IMG/VR virus record: IMGVR_UViG_3300025941_000018
Coordinates: 1-64,000 of that record
Reading direction: 5' to 3' (one strand)
Source of the DNA: a virus
DNA length: 64,000 nucleotides
Notes under the pieces: generated by a model
What the model saw: only the letters and a program-made list of their open reading frames with translations
What the model was told of the DNA's origin: nothing
The model's database searches: none
Part shown: positions 1 to 64,000 of the stretch, piece after piece
Layout of the letters: each line of letters opens with the position of its first letter
Position numbering within the stretch: position 1 is the stretch's first letter
Translations under genes and position numbers: made by a program

Positions 1-2
1 GA

Positions 3-98
3 CATTTTTGTTGGTGCCCAAGGTGCGGCTGGGACATGAACCTTCCCGAGAAATATAACACGCCCCGTCATCGCGGGGTTGAACTGATGAAACCATGA
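3..98 (+). CDS. Zinc-ribbon protein, C-terminal fragment
   Basis: An open frame enters from the left edge and stops at 96-98. The visible 31 residues include CPRCGW, half of a zinc ribbon. The stop overlaps the ATG of the next gene (ATGA at 95-98), the same coupling used throughout this operon, which supports it being real. A short hairpin (CCCCG/CGGGG, about 63-77) lies inside. The start and the first cysteine pair are outside the window. Confidence 0.55.
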   Translation, partial: HFCWCPRCGWDMNLPEKYNTPRHRGVELMKP

Positions 99-289
99 TC
101 AAAATCGAAATCATCATAGAGGAGCACGCTGATAGAGCCGTCAGGATGACCCTTAAAGCCGAGCAAAGTGACGGCGCAACGATATTTGAGCAGCGAATTG
201 CTGACGGAATAATTGATGCCATAACCAAGCGTGATGAAGTTGATGTCACGATGGTTTCTATGACGGACATAAAATACGACAAGCCATGA
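95..289 (+). CDS. Small phage protein, unknown function
   Basis: A 64-residue protein with no family I recognise. It begins with an alternating hydrophobic stretch (IKIEIIIEE) suggesting a beta strand, followed by a charged middle. It is joined by 4-bp overlaps to the genes on both sides, so it is very probably translated as part of the early operon. No transmembrane segment or metal-binding motif is visible. Confidence 0.7.
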   Translation: MIKIEIIIEEHADRAVRMTLKAEQSDGATIFEQRIADGIIDAITKRDEVDVTMVSMTDIKYDKP

Positions 290-624
290 CACCCTCAAAT
301 CTCGACCCCGAACTCCTGCGCCAGGCATTGGCCAAAATCAAGCCGCAGCCTGTGGCCAAGTCTCGCGCCCGCGTGCTGCCGACCAAGTACCAGCACGTAA
401 TATGCTGCGATTGGTTCAGGGTTTTTACATGGCCTGAGCGATTCAAAATCCTGTTCGGCTACAAGTTGAATGTCCTTATCCGCCTGCGCGCGCCTCACAA
501 TCCAGGAAATTGTGACCCTGTAGTCGCCGGTGAAGTCACGCCCTACACGACGCCATCCGAACTCCTGCGCTCGCGCATCGAGAAAGACCTGGCCAAACTC
601 AACACGGCGCCAACCATCGAATGA
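286..624 (+). CDS. Conserved phage protein, unknown function
   Basis: A 112-residue protein. Residues about 45-65 contain FTWPERFKILFGYKL, a block I recall from small uncharacterised phage proteins that read FTWxERxxxxFGYxL and are usually followed by a proline/histidine-rich stretch, as here. The N-terminus is basic and the C-terminus is predicted helical. No enzyme motif is visible. It is coupled by ATGA overlaps to the genes before and after it. Confidence 0.75.
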   Translation: MTPSNLDPELLRQALAKIKPQPVAKSRARVLPTKYQHVICCDWFRVFTWPERFKILFGYKLNVLIRLRAPHNPGNCDPVVAGEVTPYTTPSELLRSRIEKDLAKLNTAPTIE

Positions 625-1142
625 CGCTAGAGTTTATGGCCATGTCCTGGTTGAGATTTGAGAAGCGATGTCCAGTCGCGCTGTTCGGACGGTCGCCGCG
701 TCATTCAAACGGCTTGCCGGATGTCATGGGCATCACGCGGGACCGCTACCTTTACGAGATCGAAATCAAGCGCTCGGTATCGGACTTCAAAGCCAATGCC
801 AAAAAGCCGTTTCACATGTCCCGCAACATCGCTGGCGACACTAAACGGCACCCGGCTCTCTTTTGGTTCCTCACGCCGGCAGAACTCACGGAGAAAGTTT
901 TACCGTTAGTTCCTGGGTGGGCTGGCTTGCTTCGCGGTCCATTGCCGAACGATGTTCAAGGGGTATTCATGGTCAAGAAAGCGCCGCGCAACAAACTCTC
1001 GCAGCGCCTCTGCACCCGTGAGTGCGTCCAACTCGCGCATTGCATGGCTAACCAGATTTACTCGTTTGCCAGAATCGTTTCAGGCCGCGAGGAATGGGAT
1101 CGTCACAACGCCAAATTTCTCACCCAGGATTACGAGATATGA
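621..1142 (+). CDS. PD-(D/E)XK nuclease-like protein
   Basis: A 173-residue protein. Residues 33-50 carry a nuclease-fold signature: Asp34 in LPDV, then Glu46/Glu48 and Lys50 in YEIEIKRS, followed by a helix with SDFKAN. This matches the MmcB/VRR-like branch of PD-(D/E)XK phage proteins, typically single-domain and implicated in DNA repair or processing. Methionines at residues 6 and 8 are alternative starts. I infer a structure- or sequence-specific nuclease. The substrate cannot be read from the sequence. Confidence 0.7.
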   Translation: MTLEFMAMSWLRFEKRCPVALFGRSPRHSNGLPDVMGITRDRYLYEIEIKRSVSDFKANAKKPFHMSRNIAGDTKRHPALFWFLTPAELTEKVLPLVPGWAGLLRGPLPNDVQGVFMVKKAPRNKLSQRLCTRECVQLAHCMANQIYSFARIVSGREEWDRHNAKFLTQDYEI

Positions 1143-1312
1143 GCGAGCCCAAACACTTCTGGGATCTTCGCGTCCCTTTGGAAACCCACCCGTTCAAACA
1201 GGACGCCAAAAACGATTTCGTCTGCGAGGTTTGCAAGAAGCCGCGGGCGATGCACGGCGAGGCTGTCGTGCTGCTGGAACCTAAACCTGAACCACCGAGA
1301 AAGACGCCATGA
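1139..1312 (+). CDS. Small Cys-pair protein
   Basis: A 57-residue protein. I chose the ATG at 1139 because it overlaps the previous stop (ATGA), although the frame stays open further upstream. It contains a CEVCKKPRAMHGE segment: two cysteines and a histidine that could form half of a zinc site, as in small phage proteins reading CxxCxxxxxxH. The end is proline-rich. The function is unknown. Confidence 0.65.
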   Translation: MSEPKHFWDLRVPLETHPFKQDAKNDFVCEVCKKPRAMHGEAVVLLEPKPEPPRKTP

Positions 1313-1551
1313 ATAAAAAAATATCCGCTGAAATTCAATCGGCTCAAAATCACGGCAGGCAAAAATACGGCAAAGGGCCGAACGACTTTGCGCACGACGA
1401 CGCGAACCGAAATCACGTTTGGCACGACTGCATTGAAGATCATCTTCGCCGTGCGAGGTTCGCGACGCCAATGGACAGGCGCGAGCATCTCGTAAAACTC
1501 GCTGGGCTTGCCGTTTCGGCGATTGAATCTTTCGACCGCAAAAACTCATGA
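1309..1551 (+). CDS. Conserved phage protein with HDD motif
   Basis: An 80-residue protein. Its central block (NDFAHDDANRNHVWHDCIEDH) and the later REHLVKLAGLAVSAIESFDR match a small, widespread phage family in which a histidine/aspartate-rich helix precedes a hydrophobic helix. I recall no proven function. The histidines and aspartates could bind a metal, which is inference. It overlaps both neighbours by 4 bp. Confidence 0.75.
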   Translation: MNKKISAEIQSAQNHGRQKYGKGPNDFAHDDANRNHVWHDCIEDHLRRARFATPMDRREHLVKLAGLAVSAIESFDRKNS

Positions 1552-1727
1552 ACGCCATCGAATGGTTCGTCTTAGCCAACCCGGAGATTGCGGTGATGGA
1601 TCTCCTTCAGGACGCGGCAATCATCAGCGACAACTGCGTGCTGCCATCTGACATCGCGGCTGCTGACCATGACCGCGCGCTGGATTATCTCCAAAAGAAA
1701 ATCAGCCCGGCGGCAAAACCGGGCTGA
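1548..1727 (+). CDS. Small phage protein, unknown
   Basis: A 59-residue protein starting in the ATGA overlap with the previous gene. It is acidic and helical, with no recognised domain. The stop codon lies within the 3' arm of a strong hairpin (1702-1727), so translation would melt the structure that may end or pause the transcript. Coding potential rests on the coupling and the clean frame. Confidence 0.6.
   Translation: MNAIEWFVLANPEIAVMDLLQDAAIISDNCVLPSDIAAADHDRALDYLQKKISPAAKPG
1702..1727 (+). terminator. Hairpin at operon end, terminator-like
   Basis: A perfect 9-bp stem (TCAGCCCGG with CCGGGCTGA) and an 8-nt loop, CGGCAAAA. No T-run follows, so it may be a weak terminator, a pause site or an mRNA-stability hairpin rather than a full intrinsic terminator. 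It sits where the tight gene overlaps are broken by a gap (1728-1805). Confidence 0.5.
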
Positions 1728-1805
1728 CAAGAATGGAAACCATTGATTTATGACTAAGACGCTTCACACTCTCTCGAAACCTCAACCGAGTCAACAACCA
1801 AAATT

Positions 1806-2105
1806 ATGCTACGACCAACCCAACTAAATCCAGTCTGCGGAAATGCCGCAGTTGAGAAAACTCCGTCTGCCATCGAGCAGGAACTGCAACAGCTTGCATC
1901 CCTGGCCCACGAGTTGTCAGATGCGCTCGCCGGATTGGAGGAACGCATCGCGCCCATCATCCGCCGCTGCGATCCATTACCCGTGCCGCCCGATAAAGAG
2001 CCTGAGATTAGCCCACCACTCGCCAATAGGCTGCGCGTGATGAATCGCAACCTGGGTGAGCGAATCGAAAATCTGCGCGGTCTGGTGCGCCTCATCGACC
2101 TATGA
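1806..2105 (+). CDS. Coiled-coil protein, unknown
   Basis: A 99-residue protein. Residues about 20-55 form a heptad-rich helix (IEQELQQLASLAHELSDAL) and a second helix covers the C-terminal third, so an elongated or oligomeric helical protein is likely. It follows the 1728-1805 gap and is ATGA-coupled to the next gene. I recognise no family. Confidence 0.65.
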   Translation: MLRPTQLNPVCGNAAVEKTPSAIEQELQQLASLAHELSDALAGLEERIAPIIRRCDPLPVPPDKEPEISPPLANRLRVMNRNLGERIENLRGLVRLIDL

Positions 2106-2356
2106 CCTCCTTCGAAGTCGTGCGCCAGGGCCTGCGCGAACTCGGCCTGGATGAACAGCGCATCGACGACATGTTCGCCATGGAATTGAAGATGAACCCG
2201 CACAGCGAGCTCGATCGGCGATGCCAGATCCCCGATGACCAAATCCCTCACATTATCGCACTGGTAAAACGCATGTGGCATGTGCCGCCGTCCGTCCAAA
2301 ATCAAATGCGCGAAGAAGCCGAGCGCAACATCGCCAGGTTCGCGGAGAAGAATTGA
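2102..2356 (+). CDS. Small helical phage protein
   Basis: An 84-residue, mostly helical, charged protein with no recognised domain. It overlaps the previous stop by 4 bp and lies 3 bp before the next gene. The large frames on the opposite strand here are shadows. Confidence 0.65.
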   Translation: MTSFEVVRQGLRELGLDEQRIDDMFAMELKMNPHSELDRRCQIPDDQIPHIIALVKRMWHVPPSVQNQMREEAERNIARFAEKN

Positions 2357-2359
2357 CCT

Positions 2360-2611
2360 ATGCTCGCACGCGATATTCTCAAAAAGGCCCTCATCAGACA
2401 CGGCTACAGCAAACGCAAAGCGCATCAAACCGTGACCACGATGTCCAAGCTGCCCCAATTCGCGCTGTTCCTCGCCAAGAACTTCCCGCCTGGCCAGGTG
2501 CCAAAGCAGACCATGATTTTGGAAACTGTTTTTCACCTTCCGATTACGGCCGTAGAAGCGCTGTCCAGAGCAGGCGACATGGTGGAGGCCGCAAACGCAA
2601 AGAAGAATTGA
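2360..2611 (+). CDS. Small basic phage protein
   Basis: An 83-residue protein starting at an ATG 3 bp after the previous stop. The N-terminus is strongly basic (KKALIRHGYSKRKAHQ), compatible with nucleic-acid binding, but no defined helix-turn-helix is clear. The function is unknown. Confidence 0.65.
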   Translation: MLARDILKKALIRHGYSKRKAHQTVTTMSKLPQFALFLAKNFPPGQVPKQTMILETVFHLPITAVEALSRAGDMVEAANAKKN

Positions 2612-2613
2612 AA

Positions 2614-2940
2614 ATGAAAACTATCCACAAATACCCGCTGGCGATCGAGGCCGAGCTTGTTGTCATGCTGCCCGTCGAAGCACAGATACTTGACGTCCAA
2701 TTTCAGCGCAACGACCTCTGCCTCTGGGCGCTGGTTGACCGCGAGGCCGCCAAAGAACCCATCACCCTTCGCATGTTAGGCACCGGCCACCACGTCGAAC
2801 TCAAGCCTGACGCGCAATACCTGGCCACCGTCCAGCAATACGGCGGCACCTTCGTCTGGCACATTTTCAAGGATGGGAAATCGCAGGAAGAAATAACGCA
2901 GGATGACATTCACGCAATGGACCCGCGCACATGGCCATGA
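2614..2940 (+). CDS. DUF7352-like phage protein
   Basis: A 108-residue protein. I chose the start at 2614, not the far upstream frame opening, because the N-terminus MKTIHKYPL, the following ELVVMLPVEAQILDVQ and LCLWALVD, and the later GTGHHVEL match the DUF7352 family of phage proteins (beta-rich, about 90-110 residues). The molecular role is unknown. It begins 2 bp after the previous stop. Confidence 0.8.
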   Translation: MKTIHKYPLAIEAELVVMLPVEAQILDVQFQRNDLCLWALVDREAAKEPITLRMLGTGHHVELKPDAQYLATVQQYGGTFVWHIFKDGKSQEEITQDDIHAMDPRTWP

Positions 2941-2983
2941 CCCTCCCTCAATCCATCGCCCTGCTGTTTGAATCCTAAAACCT

Positions 2984-3214
2984 ATGAGCAAACCAATCTT
3001 GCATCACTTCGTAATTGAGACCTCAGAAGGGTTGTGCTTCACATGGATTGGCGGCCGCCTGATCCCAGACGGCAAGGATCACGTCTGGCTGACCACGCCA
3101 GGAGGAAGAAAGGTGTTTCGTGCGCTACGGAAGGAAGTGTCCCCGTCCTCTCCCGAGGACTTCATAAAGCGAGTCAAAAACGACCAGCTAATGAATCGGG
3201 CCCCGAACAACTAG
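2984..3214 (+). CDS. Small phage protein, unknown
   Basis: A 76-residue protein. The first half is beta-rich (HHFVIETSEGLCFTWIGGRL) and the second is a basic helix. No domain is recognised. It stands apart from its neighbours (43 bp before, 47 bp after), unlike the coupled genes upstream. Confidence 0.6.
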   Translation: MSKPILHHFVIETSEGLCFTWIGGRLIPDGKDHVWLTTPGGRKVFRALRKEVSPSSPEDFIKRVKNDQLMNRAPNN

Positions 3215-3261
3215 CGATTCGAAGTTTTTCCCCTCCACCCAAAACCTGGCATGAAAGCAGC

Positions 3262-3513
3262 ATGACCATCTCCGGACGAATCCTTCGCGCCGTCAAGCGC
3301 GCGCCAGCCACCGCGCCGGAACTCGGCGCCATGCTCTGGCCGAAGATGTCGCTCTACGACAGCAGGCGAAAAGCGTCCTCGCATCTCTGCAACCTCAGGA
3401 CCCGCGGCAAGCTCGTGGTCATCGGCAAAGTCGCCCGTGACGGCTACAAGGACGGGGTAAAATCAAGCAGGGTCATGGCCAACCTTTACACGGCTCGCAA
3501 ATATTCCCTTTAA
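3262..3513 (+). CDS. Small basic protein, possible winged helix
   Basis: An 83-residue basic protein. I chose the ATG at 3262. Its pattern (SGRILRAVKRAPATAPELGAML, then RRKASSHLCNLRTRGKLVVIG) fits a winged-helix domain: helix, recognition helix, then a short wing. DNA binding is an inference from that pattern. It is the last gene of the leftmost plus-strand run and converges on the minus-strand gene ending at 3529. Confidence 0.6.
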   Translation: MTISGRILRAVKRAPATAPELGAMLWPKMSLYDSRRKASSHLCNLRTRGKLVVIGKVARDGYKDGVKSSRVMANLYTARKYSL

Positions 3514-3528
3514 CAGATTCGCCGCGGG

Positions 3529-3732
3529 CTACTTCCAAAACCACGCGGCCTTCATAGCAGTCAACCTCTGCCTGGCCGAGCCCGGGCACATGCCGACCAT
3601 CCAGCCCAGCGGATCATCTGCGCGGCCGCATTTCCAAACCTTGTTCTCTTTCACCCACTCAGCCCACAGCGTCAGGTTGCCAATGTGGATTCGAAGATGC
3701 AGGATTTTAGTGTTCTGGTTGCGGGTCGCCAT
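3529..3732 (-). CDS. Small phage protein, unknown
   Basis: A 67-residue protein with a Trp-rich sequence (LTLWAEWVKENKVWKCG). The start at 3732 lies inside the end of the upstream gene and has a Shine-Dalgarno-like AGCAGG about 6 nt before it. It is third in the minus-strand operon that starts at 4683. The function is unknown. Confidence 0.6.
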   Translation of the reverse strand: MATRNQNTKILHLRIHIGNLTLWAEWVKENKVWKCGRADDPLGWMVGMCPGSARQRLTAMKAAWFWK

Positions 3733-4225
3733 CCAGCACCTGCTCCGATCTTATCCATTCCTCTGTCGCTTCGTGCGCGGCCTTGTTGGCGTCAGTGACC
3801 TTAGAGAACTTATCGGCTATCACGGAAGCTTCCTCCGCAGTTGGCGGGCGGCGCGGATTTTTTTTGGATCGATACTCAGATTGCTTTACTCGCTGATACT
3901 CATTGCGATTGGCTTTCCTCATCAAATTTTGATAGTGCTCGGCGTTGAGTATCAGCCATCCGCCTTCCACTTTTTTCAACCTCCTGCCCTCGTTAAGTTG
4001 CGGCTCCATCCTCTTGGTGTCCGGAGACTCCAGCACGCGAATCGCTTGCAGCGCCTCCGCCTCGGTTTTGCGCGACCACTTCCCCACGTTATATGCCGTT
4101 GCCCTGACCACGTTGTCGGGGTCCTTTTTCGCCAGCATCGTCAGGTAAACTTTCACCACCAAATCCGACTCGTCCCACAATGACGAATCCACTATCTTCG
4201 AAAAAATCGGCACGTAAAAATTCAT
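3707..4225 (-). CDS. Probable replication-initiation protein, winged-helix N-terminus
   Basis: A 172-residue protein. The N-terminus (FSKIVDSSLWDESDLVVKVY, then a stretch with TAYNVGKWSRKTEAEA and LESPD) resembles phage replisome-organiser or replication proteins whose N-terminal domain is a winged helix. The C-terminal half is a very basic helical region. I infer a role in starting replication, possibly at the iteron-like region just upstream (4718-5359). It shares an ATGA overlap with the HNH gene upstream. Confidence 0.6.
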   Translation of the reverse strand: MNFYVPIFSKIVDSSLWDESDLVVKVYLTMLAKKDPDNVVRATAYNVGKWSRKTEAEALQAIRVLESPDTKRMEPQLNEGRRLKKVEGGWLILNAEHYQNLMRKANRNEYQRVKQSEYRSKKNPRRPPTAEEASVIADKFSKVTDANKAAHEATEEWIRSEQVLDGDPQPEH

Positions 4226-4683
4226 GCGAACATTCCTTTCTCAAATTTTGACTGCGTTAACCAGACTTGACCAACGTGGAATTTAACAGCGGTGTCTTTG
4301 GGTTCTGGGGGATACCACTTCATCGCCCATTCCAGGAATGATTTGTCCCGCTCCCTCAACCCGCGCCCGCTGTATATCATCAGCTTCAAGCAGTGCAGCC
4401 GGTGCATCATAGCGCTGAAAAAATAGTCCTCCCGGTAGAGCATAAATGGCGCGCTTCGGACCTCCACAATTCCATGAACTTTGGCGTGACACCCGCGACA
4501 CAGAACTTTCAAGTCGGCCTCCGTCGTCGCGTACCAATCCTCTGGATACCTCCAATGATGACTCTGCAAGTTCCGCCGGCTTCCGCAACCTTCACACCTC
4601 CCAGCAGACCGCCTCTTCCTGGTCGATAGTTCCTTCCAGAAATCACTCTTCAAAAACTTCCGATATGCCTGCTTGCTGCTCAC
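4222..4683 (-). CDS. HNH endonuclease
   Basis: A 153-residue protein with an HNH core: zinc-binding CEGCG (about residue 30), LQSHHWRY carrying the first catalytic histidine, then LKVLCRGCHAKVH with the second CxxC and a histidine. The spacing fits a complete beta-beta-alpha-metal nuclease. In phages such genes are either free-standing homing endonucleases or partners of the packaging machinery. Here it leads the operon with the replication-type gene, far from terminase, so homing or a replication role is more likely. Confidence 0.85.
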   Translation of the reverse strand: MSSKQAYRKFLKSDFWKELSTRKRRSAGRCEGCGSRRNLQSHHWRYPEDWYATTEADLKVLCRGCHAKVHGIVEVRSAPFMLYREDYFFSAMMHRLHCLKLMIYSGRGLRERDKSFLEWAMKWYPPEPKDTAVKFHVGQVWLTQSKFEKGMFA

Positions 4684-4717
4684 TCAAAAAGACTATCAAC
4701 CCCACACAAAACATCAA

Positions 4718-4762
4718 TGTAAATGTTTACAAAGTTTAGCTTTCGTTTACACCCCATTTACA
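4718..4762. promoter_or_regulatory. TTTACA box cluster, iteron- or operator-like
   Basis: Three TTTACA boxes start at 4726, 4746 and 4757. The first is the right arm of an inverted repeat, TGTAAA-TG-TTTACA (4718-4731). The last two are direct repeats of TTTACACC 11 bp apart, one helical turn. They lie just upstream of the minus-strand HNH/replication operon, so repressor operators or initiator-binding iterons are both possible. Confidence 0.45.
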
Positions 4763-5312
4763 CCATAATACTGAACGCAGTAAGACAGTACTAGCGCGAA
4801 GCCGCACCCCCAATTTCGTTATCCAAATAGTCCGCCCGCCCCGAAAACCGTGCTTTGCTGAATTCCCTACGGTTTTGGATCGTTATCCTTAACGAACCGT
4901 CCGAAATCCCAGCCTTGAAAAAAAAATCGAGTTCCATCAGAGGGGCATCCCCCCGTTTTCGGGCACCCCCGGCCATACCCCCGCTAACCCCCCACCCCGA
5001 TTTCGTCCAGGCCCGAACCTGCCTGGCGTGGTCTGTCCGTCATAATCCAGCCATTCCGACGGCAAACCATGCGGAAACCTTAGCAAAACAGCGAAAACGT
5101 ACAAAATAGCCCATTTTGAACGGTGGTCTCGGACCGAGGTCCAGCCGAACCAGGTCGCCGCCGGCCAGACCAGACCGCGGGCTGCAGGTCGTGATGCGCG
5201 CAGAACTGAAAACGGCCTTTTCGCAAGGTTGAGAAAAGACGGATGCTCCCTCCCGTCAATCGGTCAGTCTGAAAGTCGAGCGGTCGAGTAGAGATTGGGC
5301 AACTCCTCGTTC

Positions 5313-5359
5313 CTATATCCTGTATAGCTCGTATTGGTATGTCCTATACAGCGTATAGG
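5313..5359. promoter_or_regulatory. Paired inverted repeats, operator-like
   Basis: A perfect 7-bp inverted repeat with a 3-bp centre, CCTATAC-AGC-GTATAGG, lies at 5343-5359. A related weaker one (CTATA...TATAG) lies at 5313-5327, about 30 bp or three helical turns away. The pair looks like tandem operators of a dimeric regulator. The reading is supported only by symmetry and spacing. Confidence 0.45.
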
Positions 5360-5521
5360 TATGGAAAGCACTACTGGCCGGGAAATGAGCGGAATTGCCG
5401 TTTTCCCGCGTTTTTGGTGTCGTTGGCATAGATTGGACGTTCGGAAGCGTCTGGTGGGCGGTGGTTTGGCTGGGATTGCGGGCTGGGAGGCCTGGTCGAG
5501 GTGGGAAAGGAGGGTTGCTCG

Positions 5522-5653
5522 ATGGCTGGCGGGGTTCGGTTGGGGCCGTGGGCAAGTATCGGCCGCTGGAGCGAGCTGGCCGGCAAGTCGGTACTCGAGC
5601 CCAGACGCAGCAAACCCCGGGCAAGCGAGGTTTACGGCGCCGGCCCGGGGTGA
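5522..5653 (+). CDS. Possible 43-residue protein with strong RBS
   Basis: A short frame beginning MAGGVRLGPWASIG, preceded by AAAGGAGGG (5506-5514) at 7-nt spacing, close to an ideal ribosome-binding site. It is basic and Gly/Pro-rich. No family is recognised, and the GC-rich context leaves several frames open, so it may be chance. It lies downstream of the operator-like repeats at 5313-5359. Confidence 0.3.
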   Translation: MAGGVRLGPWASIGRWSELAGKSVLEPRRSKPRASEVYGAGPG

Positions 5654-5720
5654 AAAACACGCTGTGTAGGTTATTTCATTCGGTTGCTCCTGGGGTTGAG
5701 GGTTAAGCCGGGGGTCTGGA

Positions 5721-6104
5721 TCAATCCAGGTCCGGCGTTGCTTCTGCCGCGCGTTCCGGGCTATCCGTCGGCGAGGGCAGAAAAGGGTTGAGGCTTTCAA
5801 ACATGGCCCGCGCGCCTTTGGATTTGGCGTCCTGCTGGCATTCGCGGAACGTCATCCAGGGCGCGATCTCGTGACCGTCGGCGGTGGTCTCGCTGTAGCC
5901 ATTGCGCCAGTCATAACCGGGCTTGCCGTTCCCGCGTTCGATGCGGCCTCGGAACGTGTAAACGATAGTCGGAACAGGTTCGGCGAAGTCGGCGCCGCAG
6001 TTCGGGCATTGGACGGCGTTGCTCTGGGTCGTGACTTCCGGCCTCACGTTGCATTCGTCAGTGGGGAAGGAAGCTTTGCAGTCGGGGCAAGTGTAGGTTT
6101 TCAT
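5721..6104 (-). CDS. Zinc-ribbon phage protein
   Basis: A 127-residue protein starting with MKTYTCPDCKASF and a second pair QCPNCGADF at about residue 35: a classic CxxC...CxxC zinc ribbon. The C-terminal two thirds contain an aromatic stretch and end in an acidic, proline-rich tail. I chose the start at 6104 because the ribbon begins directly after it, although the frame is open further upstream. It lies 2 bp after the upstream gene. The function is unknown; nucleic-acid or protein binding is typical for such ribbons. Confidence 0.7.
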   Translation of the reverse strand: MKTYTCPDCKASFPTDECNVRPEVTTQSNAVQCPNCGADFAEPVPTIVYTFRGRIERGNGKPGYDWRNGYSETTADGHEIAPWMTFRECQQDAKSKGARAMFESLNPFLPSPTDSPERAAEATPDLD

Positions 6105-6106
6105 GA

Positions 6107-6457
6107 TCAATCCCAGGATCCAACCGCACAACGGTTGTGCAAGTCAACTGTGTGGCTGAAGCCCAGCCAGCAACAAGAGCACTTCGGATGATAACGGATA
6201 TTGCCCTCGCCGTGGGGATAATCGCGCGCCACCGAGGACACGTCATCTTTGCCGGCGGCGAAGCGCCTTTCATTCACCGGCCTTTTCTCCGTGAAGCTGG
6301 TGTAGGTGTCAACTCGGAACCATCCGCCGCCATCGCGGTCACGGTACGGGGTCCCGATTTGGTTTGTCCCGTACTTCAGTGTTTCAATCGTGCCGATCAT
6401 AGCATTGCCTCCCGTGCAATCTCGCGTGTGGCCTTTGTGTTCAAGTGTTTCGCGCAT
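6107..6457 (-). CDS. Small phage protein with Cys cluster
   Basis: A protein of 116 residues if started at 6457 (RBS GAGGA, 7 nt spacing) or 97 residues if started at the internal ATG at 6400 (RBS GGGAGG, 7 nt spacing). Both starts have good ribosome-binding sites, so two forms are possible. The C-terminus has HPKCSCCWLGFSHTVDLH, a Cys/His cluster that could bind a metal. The function is unknown. Confidence 0.65.
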   Translation of the reverse strand: MRETLEHKGHTRDCTGGNAMIGTIETLKYGTNQIGTPYRDRDGGGWFRVDTYTSFTEKRPVNERRFAAGKDDVSSVARDYPHGEGNIRYHPKCSCCWLGFSHTVDLHNRCAVGSWD

Positions 6458-6471
6458 AGTCTTATCCTCGA

Positions 6472-6651
6472 TTAGCGTTTTATATACGCGTTTACTCCCA
6501 CGACAACCGGCTTGCCGTCAATCAGGACGGAGGTTGTCAAATTGCCGTGCGAGCTGGCGACGACAAGAGTTTTCCCGGAAGCACTAGGCGCCGGCGTGGG
6601 GTTAATGGGCAGGGTTAGCACCAAGTTACCGTCTTTTATTTCAGCTTTCAT
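6472..6651 (-). CDS. Conserved small phage protein (SASGKT family)
   Basis: A 59-residue protein. I recognise a common small phage family with the pattern LPxNPxPxPSxSGKTLVVASxxGN, then DGKPVVVGVNAYIKR at the end, all present here. It is predicted all-beta. No role is established that I know of. It is the first gene of this leftward operon, and its leader contains the GG-N10-GC element at 6708-6721. Confidence 0.85.
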   Translation of the reverse strand: MKAEIKDGNLVLTLPINPTPAPSASGKTLVVASSHGNLTTSVLIDGKPVVVGVNAYIKR

Positions 6652-6707
6652 TTTGTTTCTCTGTTCTCTGTTGGGTCAGACGTGATTGCCTGACTGAGTG
6701 GAATATA

Positions 6708-6739
6708 GCAGAGGGGATGCCAAGAGATTTTGAGCGTGA
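6708..6739 (-). promoter_or_regulatory. Left-facing GG-N10-GC (sigma-54-like) element
   Basis: On the minus strand the order is TCACGCTCAAAATC (6739-6726), TCT, then TTGGCATCCCCTCTGCTA. GG is at 6721-6720 and GC at 6709-6708, with exactly 10 nt between, matching the -24/-12 consensus (TGGCAY-N5-TGCW). A start about 12 nt on would leave a leader of about 45 nt before the gene at 6651. TATATT just after it offers a competing sigma-70 -10 reading. Confidence 0.45.
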
Positions 6740-6969
6740 GCCGAAAGGGGTCAGTGTAATATTTTGCTGTACTCGAGCCTGGAACAGCTCGCAATGGCCT
6801 ATTTAGGCAGCCACTTTGAGCCGATTAACATTGAACGAAAAGGACTTCTGTAAAAACCGCCGACTTTTGCCTTTGCGACAAATAACCCACTTTCACCCAA
6901 TTACAGCCGAATCAAAGTCGCGATCATGCTGTAAAGACTTCTTACACTAATTTTGGCCTAGTGAGCTAT

Positions 6970-7001
6970 TCACGCTCAAAATCCATTGGCACGGTGGTTG
7001 C
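6970..7001 (+). promoter_or_regulatory. Right-facing GG-N10-GC (sigma-54-like) element
   Basis: The same 14-bp box TCACGCTCAAAATC (6970-6983), then CA, then TTGGCACGGTGGTTGCTT, a very good match to the sigma-54 consensus (GG at 6988-6989, GC at 7000-7001). The predicted start (about 7012) would fall only a few bases before the ATG at 7016, giving an almost leaderless mRNA. That weakens the promoter reading or points to an operator instead. Confidence 0.45.
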
Positions 7002-7015
7002 TTAGGTTGGCGTGA

Positions 7016-7429
7016 ATGAATGCGATTACAACAAGACCTTTGGCCGATTTCATTCGTGAAGTCGGATTGACGATGACGAGCGAACAGACGGACTCTAACC
7101 CACACATGGAGGACTCCGGCAATATGGATCACTGGAAGTGTCTGCTCCGTTGCGGGCGATCCAGGATGACGATCCATTTTTCAAAAGGCGTGGGGCACCA
7201 CGGAAGCGAGCCGGAGGTTGACGAAGTGATTGATTGCCTGGCGTCTGATTCGGCTGGCGTGGAGAATGCCAGCACGTTTGAAAACTGGTGCGACGAGTAC
7301 GGGTACGATCACGACAGCCGCAAAGCGGAAAAGACTTACAAGGTATGTCTGGACCAAGCGGCGAAGCTCAAAAAGTTTTTGGGCGAATCCGCATTTGAAA
7401 CCCTGCTTTGGAATATTGATAGGCTTTAA
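7016..7429 (+). CDS. Conserved phage protein, unknown function
   Basis: A 137-residue protein. The blocks VGLTMTSEQTDSNPHM, MDHWKCLLRCGRSRMTIHFS, DVEIDCLASD-like VIDCLASDSAGVEN and DSRKAEKTYKVC match a conserved family of uncharacterised phage proteins, often early genes. It is acidic and mixed alpha/beta. It is the first gene of the large plus-strand module, directly after the mirrored control element. Confidence 0.85.
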   Translation: MNAITTRPLADFIREVGLTMTSEQTDSNPHMEDSGNMDHWKCLLRCGRSRMTIHFSKGVGHHGSEPEVDEVIDCLASDSAGVENASTFENWCDEYGYDHDSRKAEKTYKVCLDQAAKLKKFLGESAFETLLWNIDRL

Positions 7430-7450
7430 TTCCAGCCAACTTTCCCCCGT

Positions 7451-7472
7451 TCTGGTCCCACTTGGGGCCAGA
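7451..7472 (+). other. Hairpin in leader of 7489 gene
   Basis: A near-perfect inverted repeat, TCTGGTCCC/GGGGCCAGA with an ACTT loop and one G-T wobble. It lies between the stop at 7429 and the ATG at 7489, without a following T-run. It is possibly a processing or stability hairpin, or a weak terminator ending most first-gene transcripts. Confidence 0.4.
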
Positions 7473-7488
7473 CCGGAAGAAAGACAAA

Positions 7489-7698
7489 ATGAAAACCTAC
7501 GTTGAAATTAAGCGGTCAGAAGTGCCCGGTGGGGTGCGATTCGACGTGCCGCGCCGCAACCAGGGGCAGATTGTTGAGATTGCTTACGGCGGTTTTGCTC
7601 GCAGCGAACACGACGAAGGAGACCCGTACAAGCGAGAGACAGACCGCAGCTTGCCGGCGGAGCAACGAACAAAATTCTACAAACTCCGCACCGCCTAA
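7489..7698 (+). CDS. Small basic phage protein
   Basis: A 69-residue protein starting at MKTYVEIKRSEV, chosen because GGAAGA lies 7-8 nt upstream. It is beta-rich in the first half and highly charged in the second. Its last base overlaps the start of the next gene. No family is recognised. Confidence 0.65.
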   Translation: MKTYVEIKRSEVPGGVRFDVPRRNQGQIVEIAYGGFARSEHDEGDPYKRETDRSLPAEQRTKFYKLRTA

Positions 7699-8045
7699 TG
7701 ACCCCCCAAACACAAATCCCCCTTTACGAGGACGATCTAGTCGCCGTGTTTCCAGACTACGAGTTGCGCGGCGGCCGCAGCGTCATCGTGATTCACCGCG
7801 GCAGCCGGGCCATGAGCATGGAATCAACCGCAACCTGGGGTAAACGCATCCGCAAGTATTGGCTGGATCTGATGGCGAGGAAGTGCGTTGTGCATCCCGA
7901 CCGCCAGGCGGCCCGTTACTCGTGGAAACCCAAAATGCCCGGCGAGATGATCCCCGTCTGTGCCGAGTGTGGGGACGGAAGCCCGCAGTCAATCAATGCA
8001 ATTTTTCAAACCCGGGCGGCGATGGTGCGCGCGGGGAAACTGTGA
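7698..8045 (+). CDS. Phage protein with Cys pair
   Basis: A 115-residue protein. The N-terminus is beta-rich (DDLVAVFPDYELRGGRSVIVIH), followed by a helical segment. A KCVVHPDR...PVCAECGDG region could form a zinc site from three cysteines and a histidine. No family is recognised. Confidence 0.65.
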   Translation: MTPQTQIPLYEDDLVAVFPDYELRGGRSVIVIHRGSRAMSMESTATWGKRIRKYWLDLMARKCVVHPDRQAARYSWKPKMPGEMIPVCAECGDGSPQSINAIFQTRAAMVRAGKL

Positions 8046-8049
8046 TCGT

Positions 8050-8283
8050 ATGAATAAAAATCAAACTGCACGCGCCGAGCATCTTGCTTGGTGCAAGACC
8101 CGGGCGCTCGGGTACGTGGACCTTGGCGACATGGCTTCAGCCCTCGCCAGTATGGGCAGCGATCTGGACAAGCACCCGCAGACAAAAGGCCACCCCGGGA
8201 CCGAACTGGGCACAATGCTACTCATTAACGGGAACCTGGGGACAGCCGCAGAAATGCGCAAATTCATCGAGGGATTCAACTAA
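8050..8283 (+). CDS. Conserved small phage protein (EHLAWCK family)
   Basis: A 77-residue helical protein. The order RAEHLAWCKTRALGYVDLGD, SMGSDLDKHPQTKGHPGTEL, then EMRKFIEGFN at the extreme C-terminus matches a widespread small phage family that I recall without a known function. I chose the ATG at 8050. Its stop overlaps the next start (TAATG). Confidence 0.8.
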   Translation: MNKNQTARAEHLAWCKTRALGYVDLGDMASALASMGSDLDKHPQTKGHPGTELGTMLLINGNLGTAAEMRKFIEGFN

Positions 8284-8423
8284 TGACCGACCCCGAACTA
8301 TTCTTCGGCGCCCTGTTCATCCTGGGCGCGGTGATTTCCGCCTTCTCCATTGGCCGCGCGTGGGGCAAGTGCGAGCAGGAGATCCAAACGTTCAAAACCG
8401 TATTTCACATCCGCAGAAACTAA
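8283..8423 (+). CDS. Small single-pass membrane protein
   Basis: A 46-residue protein below the usual gene-calling size. It has one hydrophobic helix (residues 7-24, FFGALFILGAVISAFSIG) and a basic tail, so the inner membrane is the likely site. It is held between two genes by TAATG overlaps on both sides, strong evidence that it is translated. The role is unknown. Confidence 0.7.
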   Translation: MTDPELFFGALFILGAVISAFSIGRAWGKCEQEIQTFKTVFHIRRN

Positions 8424-8821
8424 TGGGCCAGTTCAAAATCAATCCCGAGCCGTGCTCCTCCTGCCCGTATCGCCGCGACACGCCACCCGGCATTTGGGAT
8501 CGCGAGGAGTACGACAAGCTTCCGGCCTGGGACGATGAAAAAAACATGGCCGCTGGCGCGTTCCTGTGCCACCAAGGACAACGGCAATTCCTGTGCCGTG
8601 GCTGGTCTGAGGTCCATCATCGCAACTGGGCGGTGAGAATTGCCCTGTTGCAGTGCGCGCCGCCGCCAGGAGGCTGGAAGCCGTGCGCGGCGCCGCTTTA
8701 CGAGACCGGTGCAAAAGCGCGGCTTGCTGGTCTGCGTGGCATCAAGAAGCCCGGCAAAGCGGCGCGGCAGACGATTGCCAAGCTGATTAAGGCGCGGGCT
8801 GAAAAAGGAGTTGACTCGTGA
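8423..8821 (+). CDS. DUF6283 family protein
   Basis: A 132-residue protein. The N-terminal EPCSSCPYRRDTPPGIW, the EEYDKL block and the later FLCHQGQ...FLCRGW show the two Cys/His clusters of the DUF6283 family, probably a metal-binding fold found in phages and actinobacteria. The function is not known. It is the last gene before the structured-RNA region at 8895-9327. Confidence 0.85.
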   Translation: MGQFKINPEPCSSCPYRRDTPPGIWDREEYDKLPAWDDEKNMAAGAFLCHQGQRQFLCRGWSEVHHRNWAVRIALLQCAPPPGGWKPCAAPLYETGAKARLAGLRGIKKPGKAARQTIAKLIKARAEKGVDS

Positions 8822-8894
8822 GGCACAACGTGCCATTGTTTCATCGTTCGGGCCGTAGTGGGCCTGCAAGCGATGAAAAAGAACAATTTAGATT

Positions 8895-9007
8895 CCTGTT
8901 CTACTCACTTACGACTGCCGCCAGGTGGTCGCGGGTGCTCCGCGCTTGTGGAGTCCACTACAGAACAGGTTTCGTACCCAAGTTGAGCAATCAGCTTGGG
9001 GATTTTT
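8895..9007 (+). ncRNA. Candidate small structured RNA with terminator
   Basis: A perfect 8-bp closing stem, CCTGTTCT (8895-8902) with AGAACAGG (8962-8969), encloses two hairpins. One is CGACTGCC/GGTGGTCG with a GCCA loop, the other is built on CTCC/GGAG and GTG/CAC. An intrinsic terminator follows 7 nt later. The shape is a three-way junction of about 75 nt, but no tRNA T-loop or anticodon arm is present. No known RNA family was recognised. Confidence 0.45.
8977..9007 (+). terminator. Intrinsic terminator
   Basis: A 10-bp stem, CCCAAGTTGA/TCAGCTTGGG (one G-T wobble), with a GCAA tetraloop, followed by GATTTTT. This is a textbook rho-independent terminator on the plus strand. It would end transcripts of the 7016-8821 operon just before the repeat at 9019. 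Confidence 0.8.
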
Positions 9008-9018
9008 CCTGTCGGCTT

Positions 9019-9327
9019 GAACCATTGCCGTTCAGCGGTGAGAAATGGACGCGAGGGTCGGCAATGGATTGCGGTACTCGGGAACTGATTACTACCGCAC
9101 ACGTGGGCGCGAATGGGCCAGAGCGTGATTCAGCAGCCTTATACCCAAGGTTGAATAGTCTAGCCCCACCGCTCAAGGTCAAATTTTCGAGCGGAGCCAA
9201 AAGCGAAGCGAAGCGACCGACGGGCTTTCGTCAGAGCAGAGGCAGTAGCGCGTCCCTTAGGGGGCGCTCTGCCTTTTGCTCGCTCTCTCCCTCTAAGCTT
9301 TCATCAGTACAGGGCAGGATCGGAGAA
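9019..9327 (+). repeat. Structured 309-bp repeat, copy A; candidate large RNA
   Basis: Matches 29501-29809 in the same orientation at an offset of 20482, with about five substitutions before the ragged end. Perfect inverted repeats: 9022-9030/9059-9067 (9 bp), 9070-9076/9093-9099 (7 bp), 9103-9107/9165-9169, 9128-9134/9150-9156, 9169-9174/9189-9194, and a long hairpin at 9235-9280 (AGCA, AGGCAG, AGCGC and CCC arms). Two differences between copies keep pairing (A-U to G-U, G-U to G-C). It lies between an intrinsic terminator and the RNase HI gene. The RNA strand and any function are inferred, and no known RNA class was recognised. Confidence 0.7.
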
Positions 9328-9350
9328 GATCCCAGTACAGGAGCAACCCT

Positions 9351-9824
9351 ATGATCCAACCCGAATTGCTAAACCCTCCTCAAAAGTCCAATCCGCCCAA
9401 ATGGACCATCCGAATTTGGTTCGATGGTGGTTGCTCGCCCAACCCAGGCAACAAGTACGGCAGTTACGAAGTTGAGGCTTACGAGGAACTCGTACTTTCA
9501 AAGGTTCGATTCGGACTCGGACACGGGACAAATAACGAAGCAGAGTTCGAGGCGTTAGAGGCTGCTTTGATGGCGACTATCGCTTATCTCTCGGTGATTC
9601 ACACCCCGACGCCGGAAAACCGCGTGGTGATCTTCACCGACTCAATGATTTTACGAAACCGCCTGATGGGCAAGAACAGGATTTTCAAGAAGGCGAAGCA
9701 CGCGGAGAGCAGTGGTCGAATGTACCGCAAGGCCGCTCGCATTTTGGAATTGCTTGCAGTCTTCCACTCCTTCGAGGTCATATGGAGAAACCGCGAAACC
9801 AACGTCGCCAGGTTCGGACACTGA
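9351..9824 (+). CDS. Ribonuclease HI-like protein
   Basis: A 157-residue protein. It has the RNase H fold signature: FDGGCSPNPG with Asp25, NNEAEFEAL with Glu65, and FTDSMIL with Asp97. The C-terminal motif, normally N-x-x-A-D, reads ETNVARFGH, so the fourth acidic residue seems absent and activity may be reduced. RNase HI removes RNA from RNA-DNA hybrids. The start has a good RBS (AGGAG, 7 nt). It is the first gene after structured repeat copy A. Confidence 0.85.
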   Translation: MIQPELLNPPQKSNPPKWTIRIWFDGGCSPNPGNKYGSYEVEAYEELVLSKVRFGLGHGTNNEAEFEALEAALMATIAYLSVIHTPTPENRVVIFTDSMILRNRLMGKNRIFKKAKHAESSGRMYRKAARILELLAVFHSFEVIWRNRETNVARFGH

Positions 9825-9848
9825 ATTTATGAAAACGAAAGGCATTTC

Positions 9849-10661
9849 CTGAAAATCGCAAACGTTACGTACCTGCCGCCTCCCCGCTACGGTTGCGCGA
9901 AAGTCTTCGTGGATAACCTGCGCCGTTACCCGAGCAAATACCCGATGGTCGCTTACTCTGAGCATGACTGGGACTGGCCGGGACTCATAAAGCTGAAGGC
10001 TGACCCAGAGGAAGTGAAAAGCAGAGCGCCGAAATTGCAAAACGGAGAGCCAAATCAATTTGCAATTAACAACGTTCTTTGGCTGGTCGGTTTGCGTTTC
10101 GCGCGCGAGATGGGTTACACGCATGTCCTTTATCTGGAAAGCGACTGTCGCGTCGGTGTTAAGCATTGGGATGAGAAGGTCTTTGACGAATACTTCTCGA
10201 TTGGCCGGCCGCTCATCGCTGGCGGAAATATCGCCTGCTATAACCCGTGCAACTCGACCGCCCTTGGTTCAAAACGATGGGAAGAACTTGTGACACAAAA
10301 CAACAAACGGCGAAATGTGCCAATACCCACGTATGGCTGGCTTCCGGCAGCGACCAAAGCGCCGTCCTGCGTGTTCGTGAATGGCGCTCTGGCTATATAT
10401 AGCATCGCGTGGATGGAACAGCTTTTTGAGCATCTTGAAGACTGTACACGTCAGGCGTATGCGCCTAGCCCATTTGATATGGGGTTAGGCGTCAAGCTAT
10501 GGGATATTTTTCAGGAGGATTCATATGAAGTGCTAGGCCACTTAACTAGCGTGTTCAGTGGATTCGGAGACATAATGACGACCGAGGAGGAGCGCTTAGA
10601 CATGGTCCGCTCGGGCGAATGTGTAGGTTGCCACCAGGTCAAATCAGACGCGACCGTATGA
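9849..10661 (+). CDS. Glycosyltransferase-like protein, probable CTG start
   Basis: A 270-residue protein. The frame has no ATG near its natural N-terminus. A CTG at 9849 with GAAAGG 7-8 nt upstream gives MKIANVTYLPPPRYG, the usual opening strand of GT-A glycosyltransferases. GTG at 9909 would remove it. LYLESDCRV carries the DxD-like motif (ESD). The C-terminus has FDMGLG and a CVGCH pair. Such enzymes move sugars from nucleotide-sugars to an acceptor, here unknown. It is the first member of the glycan cassette. Confidence 0.75.
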   Translation: MKIANVTYLPPPRYGCAKVFVDNLRRYPSKYPMVAYSEHDWDWPGLIKLKADPEEVKSRAPKLQNGEPNQFAINNVLWLVGLRFAREMGYTHVLYLESDCRVGVKHWDEKVFDEYFSIGRPLIAGGNIACYNPCNSTALGSKRWEELVTQNNKRRNVPIPTYGWLPAATKAPSCVFVNGALAIYSIAWMEQLFEHLEDCTRQAYAPSPFDMGLGVKLWDIFQEDSYEVLGHLTSVFSGFGDIMTTEEERLDMVRSGECVGCHQVKSDATV

Positions 10662-10750
10662 CCTTCTCCGACACAATGCAGATCACGAGCATCGTGGTTG
10701 CCTTCGCCGCCTCCGTGCGGCTGTTCTGGCGATGGTATTGGAGGCGCTAA
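10658..10750 (+). CDS. Tiny membrane peptide
   Basis: A 30-residue frame (starts MTFSDTMQITSIVVAF) with one hydrophobic segment and an Arg/Trp-rich end. It overlaps the glycosyltransferase stop by 4 bp (ATGA) and ends 2 bp before the next ATG. Coupling is the main evidence. It may be a membrane peptide or merely a translational link. Confidence 0.45.
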   Translation: MTFSDTMQITSIVVAFAASVRLFWRWYWRR

Positions 10751-10752
10751 CT

Positions 10753-11034
10753 ATGCCCGATTATCACATGACTAGAAAAGCTGAGCTTGCGATGGAAGCC
10801 AGCTTTCGGAACGACCGTGAGTCGCATGAACTTTTGGATTTGATAGACCGAGAATTTCGCACCGACCCAACCAGTGTCCAATGTTTCGACCGTCGTATCG
10901 TTGAGCGGGTGGCGCTGTGCGTGGCGCGAAGGAAGGCGTATCTAAAAGCGGTCGCGCACTTGGTCCTCGACGCGATGCGCAAAGACATGGCCAAGATGAG
11001 GACGGCAACTTTGAACACACCTACTGAACAATGA
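10753..11034 (+). CDS. Small helical phage protein
   Basis: A 93-residue protein started at the ATG at 10753, 2 bp after the preceding stop. It is mostly alpha-helical with many Arg/Glu/Asp residues and no recognised domain. The ATGA overlap with the next gene supports it. Confidence 0.65.
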   Translation: MPDYHMTRKAELAMEASFRNDRESHELLDLIDREFRTDPTSVQCFDRRIVERVALCVARRKAYLKAVAHLVLDAMRKDMAKMRTATLNTPTEQ

Positions 11035-11300
11035 GCGTAAAATATATCGAACCGAACCCTGATAACTTCAGCACACGCACCAAGCGGCATTTCTGGGCCA
11101 TCACCGAGCAGTGGACAGTCGTAGAAGTGGCTGGCTACTCTACTCAGCAGCCGACAATGTGGTGGGTGCCAAGCCTGGGATTCACTATGAGCATCGGTCA
11201 CCATCTATTTGACGGGGAACAGGACGCACGCCGACGGGCGCGCGCGGACCTTACGGCAAGGATTAGCGAGCTGCAACTTGCCCTCCTGAATCTCAAGTGA
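11031..11300 (+). CDS. Small phage protein, unknown
   Basis: An 89-residue protein. The N-terminal half is beta-rich (HFWAITEQWTVVEVAGY) and the C-terminus is a charged helix (DARRRARADLTARISEL). No family is recognised. It is coupled to both neighbours. Confidence 0.65.
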   Translation: MSVKYIEPNPDNFSTRTKRHFWAITEQWTVVEVAGYSTQQPTMWWVPSLGFTMSIGHHLFDGEQDARRRARADLTARISELQLALLNLK

Positions 11301-11699
11301 ATGCTGCCCACCGCGAAGCAACCATTAACACTATCCAATAACATGAAGACGAAAAGAAAGAAACGCAGATGGACAAAAGCCGACGAAATGAAGGCGGAGA
11401 TAGACACGCTCAAAGCCGAATTGACAATCGTGCGTAGGCGCTACAAAGAGACCTGCGAGCAAGAGTCGGCAGAGCGCAGCAGAGTCTATAGCCTTACTGA
11501 GAAGTACAGTCTGATCAAGCGGGTCATGGGAGATTTACTTCTACAATCTCATCGGTGCGCGACTTACAAACCTTTAGAAAAGTTGGCTGAGACACCCCGG
11601 ATGCGAATCGCCGTTATCGGCACGTCTGGATTGGTTTGCGTCTGGATTGACGACCGGCCAGTGTCAGAAATGAAAGCCGACGACGCCCAGGAACTGTGA
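11301..11699 (+). CDS. Coiled-coil protein, unknown
   Basis: A 132-residue protein. After a lysine/arginine-rich start (KTKRKKRRWTK) comes a long heptad-containing helix (residues about 25-75) and a short beta-rich end. The ATG at 11301 directly abuts the previous stop. ATG at 11343 is an alternative and begins at the basic stretch. It is a possible nucleic-acid-binding coiled coil, which is inference. It overlaps the integrase start. Confidence 0.6.
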   Translation: MLPTAKQPLTLSNNMKTKRKKRRWTKADEMKAEIDTLKAELTIVRRRYKETCEQESAERSRVYSLTEKYSLIKRVMGDLLLQSHRCATYKPLEKLAETPRMRIAVIGTSGLVCVWIDDRPVSEMKADDAQEL

Positions 11700-12619
11700 A
11701 ATTCGACGCCGCATTCGACAAGTGGCTTGCCGCCAACGACGCCGGGATGTCGGAGGGCTCGCGCTCTGCCTACACGTTCGCTGTCCGCAGGTTCGCCGCG
11801 TTCTGCAAAGCGCATCGCCTGCAGGTCGAAGACGTTCACAAACGGCACATCGCGGCTTACATGGCTGAGGCGACTGACGAGATCAAGGGCTGGACCGTTA
11901 TGGGCCAGGTGAAGCTTTTGAAACGGGTTTTCGAGTGGGCAGTGGCTGAAGGTCTGGCAGAGACAAACCCCGTCCAATTGAAGTCGCTGCCCAAGCTAGT
12001 CCGCCATCGAGCCGATCGCACGGCCTTCACCGCCGATGATTACGCGGCCATCATGGAGCACGTCGGCGCGGCTAAGCCCTACTGGCGGCTTGCCTGTGCG
12101 CTTGCCTGGCACACCGGGCTACGCATGGTGGACGTGGCAAATTTGCAGTGGGAGCATGTGGACTTTTCGGTGCGCGTGCTGAGCGTCAAGCCAATTAAAC
12201 TTCAGCGCTTCGGACAGCAGCTCGAAATTCCAATGGCCGACGAACTGTATGAGGCGCTCATCCAACGGCACACTGAGAGCACGACCGAGGAACCGGGCGA
12301 GTACGTCCAGCCCGACATGATGATGGCCTACAAATACGGCCGCACTCGGTTAGTTGAGCAGTTCGAACAACTGCGGAAGCGCGCGGGTTTGAGCGGCGGC
12401 AGCTTTCACTCGTTCCGGCACGCAGTGGCCACGAGGCTAATAAATGCAGGCGCTGATTCCTTGGTTGTCGCCTCAATTACAGGGCATAGCCTGAAGCAAC
12501 TGAAGGAATACACTCACGTTTCAATGGAAGCCAAAAGGAACGCCTTCAGCATAGCGCAAAAAGTATTGACCCCGCCTTTCAGAAATGAGAATCTTCGCAC
12601 GGCCCTAGAACGGCTGTAA
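11696..12619 (+). CDS. int: Tyrosine site-specific recombinase (integrase)
   Basis: A 307-residue protein starting at GTG in a GTGA overlap. The N-terminal SAM-like arm-binding domain (residues 1-95) and the catalytic domain carry the full active-site set: Arg143 (HTGLRMVD), Lys165 or Lys168, His238-x-x-Arg241 (HSFRH), His264 (GHS) and nucleophile Tyr272 (KEYTHV). It catalyses integration and excision, or resolution of genome multimers. I found no clear attachment-site core next to it, no excisionase and no recognised repressor, so lysogeny is likely but unproven. Confidence 0.93.
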   Translation: MKFDAAFDKWLAANDAGMSEGSRSAYTFAVRRFAAFCKAHRLQVEDVHKRHIAAYMAEATDEIKGWTVMGQVKLLKRVFEWAVAEGLAETNPVQLKSLPKLVRHRADRTAFTADDYAAIMEHVGAAKPYWRLACALAWHTGLRMVDVANLQWEHVDFSVRVLSVKPIKLQRFGQQLEIPMADELYEALIQRHTESTTEEPGEYVQPDMMMAYKYGRTRLVEQFEQLRKRAGLSGGSFHSFRHAVATRLINAGADSLVVASITGHSLKQLKEYTHVSMEAKRNAFSIAQKVLTPPFRNENLRTALERL

Positions 12620-12712
12620 AAACAGATGCGAATAAGATTCTCCATCTCCCTTCACGGTTGCCGCCAAGTCTGTGCGGGTTCTACTTCACGGTCGGGGGAT
12701 GGCTTTTCTGTT

Positions 12713-13450
12713 ATGTCAAACGCAAAACACGCACGGAAGTACTATTGGAGCCATCGGGAGGAGGTCCTGAGGCGGGCTGTAGAGTATCGCAAGAATAACT
12801 TGGAGAAATTTCGCCTCCGACATGCAGCAAACCACCTGAAGCACAAAGCTAAAAATAACGCCTATTCCGCGAGGTACTTAGCTGAGCATCGCGAAGCGAT
12901 TAACGCCCGTAAACGCAGGTATTACGCGTCGAACAAAGAGAGAATATTACGAGCGAGAGCAGAGGAGAGGATTAATAACTTGGATGCTTTTCGCGCACAC
13001 GGCAGGGCGAAATACTGGAAAAACCCGGAAAAAGGCAGGATAGCGTGTGCCGCCTACGCCAAGAAGTATCCAGAAAAATGTGTCGCTAGGGTTGCAAAAC
13101 GTCGGGCTCGCATGGCCGCCGTAAGAACGTCAGAGGACGCGGCAACACTAATCTTTCGCTTAAAAAATCAGGCAAAAAAGATCCGATGCCACTGGTGTGG
13201 ACGCCGATTAACTTCCTCCACTCTGGAAATCGACCATATCATTCCAATTTCCAAAGGCGGGGCTCACGAGGCTGACAACTTGTGCGCAAGTTGCAAATCG
13301 TGCAACACTAGCAAGGGAGACAGGGCTTTGAAGGACTGGCACAAAAAAGGCCAGCAAATACTCCCATTAGAGCCCTCTGGTTCAACCGCCATGGGCAACA
13401 CAATTTCGCCAGTTCCAGTTGGAAACGCACAAGGCAACCAATGTTTCTAA
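12713..13450 (+). CDS. HNH homing-type endonuclease 1
   Basis: A 245-residue protein from the ATG at 12713 (an in-frame ATG at 12626 would add 29 residues). The first 150 residues are several loosely repeated, very basic helical units with KYY/RYY and NxER motifs, probably DNA-contacting. The C-terminus is a zinc HNH nuclease: CHWCG, LEIDHIIPISKGG, DNLCASCKSCNTSKG. It is paralogous to the gene at 13846. The location, interrupting coupled small genes, fits a mobile homing gene. Confidence 0.9.
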   Translation: MSNAKHARKYYWSHREEVLRRAVEYRKNNLEKFRLRHAANHLKHKAKNNAYSARYLAEHREAINARKRRYYASNKERILRARAEERINNLDAFRAHGRAKYWKNPEKGRIACAAYAKKYPEKCVARVAKRRARMAAVRTSEDAATLIFRLKNQAKKIRCHWCGRRLTSSTLEIDHIIPISKGGAHEADNLCASCKSCNTSKGDRALKDWHKKGQQILPLEPSGSTAMGNTISPVPVGNAQGNQCF

Positions 13451-13508
13451 TTTCACGGGCTGCTTTGTCGCTGCTCGCCGGTTGGCGGGCGCTGGCGATT
13501 CCGAATTT

Positions 13509-13817
13509 ATGAGTTTGAAATATCACGGCAGATTTGGCGACGGATTGCTCTATACGCTTGGGGAGACTCGAATAATTCTATCCGGCCCAAAGGAACGTGA
13601 AGCGATTGGCTGGCATTTCAGCATTTCATGCCCCGACAGGAACCCAACTTGGGAGGAACAGAAAAAAGCCAGATACGAACTTTGCCCGGACGACCTCTAC
13701 ATGGTCCAGATCATGCCGCCCAAGAAAGAGTACGTGGCCGTTCACGAATTCACATTTCATTGGCATGAGGCTGGACCTAAGTTTTTCGACGTTAAAACCG
13801 GAAGGCCATTAGGGTGA
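13509..13817 (+). CDS. DUF7694-like phage protein
   Basis: A 102-residue protein started at the ATG at 13509. The core GWHFSISCPDRNPTWEE, ARYELCPDDLYMVQIMPPKKEYVAVHEFTFHWHE matches a conserved phage domain (DUF7694) with the pattern HxSISHPxRxPTWxE...LPP...YVNxHE. The function is unknown. It is sandwiched between the two paralogous HNH genes. Confidence 0.75.
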   Translation: MSLKYHGRFGDGLLYTLGETRIILSGPKEREAIGWHFSISCPDRNPTWEEQKKARYELCPDDLYMVQIMPPKKEYVAVHEFTFHWHEAGPKFFDVKTGRPLG

Positions 13818-13845
13818 AACCACCACACCACCCAGAAGCAGGATT

Positions 13846-14718
13846 ATGAAAATGCTTCTTGACCTTTCGGCACTCCCTTGGCAGCATCGTCTCGCTTTGC
13901 AGGACTCCGAGACATCTAAGGATTTGTCGCCCTCTCCGGGGGAATCTTCGCTTGTCGAGGCGTCCGCAAAGCACCCGGAGGGCGGCGATATTAAGCGTCA
14001 AATCCATTTGCGGAAGAAAGCGGCGCGGATGCGGGCCTGGAGGTTGAGAAACCCTGAAGTAATGAAGGCAAGAAACCGCAAGTGGTACGCTGAAAATAAG
14101 GAGTGCATTTCAAACAAGGCGCGACTGAGATATGCGGCAAACCCATCTGTTAAAATATCGAACAACAGGGACTACTATCGACGCAATCGAGAAAAAGTTA
14201 ACGCTTACAACAAAAGGCTTGTCGAAAGAATCAAGCGAGAGCAGCCCGAGCGCTACGCCGCGTGGCTGCGCAAGACATACGAAAACGCCAAGCCAGGCTT
14301 AGTGGAGTATAGACGCCGTCCAGAAATTAAGGCACGCCACCGCGTTGAGAGCAGGCGGTGGGAAGCGGCAAATCCAGAAAAGCGGAGAGCAATGAATCGC
14401 TCTTGGGTTGAAAGAAACAAAGAAAAAGTAGCCGCAGATCGCAAAGCTCGAAAGGCGCTACCAGAGGACAGGCCAGGGGTTGATGAATTTCTTCGAAAAG
14501 TTTTTAGCAGGCGATTTATAAAATGCTACTATTGCCAACGAAGGACCAGCACGAAGGCGGTTCACGTTGACCATATTGTGCCGAGAAGCAAGGGAGGAAA
14601 AACAAAAGCCGATAACCTTTGTGCCGCCTGTCCAGACTGTAACCTTTCCAAGCACGCAGCGCTAATTCCAGATTGGCAGAAACGCCGCGACCACTCGCAG
14701 CAAATCTTGCACTTATGA
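13846..14718 (+). CDS. HNH homing-type endonuclease 2
   Basis: A 290-residue protein. A non-conserved 50-residue leader is followed by a basic helical repeat region like that of the gene at 12713, then an HNH core: CYYCQRR, VHVDHIVPRSKGG, DNLCAACPDCNLSKH. Both CxxC pairs and the DH motif are present, so it should be active. It overlaps the next glycosyltransferase start by 4 bp. Confidence 0.9.
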   Translation: MKMLLDLSALPWQHRLALQDSETSKDLSPSPGESSLVEASAKHPEGGDIKRQIHLRKKAARMRAWRLRNPEVMKARNRKWYAENKECISNKARLRYAANPSVKISNNRDYYRRNREKVNAYNKRLVERIKREQPERYAAWLRKTYENAKPGLVEYRRRPEIKARHRVESRRWEAANPEKRRAMNRSWVERNKEKVAADRKARKALPEDRPGVDEFLRKVFSRRFIKCYYCQRRTSTKAVHVDHIVPRSKGGKTKADNLCAACPDCNLSKHAALIPDWQKRRDHSQQILHL

Positions 14719-15365
14719 AAATATTTTCCTTCTATGGCGATGTCCCGGAACTGCCACGCGGAGACGAATTACGTTTAACTATCTTATGGCGCGAGAAATG
14801 GAAATCTGCCGGCTGGGAGCCGGTCATTTTGTCTGAGTGGCAAGCCCGACAGCATCCACACTTTGAAGAATACGATGCGGCAATTTCAAAGTTGCCGTCG
14901 TGCAATCCGCCAATTTATGAAAAATTCTGCTTCTATAGATGGATCGCTCTCGCCCAAGTTGGCGGTGGCTGGCTTGCCGATTATGATCTTTTTGCGACAC
15001 CCAACGGAAACCCACTTTGGCACCGACTAACCGGTGCAGAGATGAACAAAGTCATCATCATGCAGCAACCATGCTGCCCATGCCTTGTGTGGTGTAGCGC
15101 CGACAACGCGATTCGTCTCTGTCGTGAGTTTGCGAAAGGCATCGGCAATAATCCCCAGGACGCACGCGCTCATTTTTCTGATCAGTATTCCCTTGAACGT
15201 CTGGTGCTCGACGGTGCCGACTGGATCGAAGTGCGCAACGTGGTGAAGCAGTATCCAGATGAAGGCTGCAAGGATGCTCCTTTAATCCACTACCCTAATG
15301 CCGCCCTTGGACCTCGAAACCTCACCCCGAAATGGCGCCACATTCCGAAGCTCCTACCACTATGA
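14715..15365 (+). CDS. Glycosyltransferase with DxD motif
   Basis: A 216-residue protein started at MKIFSFYGD. It resembles the Gly_transf_sug type (capsular or mannosyl-type GT-A): WREKWKSAGWEPVIL, then YEKFCFYRWIALAQVGGGWLADYDLF, where ADYDLF is the metal- and nucleotide-sugar-binding DxD. The protein is at the short end for the family. ATGA couplings hold it to both neighbours. It probably transfers a sugar to a phage or host glycan; the acceptor is unknown. Confidence 0.85.
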   Translation: MKIFSFYGDVPELPRGDELRLTILWREKWKSAGWEPVILSEWQARQHPHFEEYDAAISKLPSCNPPIYEKFCFYRWIALAQVGGGWLADYDLFATPNGNPLWHRLTGAEMNKVIIMQQPCCPCLVWCSADNAIRLCREFAKGIGNNPQDARAHFSDQYSLERLVLDGADWIEVRNVVKQYPDEGCKDAPLIHYPNAALGPRNLTPKWRHIPKLLPL

Positions 15366-15607
15366 AGTTCAACAAACACGACAACGTCAGCCCGGCGGCC
15401 CGAGCGCATCAGGCAAAGCGCAAAGCCGAATTTCACGCCGTCCACAAACACATCGGCACCAAGAACGCGCTTTACTGGAACATGCGCGTGCGCGGCTGGT
15501 GGACCAAAGCTGTCCTGAAGGCGCGAGGTCCTGCTGTCCCGACATCGCTTCGAGAGGCGGCTGAGTTTGCCCTGGCGCAGGCGCTTGAACAGCGGAGGGC
15601 GCGATGA
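15362..15607 (+). CDS. Small basic phage protein
   Basis: An 81-residue protein started at MKFNKHDNVSP. It is strongly basic and helical (RAHQAKRKAEFHAVHKH), with no recognised domain. It is coupled between two glycosyltransferase-like genes. Confidence 0.65.
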   Translation: MKFNKHDNVSPAARAHQAKRKAEFHAVHKHIGTKNALYWNMRVRGWWTKAVLKARGPAVPTSLREAAEFALAQALEQRRAR

Positions 15608-16290
15608 GCGCGATGAGCGACGATCTTCTCGTTGTGCTGGCGCACTCGAAGGCCAGCGACGCGCTGGCAAGGCACTGGCCATGGCTCCTGAAAGGTGAGT
15701 GCGACATCCTTGGGGTTGGCCGCGAGGACACGACCACCATTTGGCCGGCTGAAAAGGGGCAGGACAATTTCATCGGCGAGATAAGGGTGGGTGCGGAATC
15801 CTACGCCAGCGGCCAAAATCACATAACACGCTACCTAGATGTGCTGCGGTGGTGCACGGATCACGTCGCGCATCAGCGATTTTGTGTCATTGAATATGAC
15901 TGCCTGATTTTCAAACCACTTTCCTTAGTTGCGTTCAAACCAGGATTGCTTACAACCTGCGCCGGCGGTCGCAGTGAAGGCTTTCGCGGCTCGCTGTTCT
16001 TCCATACGCCATGGTGGTGCGACCGAACGACAGCTTGCGACATAATGCGTTACGGCGGACGAATGCTTCGTGCGGGTCTCGACGAGCGGGGCTTTCTGGA
16101 TCGCTGGCTGGGACTTCTCGCCGACCTTTACGATCTTCGGGTGCAAGACTTCGTGGATTTCTGGTACACGCAAAACACCATCGACACGCCAGAGAAAATT
16201 GCCGAGGCCCGCAGAGCCATCATCGCTGGGGCATGGGGTTTGCATGGCTGTAAGACCGCCGCGCAATTGGAGGCCATCACCCGTGGTTGA
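15604..16290 (+). CDS. Glycosyltransferase-like protein
   Basis: A 228-residue protein. The layout (LVVLAHSKASDALARHWPW, later RYLDVLRWC...FCVIEYDCLIF, then GFRGSLFFHTPWW) is that of a GT-A-like domain with the DxD-equivalent EYDC at about residue 100. I recall similar uncharacterised phage and environmental proteins but no exact family. It overlaps the next gene by 8 bp at GTG 16283. Confidence 0.65.
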   Translation: MSAMSDDLLVVLAHSKASDALARHWPWLLKGECDILGVGREDTTTIWPAEKGQDNFIGEIRVGAESYASGQNHITRYLDVLRWCTDHVAHQRFCVIEYDCLIFKPLSLVAFKPGLLTTCAGGRSEGFRGSLFFHTPWWCDRTTACDIMRYGGRMLRAGLDERGFLDRWLGLLADLYDLRVQDFVDFWYTQNTIDTPEKIAEARRAIIAGAWGLHGCKTAAQLEAITRG

Positions 16291-16480
16291 ACCTTTGCCA
16301 TGCCCAATCTGCGGAAAGCCGCCGCGCACACGCAACCCATTCGGCACCCATTTGTTCGAGGTCCTGTGCGACGACGGGCATAAAGAATGGTGCTGCTTCT
16401 CCATCCTCACGATGGAAGACGCGATTGAGCTTTGGAATAGTGAGTGCGAAATTGCTACTCAGGAAAGAAAGCTATTATGA
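16283..16480 (+). CDS. Lar-like restriction-alleviation zinc protein
   Basis: A 65-residue protein from GTG 16283. The order LPCPICGKPP, a VLCDDGH block and TMEDAIELWNSE matches the Lar/DUF zinc-ribbon family (CPFCG ... AxxxWNxR), which in prophage Rac modulates type I restriction. The second metal pair is weak here (one Cys plus His, then Cys-Cys). Anti-restriction is inferred by family only. Confidence 0.7.
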   Translation: MVEPLPCPICGKPPRTRNPFGTHLFEVLCDDGHKEWCCFSILTMEDAIELWNSECEIATQERKLL

Positions 16481-17112
16481 ACTTAGACGAAATGAGCTTG
16501 GATCAGATCGGCCTTGTCCATGGCACAGATCAGGCTTCTAGCCACCATGGATTTTTGTCCCACATGGAATCTTTCCTTGAACCTATGCGCGAGACTGCTT
16601 CGAAGGTAGTCGAAATAGGTGTGGCGGGAGCGGCTGGGACGCGCACGCTTCGAGACTATTTTTCTAACGCTCATATTTTCGGCATCGATCACAATCCAGA
16701 GAGCTGCAAATTCGACTTAGGACCACGGGTTACACTCATCCATGGCGATGCGAGCCACGAGGAATTCTGGAAGCAATTTGAGAATGAAAACGGAGGCAAC
16801 CTAGATTTGATAAGCGACGACGCGAGCCATAATGTCTGGGCAACCTGGGTGGCATTTCACCAAGGCTGGAAGTTGTTGAAGCCCTCGGGCCTCTTTCTGA
16901 TCCAAGATATTCACGCGGGCTGGGACCCGGCTTATCGCCGCGACAATGAGCCAAATGGCCTACCTAAATACATGACCGTTCACGATTGGATCTGCGATCT
17001 AGCCATCACGCGCTTGCACGAAGGCGGAGCGAACCAATGTGGCAAACCCACAACGGCAGACTTCGAGTCCATTTACCTATCCAAAAGCCTGGCCGTCATA
17101 AAGAAACGCTGA
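16477..17112 (+). CDS. SAM-dependent O-methyltransferase, TylF/rhamnosyl type
   Basis: A 211-residue protein starting at MNLDEMSLDQIG. Features: HGTDQASSHHGF near the N-terminus, SAM-binding motif I VVEIGVAGAAGTR (residues 45-56), acidic IFGIDHN and LISDDASH (112-118), and a later FLIQDIHAGW. This combination is typical of macrocin/TylF and rhamnosyl O-methyltransferases that methylate sugar hydroxyls. With the adjacent glycosyltransferases it suggests a modified sugar is made. Confidence 0.85.
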   Translation: MNLDEMSLDQIGLVHGTDQASSHHGFLSHMESFLEPMRETASKVVEIGVAGAAGTRTLRDYFSNAHIFGIDHNPESCKFDLGPRVTLIHGDASHEEFWKQFENENGGNLDLISDDASHNVWATWVAFHQGWKLLKPSGLFLIQDIHAGWDPAYRRDNEPNGLPKYMTVHDWICDLAITRLHEGGANQCGKPTTADFESIYLSKSLAVIKKR

Positions 17113-17115
17113 CCT

Positions 17116-17364
17116 ATGATAGACGCCGATGACGAATTTCGATACGCGCAACTCGATATCCTTGAGGTCGTGCAGCGCAAACTAGCAATCATCAATGCCC
17201 AGCGGAACGAAATCATGGAAGCCTTTATAGCCAAGCATGGCTTCGACGCGGACGAGGCAGTCCAAGTCGTTCAGCGGATGCGTGATGGAAGCGAGAAGTT
17301 CTTTATTCGCAAGCGCACGCCAGAGGAAATGGAAATGCTCAATAGGCTTAGTTCAGAATTATGA
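17116..17364 (+). CDS. Small coiled-coil protein
   Basis: An 82-residue, highly charged helical protein beginning 3 bp after the methyltransferase stop and overlapping the next start. Heptads (LEVVQRKLAIINAQRNEI) suggest a coiled coil. No family is recognised. Confidence 0.65.
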   Translation: MIDADDEFRYAQLDILEVVQRKLAIINAQRNEIMEAFIAKHGFDADEAVQVVQRMRDGSEKFFIRKRTPEEMEMLNRLSSEL

Positions 17365-18146
17365 AGAAACTTTTGGTCAGCTATTCAAACTGTCAAGGGT
17401 CGGGTGCCCTGTTCTTCCTCAAGCGCACGCACCTTGCCGAGGAATACGAGATGCGGCAATGGAACAACTGGCAGTGCATGCTCGATGAGGTAGATCCGCA
17501 GGCGATGCTAAAGGACGCCACCCAGGCGGATGTGTTTCTCTATCAGCCAACCGACCGCTTCGAGAGTCGGGCGGGCTTCAACGTGCCGAGTACGGACGAA
17601 ATAAAGAGCCTGCTAGTTCCAGACGGATGCCAGTGCATTTCGTTTGCCTACGCATACAACGATGGCTTCTTCCCCCTCCTCAAGCACGGCGACTGGAAAA
17701 CCGGCAATCGCGCTAAAGAACTCGCCGCCATCAGCCCCTACCGTCTCTTCGCTGCCTACAACGCTGATCTGACCTACGACTGCGCGCGTCGGTTCGTGGA
17801 ATGTTTGAGCGAGATGTCCAAGCGCGAACAACTCTGCGACATCAAAATGGTCCCGTTCATCCTGAACACCTACCGCGATACTCGGCTCTTCCTAAACGAG
17901 AACCATCCATCATCATTCATGTTCTGCCACCTGGCGCAGCAAATTTACATTCAGATCAAATCCGAGAGTCCCGACGTGACGAAGATGCTGACTGCCGACG
18001 AGAACGAAGTGAACCTGCCGATGGGCATTAACCCAACGCATCAGTCAGTGGTCAACGAACTGGGCCTGCGCTATCTCGCCGACGAACGCGCCCACGAGTT
18101 TTACCGCAACTGGTTTGAACAGTATTTGAAGGAGATGAAGCCATGA
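17361..18146 (+). CDS. WcbI-like polysaccharide acyltransferase
   Basis: A 261-residue protein. The opening LLVSYSNCQGSGALFFL matches the GNCQG motif of WcbI (a GDSL/SGNH-like enzyme of capsule biosynthesis), followed by DVFLYQPTDRF (the DxxIxQP block), GINPTHQSVVNELGL and a C-terminal helix. WcbI proteins are thought to acetylate capsular sugars. It ends the glycan cassette begun at 9849. Confidence 0.8.
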   Translation: MKKLLVSYSNCQGSGALFFLKRTHLAEEYEMRQWNNWQCMLDEVDPQAMLKDATQADVFLYQPTDRFESRAGFNVPSTDEIKSLLVPDGCQCISFAYAYNDGFFPLLKHGDWKTGNRAKELAAISPYRLFAAYNADLTYDCARRFVECLSEMSKREQLCDIKMVPFILNTYRDTRLFLNENHPSSFMFCHLAQQIYIQIKSESPDVTKMLTADENEVNLPMGINPTHQSVVNELGLRYLADERAHEFYRNWFEQYLKEMKP

Positions 18147-18346
18147 CACCAGAACAAGAAATCATAATTATCAAAGAACGGTTTGAAGCCCTCGAAAAAC
18201 TTGTGCTCAATTTAACGCTCATGCACCTTCGCCCTAACGAGCACATCCCCCAAGCAGACCGAACAGCACTGGACCACCTGCTTGGCAACCTGCAATACGC
18301 AGGTGTTAAGAATTACGAAGAATTCAACTATAAAGGGGAACGATGA
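18143..18346 (+). CDS. Small helical phage protein
   Basis: A 67-residue acidic helical protein (EQEIIIIKERFEALEKLVLNL), coupled by 4-bp overlaps at both ends. No recognised domain. Confidence 0.6.
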   Translation: MTPEQEIIIIKERFEALEKLVLNLTLMHLRPNEHIPQADRTALDHLLGNLQYAGVKNYEEFNYKGER

Positions 18347-18501
18347 GCGACACCGAAACCAAAAAACCGGACTGCGCCTGCGCTACGGATGATCCAAGGG
18401 AATGCGCCAGGATGAGAGACAGCCGAACCCAAGAAGGGGATTATGGCCGTCTGTGTGAATGCCCCTGCCACGATGAGTTTGAATACGAGGATGAAATATG
18501 A
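18343..18501 (+). CDS. Small Cys-rich phage protein
   Basis: A 52-residue protein. The pattern PDCACATDDPRECARMRD followed by LCECPCHDEF belongs to a small Cys-rich type I recall from phages: two Cys clusters around a polar helix, probably binding a metal ion. It starts and ends in ATGA overlaps. Confidence 0.7.
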   Translation: MSDTETKKPDCACATDDPRECARMRDSRTQEGDYGRLCECPCHDEFEYEDEI

Positions 18502-19337
18502 GCATGTGCATCAAATGCGGTATCGCCTTCATTAATCGACCTGAGTGTCCCGCGCCAGAGAATCAGCTTTGCCTTTGGTGTGAGCGCGATGGGTTGAAGG
18601 AATTGAACGCGACCTTGTGTGCCGCCATCAAGCGTTTGGAAATCACGCACGTTGAGCTAATGAAAACGAACGGGATTCTTATGCAATTCGTGCCTTGCGG
18701 AGATTGTGATCCGTGTCTGGTTGGCAAACCGGCACAGTGCGCAATGATTCCGCTAGATGAGTTTGTAAAGCAAAAGGAAAAGCAAGTGTCCGATCTTCAA
18801 CAGCAACTCGAATCCGCATTCAAAGGCGTACTGTCCATCCGCTGCACCAAGCACTACACCGTGCCACAACAGAACAAAAACGAGCACGGCGGCGGACAGT
18901 GCGGCGGGTGCATCGCGGGCGAGCGGGACAAGTTCGCTCGTATCGCAGACCGAGAAATCCAATTGCGGGTGCAACTGGCCAATATGCTTTTCGAGTGCCA
19001 AGAGGCTCTGAAAGTCGCCATCAACACCGTTGAGTGCGCGAGTATCGACACAAGGACAGGCGAGGAATTGCCGTGGTATAAAATGGCCAAGAAAGCATTG
19101 CTCCCAAGAAAGCTCACCGAGGCCGAGGAGAAACTGTGCGCCGATTCCTTTCACAAGTCCAAAATTGCCCAATTAGAGCGCCATGTGAGAAACTTGGAAA
19201 TCGCCTTGGCTGAGTCGGTAAAATTACAGAGCTTCTATGGGCAACTGCTTAACACCTACGATGGCGGGAGCAGGCTCAAATTTGATGACTCCCAAGGCTG
19301 GATTATGCGACTGCAACAAACTGGAACCCTGCCATGA
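18498..19337 (+). CDS. Coiled-coil protein with zinc-binding ends
   Basis: A 279-residue protein. The N-terminal MCIKCG...LCLWCERDG gives two Cys pairs, with another cluster at about residue 75 (CGDCDPC) and one near 140 (CGGC). Between and after these are long charged helices (residues 90-115 and 165-255). A modular zinc-binding coiled-coil protein of unknown role. Overlap with both neighbours supports translation. Confidence 0.65.
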   Translation: MSMCIKCGIAFINRPECPAPENQLCLWCERDGLKELNATLCAAIKRLEITHVELMKTNGILMQFVPCGDCDPCLVGKPAQCAMIPLDEFVKQKEKQVSDLQQQLESAFKGVLSIRCTKHYTVPQQNKNEHGGGQCGGCIAGERDKFARIADREIQLRVQLANMLFECQEALKVAINTVECASIDTRTGEELPWYKMAKKALLPRKLTEAEEKLCADSFHKSKIAQLERHVRNLEIALAESVKLQSFYGQLLNTYDGGSRLKFDDSQGWIMRLQQTGTLP

Positions 19338-19648
19338 TACAACTCCAAAACGACACCAAGATCCGCTTCGTAAACGCCGTCGATGCGCTGCTTACCCATG
19401 CCCGCGAGTGTGAAGCTTGCACCGAATACATGCAGACCGGAGAGGGCGACCTTTGCGACTGGGCCAAAATCAGCCTTGCTCACGAGATGGCTTTCGCCGA
19501 CATGAAGCCGATCATCGACGAGAACTTCGTCTTACTCCCCGACGCGGCGACAGGCCCCTGCCCGCCCGCATCGTTGTCAGAGAGCGTCCTACCATCCGCG
19601 GTGACAACCCTCGCCGAGAACCCACACGGGCACCTCGACTACGAGTAA
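19334..19648 (+). CDS. Small protein with Cys pair, overlaps giant gene
   Basis: A 104-residue protein. The first 70 residues look like a real domain (ALLTHARECEACTEYMQTG, then a helix), with a CxxC pair. The last 45 are low-complexity and antisense to the 3' end of the giant minus-strand gene (137 bp overlap, 19512-19648). It is the last gene of the plus-strand module, meeting the virion module tail to tail. Confidence 0.6.
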   Translation: MIQLQNDTKIRFVNAVDALLTHARECEACTEYMQTGEGDLCDWAKISLAHEMAFADMKPIIDENFVLLPDAATGPCPPASLSESVLPSAVTTLAENPHGHLDYE

Positions 19649-22600
19649 GGCCGCCGCCTAGTCCGCCGCCCAAGGTTGTCCCGCGTGATGCTGTGGCCAG
19701 CCTGGGAGTGCCTGAAGCCCCGCCAGGCCCACCCACAGCCGGTGCCACAGCCGCACGGCTTGCCGCAGGCGCTCCGCCGCCGCCTATAGATGCCACACTA
19801 ACCCCAACCGACTCCAAAGCGTCTTGATTCGCCCGCTGGAACGCTTTAGCGACGGCGACCTTGTCACTGCCATCCAATCCTTGAAGTTCCTGCTTGAAAT
19901 TCACCCCTCGCTGCACCGTGTAATCTTGTAACTCCTGATTCGTCATCGGCCTGAAATCGTTGCCGATGGCGTAGCCCTTATTTGGATTGATGGACGGTGG
20001 TCGATAGCCGCTTTCAAACACTGCCACGTAGGGTGCCTCTTCCAGTTGCGCTTTCACCGGCAGGGGATACGTGCCTGACAGCATCGTCTGGACGTAGTTC
20101 TGAACGGCATCAGGAGTGCCCACAGGGTCGCCCATGAAGTTGACTGCCTTGTGCCCGCTGGTTGGAAGCGCGACCAGGAAGTCCATGAATGTCGCCTGTC
20201 GAGGATCGAGATGCACGCCGACCGCCCGCATCTGTTCTTGCCAGCCAGGGAGCCCGGGGACCACGGGGCTGATATACGACGCCGCGAGCTTGGTCGGACT
20301 GAAGCTGCCTGCCTCCGTGAACGACTGCGCGGCACCGGTCAGGGTCTTGCCGGACATCAGCAGAGCCAGCGCCGATTCGGCCGCAACTTGGAAGCGCTCC
20401 ATGGTAGTAGGAGGCGGGATTTTGCCAGGGGTAAGACCCTTCTTCTCTGCCTCTTGGTTCATGGCGGTCTGCTGCTGTGTGCGCCGCTCAATCAAATCCT
20501 TTGCTGCCTGCGCGCCGCCGGCATAGGGAGCCAGGAAAGTGCCGACGCCAACCGTCGTGCTCAGTCGGTAAACATGGTTGTCGCCCAGGTTGATCTCGAT
20601 GGTTCCCCATTTGTGGCCTGCCTTCTCAGCCAAGTCACGTTCAGCACGATCCATCGGTGGCCGGCCAAAATATTTCATCAGGTTGTTGAACACGGCCCAA
20701 ACTGCGATTGCGCCAAAAGCGGTGCCAAGCAAGGCTTGAAAACGGCGCTGCCAAACGTCCTCCTCGGTGGTGAAATAAGGCGACGGTTCAGCCCCGCGTG
20801 GCCGCATGTTAGCCATCGCGTACAGCGGCGTGTTCATAAACGCCCAGTTGATGCCGGTGCCGATGGCATTCGAGAACTGGGTAAAGAACCCCGGCAGCCC
20901 GGCGCCGCGCAACATGCTTTGCGCGTACTTCAGCGGCACGGTAACCAGCGCGCCCGGGCCAGTCTTCACCGGTTCCTGCCATGCGGACAGCCGTTTGAGC
21001 AGGTCGGCGCGCTTCTGGAACTCATCGGCGGGCAAATGGGCCATCCGAATCTCGTCATACATGCGGCTGAGAACGAGCGCCGATGCCCGCTCGACCAGTT
21101 CAGCCTCAGTCAGCGTCTCGCCAGCGGCTGCCGCTATCCTGCGAGCATCGGCCAGGGCGGCATCTCGCTTCGCCGGCAGTCCCTTGAACACCCTGTCGCG
21201 AATCACTAATCGGTCAGCCAGCAGAAAGCCCTTCTGGATGAGGCTCGAATCGACAAGGTTGGACATTTCAGTCATCTCGACCGCCGTACCCTGCCAGGCA
21301 TCCATGGCGCGGATGAAGTGCAAAGACCACTTCACGAGTCCCAGGAAGCGCAGTGCCCCGGCCTGAGCAGTCTTGCCTTGGGCATCCAATTCCTTAGCCT
21401 TGAGTTCCATCCGCTCGAAAGCCTGAACTCCGGACATCAAACGCTCGACGTTTCGGGTCTCGCCGCGATTGAGCAATCCTGCCCTGAACGCCAGCAGCCC
21501 TGGCTTAATGGCATCCACGGTCTCTTTGAACCCTTGGACCATCGTGCGCCCGAGGTCTCCCCATGCCTGCCCGATGGACTCTTCGCCGCGCTCCACCCTT
21601 GCTGCCACGAATCCCGCAGCCCGACTCGGAACGTGCATCAAGAACTGTGTTGCCATGTGGAGTGGTAGCCGGAAGCCGAACCCGGTCTTGAGCAGCAGAT
21701 TGGCAATCTCGAACTCGTTGGTCGCCGCAGCGATGTTCTGCCGTGTAGCCCAGAACTTCGACCATTTGATGGGCTGCGTGAGCCGTGCCCAGCGTGCCGC
21801 TAATTCCCGGTTGGCTGCCCCGATCTTCCCTTCCATGGTCACCATGCGCTCACGGCGGGCCTTCTCGACGTCGCCACCAGCGTCTTTGATTTCTTCCGGG
21901 GTAGGTTCGGCCAGCCGCTGGGCTCGCTCGCTCAACTCCCGCATGATGCGGATCTCCGCTGGGCTGGGTGGCGTGTAGCCGTTGGCCTTCGCAATCTCGG
22001 CGATGATGGTCGTCGGATCGGCACCACCAGCATTGAACATTCGATGCAGTTTCTCGACCACATTGCGCCTGCGCATCTGTTTGCGCTCCTGTGGCGTCAG
22101 AGCGTCGATAGCCTGCTTTCCAGCCGCTGCCAGCGCTTTGGTCATCGGGAGCTTAAACGCCGCCTGGAACATCGCCTTGACCTTGTCCACCTGCGCTGGG
22201 TCGATGCTCAGATCGCGGACCATGTGGTCGGCAAACCTCTCAGCCAGCTCGTCCTGGCGGTAAAACGGGGTTTCCAGCACTTGCTTGGTCAAACTGCTGA
22301 CATTTGGCACCAACCGCTGAACCACGCCCTTAGCCGCCACATTGTCAATCATGGGCGTGTCGATGCCACCGGCGCGGATGATGCCTTCCAGCTTGCCTTT
22401 GGCCTCATCAAGCCGCTTGGCGCGCGCCTCCGGGGTGATCGGCGCCACGTCGAAGGTGCGATCTGCACCCTTCAGGAAGCTTCGGGTAATCCGTTCTTCC
22501 GCTGCCTGCAGCCGTTCGGCCAGGTAGGTCCAGGTCACGGCTTCCAGATACGTGCGGGTTGGCTCATCTAAGGCGTTGAACTTCTCGGCCGTAGCGATTT

Positions 22601-25600
22601 CCTCACTCTTGCGCTCAATCCATTGCTGCTTTTCAGCCCTTGTCGAGGTTGCCAGGCTTTCCAATTCCTTAGCCGACACGTATTTCGAATCGACGCTGCG
22701 AATCAGACGGCGCGTTCGGTCGGTCTGGAAGCGTGGGTCTCGCGACACCCCGGCGTTAATCAGCCCGCGCAGACGCTCGGATGCCGTCTTAGGCACGTTC
22801 GCCTTCGGGTCGAAGAAATTATCCACGACTCGCTGCTGGGCTTTCTTCAATTGGGCGAGCATCTGCTGCTCGATGGCGTTGTAAACCCGAAGCTTGGTCT
22901 CCGGAGATGCAGCGGACATATCCACCACAGCCTCGATATTATCCATGAAAGCACCCATCACGCGGGCTTTCTCTTCATCCTCGGACTTCGCCAGCTTCAC
23001 CAAGTCAATGCGGGTGTCAGCGGGCTTGACCTTGGGGTCCTCGAACTTCGTGCCTTTGAAATGTTCACTAAGCACCTGCCGCACGAGCCGCATGGTTGTC
23101 GGGTTGTAGCCAAGGTCTTCGCCAATCTTCTCCCAGTGCGCGTACTTCGGCAGCTTCATACCTTCGTCGATGAACTGCTGTGGCGGCATCACACGCTCAT
23201 TGCCTGGTCCTGCCAGGTCGATTTCCGTCAGCATGTCCTCAAGGGCGGCCTTGCGCTCCGGGTCTTTCTCGCTGGTCGCGTACTTCTTCAGGATGACACG
23301 GCCCGCATTCCACTGCGCTTCTTCCAACGCCCATTCGAGGGATTGCCCAATCGCATCAGCGGTCTTCGGATCGAGCATCAAATGGAGTTCTTCCATCGCC
23401 GTCAACTTGGTCTTGCCTGGACGCGGCTTTGGCTCAATGCCGTATTTGGCTTTCAGCCGCTCGAGTACCTTGTCGTAAGCCTCATTCTCTTTGCTCTTGA
23501 GCGCGAGTTGTTCTGGGGTCAATGGTTGCTTGGGTGCCAATGCTCGCTGCAAGCGTCGGTACAACCTGCCGCCTTGGTCCTGAGCACTCAGCCGAATCAG
23601 TGTATTGATGAATGTCCTCGCGTCGGGATGGCCATTAAGCGCGTCCTCGATCTCTTTGGGCGTGAACAGATCGCGGAAATGGGTCAGCGCCCGCTCAATC
23701 ACTTTGCGGATGCCGTCGCCATTGAATGCCTGCGAAAACTCTTTGTGCAGATACACGTCCACGTTGCGGCCAATCACGTCCAGCCCGGGCTTGAGGCGGG
23801 AGAGGGCCGACAGCGCGGCGCCCACGCTGCTAATCTCGCCCTGAGCCACGGCAAATAAATCATCGCGCAGTCCGGTCGGTAGTGTTGCCATCGCTGAGCC
23901 CGGCACGTTGCTGTAGTTTAGGCGCACGGAATTGAGCAGGTGCATCAGCAACCCATTAGCCTTCCCGGGTTCATTCTGCGCTCGAATCTCAGCCTTCATC
24001 CGTTCCAGCAGCTTCTCGAATTGCTCCCGTTGATCCTCGCCACTGGCGTCAAACCGATAGACTTCCTTCTCCATCTTGCCCGTCTCGGGGTCCATGACGG
24101 CAGTATCGGTGAACGGGATCTTAAGCGAGTCCAGCACGGTCTTGCTGAAATCCTTCATTGTGGCGATCTGCGCAGCGGTCTGTCGGCTGAGCACGCCGAA
24201 GTCCGTGCCCATGACCTTCGTCTCCGTGTATGGGCTTGGCGGCTCTTCTTCGCTCGGGCCGAGAGACGCCATCAATCGCTCGTGCTCAAACTGATTGCCG
24301 CTCTCCGGTGTGGTATCAAATCGCCCAGCCATCACCGCATCGAGCACATCGTTCTGCCGCGGCCGCATTCGCAGGGCTTTGCGAAGTGCCGACAGGAATT
24401 GCTGCCAAATCGCTTTGACCCTGGCCCAGAAGCCCTCGACGACAGAGCCAGCCTTTTGCTCAAACCTGTCGCTGAACGAGTGCGCGAAATATTCTTCGTC
24501 GTTCGAATGGTGATATAGCAGCTTCTCGTAACGCTTCGGATAGTTGCGGGACAAGAAGTCCTTGGTGTCCACCGTCGGATTGTCGCGCAGGTCAGTTAGC
24601 GCAGCGGTCAGTTCGGCGTTGCCCTCATTCTCTTTCAGTAAGACCTCAATGCTCGCCAACTTGAGCCTGTTTATCTCTGCCCGAATGTCTTCTGGAAGGA
24701 CGTTCTGGTAAAGCCAGTGCGCAAATTCATGTGGCAGAGTCTTCGGGTCGGCGGTTCGACCGAACTGAATCAGATTTTGAAGTGTACTTCCAGCGTATCC
24801 GTTCTCCACTGCGTCAGTGATGACAACTCGAACACCTTCGAAATCTTTCGCAACGGGCAAATCCAGCAGCGCATTCGCCAGCCTGACAACTTGCGGAGAT
24901 AACCCCGCGTCCTTGGCGTTGATCGCCGTGCGCAACTCTTCGACGGTGCGGGCTTCGACGGGCTGACGCTCGCGCAACGGCGAAGTCAACTCTTCCGTCG
25001 GAGTGCTGGCCATTGCGCCAGGTTCGCGCATCGCAGGCGTGATGGCGATAGCGTGAACCGGAGTCGTTATCGGCACTCCGATTTGCTGCATGGCTTTTTC
25101 AGCATCAGCCCTGCTCGAAAACTGCGAGGACAGTTGCTCTCGCACCCCGTCGGGGGTTCTTCCGTAAACAACCCAAAATCCTTGGAACGAACCCGGCTCA
25201 ACTTTGAGGTCGGTCATCCCTTCTCCTTCGCGCTCGCCAACCGAAATGCCCTGCGTTCCAACCTTCACCCCCGCCTTCTTCACCGGAGCCAGATTGTTGA
25301 CGACGTTGGGTAGGTCTTGGTCGTAGAGTTTTTTGAGGCCAGCGCCACCGACTCTAAGATCCAGACCGGTGAAGTCCTGTTGCTCTCTGCCGTCTCTGGC
25401 AGCGGCAGCGGCCTTCTCGCCAAGTTCTTTGCCGATGTAATCGGACAGTTTGTCTGCGGAAATTCCAGAGGCAATCTCATACCAGTTGCCCTCGGTTTCG
25501 TGACCCACGCGCCTGACGGAAACGTCCACTTTCTTTCCGTCGCCTGAAATATTCTCGACGCGGATAGCCGACACATGCTTGCTGAGATCATATCGTTCCG

Positions 25601-28600
25601 CTTGTTGAGTCCCCGTCGTCCAACCAACTGCTTCAAACCCATTCTCTGCCGCATGACGTAAAGCCCAACGCATCGCAATCTCGCGCCAGTGCTTTTGAAA
25701 CAGGGCGGGCATCTTCTCGAACTCGCCTTTTTGAGGGGGTTGGACCTCCTCAAGAAAAAGCATTCGCTTGCCGTCTGCCGCGGCACGTTCGTTATAGCGG
25801 AGGCGAACGATGGGATTTGGAATGGCGGCGTACTGCGAGTGGCCGTCGCGCCAGCCGGGCTTTCCCGTGATGGATTGAATTGCATCCTGCTCCGTCGCTC
25901 CGCTGCCTCTATTTAGACCGCTTTGACCCCTGACGATCCATAATCCCCTGCCGTCTGCCGTCTCGACCTTTTCAAGCGTGAATCCTTTCGGAAGGGCTTG
26001 CGGTGTTTTTACTTCCGGCACGGTCAACAGTACTTCGCGATAGCTGCCCTCCTTTGCGCCAGGGAGTGTGTATTGGGAGAAGTGGGTGTCGGTTGTCACT
26101 GGCCCCATCTCGACCTCGGCGCGATCAGCGTCTATGTTCTGTAAAGCTTCGGTTTCATCGTAATGCCCCGGAGCTGATCCGACGTAATTCCCATCAACGA
26201 AACCAACCCAGTCCTCTGGCTTGTGCCAGTCGTGTCCGGGTATCTGCGACTGCTCGTCCGGAGTGAGTGAACCGAATCGACGCAGTTGCGCGGCAAACTT
26301 TTTCTGTCCCAACGTCACATCCTTCACTTGAATCTCATTCGCCTTGAGATAATCCAGCACGTCGGTCTTGGTGTAGGTCTTACCGTCCTCCAAACCATCG
26401 ACGCGCATCAATGCCCATTCGTCTTTGAGCACACCAGGACGATTGCGCAGTTCAGCTTTCCACTGTGCGCCGGTTGCTTTGCCTGTGCGACTGGCCATCG
26501 CCTGCTTGAGAATGTCGCCCAGCGCGGCTTTCTCGCCTTCTGTCGGTGGTTCTTCGGCGGCTGGTGTCGGCGCTTCCGGCTCTGGCTTGGTTGGTTCAAT
26601 CTTTGGTTTCAGGTCGGGGTAGTCCGCGAGAACTTCTGCGGGCACGTCCTTACCTTCGCTTAGGGCTTGTTGAACGGCGAGCTTGTGGCTCTGCGCTTCG
26701 CCCGCCATTGTGAGTTCTTCGTTTTTCACAATGCCAGCCCGCATCCCGGCTCGATTCACACGATCAAAAGCTCTGGCGTTCGCGGCCTTTATCCAGTCGC
26801 GGCCTTTCTGCGTTTTGGCTTTTAGGTTCGATCCGCCCTTTACCTTCTTGGCCTCAAGGTCTCCCGATTTAATAAGGGCTTCTGACTCAGATCGCAGGGT
26901 TTCTCGAAGTTCTGATTCAGTCTCAACTTGCGGGCCTGCGTCCGTTCGCGGAAAACGTGCTTGGTAATCTGATTTCGTCATCTGCCATGGCTCTTTGGAC
27001 GGTTCGACGTTGGGCGTGACAGGCGCACTCACAACCTCCTTTCCAATGTCCGAAAGGTCGGCTGCTGCTGGTGGCATCGGCTTCTGCGCGGGTGGAGGCG
27101 GCACTTGGCTGACAATCGTTTCGCCAGGATAAAGGCTCGCTGTTGACCATGCTCCATCTTTCACACGGCTAATCATCGGCGGCACACCGGGCACCTGCTC
27201 CCAGTAGCCACCGAATGCGGCTTGGTAGGTCGAACCGTCGGGCCGTTGGATGGTGACTGCGGTGTGGTTTGGTGGCAGTGGCGGGATGCTGGCCGCGCCT
27301 GAAATCTCTGTTATTTGTGCTTTTGGAATTACGTCCGAGTAATTGATTCTCGCAAGCCTTTGTTGAACGATCTTACCGTCATCGAGGAACACATCCAATT
27401 GGGCGGGGTGATTAAACATCGCCCTGCCACCGGCGTTATGTTTTTCTGGGCGCAGTCTCGCTATGTAGTTCTTTCCGCCGGAGGAAAACTTCATTGCGTG
27501 TGTGTATTGACCCTCGTCGCCCACTTCGGTCGAAAGCACGTATGGGTCGGATTCAATTGTCCGCTTAATGTCGGCTCTAAACACCGGATTGTCCGACATT
27601 GAAGCCAGAGCTTTCTGCCGATTTGACAGAGGCTTTGGTGGTGCGGGAACTACCGTCGGCTGGGTCGGCGCTTGGGTGACTGGCGAGATTTCTGGCGTGG
27701 CTTCGGGCGCGACGACAGGCGGCGTCCCTTGACCACCTTGCCCACTTTCTCTGGCAGGCTGCGGTACGACACTGGGGCTTCCTTCTGCCACTTGTGCAGC
27801 AGGTCCGGGCGGTTGACCGCCGCCCACTTCCACTGGTGCTTGCTCTTGATTGGCATTTGGTCCTTGATTTAAGAGGCGCGTGGCCTCGGGTTGAACTGTC
27901 GGCACTGCTGACGGTTGGGCTACTGCCGTGGCCTGACCTTCTGGCGTCACTTCGACCGTGCGTTTACGGCCGCCTTTGATGCCCAGCATCTGCGCAAGTT
28001 TCTCAGGCCAGCCTTGCTCGACAATGTTGACGCCTTTTGTGCGGGCCTCTTTGATATTGCCAGGACCGCCGCCAACCTGTCGGCCAAGTTGGTCGTTGAT
28101 CATCTGGACAAGATCCTTCTCTGACTGTGTGGCCGATTCATCACCGCGTTGGACTCGCGTGTAAATGTCTCGTAGTTCTTCGGGCGAATAACTCTCGATC
28201 ACCTTGCGAGTTGCTAGCGTGTCGGCATTGCGTTCGACCCACGCGCGAGTCTTGCTCGGCACTTTCTTGCTGAATCTGCCGATGCCAAGCAGGGAGAAAC
28301 CCAAGTTTGTGCCGATGATCTCAGCCAAGTGCAAAGCCGCGCCCTGCGGGTCGGACTTCATCTGCGCCAGCAGTTCCGGAGTCTGGGTTGCTGTCATGTA
28401 GCCATCGAGCGCTACCTGTTCGCCGATTGTTTCCAGCACCTTCTGCGCCGTCGCATTGATCGGTGCGGCCCCGCCTTTCGCCAGCGTCTTGCCAATCGCC
28501 GCGGCGACCGCCGTCTTTCCGACCAGCCCAACGCCTGGCAGCAGGGACGCGATCAGCGCCTCCTTTGGATGGAAATTCCCCTCGTCGTCTATGCCGAACA

Positions 28601-29243
28601 ATCCGCCAGCGGCAATTGACTGCGCGATCAACCCCTCGGGAGCCACGGCGAGCAACGCGAAGTTTGGCGCGGCCTTGGCCAAACTGAGGGCTGTGGCGCC
28701 CATCGCCGTTGCAACTGGAAATTCGCCACGGTCTTTTTGCTCCTGGGCTGAGGCTTGTACGGCCTGCTCGACTGGCAGCGGTTCTTCTAACGGTGCCGCG
28801 ATATTCGCCTTCGTCAGATTCGGTGCCGTCGCGGTGCTTGGCCGCATGACATTGGCGATGTCGCCGAGTCCACCCATGACCGCTTTACCAGCCAGCCGCC
28901 GCGTCTCCGTGAAACTCAATGGCCGCGCATTCGGGGCTTCCGTCCCGCGTATGTCCGATTTATCCGGTGGCTCTGGTGGCGGCGGGTTCGACTCCCAACT
29001 GCTGCTAACGGGCGGGATGAAGGCTGTCGGGGTTGGGGATGGCCGCGATGAAACCCTTGCTTTGACTGGCGCTGGCGTCTCAACCGGGGTGCCGATGTCG
29101 CTAAGGTCGAACGGGTCTGGCGCTTTGGCTGTTGGCACCGGCGTCCCAATATCGCTCAAATCCGTGGGCTGCATCTCGCGCCTGGGAGCAGGCAAAACCT
29201 CAGTGCCAATGTCGCTCAGGTCCGTTTCGTCCATTACTGCCAT
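19512..29243 (-). CDS. Giant polyvalent internal virion protein with zincin domain
   Basis: A 3,243-residue protein. The N-terminus has three DLSDIG repeats in 50 residues (a fourth at about 735) and Pro-rich linkers, then hydrophobic segments (180-260). About 900-1260 carries polyvalent-protein LPD blocks (TGAQWKAELRNRPGVLKDEW, YNERAAADGKRMLFLEE, WTTGTQQAERYDLSK). HEFAHWL at about 1505 is a zinc-protease HExxH motif. Long helical stretches follow, then an LPD38-like hydrophobic region near 2850 and an Arg/Gly-rich basic tail. This class is packaged in the head and ejected with the DNA. Cleavage or antirestriction roles are inference. Confidence 0.85.
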   Translation of the reverse strand: MAVMDETDLSDIGTEVLPAPRREMQPTDLSDIGTPVPTAKAPDPFDLSDIGTPVETPAPVKARVSSRPSPTPTAFIPPVSSSWESNPPPPEPPDKSDIRGTEAPNARPLSFTETRRLAGKAVMGGLGDIANVMRPSTATAPNLTKANIAAPLEEPLPVEQAVQASAQEQKDRGEFPVATAMGATALSLAKAAPNFALLAVAPEGLIAQSIAAGGLFGIDDEGNFHPKEALIASLLPGVGLVGKTAVAAAIGKTLAKGGAAPINATAQKVLETIGEQVALDGYMTATQTPELLAQMKSDPQGAALHLAEIIGTNLGFSLLGIGRFSKKVPSKTRAWVERNADTLATRKVIESYSPEELRDIYTRVQRGDESATQSEKDLVQMINDQLGRQVGGGPGNIKEARTKGVNIVEQGWPEKLAQMLGIKGGRKRTVEVTPEGQATAVAQPSAVPTVQPEATRLLNQGPNANQEQAPVEVGGGQPPGPAAQVAEGSPSVVPQPARESGQGGQGTPPVVAPEATPEISPVTQAPTQPTVVPAPPKPLSNRQKALASMSDNPVFRADIKRTIESDPYVLSTEVGDEGQYTHAMKFSSGGKNYIARLRPEKHNAGGRAMFNHPAQLDVFLDDGKIVQQRLARINYSDVIPKAQITEISGAASIPPLPPNHTAVTIQRPDGSTYQAAFGGYWEQVPGVPPMISRVKDGAWSTASLYPGETIVSQVPPPPAQKPMPPAAADLSDIGKEVVSAPVTPNVEPSKEPWQMTKSDYQARFPRTDAGPQVETESELRETLRSESEALIKSGDLEAKKVKGGSNLKAKTQKGRDWIKAANARAFDRVNRAGMRAGIVKNEELTMAGEAQSHKLAVQQALSEGKDVPAEVLADYPDLKPKIEPTKPEPEAPTPAAEEPPTEGEKAALGDILKQAMASRTGKATGAQWKAELRNRPGVLKDEWALMRVDGLEDGKTYTKTDVLDYLKANEIQVKDVTLGQKKFAAQLRRFGSLTPDEQSQIPGHDWHKPEDWVGFVDGNYVGSAPGHYDETEALQNIDADRAEVEMGPVTTDTHFSQYTLPGAKEGSYREVLLTVPEVKTPQALPKGFTLEKVETADGRGLWIVRGQSGLNRGSGATEQDAIQSITGKPGWRDGHSQYAAIPNPIVRLRYNERAAADGKRMLFLEEVQPPQKGEFEKMPALFQKHWREIAMRWALRHAAENGFEAVGWTTGTQQAERYDLSKHVSAIRVENISGDGKKVDVSVRRVGHETEGNWYEIASGISADKLSDYIGKELGEKAAAAARDGREQQDFTGLDLRVGGAGLKKLYDQDLPNVVNNLAPVKKAGVKVGTQGISVGEREGEGMTDLKVEPGSFQGFWVVYGRTPDGVREQLSSQFSSRADAEKAMQQIGVPITTPVHAIAITPAMREPGAMASTPTEELTSPLRERQPVEARTVEELRTAINAKDAGLSPQVVRLANALLDLPVAKDFEGVRVVITDAVENGYAGSTLQNLIQFGRTADPKTLPHEFAHWLYQNVLPEDIRAEINRLKLASIEVLLKENEGNAELTAALTDLRDNPTVDTKDFLSRNYPKRYEKLLYHHSNDEEYFAHSFSDRFEQKAGSVVEGFWARVKAIWQQFLSALRKALRMRPRQNDVLDAVMAGRFDTTPESGNQFEHERLMASLGPSEEEPPSPYTETKVMGTDFGVLSRQTAAQIATMKDFSKTVLDSLKIPFTDTAVMDPETGKMEKEVYRFDASGEDQREQFEKLLERMKAEIRAQNEPGKANGLLMHLLNSVRLNYSNVPGSAMATLPTGLRDDLFAVAQGEISSVGAALSALSRLKPGLDVIGRNVDVYLHKEFSQAFNGDGIRKVIERALTHFRDLFTPKEIEDALNGHPDARTFINTLIRLSAQDQGGRLYRRLQRALAPKQPLTPEQLALKSKENEAYDKVLERLKAKYGIEPKPRPGKTKLTAMEELHLMLDPKTADAIGQSLEWALEEAQWNAGRVILKKYATSEKDPERKAALEDMLTEIDLAGPGNERVMPPQQFIDEGMKLPKYAHWEKIGEDLGYNPTTMRLVRQVLSEHFKGTKFEDPKVKPADTRIDLVKLAKSEDEEKARVMGAFMDNIEAVVDMSAASPETKLRVYNAIEQQMLAQLKKAQQRVVDNFFDPKANVPKTASERLRGLINAGVSRDPRFQTDRTRRLIRSVDSKYVSAKELESLATSTRAEKQQWIERKSEEIATAEKFNALDEPTRTYLEAVTWTYLAERLQAAEERITRSFLKGADRTFDVAPITPEARAKRLDEAKGKLEGIIRAGGIDTPMIDNVAAKGVVQRLVPNVSSLTKQVLETPFYRQDELAERFADHMVRDLSIDPAQVDKVKAMFQAAFKLPMTKALAAAGKQAIDALTPQERKQMRRRNVVEKLHRMFNAGGADPTTIIAEIAKANGYTPPSPAEIRIMRELSERAQRLAEPTPEEIKDAGGDVEKARRERMVTMEGKIGAANRELAARWARLTQPIKWSKFWATRQNIAAATNEFEIANLLLKTGFGFRLPLHMATQFLMHVPSRAAGFVAARVERGEESIGQAWGDLGRTMVQGFKETVDAIKPGLLAFRAGLLNRGETRNVERLMSGVQAFERMELKAKELDAQGKTAQAGALRFLGLVKWSLHFIRAMDAWQGTAVEMTEMSNLVDSSLIQKGFLLADRLVIRDRVFKGLPAKRDAALADARRIAAAAGETLTEAELVERASALVLSRMYDEIRMAHLPADEFQKRADLLKRLSAWQEPVKTGPGALVTVPLKYAQSMLRGAGLPGFFTQFSNAIGTGINWAFMNTPLYAMANMRPRGAEPSPYFTTEEDVWQRRFQALLGTAFGAIAVWAVFNNLMKYFGRPPMDRAERDLAEKAGHKWGTIEINLGDNHVYRLSTTVGVGTFLAPYAGGAQAAKDLIERRTQQQTAMNQEAEKKGLTPGKIPPPTTMERFQVAAESALALLMSGKTLTGAAQSFTEAGSFSPTKLAASYISPVVPGLPGWQEQMRAVGVHLDPRQATFMDFLVALPTSGHKAVNFMGDPVGTPDAVQNYVQTMLSGTYPLPVKAQLEEAPYVAVFESGYRPPSINPNKGYAIGNDFRPMTNQELQDYTVQRGVNFKQELQGLDGSDKVAVAKAFQRANQDALESVGVSVASIGGGGAPAASRAAVAPAVGGPGGASGTPRLATASRGTTLGGGLGGGLTRSRGARVGSRRGLSPRMVGRSLTTMRAGRGLSPRRGVRRSSRR

Positions 29244-29248
29244 TCCCG

Positions 29249-29277
29249 CTTATAGCACCCAATGACGAATGTTCCAA
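29249..29277 (-). promoter_or_regulatory. Sigma-70-like promoter of giant gene
   Basis: On the minus strand: TTGGAA (29277-29272), a 17-bp spacer, then TATAAG (29254-29249) with TG one base before it (extended -10). It ends only 5 nt before the ATG at 29243, so the mRNA would be leaderless unless translation starts at the ATG for Met4 (29234). Match by eye only. Confidence 0.4.
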
Positions 29278-29454
29278 AGAAAGAAATTCTTTGACAGTAG
29301 GCGCGAGACGTGGAAAAGTCGAAATGTTCAGGCGACTGACGCCAATACAAATGCAAACCAAAGCTCAATTTAGACTCCACTGGCCATCCGGTCCAAGGTC
29401 GTCTGAACAATGCCCTACCATGCGTTTGTGTGGGGGCCGGACCCATCGGATCTA

Positions 29455-29495
29455 ACCGAGGCGGATTAAACCCCGTCCTCGGTCATTTTCTTTTT
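29455..29495 (+). terminator. Terminator-like hairpin before repeat copy B
   Basis: ACCGAGG-CGG paired with CCG-CCTCGGT (10 bp, one bulge), then CATTTTCTTTTT on the plus strand. It is a convincing intrinsic terminator shape although no plus-strand gene is known upstream. It ends 6 bp before the repeat, mirroring the terminator before copy A. Confidence 0.6.
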
Positions 29496-29500
29496 CGCCC

Positions 29501-29809
29501 GAACCGTTGCCGTTCAGCGGTGAGAAATGGACGCGAGGGTCGGCAATGGATTGCGGTACTCGGGAACTGATTACTACCGCACACGTGGGCGCGAATGGGC
29601 CAGAGCGTGATTCAGCAGCCTTATACCCAAGGCTGAATAGTCTAGCCCCACCGCTCAAGGTCAAATTTTCGAGCGGAGCCAAAAGCGAAGCGAAGCGACC
29701 GACGGGCTTTCGTAAGAGCAGAGGCAGTAGCGCGTCCCTTAGGGGGCGCTCTGCCTTTTGCTCGCTCTCTCCCTCAAGGCTTTCATCAGTACAAGGCGGG
29801 GATCAGGGA
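29501..29809 (+). repeat. Structured 309-bp repeat, copy B; candidate large RNA
   Basis: The second copy of the 9019-9327 element in the same orientation. Differences from copy A: A to G at 29506 (keeps the 9-bp stem through a G-U pair), T to C at 29633 (turns G-U into G-C and completes ATTCAGC/GCTGAAT), C to A near 29714 (would weaken a short 4-bp stem), and two adjacent changes near 29776-29779. After about 29809 the copies diverge. Here it lies antisense to the surrounding virion operon. Confidence 0.7.
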
Positions 29810-29833
29810 AGTACAGGGGATCTTAACCCGTCC

Positions 29834-31138
29834 TTACTGAATAATCTTCGCCCCTCTCCGCAAAGCAATCGGCACATTGACGCCCAACACGTCGTACACC
29901 CGGCCATCAGCCGAGAGCATTCGAACGGTGGCATTTGTGCCAGCGGCTTTCGGAGACTGGACGGACATGATGTTGGGTGCCTGAGCGGTGACCGTCGTTG
30001 TCGGCATTGAGGCTTGCTGAGTGTTGTCGATCATCGGAGCCATCGCGGGATCCTGAACGAGACCGCGTGATGCAACGTCAGGCAATCGGCCAAAGCGAGA
30101 TTCGCCGTACATCTTGGCAACCTGGGCGCGAGGAAGTCGAACCAGACCAGCGCTCGTCGGCCCATAGGCCGCAGCCTCATAATCGGCAGGCTGAACATTT
30201 GCCTGCACGTCAATTGGAGGCTGCATCATCCTAGACACTGTATCAGCGATATTGGTGCCCGATTGCATTCCTCGCCGATCCGCCGGGTGCGTCATTTGAT
30301 ACGTGACTCTGTCAGCCTGGGACATGGCCTCATCTCCGCGTGCAGGACGTTCCCACACGCCGCCCGTCGTCGGAGTCCAGCCATTGGGCGCAATCACATC
30401 GGGAGTTGGGGCACTGCTTGTGCCGGAGTTGCCCGACGGATTTAAGTTTTGGGATTGTGATACGTTTCGATGTGAGATTTGCATTTGCCGTTTATCCGGA
30501 TGCATGGTGGGCGGAGGGTTTAAGGCGCTCATCCAAACCCCAGTTTTCGGGTCCTGATAAACTGTTGCGTGAATCTCTTTGTAAGTCTGATCTTCCGGGT
30601 GAGGAGAGGGTAGAGCGTCTAGTTCAGTTTTGTACTGTTTTTTGCTCTCGACCGCGATGGATAACGGGTCGTTCTCGGCACCGTTTATAAGCTTGCTAAG
30701 CGCGTGACCAATTCCACCATTTTCTTTTATAAATTTATCAATCTCCGCAATATTTGACGTTAGTTCATTTCTTCGGTTCAACACATTGGCGTGCGCGGTA
30801 GAAACGTGGAAATCGCGCTCAAGATTCGCGACTGCATCGGAGTTTATGGCATTTAGACTGCGATCAATTTGCGGGTGCAATCCCGGATATGCACTGGAAG
30901 CGTAGCGCCCGGCTTTTGCGTCCATCAATGCCGAGCGCTCAATCGCCGGAGAATTGCCGGCGCCTTGCATGATTCCCAAAACTTGAAGTGCTCGCCCGCT
31001 AGCTACTCCCATTCCGCGCCCCATCGACTCAAGAGCCTGTTGGTCCATTTGCGCGTATTGAAGTTCACGCTGCTGTCGAAGGGCGGCTTCTCGGTCTGCT
31101 GCTGTTTGCGCAGCGCTGAATGTGTCGCCATAGGCCAT
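29834..31138 (-). CDS. Internal virion-type protein
   Basis: A 434-residue protein. The N-terminal 180 residues are helical (AAQTAADREAALRQQRELQY), followed by a Pro/Ser/Asn-rich disordered middle and a small C-terminal domain (ATVRMLSADGRVYDVLGVNV). No enzyme motif is visible. Its place directly upstream of the giant polyvalent gene fits a core or ejection protein of short-tailed phages. The role is inferred from order only. Confidence 0.6.
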   Translation of the reverse strand: MAYGDTFSAAQTAADREAALRQQRELQYAQMDQQALESMGRGMGVASGRALQVLGIMQGAGNSPAIERSALMDAKAGRYASSAYPGLHPQIDRSLNAINSDAVANLERDFHVSTAHANVLNRRNELTSNIAEIDKFIKENGGIGHALSKLINGAENDPLSIAVESKKQYKTELDALPSPHPEDQTYKEIHATVYQDPKTGVWMSALNPPPTMHPDKRQMQISHRNVSQSQNLNPSGNSGTSSAPTPDVIAPNGWTPTTGGVWERPARGDEAMSQADRVTYQMTHPADRRGMQSGTNIADTVSRMMQPPIDVQANVQPADYEAAAYGPTSAGLVRLPRAQVAKMYGESRFGRLPDVASRGLVQDPAMAPMIDNTQQASMPTTTVTAQAPNIMSVQSPKAAGTNATVRMLSADGRVYDVLGVNVPIALRRGAKIIQ

Positions 31139-31146
31139 GGTTGCTT

Positions 31147-31593
31147 TTAATCCTTCTTCATGATGTTTGCAAGTGTGGATTCGTGTTGCACCGTCCAGTT
31201 GATCTCGCGCAAAAGAGGGCTGAGTTCGCGCACAAGCTCAAACCCGCCGCAAATCGACGCCACCGCCAGCACCATCTCCGAACCAGCGAAGCGCAGGGTA
31301 TCTGACCATTGCCGCTTCCAATCACACTTCTCTCCCTCCCACTTAACGCTATCGGCGTAGGCACTGGTGATCGTGGCAACCACCAGTTCTAATTCTCGGG
31401 CGTGTCGATTATAGAAGTTTGCTGAGTATAAAACATTGGCATGAATCAGAAGCTTGATCCAAATCTCAGTCGATTGGACTCGATTGTCGATAAGATCATC
31501 AATCTCGTGGCAATAGTCACCCCACAATCCCAGCCAGTCGCGTGCTTCTGGATTTCCTGCCGCGGCTCGTTCGTGAAGTTCAGGCAAGGTCAC
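31147..31593 (-). CDS. Tandem paralogue 2, helical protein
   Basis: A 148-residue protein clearly related to the next gene: both share L-x-x-WG-x-Y, a DD/DxxxD helix, NxxYSxxFYxRH-like, DSV(R/K)WE, WKRQWxDxLR and a conserved AVAxICGG block. Helical throughout. No known family is recognised. A duplicated pair may form a heteromer or have diverged in function. Confidence 0.7.
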   Translation of the reverse strand: MTLPELHERAAAGNPEARDWLGLWGDYCHEIDDLIDNRVQSTEIWIKLLIHANVLYSANFYNRHARELELVVATITSAYADSVKWEGEKCDWKRQWSDTLRFAGSEMVLAVASICGGFELVRELSPLLREINWTVQHESTLANIMKKD

Positions 31594-32060
31594 GAAACGA
31601 GTTTCCTTTCCGGGGTTCCTGGCACGCCATGTTTATCAGCGTGGTAAACGTAACACATTGCCATCAACGGAGCGCTAATCCGGCGCATGCCCTCCCATCC
31701 GCCACAAATCATAGCCACTGCCAATATCACCTCGTTTCCAGAGTGCCGCAGCACATCGGCCCATTGCCGCTTCCAGGGTTCTGGCTCCTTTTCCCAACGA
31801 ACGCTATCGGTCCACAAGTTCGTTGCGATCAAAACCGGCATTTGTAACTTGGCTACGTGCCGCACGTAAAACGGGTGCGAATAGAATTGGCACGCCATCA
31901 TTAACACACGCAAAATATTTTCAGGTTCCCATTTCTGCTCATCACAAACATCATCCACTGCCCGAAGGTAGCACCCCCAGAGCCGCAAGAAATCTTCCGC
32001 GCCAGCCACGCCATTGGCAATTATTCCGTTCAGTTCCTGAATCGCGCTTGGCTCTTTCAT
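31590..32060 (-). CDS. Tandem paralogue 1, helical protein
   Basis: A 156-residue protein started at the ATG at 32060, which overlaps the upstream stop (ATGA). It is paralogous to the gene at 31147 (shared WKRQWADVLRHSGNEVILAV and ICGGWEGMRR). It is 4-bp coupled to that gene, so the two are made together, probably in equal amounts. The function is unknown. Confidence 0.7.
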   Translation of the reverse strand: MKEPSAIQELNGIIANGVAGAEDFLRLWGCYLRAVDDVCDEQKWEPENILRVLMMACQFYSHPFYVRHVAKLQMPVLIATNLWTDSVRWEKEPEPWKRQWADVLRHSGNEVILAVAMICGGWEGMRRISAPLMAMCYVYHADKHGVPGTPERKLVS

Positions 32061-32833
32061 GCCGCGTTGGCCCGATAAAATTGCTCCTGCACCTTCCATG
32101 CGCCTTTGAGTAGTTGTGGATTTTCAAACACCGCGAAATGATTCTCGCGCCAGTGGGTTTCGGGATAATGCGGACACACTAGGTCGGAGATGGTCCCGAA
32201 ATTCAGATGGTCGTAAGCATCCAGGATGTCAGTCGTGAAAGGTTCTCCTCCAATCGCGTGGTACAGCAGCGAACATGTGTCGTAGAAATAATTGGTTTGC
32301 GGCATGGCCTTGCCGAATAGTTCCGGTGGGCCAACTGGATGAAACATTGGATAAAATAGGTTCGGCCTGGGATTGAATTGTGTTTCGGGAAACTGGCTGA
32401 AATATTTGGCTGTTTCCTCTTTAATCCGCTGCGGGTTCAGCCATAGTAGCGAAGTGTGCAGGCGGGGTCGCGTAATGCATTTGGTGAAGCTATCTCGAAA
32501 CTGAGGAATGTAGCGTCCTGCCATAGGCACGGCGTCAAATTTGCAGTGCTCCACCTTATCCCAGAATACTACATCTGTATCGCATATCCAAAATGGAGCG
32601 TGCTCAATGTGCAGCAGATGCTCAATCCATTCATGGTGGATCGTCACGCCTTTTGGCAGTGGATTAAGTTCCGCCCCCGCTAGAAGTTTCGAGTCTCCCA
32701 CGGCGAACTTTTGAATGTTGTCCCATGGAACAATCTCCGCTGATGGAAAACCGATGCGGATTGTGTCAAAAACCATCGTGCTAGCGCGGACTAACTCCAG
32801 GTTGCGCAGGGTAACTAGAACATGAACATTCAT
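32057..32833 (-). CDS. Glycosyltransferase-like protein in virion operon
   Basis: A 258-residue protein. The opening MNVHVLVTLRNLELVRAS is a GT-A Rossmann-type strand-helix. At about residue 85 HAPFWICDTDVVFWD carries the DxD motif (CDTD), typical of glycosyltransferases. Unlike the cassette at 9-18 kb it sits among virion genes, so its acceptor may be a structural protein (inference). Confidence 0.7.
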   Translation of the reverse strand: MNVHVLVTLRNLELVRASTMVFDTIRIGFPSAEIVPWDNIQKFAVGDSKLLAGAELNPLPKGVTIHHEWIEHLLHIEHAPFWICDTDVVFWDKVEHCKFDAVPMAGRYIPQFRDSFTKCITRPRLHTSLLWLNPQRIKEETAKYFSQFPETQFNPRPNLFYPMFHPVGPPELFGKAMPQTNYFYDTCSLLYHAIGGEPFTTDILDAYDHLNFGTISDLVCPHYPETHWRENHFAVFENPQLLKGAWKVQEQFYRANAA

Positions 32834-33180
32834 TGCTCAATATCGTCTGTCGCGCTGGCTGGCTTGCCATCGCCCGTCCACCATTCGAAATTAAGGAACC
32901 AGCCGTCCCCGCGGTCGGCATGAGCGCCATGCGCTTGCGCAGCGGTAACCGTATAGAACCGCACCCACGGCAAGGGGCGGTGTTTATTGGAGCCATCGCG
33001 CGCAACGGATAGGTTTCGGTTTAGGAATACGAAACGGCTGATGATATTGGGGTGCCGGTGCGCTGGGATGGAGTGACCGAATGGACATGTCCAAAGTTCA
33101 ATGCGGAGTCGGCCAATTGCCAAAAACAGCCAACCACTGCATTGTGGAGCTATGCTCGGTGCTGGAAGACGGGGAAACAT
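32830..33180 (-). CDS. Possible cupin-like protein
   Basis: A 116-residue protein, beta-rich and rich in Trp, Phe and His (CPFGHSIPAHRHPNIISRFVFL). The His cluster resembles a cupin metal site, but the second cupin motif is not clear. Tightly coupled to its neighbours. Confidence 0.5.
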   Translation of the reverse strand: MFPRLPAPSIAPQCSGWLFLAIGRLRIELWTCPFGHSIPAHRHPNIISRFVFLNRNLSVARDGSNKHRPLPWVRFYTVTAAQAHGAHADRGDGWFLNFEWWTGDGKPASATDDIEQ

Positions 33181-33953
33181 CAGTAGGATTGCGCTGCGCT
33201 GCTCATAGTGGAAGCCATTTTGGCTTCGTCCTTATCCTGATAGCTCTGCAAATCGTTCAGGAATTTGCCCCAGCGCTGCATCCCTGTGGTTTTCTGCTGT
33301 ACCCCGTAAATGTTGTTGGCCTCATCTATGGCGGTGAGGCTTCCGAGATTTCCAGCGTTCGCTCCGAACATTTGTTGGCGTGCGGTGGCAGGGACGAGGC
33401 TGCGCTGCGCTAGAGTGTCAGCCATTCCCTGACGAGTACCAGCCATGCCGGTTTGCAGGCCCAACCGGCGATAATAATCCTGGCTTGCCTGATCTGCATC
33501 CTGCACCTGGGCTTGTAGTTGATATGGCAGCACCACCCCGGCGAGCAATCGGTCTCGGTAGGTGCCCCCGCTCCCATCTGATCCGACCATTGAGCGGTTG
33601 GCGGTAGCTTGCGCAAATCCCGACCGCCATTTGTTCATGTCCGTTGCAGCGCTCAATCTCCGCGCTCGAAGCCCCGCTTGGTCAGTTTCAAAACCACCGT
33701 CATATAGTCGATTGAGCGGGGCCATCTCCTCTTCGGTGCGCTTTCCGGCATCGGCGCTGCCTGCCAGGTATTTGGAGATATAATCTCCCAGAGCCGCCTG
33801 TCCTGCCGTGCGGTTCGAGTCAAAATCCCCCAGCAGCGCATTCTCGCGGGAGGCAATGCCAGGGCTCTTGGTATTCCTCAATGTGCGAAACTTCGGGTCT
33901 CCCGAAAAATCGTTAAACGCGCTGCCGCCGATTCCGAAAAGACTTCCAGTCAT
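33180..33953 (-). CDS. Virion-type protein, unknown
   Basis: A 257-residue protein starting MTGSLFGIGGSAFNDFSG, with Gln/Asp-rich helices and an Arg-rich middle. This Gly-start plus helical composition is common in head-tail or core proteins. No domain is recognised. It begins the coupled run that continues into the glycosyltransferase-like gene. Confidence 0.55.
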   Translation of the reverse strand: MTGSLFGIGGSAFNDFSGDPKFRTLRNTKSPGIASRENALLGDFDSNRTAGQAALGDYISKYLAGSADAGKRTEEEMAPLNRLYDGGFETDQAGLRARRLSAATDMNKWRSGFAQATANRSMVGSDGSGGTYRDRLLAGVVLPYQLQAQVQDADQASQDYYRRLGLQTGMAGTRQGMADTLAQRSLVPATARQQMFGANAGNLGSLTAIDEANNIYGVQQKTTGMQRWGKFLNDLQSYQDKDEAKMASTMSSAAQSY

Positions 33954-34018
33954 AGATTAGCCTTTGACGCTCTGAATCATGTGCTCATTTAGCCCGATAA
34001 TGACTGCTTGGCAATAAA

Positions 34019-34435
34019 TTAAACGTCAAAGCACCAACTGCCTTCAAATTCCCGGCCAGCTAATTTACGGTAATACTTGCCGATCCTGTGGTTGGGCGGA
34101 TGACTAGCGGCAATAACGCGCACGGCCCCGCCACGCTCGCATTCATCCATCAACGCCTCGAAAATCATTATCTCCCGTGCTCGTTCAAAACACCAAAATT
34201 GAACATACGCAAACTTTACCGACTTGTTAAATGGAAACTGGTGTGCAAAAGCGCCAGCGCAGGAACGCGGACCGACCAGGCAGATACCCCGCAATACTGT
34301 ATCCTTTACCGTCTCGACCGCCGATGGGTAATCGAACGGAACCTGGTAAGCCGCAATCCCAATTTTGGCGTAGAATCGGCCAAGCATCTGCGCCACTCGC
34401 TCAACGTCGCCGAGTTGTGCGCGGCGAAACGTCAT
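34019..34435 (-). CDS. GNAT-type acetyltransferase-like protein
   Basis: A 138-residue protein. The opening [20 protein letters not shown] and the middle [35 protein letters not shown] follow the GNAT layout (strand, helices, then the acyl-CoA-binding strand-helix). The Q/RxxGxG/A motif is not obvious, so activity is uncertain. Overlaps the next gene by 4 bp. Confidence 0.55.
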
Positions 34436-34695
34436 TCGGCAGGTTCGTAGGTTGCCGCGAAGATGTCAGGCTTGCAAGGATACAGCTCGCCTTTCACCCC
34501 CCTGATTATCCAGTCGCCGACGTTGGCAGTCATGGTTCCTTCCATCGTTTTAATGGAAAGAGTGTCACCACTAAGTTGAATCACATCGCGTTCTTCCGCT
34601 TCAGCAAACCACATTGGCCCAGGAGGGCAGACTATCTTTTTGTTGAGCCATTGGACGGCTTCGATGACGACGGGTTTCTTGCGATATTTTGCCAT
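34432..34695 (-). CDS. Conserved small phage protein ([11 protein letters not shown] family)
   Basis: An 87-residue protein. It is a clear member of a very common phage family: the N-terminus [15 protein letters not shown], then [25 protein letters not shown] near the C-terminus. The family is beta-rich and often lies among structural genes. The role is unknown. Confidence 0.9.
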
Positions 34696-34701
34696 ATAAA
34701 A

Positions 34702-34911
34702 TTAAGGCTTACTGACTGCCGCCTGTCCCGGCACTCGCTCGACGAGTTGGCGCTCGAAGTTTTGTCGCCAAACTTCCATTTCGGTGTTGAACTTCGCGAC
34801 ATCGTCGGAAGTTAAAACCTTTCCGTTGGCAACCGACAGCTTCGGCATAGCCGGCACGCGCAGGGCGTTGGTGGCGAGCGGAGACGAGAATTTGGCGAGC
34901 GGGTTAGCCAT
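34702..34911 (-). CDS. Small virion-region protein
   Basis: A 69-residue protein with a hydrophobic/Pro-rich half and a helical half (VAKFNTEMEVWRQNFERQL). Overlaps the upstream gene's 3' end by 8 bp. No family is recognised. Confidence 0.6.
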   Translation of the reverse strand: MANPLAKFSSPLATNALRVPAMPKLSVANGKVLTSDDVAKFNTEMEVWRQNFERQLVERVPGQAAVSKP

Positions 34912-35257
34912 TGCAGACGGGCCTTCCGGTGTTTGGAATTACTTGAACACAGCGGTCGTCCCAGAGTTCGACCATCCCAAAATCCTTGACGTTTGTAATC
35001 TCCAATACCTGACCAACGTGCTTTGCGCACCAGTTCTGAATAGGAGTTATCGCATCCTCAACGCCTCCACCGACCAGCGGCGCTCCATGACCATGAACGC
35101 GGGCTGTGAAGATTTTTACGGTCTTACCTTCCGACAACCACCCCTTTACACGATCGAGCATTGCGGGAATGGGTTCTCCTATGTCCGTTACGCCCTTCCA
35201 CCCGCCGTAGAAGGCGAGAGTGCCATCGAGATCCACGCCTATCCACCCTTGATTCAT
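34904..35257 (-). CDS. HAD-like hydrolase, phage type
   Basis: A 117-residue protein from the ATG at 35257 with RBS GGGGA 5 nt upstream (the frame is open to 35269). WIGVDLDGTLAFYGGW is HAD motif I (DxDGT), FTARV is like motif II, and the later VKDFGMVELWDDRCVQV is the acidic motif IV. A short HAD family common in phages, presumed phosphohydrolase; the substrate is unknown. Confidence 0.85.
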   Translation of the reverse strand: MNQGWIGVDLDGTLAFYGGWKGVTDIGEPIPAMLDRVKGWLSEGKTVKIFTARVHGHGAPLVGGGVEDAITPIQNWCAKHVGQVLEITNVKDFGMVELWDDRCVQVIPNTGRPVCNG

Positions 35258-35259
35258 AG

Positions 35260-37536
35260 TCATCCCCATTTGTTGCCGATTTCAATTCTTCCCACCGAAC
35301 CGATGACCTTCGAAAGCAAGGCGTTGCCGCCCGTTCCGGCAATCTTCAATTCGAAATGTAGAATCGGTCCTTTGCGGAAGAATCTCCAGGTCAGGTTCTC
35401 CGCCGGGATGGTGTTCGCCGTAAGATGCTGCGCTGGCGTGCGTGCGGTCAGAATCCGCAAAGGCTGCAGGCTGTGCTGAAACCAGACTATTCGCGCCGTG
35501 TCGAAATTGGCATCCGCAGGCTGGCCTGAAATGCCGATGCGCAGCCCGATGTTAGTAGGGGTCGCCTGAACTTCCGCGACGTAATCCAACTGGAATTGGT
35601 TCGCTTCCACCCAGGCGCCGTCCACGAAGACCTGCGCCAATCTCAAAATCGAATCATACCCGGCCAGGATGTAACTGCCCACCGAGGATGTATAGCCATC
35701 GGTGCCGACATCACCGGTCGCCGTCGGGTTAGCGCAGTTCTCGCGGTAAAACACCGTCGCGCCAGCCATTTGCTTCAAACACCAGTCCACTGAATCAGCC
35801 ATGACTAACAAGCTGGGGCCTTCGCACTTCGGGCATTGGTCATCCAGCTTGCGATCTCCCAGCAGGGCGCAAAGCGAATGTTCACTCGGGTTCGCCTGGT
35901 TCCAGTCCTCCACTGTTATCGCCGGGTCCAATGACTGATCGACGTCCGAATAAAACCGGTCAGGCACAAATGCCGCTGTGGTCGGCGGAAACACGCGGGG
36001 GAGACCTTCTGACACGTAATCGTAGCCCAATGCTCGAAGGCCTGCCAGATCGCAAATCTGGTTCTCCAGGATGAAATCGCGAATGGTCGGCACGGCGGCC
36101 GGGCGATGGTTGCACAGCGCCGTAAACCCGTGGTCGATGACATCCGCCACTTCATACTTCAGATTTAGCCTTATTCCGCGATTCGGGCAGTTATTGGCCA
36201 CGCCTTCGTCTGCGCTGAAAATCAGAATTTCATCCCCTAACTGTCCTGCGATATGAACCTGGCAGTTGGTCGAGTCGATGACGTATCCGCTGTCATCCGG
36301 CCCGTACAGCCATTTGCCGGCGCGATCCATCCATTCCACCCGCTCAGGTGCCGACATGAACTGGCTGAAGGAATAGATGCCATCTTCGGCCATGTAAATG
36401 TGCCCGTGCGAAATCGTGTTGCTGAGCGTGTTCGGATACTTCAGCAGGCCTTTGCCCTTATTGTCTTCGCCGTTGTAACAGCGCCGGAAGGCAAAGCTTT
36501 CTTCACCGCCGACCGCCGTCATCTCCCAGATGCCGTGGGTCGTGTAGATCAGGAAACCGTTCACCGACGGTGCGCCGCCTAGTATCCGCTCGTGGGTCTG
36601 AAGGTCGAACGAACCAGTGATGCTGTCGGCCTGCGCCGGGTCAAATCCCAGCGGGTTTAAGTAGTCGCTCCACAATAGCCGATACCCGTAACGCTGGTTG
36701 TCCATCGTGACATCGGCAAAGAACAAACAGTTTTTCCACACCCAGACCACCGCAGCGCGCGTCAGGTTAATAAGGTCCAGGTCGGGGAAAGTCTGCAGCC
36801 CGGGGATGACCTTGGGCATGATATGGCCACCACCGTCATAGACAAACGTGCCCGCCGGGACCGTCGCGCCGCCCGCTCCAACCGAAAACCGATTCAATGT
36901 CACCGGGTTTACTCCTGGGCCAAACGTGTCGTAGGTAATCCCATTGATCGTAAATGCCGTGGTGATTGGAATAGCCTCGGGATAATTGAAGTTCACTGCC
37001 ACGGTCCCGCCACCAGCCGGCTCAACGAAGTTCTCCGTCACCATGACATCGAGACTCGGGGGCTGCTCGAGGATGTGATACATCGGCTTGTCGTAGTCAT
37101 TGGTGAAAATCAAGTAATCGCCGAGCTGAGCAGCCTTGAACCGTGGCGCCGCAGCACTGGTCACCAGGTCGCCACCGTAGCCGCTGCCAATCATCTTCCA
37201 ATTGCCGCTATACCCGTTCAGCTTGAACACTGCCCCTTGTTTGGCCGCCCATAATGACCGGACCTTTTGTGTCGATTCAGCTTCGAAGAGCAGCGTCAAT
37301 GGTTGGCGGATCGAGTTGCTATCGAACGCCAGCAGTTGGTCGTGGAAATCTTCGTTGTTGTAGTCGCTGGTGCGGTTCAGGAACTTGTCCCAGCCGACCC
37401 CTCGGCGAAGCTTGCCCTGGCCGACGCATTGCAGGTTCTGCCGCATCCGTAGCCCATTGGGTGGAATTGCGTCAGGGCTGGACTTAACATCCAGCGGACC
37501 AGTCAGTGGGGCCAGTGGGATGCCGCGGACGCTCAT
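35260..37536 (-). CDS. Large tail or stabilisation protein
   Basis: A 758-residue beta-rich protein. The start SVRGIPLAPLTGPLDVKSSPDAIPPNGLRMRQNLQC resembles the N-terminus of tail-tube/needle or stabilisation proteins of short-tailed phages (often beta-propeller-like). It has many Trp/Tyr/Gly residues. No enzymatic motif is recognised. Adjacent to the collar protein upstream, which supports a tail-tip position. Confidence 0.65.
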   Translation of the reverse strand: MSVRGIPLAPLTGPLDVKSSPDAIPPNGLRMRQNLQCVGQGKLRRGVGWDKFLNRTSDYNNEDFHDQLLAFDSNSIRQPLTLLFEAESTQKVRSLWAAKQGAVFKLNGYSGNWKMIGSGYGGDLVTSAAAPRFKAAQLGDYLIFTNDYDKPMYHILEQPPSLDVMVTENFVEPAGGGTVAVNFNYPEAIPITTAFTINGITYDTFGPGVNPVTLNRFSVGAGGATVPAGTFVYDGGGHIMPKVIPGLQTFPDLDLINLTRAAVVWVWKNCLFFADVTMDNQRYGYRLLWSDYLNPLGFDPAQADSITGSFDLQTHERILGGAPSVNGFLIYTTHGIWEMTAVGGEESFAFRRCYNGEDNKGKGLLKYPNTLSNTISHGHIYMAEDGIYSFSQFMSAPERVEWMDRAGKWLYGPDDSGYVIDSTNCQVHIAGQLGDEILIFSADEGVANNCPNRGIRLNLKYEVADVIDHGFTALCNHRPAAVPTIRDFILENQICDLAGLRALGYDYVSEGLPRVFPPTTAAFVPDRFYSDVDQSLDPAITVEDWNQANPSEHSLCALLGDRKLDDQCPKCEGPSLLVMADSVDWCLKQMAGATVFYRENCANPTATGDVGTDGYTSSVGSYILAGYDSILRLAQVFVDGAWVEANQFQLDYVAEVQATPTNIGLRIGISGQPADANFDTARIVWFQHSLQPLRILTARTPAQHLTANTIPAENLTWRFFRKGPILHFELKIAGTGGNALLSKVIGSVGRIEIGNKWG

Positions 37537-37537
37537 A

Positions 37538-38278
37538 CTATGTTTTAATATAGTGGTATGCGCCTATCAGTGGCGGAAGGTTATTGTGCCCAGAAACAGG
37601 CGGCACCGGGGAAGGCTGGTTCATGGTCGCCGTGCGAGCGTAATTGCCCAAGGTGTGACCGAGCAAACTGTCAAGCGTGCTGACCGCTGGAGAATCTCCC
37701 GCGCCCGTGCGTTCGCAGGTTCCGGTTGGGGGGACCGCTCCCGGGCTTCCGGTCAGCAACCATGCCGCAGTGTTACCGCCAGACAGATCGAACCGGCCAA
37801 CGATATGCACGTGGTCCGGAGTGACCGATTCCTCCGCCGGCAGAAGCACATGCAATTCTTCCCCCTTCTCTTCGCCAATTCCGATTGAGTCACCACTGTC
37901 GTAAGTGCCCACCCCGGCCAGGGACCGAGTGCGGCAGTCCGGAAGCACGAATTCCAACGGGTCGCTCGATGTTCCGAAGCTGTCGCCGATCGCGGCATAC
38001 AATAGCGGGTAAGTTGCTTTGACCACTTGCCGCCCATCGCACAGCAGCCAGTTGTCGTCGTCTCCGAGCAGCACGAAGCTGCTCATAATCATTCCGGTCG
38101 CGAAGATCTCGCGCTTTGCGGCTGGGGAAATTTTTCCCGTCTCAGTAGTGAACCAAGACATCCACTGAAAAATTCGCACGGGGAGTTGGAGTAAAGTCTT
38201 AACGAAGTTCGAACACATCGTTGCCGACGGATCGCTAATCATCGATTTCCAAACGGAATTTACAACAGGTGCAGCCAT
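37538..38278 (-). CDS. Phage tail-collar domain protein
   Basis: A 246-residue protein. After a 65-residue N-terminus comes a collar domain: GDDDNWLLCDGRQVVKATYPLLYAAIGDSFG...FVLPDCRTRSLAGVG (compare WLLCDGRxxxxxxYPxLxxxxG...LPDxRGR), ending HNNLPPLIGAYHYIKT. The collar (PF07484-like) domain is a trimeric tail-fibre tip. Confidence 0.9.
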   Translation of the reverse strand: MAAPVVNSVWKSMISDPSATMCSNFVKTLLQLPVRIFQWMSWFTTETGKISPAAKREIFATGMIMSSFVLLGDDDNWLLCDGRQVVKATYPLLYAAIGDSFGTSSDPLEFVLPDCRTRSLAGVGTYDSGDSIGIGEEKGEELHVLLPAEESVTPDHVHIVGRFDLSGGNTAAWLLTGSPGAVPPTGTCERTGAGDSPAVSTLDSLLGHTLGNYARTATMNQPSPVPPVSGHNNLPPLIGAYHYIKT

Positions 38279-38362
38279 GTCCGCTTATACGCCCTTGCGC
38301 CAAATCGCGCAACTGATTTTACCACATCATCTCATCGCCAGCCTTGGGGATTTGGTCATTGT

Positions 38363-38827
38363 TTAGGGATAGACGAGGATTTCGATACCATCACCAATCA
38401 CTGCATTAAGATGACCATCGGCGGCATCTCCGTTTTCATCGGATGTAAAAATCTCCACAACATCATCGTTTTCTAAATTTACAGTCTGATTTCCGCCGTT
38501 GAAGCTCATTCTAGTCGAAGCCAAAACCATGAATACTTTTCGGCTAGCAAATACTCCAGCGAGCGTTCCGTCATAAGTCCCTGCGGACGCTCTGGTCCAG
38601 ACTAATGTTCCACCCAGAGAATTCTCCAACACCGTTGCCACCGGAGCATCTGTCCCTGATTGAGAGAGCAAAGCTCGGTAAACTTTGACGCCACCGTTGA
38701 GCAGGGATTTGAGTTCGTCAATCGTCATGTTATCGACTGCTGGCGCTCCGTCTGGATTGGTTACTTTGGTGATGAGATCGGTGAGCGCAAAGGTCGTCGC
38801 GCGCGGCAATAGTCGCATCTTCGGCAT
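38363..38827 (-). CDS. Phage virion appendage-like protein
   Basis: A 154-residue beta-rich protein with a repeated Gly-Thr pattern (VLENSLGGTLVWTRASAGTYDGTLAGVF) that I recall in small phage tail-fibre or baseplate-associated proteins. It is followed by an acidic Asp/Glu-rich segment near the C-terminus. The function is inferred from similarity in pattern and position. Confidence 0.65.
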   Translation of the reverse strand: MPKMRLLPRATTFALTDLITKVTNPDGAPAVDNMTIDELKSLLNGGVKVYRALLSQSGTDAPVATVLENSLGGTLVWTRASAGTYDGTLAGVFASRKVFMVLASTRMSFNGGNQTVNLENDDVVEIFTSDENGDAADGHLNAVIGDGIEILVYP

Positions 38828-38831
38828 AAAA

Positions 38832-39059
38832 TTATTCGATTAAAATGGGTTCTCCATCCTCGGTCAGAATTTCCTCACCGTCTTCGGTAAGAATCGCGTC
38901 GGGATCGACATCGCCTTCATCAGACCCGCCGCCAGCCGCGCCGGTCCATCCAGTTGGAGGACTTTGCGACTCTCCGCCCGAATGACGAGCACACTCATGG
39001 GCGGGGTCTGGATGCCGCAAAGAGGGCACATAGTTGATCCCATTACCGTCGCCGTTCAT
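38832..39059 (-). CDS. HPDPAHEC-motif protein A
   Basis: A 75-residue protein. The N-terminus MNGDGNGINYVPSLRHP-DPAHEC is nearly identical to that of the gene at 62005 and similar to 61586. A conserved His-Pro-Asp-Pro-Ala-His-Glu-Cys stretch, then HSGGE-x-QS, could bind a metal. The C-terminus is a short acidic repeat (ILTEDGEEILTEDGEPILIE), reminiscent of tail-fibre tips. The function is unknown. Confidence 0.75.
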   Translation of the reverse strand: MNGDGNGINYVPSLRHPDPAHECARHSGGESQSPPTGWTGAAGGGSDEGDVDPDAILTEDGEEILTEDGEPILIE

Positions 39060-39083
39060 GGCGGCACATTACGCCGCTCGCGG

Positions 39084-40583
39084 TCAAGCGGCAACAGTTA
39101 TCTCGGCGCGCGCATAAAGCCCGTGCCAGGTCACGCTGATCGTCGCCGTCCCAACTCCAATCGCGGTTACCAACCCCCCATGCGCGGTCACGGTCACAAT
39201 GTCCGAATCGCTGCTGCAATATTCCAAACCGTTGGCTGGCTGAAAGTTATTCTGCCCCTGCTTTACGGTGGTGGTCATCTGCAATGAGTCGTCCACGGCA
39301 AGAACGCGGCCATTGGGCGTCAACACCAGGGCGAGTGCGGGTCCCGCAGCATCGCAGGGATCGCAGACCTCTGGCGCAGTGGCGAACACTGGCAAGTCAT
39401 CGCCGCCCAACGTCGGTAGCGCCAATCGGTCAGGCTCGCCAGCGTTTGGAAATTCAATCGGCGTCGGGCATGGGACGATTTCGGTTGGCGGGCAGTCGGG
39501 GTTGGTATCAGCTCCGGTCACGGTTTGCGGAAAGCCTCCAACTTGGTAGCCGTGTGAATCGTCCCCAACGGTATAGCCCTCACGGTCTGAGGCATGCAGC
39601 AAGCCTGTGGCTGGATAGTTTCCAGAGTAGTACGCGTGAATCAAATGGTCGCCAACCGACAATGTAGAAATGTCGAACTCAGCCCAAGCATAAGGCATCG
39701 TTCCAGTCGGAGCATTTAGAGTCACGGTTCCAAGCACGGTCGCGCCTTCGCGAAACTCGACGGTGCCAGTCGCATCCACCACTGGACCACCAACAAGGTG
39801 TCTCGCCCAAACCAAAATTCTGACCTGCTGGCCAAACACTGACGGATTGTAAATTCCCCAACTCTCAATGTCCGTTCCCGGATATATCGGCCCGAGCGTA
39901 ATCGGCGTGGCGATGAGCTCCACAAAACTATTCGTGATGATAGGAAAGTCCAGAGTCGCGGTGGACGGTCCAAAATTAGAGTCCCCAGCGTAATCCGCTT
40001 GGACGGTATGCGTTCCAACTTCGAGTATTGCGAAATATGATTCTGCCGAGTCCCAAGTGAAAGTCGCCTGTCCGGAGGAAAGTGTGCCGGTGAAATAAAA
40101 AACTCCGTCAATCGAAAAGTCCACCGTTCCTGAAGGTGTGCCGCCGCCTGTTAGCGGAGAAACTGTAGCCGTGAACGTAATTGATCCGTGCGCCGTTGGA
40201 GGAACATCCCAAACGTAATATGCCGCATCGGGGGCAAGATTAAGGTTTGTGCCCGGCTTATCAACGACCTGCGCGACGGTGTTCGACGTGCTTGGATCGT
40301 AAACCGTGCTGCCGCCATCACCTGTGTCGTCGTAGCCCTGATATTCCGCTGTGATGTTGTGAGTCCCTGCGGTAAGGGATGAGGTATTGAAGGTGGCAAC
40401 ACCAGAACCATTTACCACGCGGGTTCCTAATGTTGTGACGCCATCCTTAAAGGTGACAACCGATGAGAATGTGCCGCCATCTATCGGCACGCCGCCGACA
40501 GTGACGGTTGCGGTGAAGCTTACGAGTTGTCCAAACGTCGAAGGGTTTACCGAACTAAGAAGGGTCGTGACGCTTGCGCTCAT
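39084..40583 (-). CDS. Multi-domain Ig-like virion protein
   Basis: A 499-residue protein. Three Ig-like (Big_3/5-like) domains with repeated blocks such as FTATV, VTFKDG, GTHNITAEYQG and GTHTVQADYAG, a 400-440 linker with DPCDA, and a C-terminal BIG2-type domain (GVGTATISVTWHG). Ig-like domains on phage virions often bind host surface carbohydrate. It lies between the tail adaptor/collar genes and the HPDPAHEC protein. Confidence 0.85.
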   Translation of the reverse strand: MSASVTTLLSSVNPSTFGQLVSFTATVTVGGVPIDGGTFSSVVTFKDGVTTLGTRVVNGSGVATFNTSSLTAGTHNITAEYQGYDDTGDGGSTVYDPSTSNTVAQVVDKPGTNLNLAPDAAYYVWDVPPTAHGSITFTATVSPLTGGGTPSGTVDFSIDGVFYFTGTLSSGQATFTWDSAESYFAILEVGTHTVQADYAGDSNFGPSTATLDFPIITNSFVELIATPITLGPIYPGTDIESWGIYNPSVFGQQVRILVWARHLVGGPVVDATGTVEFREGATVLGTVTLNAPTGTMPYAWAEFDISTLSVGDHLIHAYYSGNYPATGLLHASDREGYTVGDDSHGYQVGGFPQTVTGADTNPDCPPTEIVPCPTPIEFPNAGEPDRLALPTLGGDDLPVFATAPEVCDPCDAAGPALALVLTPNGRVLAVDDSLQMTTTVKQGQNNFQPANGLEYCSSDSDIVTVTAHGGLVTAIGVGTATISVTWHGLYARAEITVAA

Positions 40584-40586
40584 TCA

Positions 40587-42356
40587 TCAGTGCCAGCCAT
40601 TCGAAGACGAAATTCCGTCGTTTTTCTGCCAAATAACCCCATTCGTCGTGTCGATTGTGATAGCAGGCGAAACGCTGTAAACATGCCCATTCGGGTCCCC
40701 AGCCCAGCTATGCACCTGACGAATCGTCGGGTCGCTGCTGTAAAGCGGCAGCACGGCAGCCGCAGGGCCAACCACAGTGTCGGTCGTCGTGGTTTCCGAG
40801 CAATCAGCTTTGTTGATCTGGATGCTGTCCACGATCTCGCCAGCCAGATTGACCAGCTCGTACCGCAGTGAACAGGTCGTCGCGATGATGCGGCCAGCAC
40901 CGAATCCGTCGGCGTTTCGAAACTCGCTGTGGCTGTCAGCACCGCCGCTCACCGGTAGAATGGTTCGGCCTCCGAGGCCGTTCAAAATGTAGGGGATGGC
41001 ATCGACCGTCAGGCGCTCATACTGCCCAAGGTCGCCGCTGAGCACCATTGACGCGCCCCAGGTTGCGAATGGCCATTGCAGACCGACAACGCCGCCTTGA
41101 GAAGCGAACGGGCTGCGATTCAGCACGACTATTTTCCACGCCGCGGCAGACAATGCGAGCTTTGCCTGTAGCCAGTTGCCTTGAACCGAGGACGACGTGT
41201 TGCCGTCGGGCTCCAAATCATCATCACTCAGGAAGAAGAAATGCACCTTGCCAATTACCACGTCGTAGTAGCGCTCGTTCCCGGGCAGGGTGAAGAAGTC
41301 CTGGTAAGGCACCAGAGCCGCATCAGCCCAATCCACGGACCCAGGAGACGGCCAAAAGTAGTTGGTGTCTGAGCCAGAGCCGAAGGCCCCAGCGTATCCT
41401 TTCAGGAAGTCGTGATAGAACTGGCCGACATCGAGATCGTAGTCGCCACTGCCGCTGTTATTGCCGCTGGTGATGATGGCTGAAGGCGGAAACCCACGTA
41501 ACAAGGCTGCCACTTGCTGGGCATTGGTATCACCGCTGCCATAATTGCCGATATGAGCAATTGTGAGCATGGTGGCCGGCACGTCGTCAGCAATCTCGCT
41601 GAACCATCGGTTGCGCTCAATGCCGCTCTCGTGAGTCGGCCGTAGTTTGGTTTCCTCGTTGCACTGCCACATGAGGTCCGCGAGTGCCTGGTCAAAGCCA
41701 CCAGTCCCCGGAGGGTCGCCCATCTTGTAGCGCCTGGCATCCGCAGCGTCTCCGTAATCGCGCTCGTGCCCATGCTGATAATACATCTTCAACGCCTTCT
41801 TGTAGTCCTGGGCGTCGTTTACTGGGTCGTCGTCAGTCCACTCGGCCTTGATGCCTTCCCACTCGATGACCACGACCTCGTTGCTCTGAATCCAGGGCGC
41901 GATGTAAATGTTGCCGTCGTGAACGCACCACACACCGGCCCGCGCGCGACCGCATAGACTGTCGTTGGTGGCGTCCGCGTAGGCGAAACCGAATGGCAAG
42001 CGTTGGGGCAGTCCGGATGCCGCTGGGCTGACGAAAAGGTTGCGTGCCCAATCCTCGGGGACGGGCCAAAGAGTTTGGCGCAGGAACACAGGATCACACC
42101 ACTGCTTGTTCGCCAGCGTGTAAACCCTCTTGATAATCCCACGCGGCGCCCGCACAACCGTCATCCCGCACTTGTAGTTCGTCTTACAGAACTCGACCAC
42201 GTTGACGTTGCGGTCCTGCTCGCACTTGACCCACTTGGCGATCTCCGCGGCGCCCTCTTGAAAAATCTGGTTGTGGGCATCGACAAGATTCTCCGCTTGG
42301 CCTGATGGGAAGCACTGAGCAATGATCTCGGCGCGAAGTTCGGAGTAGGTTTTCAC
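40587..42356 (-). CDS. Tail adaptor fused to inactive metallophosphoesterase fold
   Basis: A 589-residue protein. Residues 1-230 resemble the head-tail adaptor (tail-tubular-A-like) of short-tailed phages. Residues about 260-475 follow a bacterial metallophosphoesterase fold closely (YYDVVIGKVHFFFL, NWLQAKLALSAAAWKIVVL, QWPFATWGA), but the metal-ligand blocks differ: GNYG for GDYG, GNNS for GDNN, GSVDW for GNHDW, NRSPFAS for HHPPYSS, GDLGQYER for GHDHxYER. So the domain is probably structural or sugar-binding rather than catalytic (inference). Confidence 0.8.
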   Translation of the reverse strand: MKTYSELRAEIIAQCFPSGQAENLVDAHNQIFQEGAAEIAKWVKCEQDRNVNVVEFCKTNYKCGMTVVRAPRGIIKRVYTLANKQWCDPVFLRQTLWPVPEDWARNLFVSPAASGLPQRLPFGFAYADATNDSLCGRARAGVWCVHDGNIYIAPWIQSNEVVVIEWEGIKAEWTDDDPVNDAQDYKKALKMYYQHGHERDYGDAADARRYKMGDPPGTGGFDQALADLMWQCNEETKLRPTHESGIERNRWFSEIADDVPATMLTIAHIGNYGSGDTNAQQVAALLRGFPPSAIITSGNNSGSGDYDLDVGQFYHDFLKGYAGAFGSGSDTNYFWPSPGSVDWADAALVPYQDFFTLPGNERYYDVVIGKVHFFFLSDDDLEPDGNTSSSVQGNWLQAKLALSAAAWKIVVLNRSPFASQGGVVGLQWPFATWGASMVLSGDLGQYERLTVDAIPYILNGLGGRTILPVSGGADSHSEFRNADGFGAGRIIATTCSLRYELVNLAGEIVDSIQINKADCSETTTTDTVVGPAAAVLPLYSSDPTIRQVHSWAGDPNGHVYSVSPAITIDTTNGVIWQKNDGISSSNGWH

Positions 42357-42556
42357 TTCGGAAATGCAGCGATGCGCTCGCCGAGGATGTCTGAGTAAGT
42401 GCCCATTGCCTCAAGTTGCCGCTCAAGCCGATCCCGCTCAGAAGCGTCGAGCGAGTGGTAAACCGCTCCGCCGGTAAAACTCCGAAGCTTCTGGCATCTG
42501 TCGTCCAGTTGCTCCTTCTCGGCTATAACTCGTTCCTGGTATGCAAACATAATCAT
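42353..42556 (-). CDS. Small conserved phage protein
   Basis: A 67-residue helical protein: AYQERVIAEKEQLDDRCQKLRSF...RLERQLEAMGTYSDILGERIAAF, a pattern I recall from many phages (an early or regulatory small protein, unknown role). Overlaps the tail-adaptor gene by 4 bp. Confidence 0.8.
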   Translation of the reverse strand: MIMFAYQERVIAEKEQLDDRCQKLRSFTGGAVYHSLDASERDRLERQLEAMGTYSDILGERIAAFPK

Positions 42557-43065
42557 TCTCCTGCCGGTGGAACCGCCAACCCATCCTTCGTGAAACTTGC
42601 CAGCTTCGACTTACGCTTGCCGACCGTCGGTTTGAACTCGGCTTTCTCACCAGTGGCAGGCGGCGGGTCGTTCACCCGAACCTGTTGCGAGACTGGCGCG
42701 GGCGTATCAGGACCACTAACCCCCACCACAGCAGCGACTCTTTCGCTTCCCAGCGCCTGGACTGGCGACAGTGACTTTAACGCTCCCTTGCCCATCTCCT
42801 CTCTCCAAAGCGGCTTTGATGCTCCCGACGGATTCTCTTTTTTTTTGTCAATCCATTCGGTCTTGAACTCTTCGGCGCTGACTTCAGTCACACCTGAGCG
42901 GCCCTCTCTAATGCACGCCTCTAGTTCAGCTTGAACTTGCGGATTATCGTGCGCAAACCAGCCGACCAGATTGTCCAGCGTCGGAAACTTGATTCTTCCA
43001 ACCGTCGGGCAAAGGACATCATTCGAGGGACCCAGCTTTTTGAAATAGCGCATTGCCATGGGCAA
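42553..43065 (-). CDS. Virion-module protein, unknown
   Basis: A 170-residue protein with a folded N-terminal half and a disordered, Lys/Pro-rich C-terminus. It starts MPMAMRYFKKLG; Met3 is an alternative start. It lies at the beginning of the tail-module run, 30 bp after a strong minus-strand terminator. No family is recognised. Confidence 0.55.
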   Translation of the reverse strand: MPMAMRYFKKLGPSNDVLCPTVGRIKFPTLDNLVGWFAHDNPQVQAELEACIREGRSGVTEVSAEEFKTEWIDKKKENPSGASKPLWREEMGKGALKSLSPVQALGSERVAAVVGVSGPDTPAPVSQQVRVNDPPPATGEKAEFKPTVGKRKSKLASFTKDGLAVPPAGE

Positions 43066-43094
43066 CCTTTAGACCTTCCTCTATCCACCGTCAA

Positions 43095-43131
43095 ATGAAA
43101 AACCGGCGCCCCTTTATGCGAGAGGCGCCGG
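43095..43131 (-). terminator. Strong intrinsic terminator
   Basis: A perfect 8-bp stem CCGGCGCC/GGCGCCGG (13-nt loop) followed on the minus strand by TTTTTCATTT. It would end transcripts from the HNH gene at 43168, so the tail module beginning at 43065 must be transcribed from its own promoter or by read-through. Confidence 0.8.
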
Positions 43132-43167
43132 AACCGACCTCAGTTCACCCCAACCATTCAGTTTTGG

Positions 43168-43980
43168 TTACGCGATCTGGGGAGGGTTGGCAAGGGGGAT
43201 TGTGGCGCCTTTTGACAGATTATCAAATTCCCAAAGGGGCTGGATATTAGAGAAATGAAAGCAAATTTTCTGCTGCTCTGGGTCCGTCAGATCAAAAGAA
43301 CTACATGGTCGCTTATGATCCAGATGGATTTTCCCGCTCATTATTCCCTCCATGCTCATGCCCTCGGTAAATTGCGATTCAAGGTGGGCGATGAGTTCTG
43401 GAATGGTACAGCCAATCAGTTCCATGGTTTTCTTTGCTTTCTTGGCCCGACCTCGGAGCGCGTGCCAGAGACGCGAACGAAGTCGGTTGCCGATATTGTA
43501 CTGCGGATCGGTTTGCCTTTTGTGGCGTTGCCAGAGCTTGATGTATTCACGGTCGCGATCAGCGGTGATGTGCTTCCGTGCTTTTATCCGATCGTACTGC
43601 TTCTGTTTGTTGCGCATGAAATAGTCCATGCCTCGCTTTTTGCACTCGGCGTTGTAGAAAAGGTCTCCGTAGTACTTGTCGTTGCGCTGCTTTATTCTCC
43701 TCTCCCTAATTTTCGGCTGCATGTTTTCAGCCCTCATCTTGGCGAGCACGTCTGGGTCGCTCATCCTGCGGTGGATGTACTGAATGTTCCAAAATTTCTC
43801 CCGATTGAGCAGGAGTATCCAGACGTATAACCGGGAGTTTTTATTACATAGAATTGCGGGCCAAAGCGGCGACACGTCTATAAAATCCACGGCGTCTGCG
43901 CGTTTGTTTTTCCTCCATGCTCGAACGATGGGCGACCAATCAACGGGTTCCGAATTTGGCTTTCTTAATGGGTGCGACAT
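43168..43980 (-). CDS. HNH-family endonuclease
   Basis: A 270-residue protein from the ATG at 43980 (an in-frame TTG extends to 44034). A basic helical N-terminal domain is followed by an HNH-type core: IGCTIPELIAHLESQF, GKIHLDHKRPCSSFDL (histidine ligand), then FSNIQPLWEFDNLSKG. This pattern is a known free-standing phage homing type. It interrupts the capsid-tail region. Confidence 0.85.
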   Translation of the reverse strand: MSHPLRKPNSEPVDWSPIVRAWRKNKRADAVDFIDVSPLWPAILCNKNSRLYVWILLLNREKFWNIQYIHRRMSDPDVLAKMRAENMQPKIRERRIKQRNDKYYGDLFYNAECKKRGMDYFMRNKQKQYDRIKARKHITADRDREYIKLWQRHKRQTDPQYNIGNRLRSRLWHALRGRAKKAKKTMELIGCTIPELIAHLESQFTEGMSMEGIMSGKIHLDHKRPCSSFDLTDPEQQKICFHFSNIQPLWEFDNLSKGATIPLANPPQIA

Positions 43981-44126
43981 AAGTTTTTGAAGCGCCCCGT
44001 GATGCGTGTCGCACCTTGCAGCAGGGAGCCGCAAGCACGTAACACGGAGCGAAGTTGTTCGGTGACGAATTCATTCGGGTGCGAACCGAGGGAAAAATAA
44101 TGGCCGCCATCTCGAACAAACGCAAC

Positions 44127-44154
44127 AAAAAACCCTCGCCAATTACGGCGAGGG
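44127..44154 (-). terminator. Intrinsic terminator after capsid gene
   Basis: CCCTCGCC/GGCGAGGG, an 8-bp stem with a 6-nt loop, followed on the minus strand by GTTTTTTGTTGCG. It lies 21 bp past the capsid-gene stop and should end most capsid transcripts. Confidence 0.85.
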
Positions 44155-44175
44155 TGTGAATAGTTTGGTTTGAAC

Positions 44176-46128
44176 TTAGACCAAAGAACTCAGCGCAGTG
44201 AATGCAACCGAGAGTCCGATTAGTAGCCAGCCTAATCCGGCGTAAAGGTTACTATAAGATGGGTTCAAACTGCGCCCTGAAGTTGAAGGCACCACGTCTG
44301 CGATCCCCAGAATCGCCAGCGAATTTGCGGGGCATTCCACAATGGCCGTTTTTGTGACGCTAGTAAGCGTGATCTCCTGCGTCACATTCTCCATCGTGCA
44401 AGCAAATGTCGGGTCGAGCCTTGCGAGGTTTTCGAGTTCGCCGAGCGTGCGATTCTTCCGGTTGCTGTCGATCATGCCGGGATAGATCGTGCCGCCTTTA
44501 GGTCCAGGCTGGCCGATGTCGAGCACCAGCATCATACGACCTTGCGAACTGATATTCTCCGTCGAGAACGCGTTGAACCAGTCGTCGAAGTATTCGTGCG
44601 TGATGATGTTGATCGTCACACCCTGCGGGAACTTCGGCTGGAAGCTGGTCCAGTGGAAGCCGAGTTCGTTCTTGCCGGTCTCGATGTTGAGCCGAACGAT
44701 GTCGCCGTATTCGAGCTTCATGTAGTTCACAAAAGCGGTTTCGAACAGCGCGGCCATGCGCGAGTCCGTGTAAACGTCGATGGAGTCCGAGTTGCGGCCC
44801 TGGCTCTTGCGAGCACGCATGATGTTGTAAATCTCGTCGAAGAACTCGTAGAGATTGAGCGCGTTGTTTTGCAGGTCGCGAACACGGTCGCAGGCTCGTA
44901 ACTGCTCGATGACGCCGATTTGATACGCCTCGTAGGCGACCAGCTTGCCGCCGGTGCCGGGGTCGATCTGCGAGCCGGTAACGGTCAGGATCTGGCGCAG
45001 GGATTGCCAGAGCGCCATCGTCTGGTTCGAGGACACAGCCTTACCCCAGAAGAACGCATTGACCTGCTCATTCTGGAACTGCATTTCATCCTGGCGATTG
45101 CGTTCGGCCATCGGGAGGTCCCCGAGTTGACGCCAGGCTTCGTTGGACTCCATCAGGCGGGCGAACACTTTCTTATATTCCGAATCCACGCAGCGGGAGC
45201 GGCGGACGGTTTCGATCCAGAACGGAATGCGTTTGCGAGGGTCGAGCGTTGGCCGGTTATGGCACCAGCTTTCGAAGTCGTTCGCAAATGCGCCGGTCTT
45301 GATCAGCACGCCCGAAGTAGGCGCGGTGTCGAAGGGAGTCGCGCTGCCAGAGTTTTGGCTGGTGATCAGCACGTCAACGTAGGACGAGTCAGCGGCGGCC
45401 GCCGATGCCAATACTTTCCACTGGCCTTGAGTGCCGACACCACTGCCGGCGCGGCCAAAGATTTGCACGCGATCGCGGTCAACGAACCAGTTGGCATCGA
45501 GGTCAACTCCGTAGCGGCTGACAACTCGGACGACGCGGTCGCCAGCGGCGCCCAATGCCTTCTGTGCGGTCGTTAGCGGCCCGGTAACCAAGGCGGTGTA
45601 CGCGGAATTCGCCTGACCTTGAGTGATGGCCCAGAAATCGACGTTGATGACGCTGTCCTGCCGAGCGAGCACGAATGGCTGCAACAGCGAAGGCCCGCGG
45701 TCGAGCTTGGTCGTGTTGATGAGCGACTTCATGTTGCGCGCACTGGACATGATCCAGTCATACACGCCATTGGTCTTCACGCCGCACGCCTGCATTTCAA
45801 ACGCGGTTCTCCACCAGGCATCCATATCGGCGTATAAGCCACCGGGACGGAATAGGGTGTCGAGGTCAGCGGGCGTCAGGTGGGCGACCGTAGCGCGAGT
45901 CACGGTGCCGCAGGTATCGTAGTTGTTTCCAACCACGACTTGGCACGGGGTACTCTTGAAGCGCGTGGCGAGTGCGGTAACAGCCATCGTGACGCCTTTG
46001 ACGGGCGTCAGCAGCTTGGCGAGGAATAAGCCGGCAACTCCCCAAGCGGGATTGTCGAGCGTGAAAGCGGCTGCGGCGAGAACCAGCAGCGCGCTGAGGA
46101 TAAGTAGCGGTCGTAATGTTCGTTTCAT
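44176..46128 (-). CDS. Major capsid protein candidate with hydrophobic ends
   Basis: A 650-residue protein. Its place after portal and scaffold genes and before a strong terminator is that of the major capsid gene. Residues 2-24 (RTLRPLLILSALLVLAAAAF) read like a signal peptide or membrane anchor, and the last 22 residues form another hydrophobic stretch. The middle has no enzymatic motif. Possible explanations: the ends are removed during maturation, or this is a membrane-linked structural protein and the shell protein lies elsewhere. I favour the capsid on position. Confidence 0.7.
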   Translation of the reverse strand: MKRTLRPLLILSALLVLAAAAFTLDNPAWGVAGLFLAKLLTPVKGVTMAVTALATRFKSTPCQVVVGNNYDTCGTVTRATVAHLTPADLDTLFRPGGLYADMDAWWRTAFEMQACGVKTNGVYDWIMSSARNMKSLINTTKLDRGPSLLQPFVLARQDSVINVDFWAITQGQANSAYTALVTGPLTTAQKALGAAGDRVVRVVSRYGVDLDANWFVDRDRVQIFGRAGSGVGTQGQWKVLASAAAADSSYVDVLITSQNSGSATPFDTAPTSGVLIKTGAFANDFESWCHNRPTLDPRKRIPFWIETVRRSRCVDSEYKKVFARLMESNEAWRQLGDLPMAERNRQDEMQFQNEQVNAFFWGKAVSSNQTMALWQSLRQILTVTGSQIDPGTGGKLVAYEAYQIGVIEQLRACDRVRDLQNNALNLYEFFDEIYNIMRARKSQGRNSDSIDVYTDSRMAALFETAFVNYMKLEYGDIVRLNIETGKNELGFHWTSFQPKFPQGVTINIITHEYFDDWFNAFSTENISSQGRMMLVLDIGQPGPKGGTIYPGMIDSNRKNRTLGELENLARLDPTFACTMENVTQEITLTSVTKTAIVECPANSLAILGIADVVPSTSGRSLNPSYSNLYAGLGWLLIGLSVAFTALSSLV

Positions 46129-46175
46129 CTTGTTGCGTTTTGCCGGCGCGACATGCGCTCGACTTACGCAACAAG
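46129..46175 (-). promoter_or_regulatory. Leader hairpin abutting capsid start
   Basis: On the minus strand, CTTGTTGCG (46175-46167) pairs perfectly with CGCAACAAG (46137-46129), the latter ending at the base before the ATG. A GCGC/GCGC inner pairing can extend it. No Shine-Dalgarno is seen, so the stem occupies the place where one would be expected. It looks like a translational control or RNA-processing element for the most abundant virion protein. Confidence 0.5.
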
Positions 46176-46177
46176 AA

Positions 46178-47668
46178 TCACTTAAACATCACGTCAATGA
46201 TCTGCTGCTGCGTGGTTTTCGCCGGGGTAGGACCATTATTTGCCGTAGTCACGATGTCGGACGCTGAGGCAACTGAGGGCGAACGCGGTTTTCCCGCTGG
46301 CGTTGGGGCAATTGGCGCGGCTGGACGCGCAACTTGCGTGCCCGGTCGGACGCCATTTGTGGGTGGGGCCTCGGGTTTATACTTCCTTTTAGCCAGCGCA
46401 TCGGTTTGTTGGATGAGATTTCGTGCCTTTTTCCCGTAATCGTCGGTAATAAGGTCCACCACATTGTCGATTGTCAGCGTCCAGTGGCGGGCATCGTATT
46501 CCTGAAGCTTGCGTTGCTGCTCCTGGCCGGTCGAGGTATCGCGGATCTGTTTGAAGTCTTTGGCCTTCTGCTCAAGGCTCACCCATTGCCGCCCATTGAC
46601 GTTCTGCACTTCTGCCGGGGCCTGCCGCAACTGATTCTCAGCCTCCCACCGATAGCCGTCGATGATTGCGTGGATCTGATTCTTGTCCGGTTGAAGCTTG
46701 AACGGGTAATTGCCATTGGCATCGCGCACTGTGGATTTTTCCAACTCGCGAAGGATAGGGTCAATCTCGGCCGCAGTCGCGTCGAGGACGGTTGCGGCGA
46801 TAGCGTCGGCCTCGTGAACCTTCTCGACTGCTTCGGTGCTCAGGTTGGGATTCTTGCCGTCTGCCGCGGTGACCAGCGCTACCAGTTCGGGCGCGGCCAC
46901 AGCCACAAGCTTGAGAATTCCCCTGGCAACGTTCATTTCGATGCTCGGGCGCGCCGATTCTAAGGCTTTTTCGGCATCCATCATGTCAATGCGGGGCTTC
47001 ACCTTCTCGGCAAACCGCTGCTCGACGCGCTGCTCGACCTTCATGTCAATCAGCCCGTTTTCGATGGTCTCCTTGTCCACCGGGATCGGATTCGAAGCAA
47101 ACCAGTCCGCGTGCTCGTCAGCTGATGGGTCCCATGTCTTGTCGGGATTTTCCTTCTCCCATTTGTCCTGGTAATCGTAAACAGACTTCACGTAATCGAG
47201 GAAAGCTTTAGCCTTGCCGCTGAACTTCGCGGGGTCCTGCTTCTCCAAAAATTGCAGCACTGCGTATTCCTGGGCATCGGAAGCGCTCATTTCGAACGTC
47301 ACCATGGTTGGCTCTGGCGTGGCAGGGGCGGCGGCAGGTTCCGGTCTCCGCATGGCCTCCGCAGTCTCGCGCGCCGTGCGCGTAATCAGGTCCTGGGCGT
47401 CGAACGGGCGTGCCTGCGGCTCAGGCTCTGGTTCTGGCTCAGGTTCGGCTTGCGGCTGCGGCTCAGGGGCGGCAGCGGGCTCTACGGGCGCAATGGCGGC
47501 GGGTTCCGGCTGCGGCTCAGGCTCTGGCGCGGGGTCGCCGAATAACGAATCAACGGCCACTTTGGCCGCTGCCTTTAGTTCCTCGGCATTAGGCACGTCT
47601 TTTGGGTCGGGTTCGGCAGGGGGAGCAGGCTTCACAATCGGCGCTGCTTTAACGAAGTTTATCGGCAT
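46178..47668 (-). CDS. Scaffold-like protein
   Basis: A 496-residue protein from the ATG at 47668 (MPINFVKAAPIVK; an in-frame start lies 21 nt earlier). A Pro/Glu-rich low-complexity N-terminus (residues 15-100), charged helices and a Lys/Arg-rich C-terminus ending QQQIIDVMFK are typical of scaffolding proteins made just upstream of the capsid gene. No protease motif is seen. Confidence 0.75.
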   Translation of the reverse strand: MPINFVKAAPIVKPAPPAEPDPKDVPNAEELKAAAKVAVDSLFGDPAPEPEPQPEPAAIAPVEPAAAPEPQPQAEPEPEPEPEPQARPFDAQDLITRTARETAEAMRRPEPAAAPATPEPTMVTFEMSASDAQEYAVLQFLEKQDPAKFSGKAKAFLDYVKSVYDYQDKWEKENPDKTWDPSADEHADWFASNPIPVDKETIENGLIDMKVEQRVEQRFAEKVKPRIDMMDAEKALESARPSIEMNVARGILKLVAVAAPELVALVTAADGKNPNLSTEAVEKVHEADAIAATVLDATAAEIDPILRELEKSTVRDANGNYPFKLQPDKNQIHAIIDGYRWEAENQLRQAPAEVQNVNGRQWVSLEQKAKDFKQIRDTSTGQEQQRKLQEYDARHWTLTIDNVVDLITDDYGKKARNLIQQTDALAKRKYKPEAPPTNGVRPGTQVARPAAPIAPTPAGKPRSPSVASASDIVTTANNGPTPAKTTQQQIIDVMFK

Positions 47669-47685
47669 AAAAGTTCGGCGTTCAA

Positions 47686-48015
47686 TCAATCGGTCTTGGC
47701 TACTTCTAGCACTGGCATGGGCTGCAAGTCAACCCCTTGGAAAGAAAACGGGCCTTCGTCTGGCTGACGGTTGCCCTGTGTCGTCTGGATGAACTTGATC
47801 ATGAACTGAATCTGGCGGGCAAGTTCGCCAGCGGCTTCGGCGTCCTCTTTGTCCCCCTGCTCGTTCTTCACCAGAAGGTTTCCAGCGTCGGCGGTGAGTT
47901 GCGCTGACTGCTCGGAAAGGTATCGGAGGAAGAGGGCACAGGCTGGCAATCGTAGCCAATCCTGAAGCTGTTTAGCGCGGTCGTCCGGGTAGGCTGTGGT
48001 CTCGACTTGGATCAT
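47686..48015 (-). CDS. Small helical virion-region protein
   Basis: A 109-residue helical protein (TTAYPDDRAKQLQDWLRLPAC), overlapping the next gene by 4 bp. It lies between the portal and scaffold genes. The function is unknown. Confidence 0.65.
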   Translation of the reverse strand: MIQVETTAYPDDRAKQLQDWLRLPACALFLRYLSEQSAQLTADAGNLLVKNEQGDKEDAEAAGELARQIQFMIKFIQTTQGNRQPDEGPFSFQGVDLQPMPVLEVAKTD

Positions 48016-48263
48016 GCGCTTGTTTTAGCAACTAAGTCAGCCAGCTTTTTCTCAGCCTCGACGGGGTCCATTCTAGCCCACGGTCGGTCTTCAATTACGG
48101 CAAGGGCCTCGCAGGGGCTAAGCCCGTGGCGTTCCTCTAATCGGCGCAGTGTTTGGCTGTGGTTAAGCTGGGCTTGACGCTCATGTCCTGCTATCAGCGA
48201 CCACGGAATAGAACGCAGGACTTGCTTGTCGTGACCTTTCTGGATTGGAAAGTCGCCGATCAT
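48012..48263 (-). CDS. Conserved small phage protein
   Basis: An 83-residue protein. The pattern RSIPWSLIAGHERQAQLNHSQTLRRLEERHGLSPCEALAVIEDRPW matches a small phage family usually found near the portal or scaffold gene (R-x-x-P-x-x-x-I-x-x-HxxQAxxNHxQTLxRLxERGGLSPxE). The role is unknown. Confidence 0.85.
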   Translation of the reverse strand: MIGDFPIQKGHDKQVLRSIPWSLIAGHERQAQLNHSQTLRRLEERHGLSPCEALAVIEDRPWARMDPVEAEKKLADLVAKTSA

Positions 48264-50776
48264 GCGCCGTTAGCCATCATCGGCTGATTCACGGGCGGAA
48301 GTTGCGGCGTTAGCGGTGGCCCTGGCTCTCGTCCTGGCGGCATCATCGGCGGCGTCCCAGGCATCGGCGGCCCGCTCGGCGGCATCATCGGCGCAACAAT
48401 CATTCCGACCATCTGCTGCAACACCTTCAGGTCATCCGAGTTTTTCTTAGTCGCCTCAAGCAACGGTTGCAACTCAGGTTGAAGCTGCTGCATCACTTGG
48501 TCCACGACCTGTTTTAGCTGCTGCTCAGCCTGTGCCTTCTGTTCCTCGGGCGTCGTGTTTGGCCCGACGTTCCGGAGTTTGAAGTCCCGATCCACGCCAG
48601 CCTTTTGCGCGATCTGGTTGGCGATGTCAATGAGCTGGTCGGCACCCAATGCCTGAACCATGCCCGGGATTTGAAGCAACGGTTGCATAAGTTGGCTCAT
48701 GGCAATTGCGACCTGGGCGTCGTTCGTGCGGTCTTCGCCGTCGCGGGTCGAAGCAAAGAGCCACATGTCGATAGCGGTGGCCTGCTTCTTCACGCGCGCC
48801 GTGTGGTATTTGTCCCGCACGTTGAGATCCTTGTCCACGAAAGTAAAGCCCATGGCGTTCAGTTGCTCCTTGGTCAGTGGGGTCTCAGCGGGGATATGCG
48901 CGTACATGTCGTCGTCGCCGTAGGCCATCAGGCCGCAGTAGATTTGCCGCTTCCAAGCCTCGCAGAGAATATCGACTGGCGTAGCGGTGAACGTCTGCCG
49001 GCTGGAAGTGCTCTGCGCGATGTTCCGGACCTCTTCGCGCGTCTGCTCATGGCTGGCGGCCTGAGCGACTTCGTGGCTGCTCATTACCAATAGCCGTTCG
49101 AGTACGTCGAGGATGGTCTTTAGGACGTTGATCAACTCGGCGGTGTTGCCCTTGGGCAGCGCGAAAGTCTGGACGGCTTCACTGACCTTGTTCTGGCCAC
49201 GGCTGGCTTTCTTGCCTGAGTAGCCGAACACGTTCAGAAAACGGTAAAGCCCCTCGCCGATGCCTGCGATGCGCTTCTTCGTGTCCTCCGGTATCTGGTC
49301 CTCATCGACCATCGTGATGTTGGCGAGGTTCTGCTTCGCCGTCAGGATGATCTGGTTGAGGACATTCGTGAACTGGTCTTGGAACGGCAGGATTTCCAGA
49401 CTCATTGAGGCATTGCGGCTGCGGCTTTCGTCGGCGTCATACCCGGCGTAGAGCACCGGGCAGTAGGGCAGGGGTGCCGCGTAGATGATCGTGCAACCGT
49501 CGCCGGCAAGGACAAACCTGAACCAGACGGGATGGTCGTAGTCGCCAAGCCCGTTCTCACTCGGCACCAACTTTTCGAAATATTCGGTCACCAGAACGCC
49601 TTGGTCCAAGTGGTCGGTGCCGTAGTATTGATTAGCCAAATCCTTCTCACGGTCGAGTTGGCCGGTGCCGACTCCAGCCGTGTAAACCGGGGCTGCGCCG
49701 TCGATTGCTGGCGCCGGGGCTGGTGGAACAGCCACGCCCATTTTCATCGTGCAAGCGGAATAGACAGAGGTGAAGAACAGGCGATTGTTGACCAGCAGAT
49801 CCGCGGTGCCCAGGCTCACCTTGTCCGTGTTCCAGAAGCCGCTGGTGAGAATGTCGCGGTAACGCGCCACGCGCCAGGCACCGAAAAACTGGCAGCCGCT
49901 GTCCGAGTTGTAGGTATAAGCGCCGTGGGCGAGGTCTTTGAAATATCGGGTGGGATGCCAGTGCTGGTAGCGCAATCCCTCGCGGGTGGTCACCTTGATT
50001 TCATCCCCGGCATTGACCGGTGTGCCATCCTCCTTCTTCTTTTCCATCAGGACATCTTCCTGATCGGCAATCTTCACCTGCGTCTCCGAGTGCCACTCCT
50101 CTTTCGGAGTCATAAAGCACTCGCCGTAATGGAGCATTTTGAAAACGCCCTGCTTCAGCACGTCGAAGTAACTGTATTGCGTCGAGATGCCCTGGACGCG
50201 ATCGGTCAGCGCCTCGCACTTTACCCGCAACTGCGTCGTGGCTTTCACCGGCTCGTACTTGAGGAACGGTATCAGCCGACGGTCGTTCATCAGCTTCGCC
50301 CAGCGGATCGTCAGGTAGGCGCGGACCAGTGGAACGAAAACATTGAAGAAAATCGGCAGGTTGAAAACCTTCTTCCCGGTGTCGGCGCCGGTTCTCGGGT
50401 CCTTCTGCTGCTCGATTAGCGACGTCAGTCCCCAGTCCTGAAGCTGTTTGTAAACCGTGTCCTCATCGGGGTTGCTGTCGATCAGGGAAGCGATCAAGGT
50501 CGGGCTTATTTGCCGAAACGGGGTGTCCCATGCCTGGTCGAGCGCGTAGTAGGTTTTCCAGTCACGAAAGTTTCGGTCCATGCCCTCCTGAACACGCGAC
50601 CTGATTCGGTTCCACAGCGCCCAGCGTTTGTCCTGCTGTGTTGCGGTCAGCGGGTCGTAGCCAGGATCGCCGAGTTTTGCGCTGCCGTGCTGCAGGTCCT
50701 TCGGGTCGCCCTGCAAATTCTGGCGCAGGGTTTCGGCGGTGATGCCCCGCTTGGTAAGGATTGTAAGATCGATCAT
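48260..50776 (-). CDS. Portal protein
   Basis: An 838-residue protein. A large mixed alpha/beta portal with a C-terminal helical part and a Pro/Met-rich disordered tail. Repeated blocks such as FMTPKEEWHSETQVKIADQ, PYCPVLYAGYDADESRSR and NITMVDEDQIPE fit short-tailed phage portals. It is the first large gene of the virion module and sits opposite the terminase, across a divergent junction. The portal forms the dodecameric ring through which DNA is packed. Confidence 0.85.
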   Translation of the reverse strand: MIDLTILTKRGITAETLRQNLQGDPKDLQHGSAKLGDPGYDPLTATQQDKRWALWNRIRSRVQEGMDRNFRDWKTYYALDQAWDTPFRQISPTLIASLIDSNPDEDTVYKQLQDWGLTSLIEQQKDPRTGADTGKKVFNLPIFFNVFVPLVRAYLTIRWAKLMNDRRLIPFLKYEPVKATTQLRVKCEALTDRVQGISTQYSYFDVLKQGVFKMLHYGECFMTPKEEWHSETQVKIADQEDVLMEKKKEDGTPVNAGDEIKVTTREGLRYQHWHPTRYFKDLAHGAYTYNSDSGCQFFGAWRVARYRDILTSGFWNTDKVSLGTADLLVNNRLFFTSVYSACTMKMGVAVPPAPAPAIDGAAPVYTAGVGTGQLDREKDLANQYYGTDHLDQGVLVTEYFEKLVPSENGLGDYDHPVWFRFVLAGDGCTIIYAAPLPYCPVLYAGYDADESRSRNASMSLEILPFQDQFTNVLNQIILTAKQNLANITMVDEDQIPEDTKKRIAGIGEGLYRFLNVFGYSGKKASRGQNKVSEAVQTFALPKGNTAELINVLKTILDVLERLLVMSSHEVAQAASHEQTREEVRNIAQSTSSRQTFTATPVDILCEAWKRQIYCGLMAYGDDDMYAHIPAETPLTKEQLNAMGFTFVDKDLNVRDKYHTARVKKQATAIDMWLFASTRDGEDRTNDAQVAIAMSQLMQPLLQIPGMVQALGADQLIDIANQIAQKAGVDRDFKLRNVGPNTTPEEQKAQAEQQLKQVVDQVMQQLQPELQPLLEATKKNSDDLKVLQQMVGMIVAPMMPPSGPPMPGTPPMMPPGREPGPPLTPQLPPVNQPMMANGA

Positions 50777-50780
50777 GAAA

Positions 50781-51062
50781 TCAGTAGGCTTCGGCCTTCT
50801 TGCCCGTCTGCTTCGACTTCAGGTAGTCCATCGGCTTAATCGGCGCGGCTTTTGGTTTGGCGGGCACAGCTTTGACCTTGGTAATGCTCTGCACGTCGGC
50901 CATGATCTGCGCCTCGCCTTCTGGCTCTGCCTCGGAGTCCGCTTCTTCCCCCTCTTCACCAGGGAGGGTTTTGACTTTTACCATGAGCACATCGCCGGGC
51001 AGACAACCTTTGAGTGCGGGATGGTCACTTGGCAGCGCAATCTGAATTGGCGGCTTCATCAT
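50781..51062 (-). CDS. Small acidic virion-module protein
   Basis: A 93-residue protein: a compact beta N-terminus (MMKPPIQIALPSDHPALKGC), an acidic middle (EEGEEADSEAEPEGE) and a basic, Lys/Pro-rich end. It starts the leftward module and sits opposite the gene at 51114. The 51-bp gap between them contains a GCTTGC/GCAAGC inverted repeat and must carry both promoters if each side has one. Confidence 0.65.
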   Translation of the reverse strand: MMKPPIQIALPSDHPALKGCLPGDVLMVKVKTLPGEEGEEADSEAEPEGEAQIMADVQSITKVKAVPAKPKAAPIKPMDYLKSKQTGKKAEAY

Positions 51063-51113
51063 GGGCTACTCCTACGCTTGCAACTGGCCACGCGCAAGCT
51101 TAATGTTTCCGCC

Positions 51114-51320
51114 ATGACCGACGAATGGCAAGATAACACGCAAGAAAATCCGTTCTTCAAATCCCGTCAGCCAGTTGAAGTTGAATACACAGACGGAAAA
51201 ACCCGCGTGATTGGCTGCCCTCGTTGCGCCACCGGCAGCTTTCTTTTAGTCAAACGCTGGCGCGTCAAACCTCAAACCACCCAACCAAATGAAACTACTC
51301 GGCAACCGAATCCTCATTGA
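51114..51320 (+). CDS. Small zinc-binding protein
   Basis: A 68-residue protein from the ATG at 51114. IGCPRCATGSFLLVKRW gives one Cys pair in a beta-hairpin; the C-terminus is Pro/Asn/Thr-rich. Overlaps the GroES start. Possibly nucleic-acid or protein binding; the role is unknown. Confidence 0.65.
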   Translation: MTDEWQDNTQENPFFKSRQPVEVEYTDGKTRVIGCPRCATGSFLLVKRWRVKPQTTQPNETTRQPNPH

Positions 51321-51552
51321 ACCCATCGAAGAAGCCTCTGGCCCTATCGAAGCCCCGCAACTTTCCAAGCGCGTCACGCCTTTTGGCCGGGTCGCGATGC
51401 TCGGTGATGGGCCTCACATGCCACCCGAACTCGCCATCGGCCAGCGGGTCCATGTCGATGTTGACCGTGGCCACGTCGCCGTCGCTCACGAAGGCCGCCC
51501 GCATCGCATCGTCTCCGTGCTCGACGTGCAACTGATCTTCGCCGATGCCTAA
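51289..51552 (+). CDS. GroES-like co-chaperonin
   Basis: An 87-residue protein. LLGNRILIEPIEEAS, FGRVAMLGDG, ELAIGQRVHVDV and RIVSVLDVQLIFA follow the order of the GroES fold (R-x-L-I-x-P, GxVxxxGxG, VxxGxxV, YxxxxExDILA). The mobile loop region (EASGPIEAPQLSKRV) is shortened. Phage GroES homologues assist GroEL in folding the capsid protein. It lies directly before the terminase. Confidence 0.85.
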   Translation: MKLLGNRILIEPIEEASGPIEAPQLSKRVTPFGRVAMLGDGPHMPPELAIGQRVHVDVDRGHVAVAHEGRPHRIVSVLDVQLIFADA

Positions 51553-53104
51553 CGACGCCGATGGTAATTGGTATCCCGACTTGTTCGATAAGCAGTTGGA
51601 AGTTCTAAATTCCCAGGCGCGCGCCCTTCTTGTTAGCGGCCCACGCCTGAGTGGCAAAACTCGAGGTACCCTTCACCGTATCGTTCGCCATCTCTGGGAA
51701 ACTCCAGATGCCCGTGTGGCGATGTTCTCGCGCACGGTCAAAAACTCCAAAGAAGGCGGCACTTGGTCCCTGCTGCACGATGTCGTTCTAAAGGAGTGGA
51801 TCGACGCAAAAATCGGCTTGCGATACACGACCCTGAGTGCCGAGAAGCGGCCCGGTTTCAAGCTCGACAGCCTCAGCCGCACCCTTTACTTCCGCATCCG
51901 CAATGTCCATGGCGGCGAGTCCACCTGCATGTTGTTCTCACTCGACCATGACCCGGACATCGAGGACAAGCTGAAGGAGATGGAGTTTTCCATGATTTAT
52001 TTCTCCGAGCTTTCTAAATTCCACGACCGAAAGATCCTCGGGGTGTCGCTGCTTTCGCTTCGCATGTCCCATATTCCTTACGAAAGCCACATGTGGATTG
52101 CTGATACCAACCCAGCCGACGAAGGCGAGTTGTCGTGGATCTATCGAGTGTTCTACGTGGAACGTGTCCAAGATTACGCTGAGTATGTTGTCTGCCAAAA
52201 GAAACTCGGCTTACCGGTACTTGAAGAACGGTTGTTCCTGGCACAGCAACGCGATCTCGCGCTCATTGAGATTAAGCCCGGCGAAAACCCCAGGTTGGAC
52301 CCGAGGCAACTCGACGAACTCAAGTCCCAGAACGCCTACGATGCCGGGTTGTGGGCTAAGTACGTCGAAGGCAAGTGGATTTACGGCGAGGGCGATGCCT
52401 CAATGCACTTCAGGGCTTATTTCAAGCGCAACCTGCACATCGTCGGGGACTGCACGTCGCCTAATGAAGAAGACTGGACCTACGCGAACCCATCACCCGG
52501 AGCCTTCGAATTAGTGCTCGGCCTGGACATCGGCGATGTAAACCATGCGGGCGTTATCCTTAACCGGGATGTCATTAACGGTCGCTCACACTTCACCCTT
52601 ATTGACGAACTGGTTTACCTCAAAAAGGAAATCGCGGTCACCACTTTCACCGAGGATTTCATGGAGTTAATTGAGGCCCACGAGAAAGCGGCCGGGCGGC
52701 AGTATAATCTCGACCGGGCCTGGTCGGACAGCAACTCCATCGAAAAGTACAGCGCGGTGGCCGCTACGTTTCCCTACCTGCAAGTCTATGCAGCGTCGGG
52801 CAATCGCATATTTCTCCGCGCGCTGCCCAAAGCCCAGTCCAAGGGCGGAGTGCGGCAGCGAGTGTCATTGGTGAAAATGCTGCTGCACACTGGCCGGCTA
52901 AAAGTCTCCGCTCATTGCCATTTCGCCATCGCCATGTTTGAGGGTCTTAAAAAGGGGAAGGTGGATTATATCCCGACAGAGGACCCGATGAAGCACATTT
53001 TTGACGCGCTCAGTTATGCGCTCTTTATGGAATGTGCCGAAGAACTCGAAGAGATGCCAGAATCCGGCGGGAGATCAACCGGGATGATTGTGCATGTCCG
53101 TTAG
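51545..53104 (+). CDS. terL: Terminase large subunit
   Basis: A 519-residue protein. ATPase domain: Walker A SGPRLSGKT (31-39) and Walker B MIYFSEL (150-156, catalytic Glu155). The nuclease domain starts with LVLGLDIGD (Asp328) and ends near HIFDALSYAL, supplying RNase-H-like acidic residues. No separate small terminase was recognised next to it. Overlaps the GroES stop by 8 bp and, tail to tail, 30 bp of the minus-strand gene at 53075. Confidence 0.95.
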   Translation: MPNDADGNWYPDLFDKQLEVLNSQARALLVSGPRLSGKTRGTLHRIVRHLWETPDARVAMFSRTVKNSKEGGTWSLLHDVVLKEWIDAKIGLRYTTLSAEKRPGFKLDSLSRTLYFRIRNVHGGESTCMLFSLDHDPDIEDKLKEMEFSMIYFSELSKFHDRKILGVSLLSLRMSHIPYESHMWIADTNPADEGELSWIYRVFYVERVQDYAEYVVCQKKLGLPVLEERLFLAQQRDLALIEIKPGENPRLDPRQLDELKSQNAYDAGLWAKYVEGKWIYGEGDASMHFRAYFKRNLHIVGDCTSPNEEDWTYANPSPGAFELVLGLDIGDVNHAGVILNRDVINGRSHFTLIDELVYLKKEIAVTTFTEDFMELIEAHEKAAGRQYNLDRAWSDSNSIEKYSAVAATFPYLQVYAASGNRIFLRALPKAQSKGGVRQRVSLVKMLLHTGRLKVSAHCHFAIAMFEGLKKGKVDYIPTEDPMKHIFDALSYALFMECAEELEEMPESGGRSTGMIVHVR

Positions 53105-53422
53105 CAGGCGGGCGAACATCCTGCGCTGCTGCGGTGTCGCCCGGTCGAGATAGGCCAGCTTTTTCTTCCTCCAAAACCTGAGTTGCCGGCCAGGTGCCAG
53201 CAGGTTCACGCCACAACCCTCACTGAACGCAGCCACCACACGCAAAGTCATGCCGTCCCACCGTTCGCACGTCGAGATTTTGCAGATGGTGGATAGCGCC
53301 AGTCCCGAACGCCGCGCGATCTCGTCGTTGGTCATCGGGGACAAACCGTGGCTTTTGCGGGCCAGAAAGCGGCACATTTTCGGCGTGAGCAGATTCAGGT
53401 CTGAGAGGGTGCGGACTTTCAT
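53075..53422 (-). CDS. Helix-turn-helix regulator-like protein
   Basis: A 115-residue protein. GLSPMTNDEIARRSGLALSTICKIST contains a helix-turn-helix (NDEIARRSGLALSTICKI), followed by a basic stretch RQLRFWRKKKLAYLDR. Its end overlaps the end of the terminase gene on the other strand. A DNA-binding regulator, targets unknown. Confidence 0.7.
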   Translation of the reverse strand: MKVRTLSDLNLLTPKMCRFLARKSHGLSPMTNDEIARRSGLALSTICKISTCERWDGMTLRVVAAFSEGCGVNLLAPGRQLRFWRKKKLAYLDRATPQQRRMFARLLTDMHNHPG

Positions 53423-53468
53423 GGCACGAGGCTAAGGCGTTCTGGCATGGAAAGAGTTTGGCTCGCAC

Positions 53469-53774
53469 TTAGGCGGCGAGAGCTTTAGGCAATGGCTTCC
53501 TGCGGGTCAGATGATGAAGGCGGCACTGCAATCCAGTTGTTATCACCCCACAGTTTGGATGAGAGCAGCGATTGTAACGACTTGGGGTCTTAAAGAATTG
53601 CTTCACCTGACTAAGCTCGGCGGCTAGTCGGTCATCGCCTGCGCGTCTGGCCGCGATGATTTTGTATTTGACCAAGCGAGCTAAACCCGCTCGGTTTGCT
53701 TCTCCCGAAAAGCTGACTCGTTGTTTATGGGGAAGGCCAAGCAGAGACTTGACCCGCATATAGCTGATTTTCAT
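53469..53774 (-). CDS. Small basic Cys/His protein
   Basis: A 101-residue basic protein. YNRCSHPNCGVITTGLQCRLHHLTRR gives three cysteines and several histidines, a plausible zinc finger. Overlaps the upstream gene by 4 bp. The function is unknown. Confidence 0.6.
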   Translation of the reverse strand: MKISYMRVKSLLGLPHKQRVSFSGEANRAGLARLVKYKIIAARRAGDDRLAAELSQVKQFFKTPSRYNRCSHPNCGVITTGLQCRLHHLTRRKPLPKALAA

Positions 53775-54475
53775 TCCCGAATCTGATAGGGGTCCACGTT
53801 GTTGGTACGAACAAAGCCAACCCGATAGTAGCCCTGACTCCCCGGAGCATTGGTCACTACCACACTTGCCGCCGGCAACTTAGCCCAGTTGGTCGTGTCG
53901 TGGGTGATTTCCACTGTTACTGGGTCGTAAGTAATGATCGGCTGCGGCCATTGGAACGGCATTGAAAGGTCGCTGTTGGTGCCCGGTGCCAGTGTCTCGG
54001 CTTGAATCCAGTATTTTGAGCCATACAGCAAGTGTGGAATGGCATTGAAATTGGTTGGTGTGAAAAAGTTGGTGCTCACGTCCACTGCTCGGCCTTGGGC
54101 TATTGGCGTGACGAAGATTTGATAGCCACTCGCGCCGGGCACCGGGTCGAACTTTAGATACTTCAACGAATACGTCGCTGGATTGGTCGCGCCAACAACC
54201 ACCACATCGGGCGGCATTGGTGGAAGTTCTATCGCGGCAAGCCTTGCCGCCTGTGGGTCGGGTAGGTGATGCGCAGTTTCTTCCTGAGTGTAGATCGGCG
54301 GATTCCACTGCACCGGCTCAGAGGTCACGGAATGAAACTGCGCTGGTGGCGTGAACGGCTGCCCCATCGCAACCACTTGGAGCATGACAGGTGCCGCGAT
54401 GAAGGCTGGGTTAAATGGAACGATGCGCGGGATAGCCCTTATGCTCTCCCACAAGATGGCTGCAAGCGTAATCAT
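53771..54475 (-). CDS. Fibronectin-III-like protein
   Basis: A 234-residue protein with an N-terminal hydrophobic helix, a disordered Pro-rich region, then beta-sandwich patterns: YSLKYLKFDPVPGASGYQIFVTPIAQG and later PHLLYGSKYWIQAETLAPG (typical FN3 strands). Val-Thr-Asn-rich near the C-terminus. It is probably membrane-anchored or exported, though no clear cleavage site is visible. Confidence 0.6.
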   Translation of the reverse strand: MITLAAILWESIRAIPRIVPFNPAFIAAPVMLQVVAMGQPFTPPAQFHSVTSEPVQWNPPIYTQEETAHHLPDPQAARLAAIELPPMPPDVVVVGATNPATYSLKYLKFDPVPGASGYQIFVTPIAQGRAVDVSTNFFTPTNFNAIPHLLYGSKYWIQAETLAPGTNSDLSMPFQWPQPIITYDPVTVEITHDTTNWAKLPAASVVVTNAPGSQGYYRVGFVRTNNVDPYQIRE

Positions 54476-54786
54476 TTGGCCCCTTTCACCGCCCCAGCGA
54501 CCGCTCCTTGCACGATGAGGCCAATCAGTTGATCCAAATTTGAACTTGTCACAGAGGCATCATAAGCGCCGATGGTTGATCCACTCGGGTAAGCCCAGAC
54601 ATTGCTTCCGGTCCCCGCTTGACCCGTGGTGTTCCTGAATTTCGTCAGCGACGATGTGCTGTCAAAGAAAGTGCAAACCCTTACAATGGTGTTTTCAGAA
54701 CCGTCCGGCTTCTTGGTGGTGCTTGAGCGGAGATAAGCGCAGCCGCACAGCAGGGCCAGTGGTAGGATTAGGGCGAGTCTTTTCAT
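54472..54786 (-). CDS. Small lipoprotein
   Basis: A 104-residue protein. The N-terminus KRLALILPLALLCGCAYLRS has a lipobox (LLCGC) after a basic-hydrophobic signal. The rest is Ser/Thr/Asn-rich with a hydrophobic, Gly/Ala-rich end. It could act like an outer-membrane spanin in lysis or coat the cell surface. No companion spanin was identified, so this is inference. Confidence 0.65.
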   Translation of the reverse strand: MKRLALILPLALLCGCAYLRSSTTKKPDGSENTIVRVCTFFDSTSSLTKFRNTTGQAGTGSNVWAYPSGSTIGAYDASVTSSNLDQLIGLIVQGAVAGAVKGAK

Positions 54787-54788
54787 AA

Positions 54789-55010
54789 TCAGTAGTCGTC
54801 TGCGGTGTAAGGGTAGGATTGTCGTTTCGTATTTGCCTGGTTCAGCCCAAGGCGTCGAATTAAGCTGGATTCCGTGCGCTTGACTTGCTTGACGGTGGTT
54901 CGAAGCTCGCGGGCGGTTTGCTCCGGGGGTGCGCCGACAAACATTGCTTGCAGAATTCTCGCCTGTCGCTCATCGGAAGTTAGATGTTTTCGGGCGCTCA
55001 ATCTGTACAA
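54789..55010 (-). CDS. Small DNA-binding-type protein (HTH)
   Basis: A 73-residue protein: TSDERQARILQAMFVGAPPEQTARELRTTVKQVKRTESSLIRRLGL has the LuxR/sigma-4-like helix-turn-helix pattern. It is a likely regulator of the rightmost minus-strand block. It follows the hairpin at 55017-55036. Confidence 0.65.
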   Translation of the reverse strand: MYRLSARKHLTSDERQARILQAMFVGAPPEQTARELRTTVKQVKRTESSLIRRLGLNQANTKRQSYPYTADDY

Positions 55011-55016
55011 GCAATA

Positions 55017-55036
55017 CGCCCGTCCGAAGACGGGCG
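55017..55036 (-). terminator. UUCG-tetraloop hairpin
   Basis: CGCCCGTC-TTCG-GACGGGCG on the minus strand: an 8-bp stem with a UUCG tetraloop, an exceptionally stable hairpin. The T-run after it is weak (TATTGCTTGT), so it may be a terminator, an RNA-stability element or a processing site. It separates 55062 from 55010. Confidence 0.55.
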
Positions 55037-55061
55037 CAAGCTTTGAATTGAACCGATTGGC

Positions 55062-55388
55062 TTACGGCTTGGCGGTTGGCGCGCCGAGCGTCAATCCCAA
55101 GTTTGCAGCATTAGCTCCGGTCGTGTGGACCAGGATCGTGTCCTGAACATCCACAACTCCAGATCCGAGATCGGCATCGCCATCGACCAAATAGGTCGTA
55201 TCGTCCGGGGAGTCGGGCGTTACCAGAGTCGCGGACATGCCATCAGCGGCGGGTGTTACGGTGCCAGCGCCGGATACCACAGACCAGACGGGAATGCCGT
55301 CGAGTTTTGCAGGCTTTCCGGTGGCAGTTACGGGCTTTAGTGTGGCAACAACTTGCTGCTCATTTGTCAGTGTGATTTCTGCGGGCAT
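55062..55388 (-). CDS. Small beta-rich virion-type protein
   Basis: A 108-residue protein from the ATG at 55388 with an AAGAAAGG ribosome-binding site about 10 nt before it. The frame is open upstream to 55544, encoding a basic helix, but no RBS lies there. The pattern AEITLTNEQQVVATLKPVTATGKPAKLDGIPVW...GTVTP...GMSATL matches a small Ig-like phage protein family attached to tails or heads. Confidence 0.75.
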   Translation of the reverse strand: MPAEITLTNEQQVVATLKPVTATGKPAKLDGIPVWSVVSGAGTVTPAADGMSATLVTPDSPDDTTYLVDGDADLGSGVVDVQDTILVHTTGANAANLGLTLGAPTAKP

Positions 55389-55567
55389 ATGATTTTGACC
55401 TTTCTTATTGAAGGGAAGCCCGAAACCGAAATTGAGCCGGGCGGCCCGTCGTTTTTTGTTCTTCTTACACTTCGCCTCAAGTTGTGAGGCAAATTCTTTA
55501 ATCGCTTTACGCATGGCCTTTTTCATTCGTTCAATCCAGTCCATTCGGAGAGAGCCAGAATCTAGCC

Positions 55568-55810
55568 CTAATCATGGCGCTTGTCACGCGGGGGATTGTC
55601 CTTACCTTTCTTGCCGTTGGGTGTTACCTCCCCGCGCATAAGTTCACCAGCCGGAAAGATTGCCAGCGGACGATATTCCCGCCCCGCCTCGCCCGCCCAA
55701 TGGATTACCGCGACGGCGACCTGTCCATCGCGCTCACTTTCCCAAACGACGCCAGCCCCACATTGCGATGCGCCCTTGAGTCGGAATATGATTTTTTCAC
55801 CGCGAATCAT
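55568..55810 (-). CDS. Small beta-rich protein
   Basis: An 80-residue protein from the ATG at 55810, which overlaps the stop of the upstream membrane gene (TAATG). Beta-rich start (EKIIFRLKGASQCGAGVVWE) and a very basic end. The function is unknown. Confidence 0.6.
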   Translation of the reverse strand: MIRGEKIIFRLKGASQCGAGVVWESERDGQVAVAVIHWAGEAGREYRPLAIFPAGELMRGEVTPNGKKGKDNPPRDKRHD

Positions 55811-55983
55811 TACGAGTGAACTGGCTGGCCGAACACTTTCCAACCCAGCAATAAAAGCAGGATGAAAAGCAGCAGTGTGCCGCCGAGTGGTTTGAACGGG
55901 CTTCCGGTCGCTGGCCAGTTTGACCAGAGGCCGAACACCAGCCATAGAAGCATTAAAACCCAATAGATTAATTGAAAACTCAT
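55810..55983 (-). CDS. Two-helix membrane protein, phage type
   Basis: A 57-residue protein missed by size-based calling. SFQLIYWVLMLLWLVFG and PLGGTLLLFILLLLLGWKVFG are two membrane helices joined by a short loop, in a pattern I recall from many phages (LIYWxLxxLWLVFGxW ... PLGGxxLLFLLLxLLGWKVFG). A holin or other small inner-membrane role is plausible. TAATG overlap with the next gene. Confidence 0.8.
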   Translation of the reverse strand: MSFQLIYWVLMLLWLVFGLWSNWPATGSPFKPLGGTLLLFILLLLLGWKVFGQPVHS

Positions 55984-56047
55984 AATTTGCCTTTCGTTGT
56001 TGTGTGCAAGCCTAAGCCCTAATCGCCTTTTGGCAATGGGGCCATTT

Positions 56048-56395
56048 TCATATCAGCTTACTCTTGATCTCAGCAACCATGCGCTTAGTTTCCTGGGCGG
56101 CTGCTTCCATTCGGACAACCGCGTCCAGCGTCTCCTCTGCCTTTCGGATGCGGGTATGATAATTGTCTAGCCGATCCTCAATGCGGGTTAGCGTGACGGC
56201 ATTTTCCTGCCTGACTATCACCGCAGACTTGTCGTTCTCCTTCATTTCCCGTTCCAACTCGGCGAGTTGTTTGCTCATGGATTCTTGGTTGAATTGAGAG
56301 CGAAACCAGGTAGCCGCTCCAGCGAGCAGGATGCCGATCCAAGTAACCACGTTCCCAATCGTGATTTCCAAAAAGTTCTTCGGGTCTTGTGCCAT
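56048..56395 (-). CDS. Membrane-anchored coiled-coil protein
   Basis: A 115-residue protein. One membrane helix (TIGNVVTWIGILLAGAATWF) is followed by a heptad coiled coil to the C-terminus. This topology resembles phage XhlA/holin-associated or DUF2730-like proteins. It is beside another membrane protein, so a lysis or superinfection role is possible. Confidence 0.65.
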   Translation of the reverse strand: MAQDPKNFLEITIGNVVTWIGILLAGAATWFRSQFNQESMSKQLAELEREMKENDKSAVIVRQENAVTLTRIEDRLDNYHTRIRKAEETLDAVVRMEAAAQETKRMVAEIKSKLI

Positions 56396-56430
56396 GCGAG
56401 CGTCATGTTAATCACCGTGTTTGATTTGGG

Positions 56431-56748
56431 CTAAGGCTTTTTCTTAGAGAGAGCTTCATCGAGTTTATTCTGTGATGCGAGATGCGCCTTATATTCTTTC
56501 TCTGCTTGTACGGCTCGTTCCTGATAGGACTGATTCTCCGGGCTGCTGTCGGCAAGCTGCCGAAGCGCAACCGCGCCCACCCCAAGGGCAGCGCCCATTG
56601 CTTTGTTGCTCAGGGCGTGAATCGCAACTGTGTCGGTCTTCACGTCCTTAATGTCGTCGCCGTTTCGCCAGGATTTGATGAAGCTTCCCAACGCCAGAAT
56701 GGTCGGCGCTATGGCAACGATTAGAGCGGTTTGAACGGCGTCGGTCAT
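56431..56748 (-). CDS. Small membrane protein
   Basis: A 105-residue protein with a hydrophobic N-terminal segment (QTALIVAIAPTILALGSFI) followed by a polar, helical region and a lysine-rich end. It shares its first base with the stop of the upstream fibre-like gene. The role is unknown; lysis is one option. Confidence 0.6.
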   Translation of the reverse strand: MTDAVQTALIVAIAPTILALGSFIKSWRNGDDIKDVKTDTVAIHALSNKAMGAALGVGAVALRQLADSSPENQSYQERAVQAEKEYKAHLASQNKLDEALSKKKP

Positions 56749-58682
56749 TACCGCACCCTCCTTGCGCGAATCGATCCGTAGGCGGAAACGGTGCCTGCGC
56801 TGAAGGTCGCCTTGCCAATTAAATACACCGTAGTGGTCGCGCTCACATTGATTTGCTTAGCTGGAACCGTCAGTCCATCAGTAACAGATACGGCGGTGAA
56901 CTGAGCGCCGGAATTGACTTCCGTTCCGTCGGTCGCAAGCGTGGCTGACGTGGTGCCAATTGACCCCGCCGAACCTGTGTAGGTCGCCGTGCCGCCTGCG
57001 AAGCTGATGTTGCCCGATACGTCCCAATCGCCTGCGGTGAGTGAGATGCTGGTGACGTTTGCTGCGGTCGCCGTCGTTAAGGAAACCGCACTTCCCGAGG
57101 CTACCAGCGATGAAATCACTTCGCCCACTATCCCCGAGGCGGCGCTGCTACCGGCGACGTAGCCGATGATGCCGTTGGAGAAACTTCCCGTGTTGGTGGC
57201 GATGACATTGCGAGCCAGCAAGTCTCGGTAATTGGCAGTTGTACCGTTATTAACTTCTACAATTCCAGAGTTTGCCGCATAAAGCCCCGCTTGAACTGTC
57301 GAGAAAGAAGTGTCGTTGTAGAAAAGTACTTTTGTGTTCGGTAATCCTATACCGCCCGCAGTAAAACGGCCAGCAACACCACTTCCGGCTGCGAACCAAA
57401 GTTGGCTCCCAAACGGGTTATACATACCCGTTCCGGGGTCAGCCCCAAATGCGAACCCAGGCCGTGACGTGCTTCCAATTTGAGCTAAGAAAATGCCGTT
57501 TGTGATCCTGGCTTCCAACCCCAAAGATCCATTGCTGATACTCAGGCTATCGTTCGTTGCAAAAATAAACCCCTTAGTCGCCGCATTCGTAACCGAAAAC
57601 CCATTAGTAACCGTTGTTGATCCGAGTGTTACTGGCGCCCCAAAGCTAGTAGCCACGCTCTCTCCATTGGTAAGAATATTGCCTGGTGCCAGGATATTCG
57701 CAATGTTCGTCGCCGTGCTGCTCAGCTTGAGCGTGTTCGCGCTGAAGGTAAAGTCCGAGGACAAGTTGATGTTGCTCACCGTGTTGTCGCCTTCGAGTGC
57801 GAGGAGAGAGTTGACCACTGCGTTACTCAAGCTCAACTGATGCGCCGCATCGAGTGTGAAATTGTTGGACCCGCGCACAACGAAGGTGAAGGTCTGGGTG
57901 ACGATGGTTCCGGGGCTCGCAATCGATGCTATGGTCAACACCCCGCCACTACTCGCGCCGGTATGCGTATGTTGCGCGCTCGTAAAATCCGAAATGGCAG
58001 GCTGGTTCAATAACGGATTCGCCGCGAATACCGCCGCTCCGCTCCCTGTCTCATCCGTTAACGCCGTCGCCAATTGCCCCGAACTCAATGATAACCTTGC
58101 CGGCGGCAATATCCCACTCGTCAGCTGCGAAGCATTCAGCGCTGTCAATCCAACTCCGATTCCTGCGATCTCCCCCAAGGAACTGATAGTGGCTAATCCT
58201 CCAGCAAAACTGGCCAGCCCCGTCCCATTTCCATCTCCAAGGACAATGGCGCTGTTGTCCACCGACATGCTGCGCTTGTTGGTGGTGTAATTATCAAACA
58301 CCGTTCCGGTAATGTGAAGGTCGTTGCCAGCGTTACCGTTGGTTACACCTCCAGAGAGCGCGTTGGTCTGGAAAAACGGGTAGGAAGATGTGATCCCGTT
58401 AGTTGCCGCCTGGGCTGCGGCCGCGGCTACATTTGTTACCAGTAATTTCGAAACATCGGCCGACACCGTGACAAGATGGCCGTTTGTAATCAGGATCACG
58501 TTTGTTCCTGAACGAACAAAATAACCAGCCGATCCGACCAGCGCTACTCGATTGGTATTCACTAGAATGAATCCCCCATTCGTCCAAACGAAGTCATTGG
58601 TCGAAAAAGACTGATAAGACGGGTTTGCCGCACGTCCACAAAGGCAGGACAGCAACAGTAGGACCGACAATAATTTCTTCAT
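56748..58682 (-). CDS. Secreted fibre-like protein
   Basis: A 644-residue protein with a Sec-type signal peptide (KKLLSVLLLLSCLCGRAA), rare for a phage fibre. The body is beta-rich with Asn/Thr/Gly-rich repeats (VTNG, TTNK, TSG) and a C-terminal part with ISLTAGDWDVSGNISFAGG, a pattern I recall from phage fibre C-termini. It may act on the host envelope or on the virion. 4-bp overlap with the upstream gene. Confidence 0.75.
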   Translation of the reverse strand: MKKLLSVLLLLSCLCGRAANPSYQSFSTNDFVWTNGGFILVNTNRVALVGSAGYFVRSGTNVILITNGHLVTVSADVSKLLVTNVAAAAAQAATNGITSSYPFFQTNALSGGVTNGNAGNDLHITGTVFDNYTTNKRSMSVDNSAIVLGDGNGTGLASFAGGLATISSLGEIAGIGVGLTALNASQLTSGILPPARLSLSSGQLATALTDETGSGAAVFAANPLLNQPAISDFTSAQHTHTGASSGGVLTIASIASPGTIVTQTFTFVVRGSNNFTLDAAHQLSLSNAVVNSLLALEGDNTVSNINLSSDFTFSANTLKLSSTATNIANILAPGNILTNGESVATSFGAPVTLGSTTVTNGFSVTNAATKGFIFATNDSLSISNGSLGLEARITNGIFLAQIGSTSRPGFAFGADPGTGMYNPFGSQLWFAAGSGVAGRFTAGGIGLPNTKVLFYNDTSFSTVQAGLYAANSGIVEVNNGTTANYRDLLARNVIATNTGSFSNGIIGYVAGSSAASGIVGEVISSLVASGSAVSLTTATAANVTSISLTAGDWDVSGNISFAGGTATYTGSAGSIGTTSATLATDGTEVNSGAQFTAVSVTDGLTVPAKQINVSATTTVYLIGKATFSAGTVSAYGSIRARRVR

Positions 58683-59638
58683 AGGTAACCTCCACCAAGA
58701 GCCACGCGCAAAGCCTGTACTCGGTCGGCGTGCTTTTGCACCTGCGCCGCGCTCATCCCCTGGGTCACGCCCAGGTAAGAATTGCGGCCGTCAATCCAGC
58801 CGCTGATACTTCCAAGACTGTTTAGCGCAAAGGCTACGATCGGGTAAGTGGCAATCGTCGTTCCGGTCTGTGCCGAACTTCCAGAGATCACGCTTTTAAT
58901 AGGTGTAATACTGCTGTTTTGCCGATAAAGAGTTAAGGCCCCGGAGCCCGAAGCCGCAGTCCGCATTCCTGCCGAATAACCTCGATACCCAAAGCTACCC
59001 ACTGCTGAGTCAGAGTCCTGGACAAAATCAGTGTTCGCGTTCTGGAACCTCCAGCAATAAATCCCTTCGATGTTGCTGGCGTAGTAAAGGGCAAAATGCG
59101 AACTGTCATTAACCCCGCCGACGCCAAAACTATAGCCATGCCCGGTGGTGTCCAACGTGTGGATGTAAGCCGCCAGTCCCGCATTGGTCGCGGTCATCGG
59201 CGATGCGCTGCTGGTGATGATGCCCGTGTCGAGATACTTGCTGGTGCCATCACCCTTGAGCCCGTTAATCGTCAAGTCGCCGCCGACAAAGCTATGGTTG
59301 GTCCACGGGTCGCTTCCGACCGAATGGAAAAATGGCGTAGTCGCCCCAATCAAACTGCTCGAGACTACGAGTATGTCGCTCAGTATCATTGAGTCGATGC
59401 CGTCCGTGACACAGCCACGGTAGTAGGCATCTGCCGCCAGCAGCTCGCCGGCAGTCGGGTAGGTTCCACCGTTGGCCACCACCCGCGCCGCCCAGGCCAG
59501 CGTAAATGAGGCCAATGGTCGCACATTACCCATCCACGGCTGGTCTCGAAACGTGTAGGCCTGCGCGCGCAGCAACTTCGGGATGAAGAGTGTGGGCACA
59601 AACAAAGCGCCGCGTTTTATAAAGGATCGGCGGTTCAT
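58679..59638 (-). CDS. Tat-exported LamG-like protein
   Basis: A 319-residue protein. NRRSFIKRGALFVPTLFIPK is a complete twin-arginine signal, so the protein is predicted to be exported folded. The body is beta-rich with a jelly-roll-like pattern (LYRQNSSITPIKSVISG, ISGWIDGRNSYLGVTQG), close to concanavalin-like lectin domains. The Tat signal is unusual for a phage and indicates a host with a Tat system. Confidence 0.75.
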   Translation of the reverse strand: MNRRSFIKRGALFVPTLFIPKLLRAQAYTFRDQPWMGNVRPLASFTLAWAARVVANGGTYPTAGELLAADAYYRGCVTDGIDSMILSDILVVSSSLIGATTPFFHSVGSDPWTNHSFVGGDLTINGLKGDGTSKYLDTGIITSSASPMTATNAGLAAYIHTLDTTGHGYSFGVGGVNDSSHFALYYASNIEGIYCWRFQNANTDFVQDSDSAVGSFGYRGYSAGMRTAASGSGALTLYRQNSSITPIKSVISGSSAQTGTTIATYPIVAFALNSLGSISGWIDGRNSYLGVTQGMSAAQVQKHADRVQALRVALGGGYL

Positions 59639-59670
59639 GGTTGCATCACGAGAGCGACAGGGTTAAAGTG

Positions 59671-59704
59671 AAAACGCTCGCCCGGGCCTGTAACCCAAGC
59701 GAGC
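59671..59704 (-). terminator. Terminator-like hairpin
   Basis: GCTCGC/GCGAGC with an inner GGG/CCC stem, followed on the minus strand by GTTTTCACTTT (short T-run). It lies between the Tat-exported gene and the HNH gene inserted on the opposite strand. Confidence 0.4.
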
Positions 59705-59718
59705 ATCAAACTAACACG

Positions 59719-60294
59719 ATGCAAAAGATTACCGCTGAGTATCTTGCTGAGCAAGGACTTTCCGCAAACTTCCCCTCTTACTTTTTTGAACGAGTTGAAA
59801 TTACTGGAAGTTGTTGGTTTTGGACCGGCTCCCACAGGAAGAAGGGAGTGGCTTATGGAAACGTTTATCGAGGTCTTGGCCGATCTGGCAACAGTGGCAC
59901 AATTCTCGCGCATCGAGCGTCCTGGCTCTTGCATTTTGGTCCGGTGCCGAATGGGCTTCAGGTCTGCCATGATTGTCCTGACGGCGATTGCCCCTATTGC
60001 GTTAATCCAGGTCATCTTTGGCTTGGCACCATTACCGAGAACCTTCAGGACATGGCCAGAAAAGGAAGGCACTGGAGTCCTGTCGGTCGCTACACTGGGC
60101 AGAAGAGCGCCAATGCGGCGTTCACCGATGCGCAAGCCGATAAGATCCGAACGGAGTATAAGCCGCGTCGAGTGACACTGGATTTCTTGGCGACCAGATA
60201 CCAAGTTTCCAAGCAGGTAATCTACCGTATCGTTCATGCCAAGACTTACAACAACACTGGCGCTGCCGATGTGGGATCGTTCAAGCATAAGTGA
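59719..60294 (+). CDS. HNH endonuclease on the opposite strand
   Basis: A 191-residue protein (ATG at 59719). Features: GSCWFWTGSHRKKGVAYGNV, LAHRASWLLHFGPVPNGLQVCHDCPDGDCPYCVNPGHLWLGT, an HNH_3 core with histidines and CxxC pairs, then a C-terminal helix-turn-helix (LDFLATRYQVSKQVIYRI). This is the AP2/HNH_3 homing type. It is the only plus-strand gene here and interrupts a minus-strand run, consistent with insertion. Confidence 0.9.
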   Translation: MQKITAEYLAEQGLSANFPSYFFERVEITGSCWFWTGSHRKKGVAYGNVYRGLGRSGNSGTILAHRASWLLHFGPVPNGLQVCHDCPDGDCPYCVNPGHLWLGTITENLQDMARKGRHWSPVGRYTGQKSANAAFTDAQADKIRTEYKPRRVTLDFLATRYQVSKQVIYRIVHAKTYNNTGAADVGSFKHK

Positions 60295-61326
60295 TCACCA
60301 AATGGGAAGCGCGATGGCATTCGTCCACTTTTGGGCATGTTGGCTGAAGGTAATAGCGGTCAGGTTAGTACAAAACCAAGTGCCAACCTGATGCACATTT
60401 GCTGGAGCGGTGATCGCGATTGCGACCGCTGTGCTGTTAGTTACGTAAAAAACTGTCGTTTGGTCCAAGGTCTTTGTCGTATCCACGCCGACTGGGGCCA
60501 GAACCGTAAACGCCGCATTGGTCGAGACCAGCGTGTAGCCTTTGGTGAAGTCTGGGGCGGTCGCCGTGGCACTCACGTTGGTTGTGTAATGCGCCTGCGT
60601 GGTCACCAATGGAACGCTCAGCGTGAGTGAATTGGTGGACAACAAAGCCATCCGCGTTTCTTCCGTCCCGTTGTCATCGCTGCTCTGCGTGAATTCCAGA
60701 AAGCGCTCTGCGTTGTTGGTGGTCCCTGGAACGATGCCGCGCAGCGATAGCATAAAGTCCTGCGCACCAGACCCGTTCCAAACACTGGTGTTGAAGTTGA
60801 ACCGCTTGGTTGGTCGATTTGATCCATTGCTCGCGCTTCCATCTTTCTGAATTTTTACCGTGCCGCCGTTCGCGCCAGCAAACCCGAGCTGGATGATACT
60901 GTTGTTTCCCTCTGACGTGAGCGAAATCGATTGAGCATCGAAAATCAACTTGCCCGCTGAGTCGCTCACAAACACTTTCGCCAAGCAGTTCACGCCATCC
61001 AGTGTGAACATAATTCCGCGGTTATTTTGGTCGGTCCAAAACAGCAGGTTCTCGCCACGAAAAACTTCAGTCATTACCCCCAGCGTAGCCGTGAGCCCTG
61101 AATCGAAGGCGCGACCGTTTCCAATAACAGTCGTTCCCAGAAACGTCGCGTTGGTTCCGAAGCCCGACTCCTTCGCGATGGCGTTTCCGCTAACGACGTT
61201 GGTTGCCAGCGATTTGTTGATGTTGGTGAGCACTGTCCCACTGTTGGTTGTGCCAAACTGCAACCTAACCGGCTGAGCCGAGAGCAGCAGCGGCCATAAA
61301 GCGATGAGTGCAAAAAGTTTCTTCAT
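60295..61326 (-). CDS. Secreted fibre-like protein 2
   Basis: A 343-residue protein. A Sec-type signal (KKLFALIALWPLLLSAQPV) and a beta-rich body with Thr/Asn/Gly repeats like the protein at 56748. No domain is recognised. It lies head-to-head with small HPDPAHEC proteins in the same orientation, so a shared surface role is possible. Confidence 0.7.
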   Translation of the reverse strand: MKKLFALIALWPLLLSAQPVRLQFGTTNSGTVLTNINKSLATNVVSGNAIAKESGFGTNATFLGTTVIGNGRAFDSGLTATLGVMTEVFRGENLLFWTDQNNRGIMFTLDGVNCLAKVFVSDSAGKLIFDAQSISLTSEGNNSIIQLGFAGANGGTVKIQKDGSASNGSNRPTKRFNFNTSVWNGSGAQDFMLSLRGIVPGTTNNAERFLEFTQSSDDNGTEETRMALLSTNSLTLSVPLVTTQAHYTTNVSATATAPDFTKGYTLVSTNAAFTVLAPVGVDTTKTLDQTTVFYVTNSTAVAIAITAPANVHQVGTWFCTNLTAITFSQHAQKWTNAIALPIW

Positions 61327-61330
61327 AAAA

Positions 61331-61579
61331 TTAAGGTCCGATGATTTGATCCCAGGCCGTGTTGGTCAGTCCCGTCGATTGCCAGACGCTGTGGGGCACG
61401 TTCTGGTCGGTGTAAAGTTGGCCGATTGACGTCGGGGTCACTACGCCTACCGGAGAACCCGTTCCGCTGAGATTTCCAGTGCCGGTGCCATCGCTGCCGC
61501 CGTTGTCTTCGCAGCAGGTGGTCATATTCGCAGGGTCGGGATGATGTATTCCGGTCGTTGGGTCGTAAGAATCACTCAT
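61331..61579 (-). CDS. Small HPDPA-motif protein
   Basis: An 82-residue protein. It begins with a short HHPDPANMTTCCEDNGG stretch, a shortened relative of the HPDPAHEC motif, then a Gly/Ser/Thr-rich region and a Trp-rich tail (VWQSTGLTNTAWDQIIGP) like tail-fibre tips. It follows the fibre-like gene by 4 bp. Confidence 0.6.
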   Translation of the reverse strand: MSDSYDPTTGIHHPDPANMTTCCEDNGGSDGTGTGNLSGTGSPVGVVTPTSIGQLYTDQNVPHSVWQSTGLTNTAWDQIIGP

Positions 61580-61585
61580 AGGTTT

Positions 61586-62002
61586 TTATATCAGTGTGAT
61601 GGTGAACTCGCTGGAATAGTCGCTGACCCGAGAACCCCCGAGGGTCCATGCGGCTTCAGCTGCAAATTGGTCTCCCAGCCCTGCGTCGGAAATTAACGTA
61701 ATTGCCCCAGGTGACCCCGGAACATCAGGCACTGAAAAATCGCCACTGGGAAAAGGTCTCCAGCGAAAACTTATCCCGTCCGCGCCGGCGGGAGCGCTGG
61801 TAAGCCAATTGGCAAGCACGTCTGCCCCAAATTGTTGCAGTGTCCAGTCAGTTCCGTGGACCGGCGCAGGTAGTAGCACTGAATCCGATTCCGGTGTGAT
61901 GCCAGCCCATCCCGTCGGCGGACTCTGAACTTCTCCGCCGCTGTGAGATTGGCACTCATGCGCGGGGTCTGGATGGCGTAACGATGGAACATATCCGCTC
62001 AT
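61586..62002 (-). CDS. HPDPAHEC-motif protein B
   Basis: A 138-residue protein from the ATG at 62002 (an in-frame TTG lies upstream). It opens MSGYVPSLRHPDPAHECQSH and then has HSGGE-x-QSPPTGW, like the gene at 38832, followed by a beta-rich domain (RWRPFPSGDFSVPDVPGSPG). The shared N-terminal block suggests a common docking or metal-binding tag. Confidence 0.7.
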   Translation of the reverse strand: MSGYVPSLRHPDPAHECQSHSGGEVQSPPTGWAGITPESDSVLLPAPVHGTDWTLQQFGADVLANWLTSAPAGADGISFRWRPFPSGDFSVPDVPGSPGAITLISDAGLGDQFAAEAAWTLGGSRVSDYSSEFTITLI

Positions 62003-62004
62003 AA

Positions 62005-62163
62005 TCAATCAGGAGGATTGTCATTAATCGGCGCTTCTGGATCGCCATTCCAGTCCGATGGATGAGACTGCGGTTCGCCTCCACTATGGGACGTACATTC
62101 ATGCGCTGGGTCTGGATGCTTCAACCCGGGCACGTAAAGGAAGCCATTGCCGTCGCCGTTCAT
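62005..62163 (-). CDS. HPDPAHEC-motif protein C
   Basis: A 52-residue protein. The first 30 residues are almost the same as those of the 38832 gene (MNGDGNGFLYVPGLKHPDPA, then HECTSHSGGEPQS), and the sequence just before the ATG is alike too. The rest is short and acidic. It ends 2 bp before the next gene. Confidence 0.7.
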   Translation of the reverse strand: MNGDGNGFLYVPGLKHPDPAHECTSHSGGEPQSHPSDWNGDPEAPINDNPPD

Positions 62164-62243
62164 GGGCGCACCCTATGCCGCGAACGGCACGGGGTCAAAG
62201 GCTATTTTTGGAACTGGGCGCCTTGGCACGCCCGTAAAGAAGA

Positions 62244-62600
62244 CTACTTTGAACCGTTTTTCTCGCCTTCGGCAGGCTCTGCAGGCGCGGGATCTCCTTT
62301 GCGGCCACCCCGTCCGGTGTTCTGCATGATGCTGAATGTGCCCTGAGCGTTGTCCACCGTGGACGTCCGCTCGTCGGTGTAGGTCTCGCAGAACCGGATC
62401 TTGGTATTGACCACCGGCTCGCTCTCGGAGCAGTCAATTTCATTGCTGAAATTGACGTTGATGGACTTCTTTTGAGCCCGATTGCGGATGTTCTGAATCT
62501 GCTCAATGTGCTCGTCATAGAGCGCTTCGATCTGCGCCATGATCGCCTCTTTGATGCCTTCTTCGCTGATGTTTTTAACTGGGTTTTCTGTAGTCGCCAT
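62244..62600 (-). CDS. Conserved helical phage protein
   Basis: A 118-residue protein. A helical N-terminus (EEGIKEAIMAQIEALYDEH) is followed by a beta-rich block (KKSINVNFSNEIDCSESEPVV and IRFCETYTDERTSTVDNAQG) and an acidic tail. I recall a phage family with the NVNFSNxID-like pattern, function unknown. Confidence 0.65.
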   Translation of the reverse strand: MATTENPVKNISEEGIKEAIMAQIEALYDEHIEQIQNIRNRAQKKSINVNFSNEIDCSESEPVVNTKIRFCETYTDERTSTVDNAQGTFSIMQNTGRGGRKGDPAPAEPAEGEKNGSK

Positions 62601-62618
62601 GGGTTTTGTGTTGATGGT

Positions 62619-62858
62619 TTACTGGTCTAAGAAATCGACTTCTTCGTGCTCCAATATCCCGATAACCGGGTTCGCTGGTGAAAACGAGTGCGTCCAGAAG
62701 GGGTGCTTTACGAGCATCACAATTTCAGGAGCGGCTGGATCCGGATGCAGTCCAGTAACGATGGCAGCGCCTCCTGGGTATCCACCGATTGCTTCGGTCA
62801 TTATCACGCGGCCAATCGCCGAACGTCCGTAGATGTTTACGAACGATCCGGCGTTCAC
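62619..62858 (-). CDS. Small conserved phage protein
   Basis: A 79-residue protein from GTG 62858 in a GTGA overlap with the exonuclease stop. The core IGGYPGGAAIVTGLHPDPAAPEIVMLVKHPFW...VIGILEHEEVDFL matches a common phage family (GG-x-PGG-x-AxVxxxxPDPxAPEIVxxVRHPxW...IGVFExEEV) whose role is unknown. It commonly sits near recombination genes, as here. Confidence 0.8.
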   Translation of the reverse strand: MNAGSFVNIYGRSAIGRVIMTEAIGGYPGGAAIVTGLHPDPAAPEIVMLVKHPFWTHSFSPANPVIGILEHEEVDFLDQ

Positions 62859-64000
62859 GGCGTCACCCCAATATCCTCGTAGCTTTCTCGGGATCGGCCT
62901 GCTGCGATGTCGTCGGCAAAAGCCATCTTCACTCGCGGCGGAGGCGGGCCACCGTTCAATTCGATCAGCCGAGCCATCGCACGGTCGAACTTGCCGAGGA
63001 AGATTTCGAGGGCTTCGGCGAGTTTTTCCTGAAAGATTTCGTCGCGTGGAACGGTGATCACCAGCGCAGGGAAATGCCTTCTGTAACTTATGAACTGCCA
63101 TTCCTTGCGGCCCGTGACGAACATCGCTCCCTGAATTTGGCTGATGTGTTCTTTTGGGACCTCGTTCTTGAGCAGATATTTGACGTGTGTTTCGGCGGCG
63201 GGGCACTTTATCTCCACGCCCGAGTAGTCGCCGATAAGGCCGTCGGGCGAGCAGTTGCCAACCCAGGTAAACCGACCACCTCTTCGAACCAAAACAATCC
63301 CCGTATGGGTAGTTACGCAAAACACATCATCGTCGTGCTGGATTACATTGAACCCAAGCGCTCTGTTTGGGTCTTTGGAAATCACATGATAAGCCTTTCC
63401 AGTTTTCCGTATGTTAATGTGGTATTGGATCTTAGACCATCCGGTTCTGCCGCGAATATTCCAACGCCGCGGCGAACGGATGTGTAATGATGGCCACCAG
63501 CCGGCCCGGATTACCAACTCGCACAAATCATCGGCGAGCGCTTTATTTGATGTGAATAAAGACCTCTGACCGTTACGACCGGTCCATCCGTCGCCTATCA
63601 TAAATCCGCCCAAGAAGGCTCGAATGGCCTTTCGCGATCCGAAACGAATGTAACTCGGGACTCGCTTTCCAAACGTCCCGCTTCCGCAAGATAATACGAG
63701 CGCCTCGGCGAGTGCCCGGCGTTCGGTTGTCCAGCCATTCTTTTTTTGGCACCATCTAACCGGAATTGCTTTTATGATCTCTTTTGCAGCATCAAGTTTT
63801 CCTGCTGCAGTTTGAGCTATTCCAACTTTTCCTAGGTTGGTGCCTTGGCGGTTTTTCTCTGTCCACCCTTCCGCTATCCATAGACCTACAAATCGAGCCC
63901 AGTCAATAAACGGAACTCTGAATCCCAGTGGCCCTTTGGGGTGATTTTTTACGGGTGTAAGTTCTTGGACTTCATATTCCTTAGGGTCAACCTGCTCCTG
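62855..64000 (-). CDS. YqaJ-type exonuclease interrupted by an intein (partial)
   Basis: The downstream part (62855-63253, 132 residues) is an exonuclease core: SPDGLIGDYSGVEIKCP (PD-(D/E)XK motif with Asp and Glu-x-Lys), then HISQIQGAMFVTGRKEWQF. This is the YqaJ/lambda-exonuclease family used in recombination. The upstream part in the same frame is intein sequence that runs off the window at 64000, so the first half of the gene is missing. After splicing the exonuclease would be restored. Confidence 0.8.
   Translation of the reverse strand, partial: QEQVDPKEYEVQELTPVKNHPKGPLGFRVPFIDWARFVGLWIAEGWTEKNRQGTNLGKVGIAQTAAGKLDAAKEIIKAIPVRWCQKKNGWTTERRALAEALVLSCGSGTFGKRVPSYIRFGSRKAIRAFLGGFMIGDGWTGRNGQRSLFTSNKALADDLCELVIRAGWWPSLHIRSPRRWNIRGRTGWSKIQYHINIRKTGKAYHVISKDPNRALGFNVIQHDDDVFCVTTHTGIVLVRRGGRFTWVGNCSPDGLIGDYSGVEIKCPAAETHVKYLLKNEVPKEHISQIQGAMFVTGRKEWQFISYRRHFPALVITVPRDEIFQEKLAEALEIFLGKFDRAMARLIELNGGPPPPRVKMAFADDIAAGRSRESYEDIGVTP
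63254..64000 (-). mobile_element. Intein with LAGLIDADG endonuclease (partial)
   Basis: In frame from the right edge to Asn at 63254-63256, followed by Cys (63251-63253). The C-terminal block HDDDVFCVTTHTGIVLVRRG...FTWVGNC is a splicing junction; the usual penultimate His is Gly here (VGN), known in some inteins but lowering efficiency. Two LAGLIDADG helices lie upstream (RFVGLWIAEGW and FLGGFMIGDGW), the homing nuclease that spreads the intein. The N-terminal splicing half is outside the window. Confidence 0.85.

What the first reader, a model, noticed from the sequence alone, without database searches (positions are those of the whole stretch)
9849..18146. Glycan-modification cassette in a phage
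Three glycosyltransferase-like proteins with acidic DxD-type motifs (ESD, DYD, EYD), a TylF/rhamnosyl-type O-methyltransferase and a WcbI-like acyltransferase lie in one ATGA-coupled operon. A fourth glycosyltransferase-like gene (32057) is inside the virion operon next to structural genes. Together with Ig-like proteins at 39084 this suggests glycosylation of the virion or of the host surface, which is inference.
Basis: partly seen in the sequence, partly recalled or inferred. Interest (0 to 1): 0.6.

Follow-up and report, generated by a model that had tools for sequence, protein, structure and literature searches.

The report
Sugar-building gene cassette in a phage
An uncultured bacterial virus carries three or four sugar-attaching enzymes plus a methyl-adding and an acyl-adding enzyme, and its relatives keep the core while swapping the finishing enzymes, so it probably decorates its own particle (or its host's surface) with a custom sugar chain.

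Summary
GT1 (9849-10661), GT2 (14715-15365) and GT3 (15604-16290) match no Pfam, PHROG or NCBIfam family, but motif scans show that they are conserved phage families: five other phage records carry GT1 and three hold GT1, GT2 and GT3 together. Genes after GT3 differ by phage: a MycE-like O-methyltransferase and a WcbI-type acyltransferase here; FkbM methyltransferase, extra GT-like or GT9-like genes elsewhere. The GT2 model has a GT-A fold; its nearest solved structures include the chlorovirus PBCV-1 capsid-glycosylating enzyme. GT4 (32057-32833) is syntenic inside the virion operon of a relative. In a second phage lineage the GT2 homologue lies between the portal-position and capsid-position genes in 34 of 34 loci. 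The set is not one contiguous operon: integrase, two HNH genes and small ORFs separate GT1 from GT2. No TET, thymidylate-synthase, GtrA, epimerase or NTP-transferase family match was found in this circular genome. Best reading: soluble enzymes build an O-methylated, probably acylated oligosaccharide, most likely on virion proteins; host-surface modification remains open. New variant of a known kind.

The parts
9849..10661 (+). GT1, GT-A-like glycosyltransferase (270 aa, CTG start, ExD motif E97/D99, C-terminal H262-Q-x-K265)
   Evidence: family alignment of 6; low-confidence model whose best PDB matches are all GT-A enzymes
11696..12619 (+). tyrosine integrase/recombinase lying inside the cassette, also near GT1 in G020, G021, G022 and G024
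   Evidence: PF00589 1.5e-23; synteny
12626..13450 (+). HNH endonuclease, probable insertion between integrase and GT2
   Evidence: PF01844 6.3e-13; absent between integrase and GT2 of G021
13846..14718 (+). second HNH endonuclease, stop overlaps the GT2 start (ATGA)
   Evidence: PF14279 1.8e-12; overlap
14715..15365 (+). GT2, GT-A-fold glycosyltransferase (216 aa, GGGW-x-x-DYD)
   Evidence: 46 viral loci; 24-sequence alignment; model pTM 0.80; PDB matches all glycosyltransferases at E<=1e-3
15604..16290 (+). GT3, putative glycosyltransferase (228 aa, EYD motif, C-terminal HGxK)
   Evidence: alignment of 4; E97, D99, H214, G215, K217 invariant; always directly after GT2 in G019, G021, G024
16283..16480 (+). 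small zinc-ribbon-like ORF between GT3 and the methyltransferase
   Evidence: weak PF13248; overlaps both neighbours
16477..17112 (+). MycE/TylE-like sugar O-methyltransferase (211 aa)
   Evidence: PF13578 1.4e-5, phrog_21658 4.6e-20, MycE 3ssm 2.2e-7 with DDxSH aligned
17361..18146 (+). WcbI-type polysaccharide acyltransferase-like enzyme (261 aa)
   Evidence: PF18588 1.5e-12; 4bqn 6e-4, SxCQ and NHP blocks aligned
32057..32833 (-). GT4, putative glycosyltransferase (258 aa, FWICDTDVVFW) inside the virion operon
   Evidence: 10 viral relatives, 9 aligned; syntenic with 31147, 31590, 33180, 34019, 35260 in G024

Best explanation
This is a phage-borne glycan-assembly cassette. Shown by sequence: a conserved core of small soluble GT-A-type glycosyltransferases (GT1, GT2, GT3, with GT4 in the virion operon) and exchangeable tailoring enzymes (here a MycE-like O-methyltransferase and a WcbI-type acyltransferase). 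Inferred: one of the GTs primes a virion protein, the others extend it to an oligosaccharide of about three or four sugars using host nucleotide-sugars, and the outer sugars are O-methylated and acylated. The decorated capsid or tail protein would alter adsorption or shield the particle, and swapping of tailoring genes diversifies the outer end of the glycan.
For: GT1-GT2-GT3 kept together in G019, G021 and G024; GT2 fold is GT-A with PBCV-1 A064R among the best matches; methyltransferase and WcbI assigned; tailoring genes differ among relatives; GT4 syntenic in the virion operon; GT2 homologue between portal-position and capsid-position genes in 34 of 34 loci, 18 after removing near-duplicates, downstream of TerS and TerL; no membrane segment in any cassette enzyme.
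Against: In this phage the main cassette is on the strand opposite to the virion operon and lies around an integrase gene, a place typical of host-modifying genes. No acceptor is known. Portal and capsid of the second lineage are assigned by position only and are not related by profile to those of the window. GT3 and GT4 folds were not modelled and the GT1 model is poor.
Confidence: 0.5

Rival explanations
1. Host-surface modification (lysogenic conversion): the enzymes act in the host cytoplasm on lipid-linked O-antigen or capsule units, changing the receptor and blocking superinfection.
For: Integrase lies inside the cassette here and near GT1 in G020, G021, G022 and G024; WcbI and sugar O-methyltransferases are typical of surface-polysaccharide loci.
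Against: No GtrA match in G000, G024, G019 or G021 and no membrane-spanning enzyme; no prophage relative found in 84,980 bacterial and archaeal genomes with GT1 or portal profiles; does not explain GT4 in the virion operon or GT2 homologues in head modules.
Confidence: 0.28
2. DNA hypermodification: the glycosyltransferases glycosylate modified bases of the phage genome against restriction.
For: Phage glycosyltransferases with this role are known (discussed in PMC12619734).
Against: No TET/JBP or thymidylate-synthase-type match in this circular genome or five relatives (the TET control did not reach its cut-off in any control genome, so that test is the weaker one); WcbI and a MycE-like enzyme point to sugar hydroxyls.
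Confidence: 0.06
3. The genes are not one pathway: independently acquired cargo genes that happen to be neighbours, each with its own role.
For: HNH genes and small unknown ORFs are interspersed; G020 and G022 have GT1 without GT3 or full-length GT2; GT4 relatives lie beside a DnaB homologue in other phages.
Against: GT1-GT2-GT3 order is kept in three diverged phages, and GT and methyltransferase genes recur together in several lineages.
Confidence: 0.16

Closest known systems
Chlorovirus PBCV-1 A064R/A061L capsid N-glycan enzymes (PMC9614988)
   Same: Virus-encoded GT-A glycosyltransferase, a further GT and sugar O-methyltransferases finishing a glycan; the GT2 model matches A064R domain 1
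   Different: Separate genes instead of one three-domain protein; tailed phage of a bacterium; no demonstrated glycan; WcbI-type enzyme added
Virion glycosylation of mycobacteriophages (Che8, Rita; cited in PMC11256854)
   Same: Phage-encoded glycosyltransferases proposed to modify capsid proteins; methyltransferase relatives in mycobacteriophages, in McProf directly after a glycosyltransferase
   Different: Different GT families with no tblastn match in INPHARED; variable tailoring set; target unproven
gtr/oac serotype-conversion genes of temperate phages
   Same: Sugar transfer and acylation genes beside an integrase
   Different: No GtrA match and no membrane-spanning enzyme; at least three soluble GTs
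Burkholderia WcbI capsule enzyme (4bqn)
   Same: Same Pfam family; SxCQ and NHP blocks aligned
   Different: Phage-borne and not in a bacterial capsule locus; distant in sequence (E 6e-4)

Membership tests
GT-A-fold glycosyltransferases | GT-A (nucleotide-diphospho-sugar transferase) fold | tested here: met
   GT2 model pTM 0.80; all 17 PDB matches at E<=1e-3 are glycosyltransferases. GT1 only suggestive; GT3 and GT4 not modelled
GT-A-fold glycosyltransferases | Conserved DxD-type metal-binding motif | tested here: met
   Invariant or nearly invariant in each family
GT-A-fold glycosyltransferases | Transfer of a sugar from a nucleotide-sugar | not testable with these tools
   needs an enzyme assay
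WcbI (PF18588) | Match above the family's curated cut-off | tested here: met
   48.0 bits against 29.2
MycE/TylE-type sugar O-methyltransferase | Sequence similarity to the characterised enzymes including the DDxSH stretch | tested here: met
   3ssm 2.2e-7, 8ia9 3.1e-4
Phage virion glycosylation | Glycosyltransferase genes linked to virion genes | tested here: inconclusive
   Met for GT4 and for GT2 homologues of another lineage; not met for the main cassette, which is on the opposite strand beside the integrase
Phage virion glycosylation | Glycan covalently on capsid or tail protein | not testable with these tools
   needs mass spectrometry
gtr serotype-conversion cluster | GtrA flippase and membrane-embedded specific glucosyltransferase | tested here: not met
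   No PF04138 match in G000, G024, G019, G021 (control rang in 13 of 14 genomes); maximum hydropathy below 1.6 in all cassette enzymes
Phage DNA-hypermodification cluster | Enzyme making a hydroxymethyl base (TET/JBP or thymidylate-synthase homologue) | tested here: not met
   None in six genomes; the thymidylate-synthase control rang in 9 of 14 genomes, the TET control reached its cut-off in none

The most novel reading that the evidence does not exclude
Several uncultured phage lineages coat their virions with a multi-sugar, methylated and acylated or sulfated glycan built by a conserved core of unnamed GT-A families and an often-exchanged set of capping enzymes: a capsule-like, diversifying glycan coat on bacteriophages.
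Probability: 0.3. Interest if true: 0.72.

Novelty: new variant of a known kind. Interest (0 to 1): 0.45.

Why it matters
It defines four conserved phage glycosyltransferase families that the libraries searched do not recognise, a WcbI-type enzyme with no match in 50,697 phage records, and a core-plus-exchangeable-caps architecture. If the target is the virion, glycan coats would be more widespread in environmental phages than the few mycobacteriophage cases suggest, and the enzymes can be tested in vitro.

Tried and rejected
Direct tblastn of GT1-GT4 and WcbI against INPHARED found nothing. Profile comparison among the GT families gave no significant link, so they are reported as separate families. 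The capsid- and portal-position proteins of the second lineage could not be tied to those of the window by profile. GT1 and portal profiles found no relative in 84,980 bacterial and archaeal genomes, so the host stays unknown. DNA hypermodification and gtr-type conversion were tested and disfavoured. The Ig-like protein was considered as glycan acceptor, but nothing links it to the cassette.

Full report
WHAT IS THERE. The window is bases 1-64000 of a 75,295-base virus record. Its two ends overlap by 137 bases at 99% and a nearly identical contig (G001) runs across that junction, so the genome is circular and apparently complete. The region of the finding holds GT1 9849-10661, small ORFs, a tyrosine integrase 11696-12619, HNH genes 12626-13450 and 13846-14718, GT2 14715-15365, an ORF 15362-15607, GT3 15604-16290, a zinc-ribbon-like ORF 16283-16480, a methyltransferase 16477-17112, an ORF 17116-17364 and WcbI 17361-18146. 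From HNH2 to WcbI nearly every junction is a 4-nt ATGA overlap; GT1 stands apart. GT1 needs a CTG start at 9849 to include the N-terminus that its relatives share.

ARE THE GTs REAL. Degenerate-codon scans around the acidic motifs found homologous families: GT2 with 46 loci, many of them near-duplicates; GT1 in five further phage records plus one fragment; GT4 with 10 loci; and GT3 directly after GT2 in three phages. In alignments the acidic motifs are invariant or nearly so, and GT1 and GT3 share an invariant C-terminal H-(Q/G)-x-K; in several GT-A families such a C-terminal His is a metal ligand (own knowledge). The GT2 model (pLDDT 79, pTM 0.80) matches only glycosyltransferases among the 17 PDB chains at E<=1e-3: LARGE1, the PBCV-1 enzyme described as involved in glycosylation of the major capsid, Och1, LgtC and others, and many annotated viral glycosyltransferases. 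The GT1 model is poor (pLDDT 53), yet its best matches are all GT-A enzymes at weak E-values.

TAILORING ENZYMES. The methyltransferase is closest to MycE and demethylmacrocin O-methyltransferase and keeps DDxSH. Its relatives in annotated phages are in mycobacteriophages and one Microcystis phage; in McProf it directly follows a glycosyltransferase. WcbI scores well above the Pfam cut-off and aligns the SxCQ and NHP blocks of the solved enzyme. No phage record in INPHARED has a detectable relative of it.

RELATIVES. G024 (capsid-position protein 64%, portal 58%, terminase 55% identical over the matched parts) carries GT1, integrase, GT2, GT3 and GT4; after GT3 it has an FkbM methyltransferase (PF05050 4.8e-13) and another GT-like gene in place of the MycE-like enzyme and WcbI. 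G019 and G021 carry GT1-GT2-GT3 followed by another GT-like protein, a GT9-like protein and a methyltransferase-like protein (the ones without a Pfam match are named by inspection). G021 also has an epimerase (PF01370 1.8e-67). G020 and G022 show GT1 and integrase but no GT3 or full-length GT2. So the core is conserved and the finishing enzymes are exchanged.

TARGET. Two facts favour the virion. GT4 sits in the virion operon here and in G024 with the same neighbours. In an unrelated aquatic lineage the GT2 homologue always lies between the portal-position and capsid-position genes (34 of 34 loci, 18 after removing near-duplicates), in a module that starts with TerS (phrog_51) and TerL (phrog_2) and continues into virion structural genes; beside it are GT9-like, GT-A-like and methyltransferase genes, or a gene with an FGE-sulfatase domain. 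In L049 the GT2 homologue is followed by a nucleotide-sugar transferase (PF03407) and a sulfotransferase (PF03567). Against: the main cassette here surrounds an integrase, a usual place of lysogenic-conversion genes (own knowledge). However, no GtrA, no membrane segment, no TET or thymidylate-synthase homologue and no NTP-transferase or epimerase was found in this genome, so donor sugars probably come from the host.

LITERATURE. Chlorovirus PBCV-1 finishes its capsid glycan with A064R (two GT domains and an O-methyltransferase) and A061L (PMC9614988). Mycobacteriophages Che8 and Rita are reported to carry glycans on the major capsid protein (as cited in PMC11256854), and phage glycosyltransferases are reported to act on virions, DNA or host serotype (PMC12619734). 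The primary papers of the last two points are not held here. A search for phage and WcbI gave only three papers, none on such an enzyme by title or abstract.

VERDICT. It is a new variant of a known kind, virus-encoded glycan modification; the virion as target is favoured (about 0.5) but unproven, and host-surface modification (about 0.28) is the main rival.

Noticed in passing
window 9004-9303 and 29486-29785: A 300-bp direct repeat (96% identical, 11 differences) without a convincing gene, flanking the GT cassette and the giant gene. It has strong predicted hairpins (minus-strand fold z -2.2), no Rfam match, and no copy in the relatives compared. The contig G001 ends exactly inside it.
   Followed up: partly
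window 19512-29243 (-): A 3243-residue gene, the longest of the phage, with relatives of parts of it in G019, G020, G022 and G024; function not examined.
   Followed up: no
window 9849: GT1 seems to start at a CTG that overlaps the stop of an 8-codon mini-ORF (9829-9852), possibly translational coupling.
   Followed up: partly
window 31147-32099 (-): Two small proteins (148 and 169 aa) downstream of GT4 look like paralogues of each other; both are conserved beside GT4 in L106/G024 and in L107.
   Followed up: no
L064:7840-8823: A phage gene with an FGE-sulfatase domain (PF03781 1.5e-23) sits between the GT2 homologue and the capsid-position gene; collagen-like G-A-T repeat proteins follow in the same operon.
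   Followed up: no
L098, L099, L103, L105: GT4 relatives in other phages lie beside a DnaB helicase homologue instead of virion genes, so GT4 occurs in more than one context.
   Followed up: no
G021:C1:15643-16338: A relative with the cassette also encodes an NAD-dependent epimerase (PF01370 1.8e-67), a possible nucleotide-sugar gene.
   Followed up: no

Follow-up and report, generated by a model that had tools for sequence, protein, structure and literature searches.

Results and Discussion

A Repeated Core in Two Opposite Settings

The window analyzed here is a stretch of 64,000 nucleotides from a record of 75,295 bases that belongs to an uncultured virus (IMGVR_UViG_3300025941_000018). A direct repeat of 300 nt is found at positions 9004 and 29486, with a spacing of 20,482 nt and an identity of 96% over the 300 nt. 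The core of this repeat is 295 bp in length and occupies 9019-9313 (copy A) and 29501-29795 (copy B). The two cores have the same orientation and are 98% identical, with six substitutions and no gaps. Copy A lies on the plus strand in the same sense as its neighbors, a DUF6283 gene before it and an RNase H gene after it. Copy B, a structured RNA candidate with the same predicted plus-strand fold as copy A, is flanked by minus-strand open reading frames at 29834-31138 and 19512-29243, which confirms the claim of an earlier note on this DNA that the copy runs against the surrounding virion genes. Beyond copy B, the plus strand holds only the antisense of virion genes until the terminase at 51545. 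The reading frame at 19512-29243 encodes a giant protein of 3243 amino acids that is probably a large polyvalent phage protein; near residue 1506 it carries a HEFAH motif of the metallopeptidase-like type, and it matched no family.

The two ends of the record (positions 1-137 and 75159-75295) share an overlap of 137 nt that contains a single mismatch, so that the genome is probably circular, with a length of 75.2 kb, or circularly permuted. Another contig of this virus, IMGVR_UViG_3300009177_000063, has 8188 bases identical to the window and stops at window position 9147. Judged from its coordinates, this contig would cross the record ends (approximately 40.7 kb via the join to 9147), in keeping with a circle. 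Within the cores, A and B first differ at 9024 and then agree as far as 9150. Position 9147 is 9024 + 123, where the graph of an assembly made, presumably, with k = 123 would be forced to fork if two copies were present. The contig end thus supports the existence of two genuine copies in that sample.

Predicted Fold of the Core

The architecture predicted by RNAalifold for the plus strand consists of two hairpins, P1 and P2, followed by a multi-branched domain in which P3 closes P4-P7. P1 spans 29504-29549 in copy B (9022-9067 in copy A), P2 spans 29552-29581 (9070-9099, with a z-score of -3.4 in copy A), and the domain closed by P3 spans 29585-29786 (9103-9304). The strongest hairpin is P7 at 29716-29763 (9234-9281), with -34.0 kcal/mol over 50 nt and a z-score of -5.7 in copy A. 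P7 was flagged as a terminator by the terminator scan. In the predicted fold, however, its TTTT forms part of the stem and the closing strand of P3 comes next, so that P7 is more plausibly one arm of the multi-branched domain. P1, P2, P4, P5, and P7 each exceed dinucleotide shuffles in stability, and the folding z-score of the whole core is modest (-1.9 to -2.2).

The minimum-energy folds of the plus strands of the A and B cores are identical (-111.7 and -114.0 kcal/mol, respectively), whereas those of the minus strands differ. When the same six changes were placed at random on the plus strand, the fold was kept in 0 of 400 simulations and the stability in 0 of 400; on the minus strand, the observed change was ordinary and was reached by 0.34 and 0.25 of the simulations. 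Both changes that fall within stems, A-U in copy A to G-U in copy B within P1 and G-U to G-C within P4, are allowed on the plus strand and broken on the minus strand. The test for compensating changes yielded these two G-U-type changes and no two-sided change, and two near-identical copies provide no real covariation. Since the fold is unchanged on the plus strand yet altered on the minus strand, the core most likely represents an RNA made from the plus strand, and the folding predictions support the earlier treatment of the copy as such an RNA.

Terminators and a Shared Block Ahead of Both Copies

A hairpin resembling an intrinsic terminator precedes each core on the plus strand. The hairpin before copy A (8977-9007) consists of CCCAAGTTGAGCAATCAGCTTGGG followed by GATTTTT and has a predicted stability of -14.9 kcal/mol, while that before copy B (29455-29495) consists of ACCGAGGCGGATTAAACCCCGTCCTCGGT followed by CATTTTCTTTTT and reaches -16.5 kcal/mol. 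Each site has a GC-rich hairpin with a T-run immediately after it on the transcribed strand. The hairpin sequences differ from each other, and the distance from the end of the first T-run to the shared GAACC that opens the core (9019 and 29501) is 11 nt at both loci. The terminator-like signal on the plus strand that had been reported directly before each copy is borne out. With a compact terminator defined as a hairpin of at most 35 nt with a stability of -14.9 kcal/mol or better, approximately four plus-strand sites were found in the 75 kb outside the cores (T-runs at 9003, 29486, 53657, and 63024). The chance that two of four such sites would stand directly before both copies is on the order of 1e-6, by our own estimate from the site list, and is still approximately 1e-3 when a loose list of 94 plus-strand sites is used. 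Because compact strong terminators are so few on the plus strand, their association with the copies is not accidental.

Farther upstream, a block with the consensus AAAGnnCAATTTAGAYTCC stands approximately 135 nt before both cores in identical register, at 8878-8896 before copy A (AAAGnnCAATTTAGATTCC) and at 29360-29378 before copy B (AAAGnnCAATTTAGACTCC), on the plus strand in both cases. A 13-nt part of this block occurs in only two places in the window, and the next best match has two mismatches. The in-register identity of the two loci over 8880-9018 is 39%, while 400 other offsets average 25% and never exceed 34.5%, and over 8880-8910 it is 58%, a value equalled at none of 600 offsets. 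The upstream flanks, described earlier as otherwise dissimilar, are thus related. Because the block keeps a fixed register before both cores, the unit extends beyond the repeat, and from the sequence it would comprise at least the block, the terminator, and the core, or about 430 nt. The presence of a diverged flank beside a core that is 98% identical suggests one of two histories: the cores are kept alike by recombination, or the core was recently copied between two similar settings.

The shared block is a candidate promoter or a candidate site for processing or protein binding. Its use as a general promoter of the phage was considered and rejected, since matches with mismatches elsewhere are at chance level and no -35 box occurs in a common position. 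The 5'-region of locus A is strongly folded in prediction (8822-9010, plus strand, -84.2 kcal/mol, z-score of -6.1) and ends in the terminator. In a genome-wide scan of 1252 windows of 120 nt, with z-scores based on simple shuffles, the segment at 8881-9000 on the plus strand ranked first. The 5'-region of locus B is less strongly folded (z-score of -3.0), and no common predicted fold was found for the 5'-regions of A and B. The block is thus more likely a DNA site or a short RNA motif than a part of a common 5'-fold. The region at 8822-9010 contains three predicted hairpin domains ending in the terminator and may represent a small RNA of its own.

A scan of 2 kb around each locus revealed no sigma-70-like promoter, in agreement with the view that little room is left for a normal promoter at the copies. 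Read-through or processing of a transcript that starts upstream of the terminator, one of the origins first suggested for the RNA, is favored by the conserved block approximately 135 nt before both cores; in view of this block, an internal promoter, the other suggestion, is the less natural source. The third suggestion, a phage-specific polymerase, found no support. The giant 3243-residue protein was rejected as a virion RNA polymerase since it has no T7/N4-type polymerase motif by pattern search. A family scan for T7-type RNA polymerases gave no match in this genome and none in the control genomes.

The Open Reading Frame across Copy A

The most troublesome loose end is an open reading frame of 178 amino acids at 8818-9354 on the plus strand, which spans copy A. 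A good ribosome-binding site, AAAGGAG, lies 7 nt before its GTG at 8818, and its start and end overlap the neighboring DUF6283 and RNase H genes. It could be argued that this frame encodes a protein coupled between those two genes and that copy B is a duplicated piece of it; the frame is open through both copies, and four of the six changes between them are synonymous. However, the excess of synonymous changes is weak (p 0.07), and the codon score of -0.15 per codon is below that of all 30 reference genes (leave-one-out, lowest value -0.077). The codon scores of the repeat are negative in six of six frames, no codon-position GC pattern is seen in the frame, and no protein family match or relative was found for its product. 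At copy B, the same frame meets a stop before the core, and its C-terminus runs into unrelated sequence. On these sequence properties the frame is probably not a gene, and we regard a protein-coding origin of the repeat as very doubtful.

Searches for Relatives and Comparison with Known Systems

The core has no match in Rfam; the few hits below threshold were chance matches of the miRNA type. No homolog was found among isolated phages and plasmids, and searches of IMG/VR and genome contigs with exact core patterns returned the same virus only. The remaining pattern matches were 17-19-mers attributable to chance, including one within a terminase gene. A covariance model of the core (R1) recovered both of its own copies and gave no match in 28 remotely related records. 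Relatives sought through the neighboring genes were equally scarce: the 434-residue and DUF6283 proteins had none, the RNase H had generic relatives only, the giant protein gave short and weak matching segments, and the best relative of the terminase (61%) is on a contig of 13 kb in which the loci are not included. The core is most likely an orphan phage noncoding RNA present in two copies.

To our knowledge, few phages carry large RNAs, and most of these RNAs are still unexplained. The GOLLD and ROOL RNAs are likewise folded noncoding RNAs encoded by phages, and GOLLD combines a steady 3'-part with a variable 5'-part, somewhat as in the present element (PMC12286853). The core described here is much smaller than either of them (659 nt for the ROOL studied and often over 800 nt for GOLLD), and these RNAs often lie near tRNAs (PMC12286853), whereas no tRNA genes were found in this phage and the Rfam covariance models of GOLLD and ROOL did not match the element. 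On the features tested, membership in GOLLD, in the put RNAs, or in the group IIC introns fails; the latter two are taken up below with the readings that they bear upon.

Proposed Expression and Rival Readings

Since copy A runs with its neighbors and copy B against them, the product most likely acts in trans. We consider it an even proposition that copies A and B are paralogs, each a gene for the same folded noncoding phage RNA, which would act in trans and be read from the plus strand and expressed from upstream of the terminator. Transcription would start near the shared block, and a part of it would stop at the terminator hairpin to give a short leader RNA. The remainder would read through, or be processed at the hairpin, to yield the core RNA, which would act in trans rather than as the leader of the next gene. 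The transcript of copy A may run on into the RNase H gene, while that of copy B would run against the virion operon. A more specific proposal, which we advance tentatively, is that the element represents a new class of phage RNA of about 430-490 nt, whose variable 5'-part holds the one fixed block together with a terminator-like switch and whose folded 3'-core does not vary. The two copies, oriented oppositely with respect to their surroundings, would be homogenized by recombination, and the RNA would act in trans on the machinery of the host or the phage.

The position of copy B admits another explanation. It lies antisense in the gap between the 434-residue gene and the giant gene, just before the latter, and no terminator-like site was found on the minus strand between about 25,760 and 31,830. 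Virion transcripts should thus cross copy B, the virion mRNA should carry the complement of the core, and an antisense effect between copy A and the virion mRNA is possible. An early RNA from copy A could form a duplex of 295 bp with this complement in the leftward mRNA and lead to silencing or processing, with copy B being a target site and not an RNA gene; near-perfect complementarity would also hold the copies alike. A mere target, however, needs no plus-strand terminator in front of it, no shared block at a fixed distance, and no changes that preserve the plus-strand fold, and we judge this explanation unlikely. We are similarly disinclined to see in the repeat two recent copies of a small mobile element which, like group IIC introns, would insert just downstream of terminator hairpins, although the sharp boundary between a 98% identical core and diverged flanks and the placement of both copies right behind a terminator T-run would suit it. 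Terminator hairpins are target determinants of group IIC introns (PMC3898094), one phage example is known, and introns without an open reading frame can be mobilized in trans (PMC12350094). The present element shares with these introns the position directly behind an intrinsic terminator and differs from them in several respects: neither the group II intron models (D1-D4 and D5/D6) nor group I introns gave a match in Rfam up to an E value of 5, 295 nt is well short of the ~600 nt typical of group II introns without an open reading frame (PMC12350094), and the block shared in register 135 nt upstream means that more than the core is common to the two loci. Both the reverse transcriptase family (RVT_1) and, with respect to the omega RNAs of IS200/605-IscB/TnpB elements, the TnpB-type nuclease family (Cas12f1-like_TNB) are absent from the genome, with positive controls in each case.

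Repeats, hairpins, and terminators also occur at origins, and the phage carries recombination genes of the ERF and YqaJ types, so that an element acting at the DNA level (an origin or a site for recombination or packaging) may be envisaged. It is improbable in our estimation, since the preservation of the fold is strand-specific and involves G-U pairs, as expected of an RNA, and since neither copy shows iterons or a marked turn in GC skew. A cis-acting leader RNA for the downstream genes, such as a put-like antiterminator, would be compatible with the location of copy A just before the RNase H gene and has a precedent in phage HK022, in which two similar structured RNAs, putL and putR, are found in different transcription units, one in each early operon (PMC9378689). 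The put RNAs are about 70 nt long with two stem-loops, act in cis, and are sense to the genes they serve, unlike the present element. Terminators and genes on the same strand downstream are found for copy A and not for copy B, beyond which a cis effect would be idle. The opposite orientation to the neighbors also argues against this reading, which we hold to be highly improbable.

The trans-acting RNA read from the plus strand is thus the interpretation that we retain, and for now the element is a well-defined candidate. If it is confirmed, a two-copy RNA with a fixed block and a terminator would offer a compact case for the production of an RNA behind a terminator, and the copy that opposes the virion genes from within their block would offer a case for one RNA that serves or interferes with late genes.

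Other Features of the Phage Genome

Several further features were noted in the window. A pair of HNH/endonuclease VII-like genes (12626-13450 and 13846-14718, plus strand) lies close together behind an integrase gene (11696-12619). The phage also carries a WcbI-like polysaccharide biosynthesis gene at 17361-18146 on the plus strand. A motif of 41 nt (containing CACTCATG and GGGGTCTGGATG) occurs in three imperfect copies at 38992-39032, 61953-61993, and 62096-62136 that are 78-85% alike.
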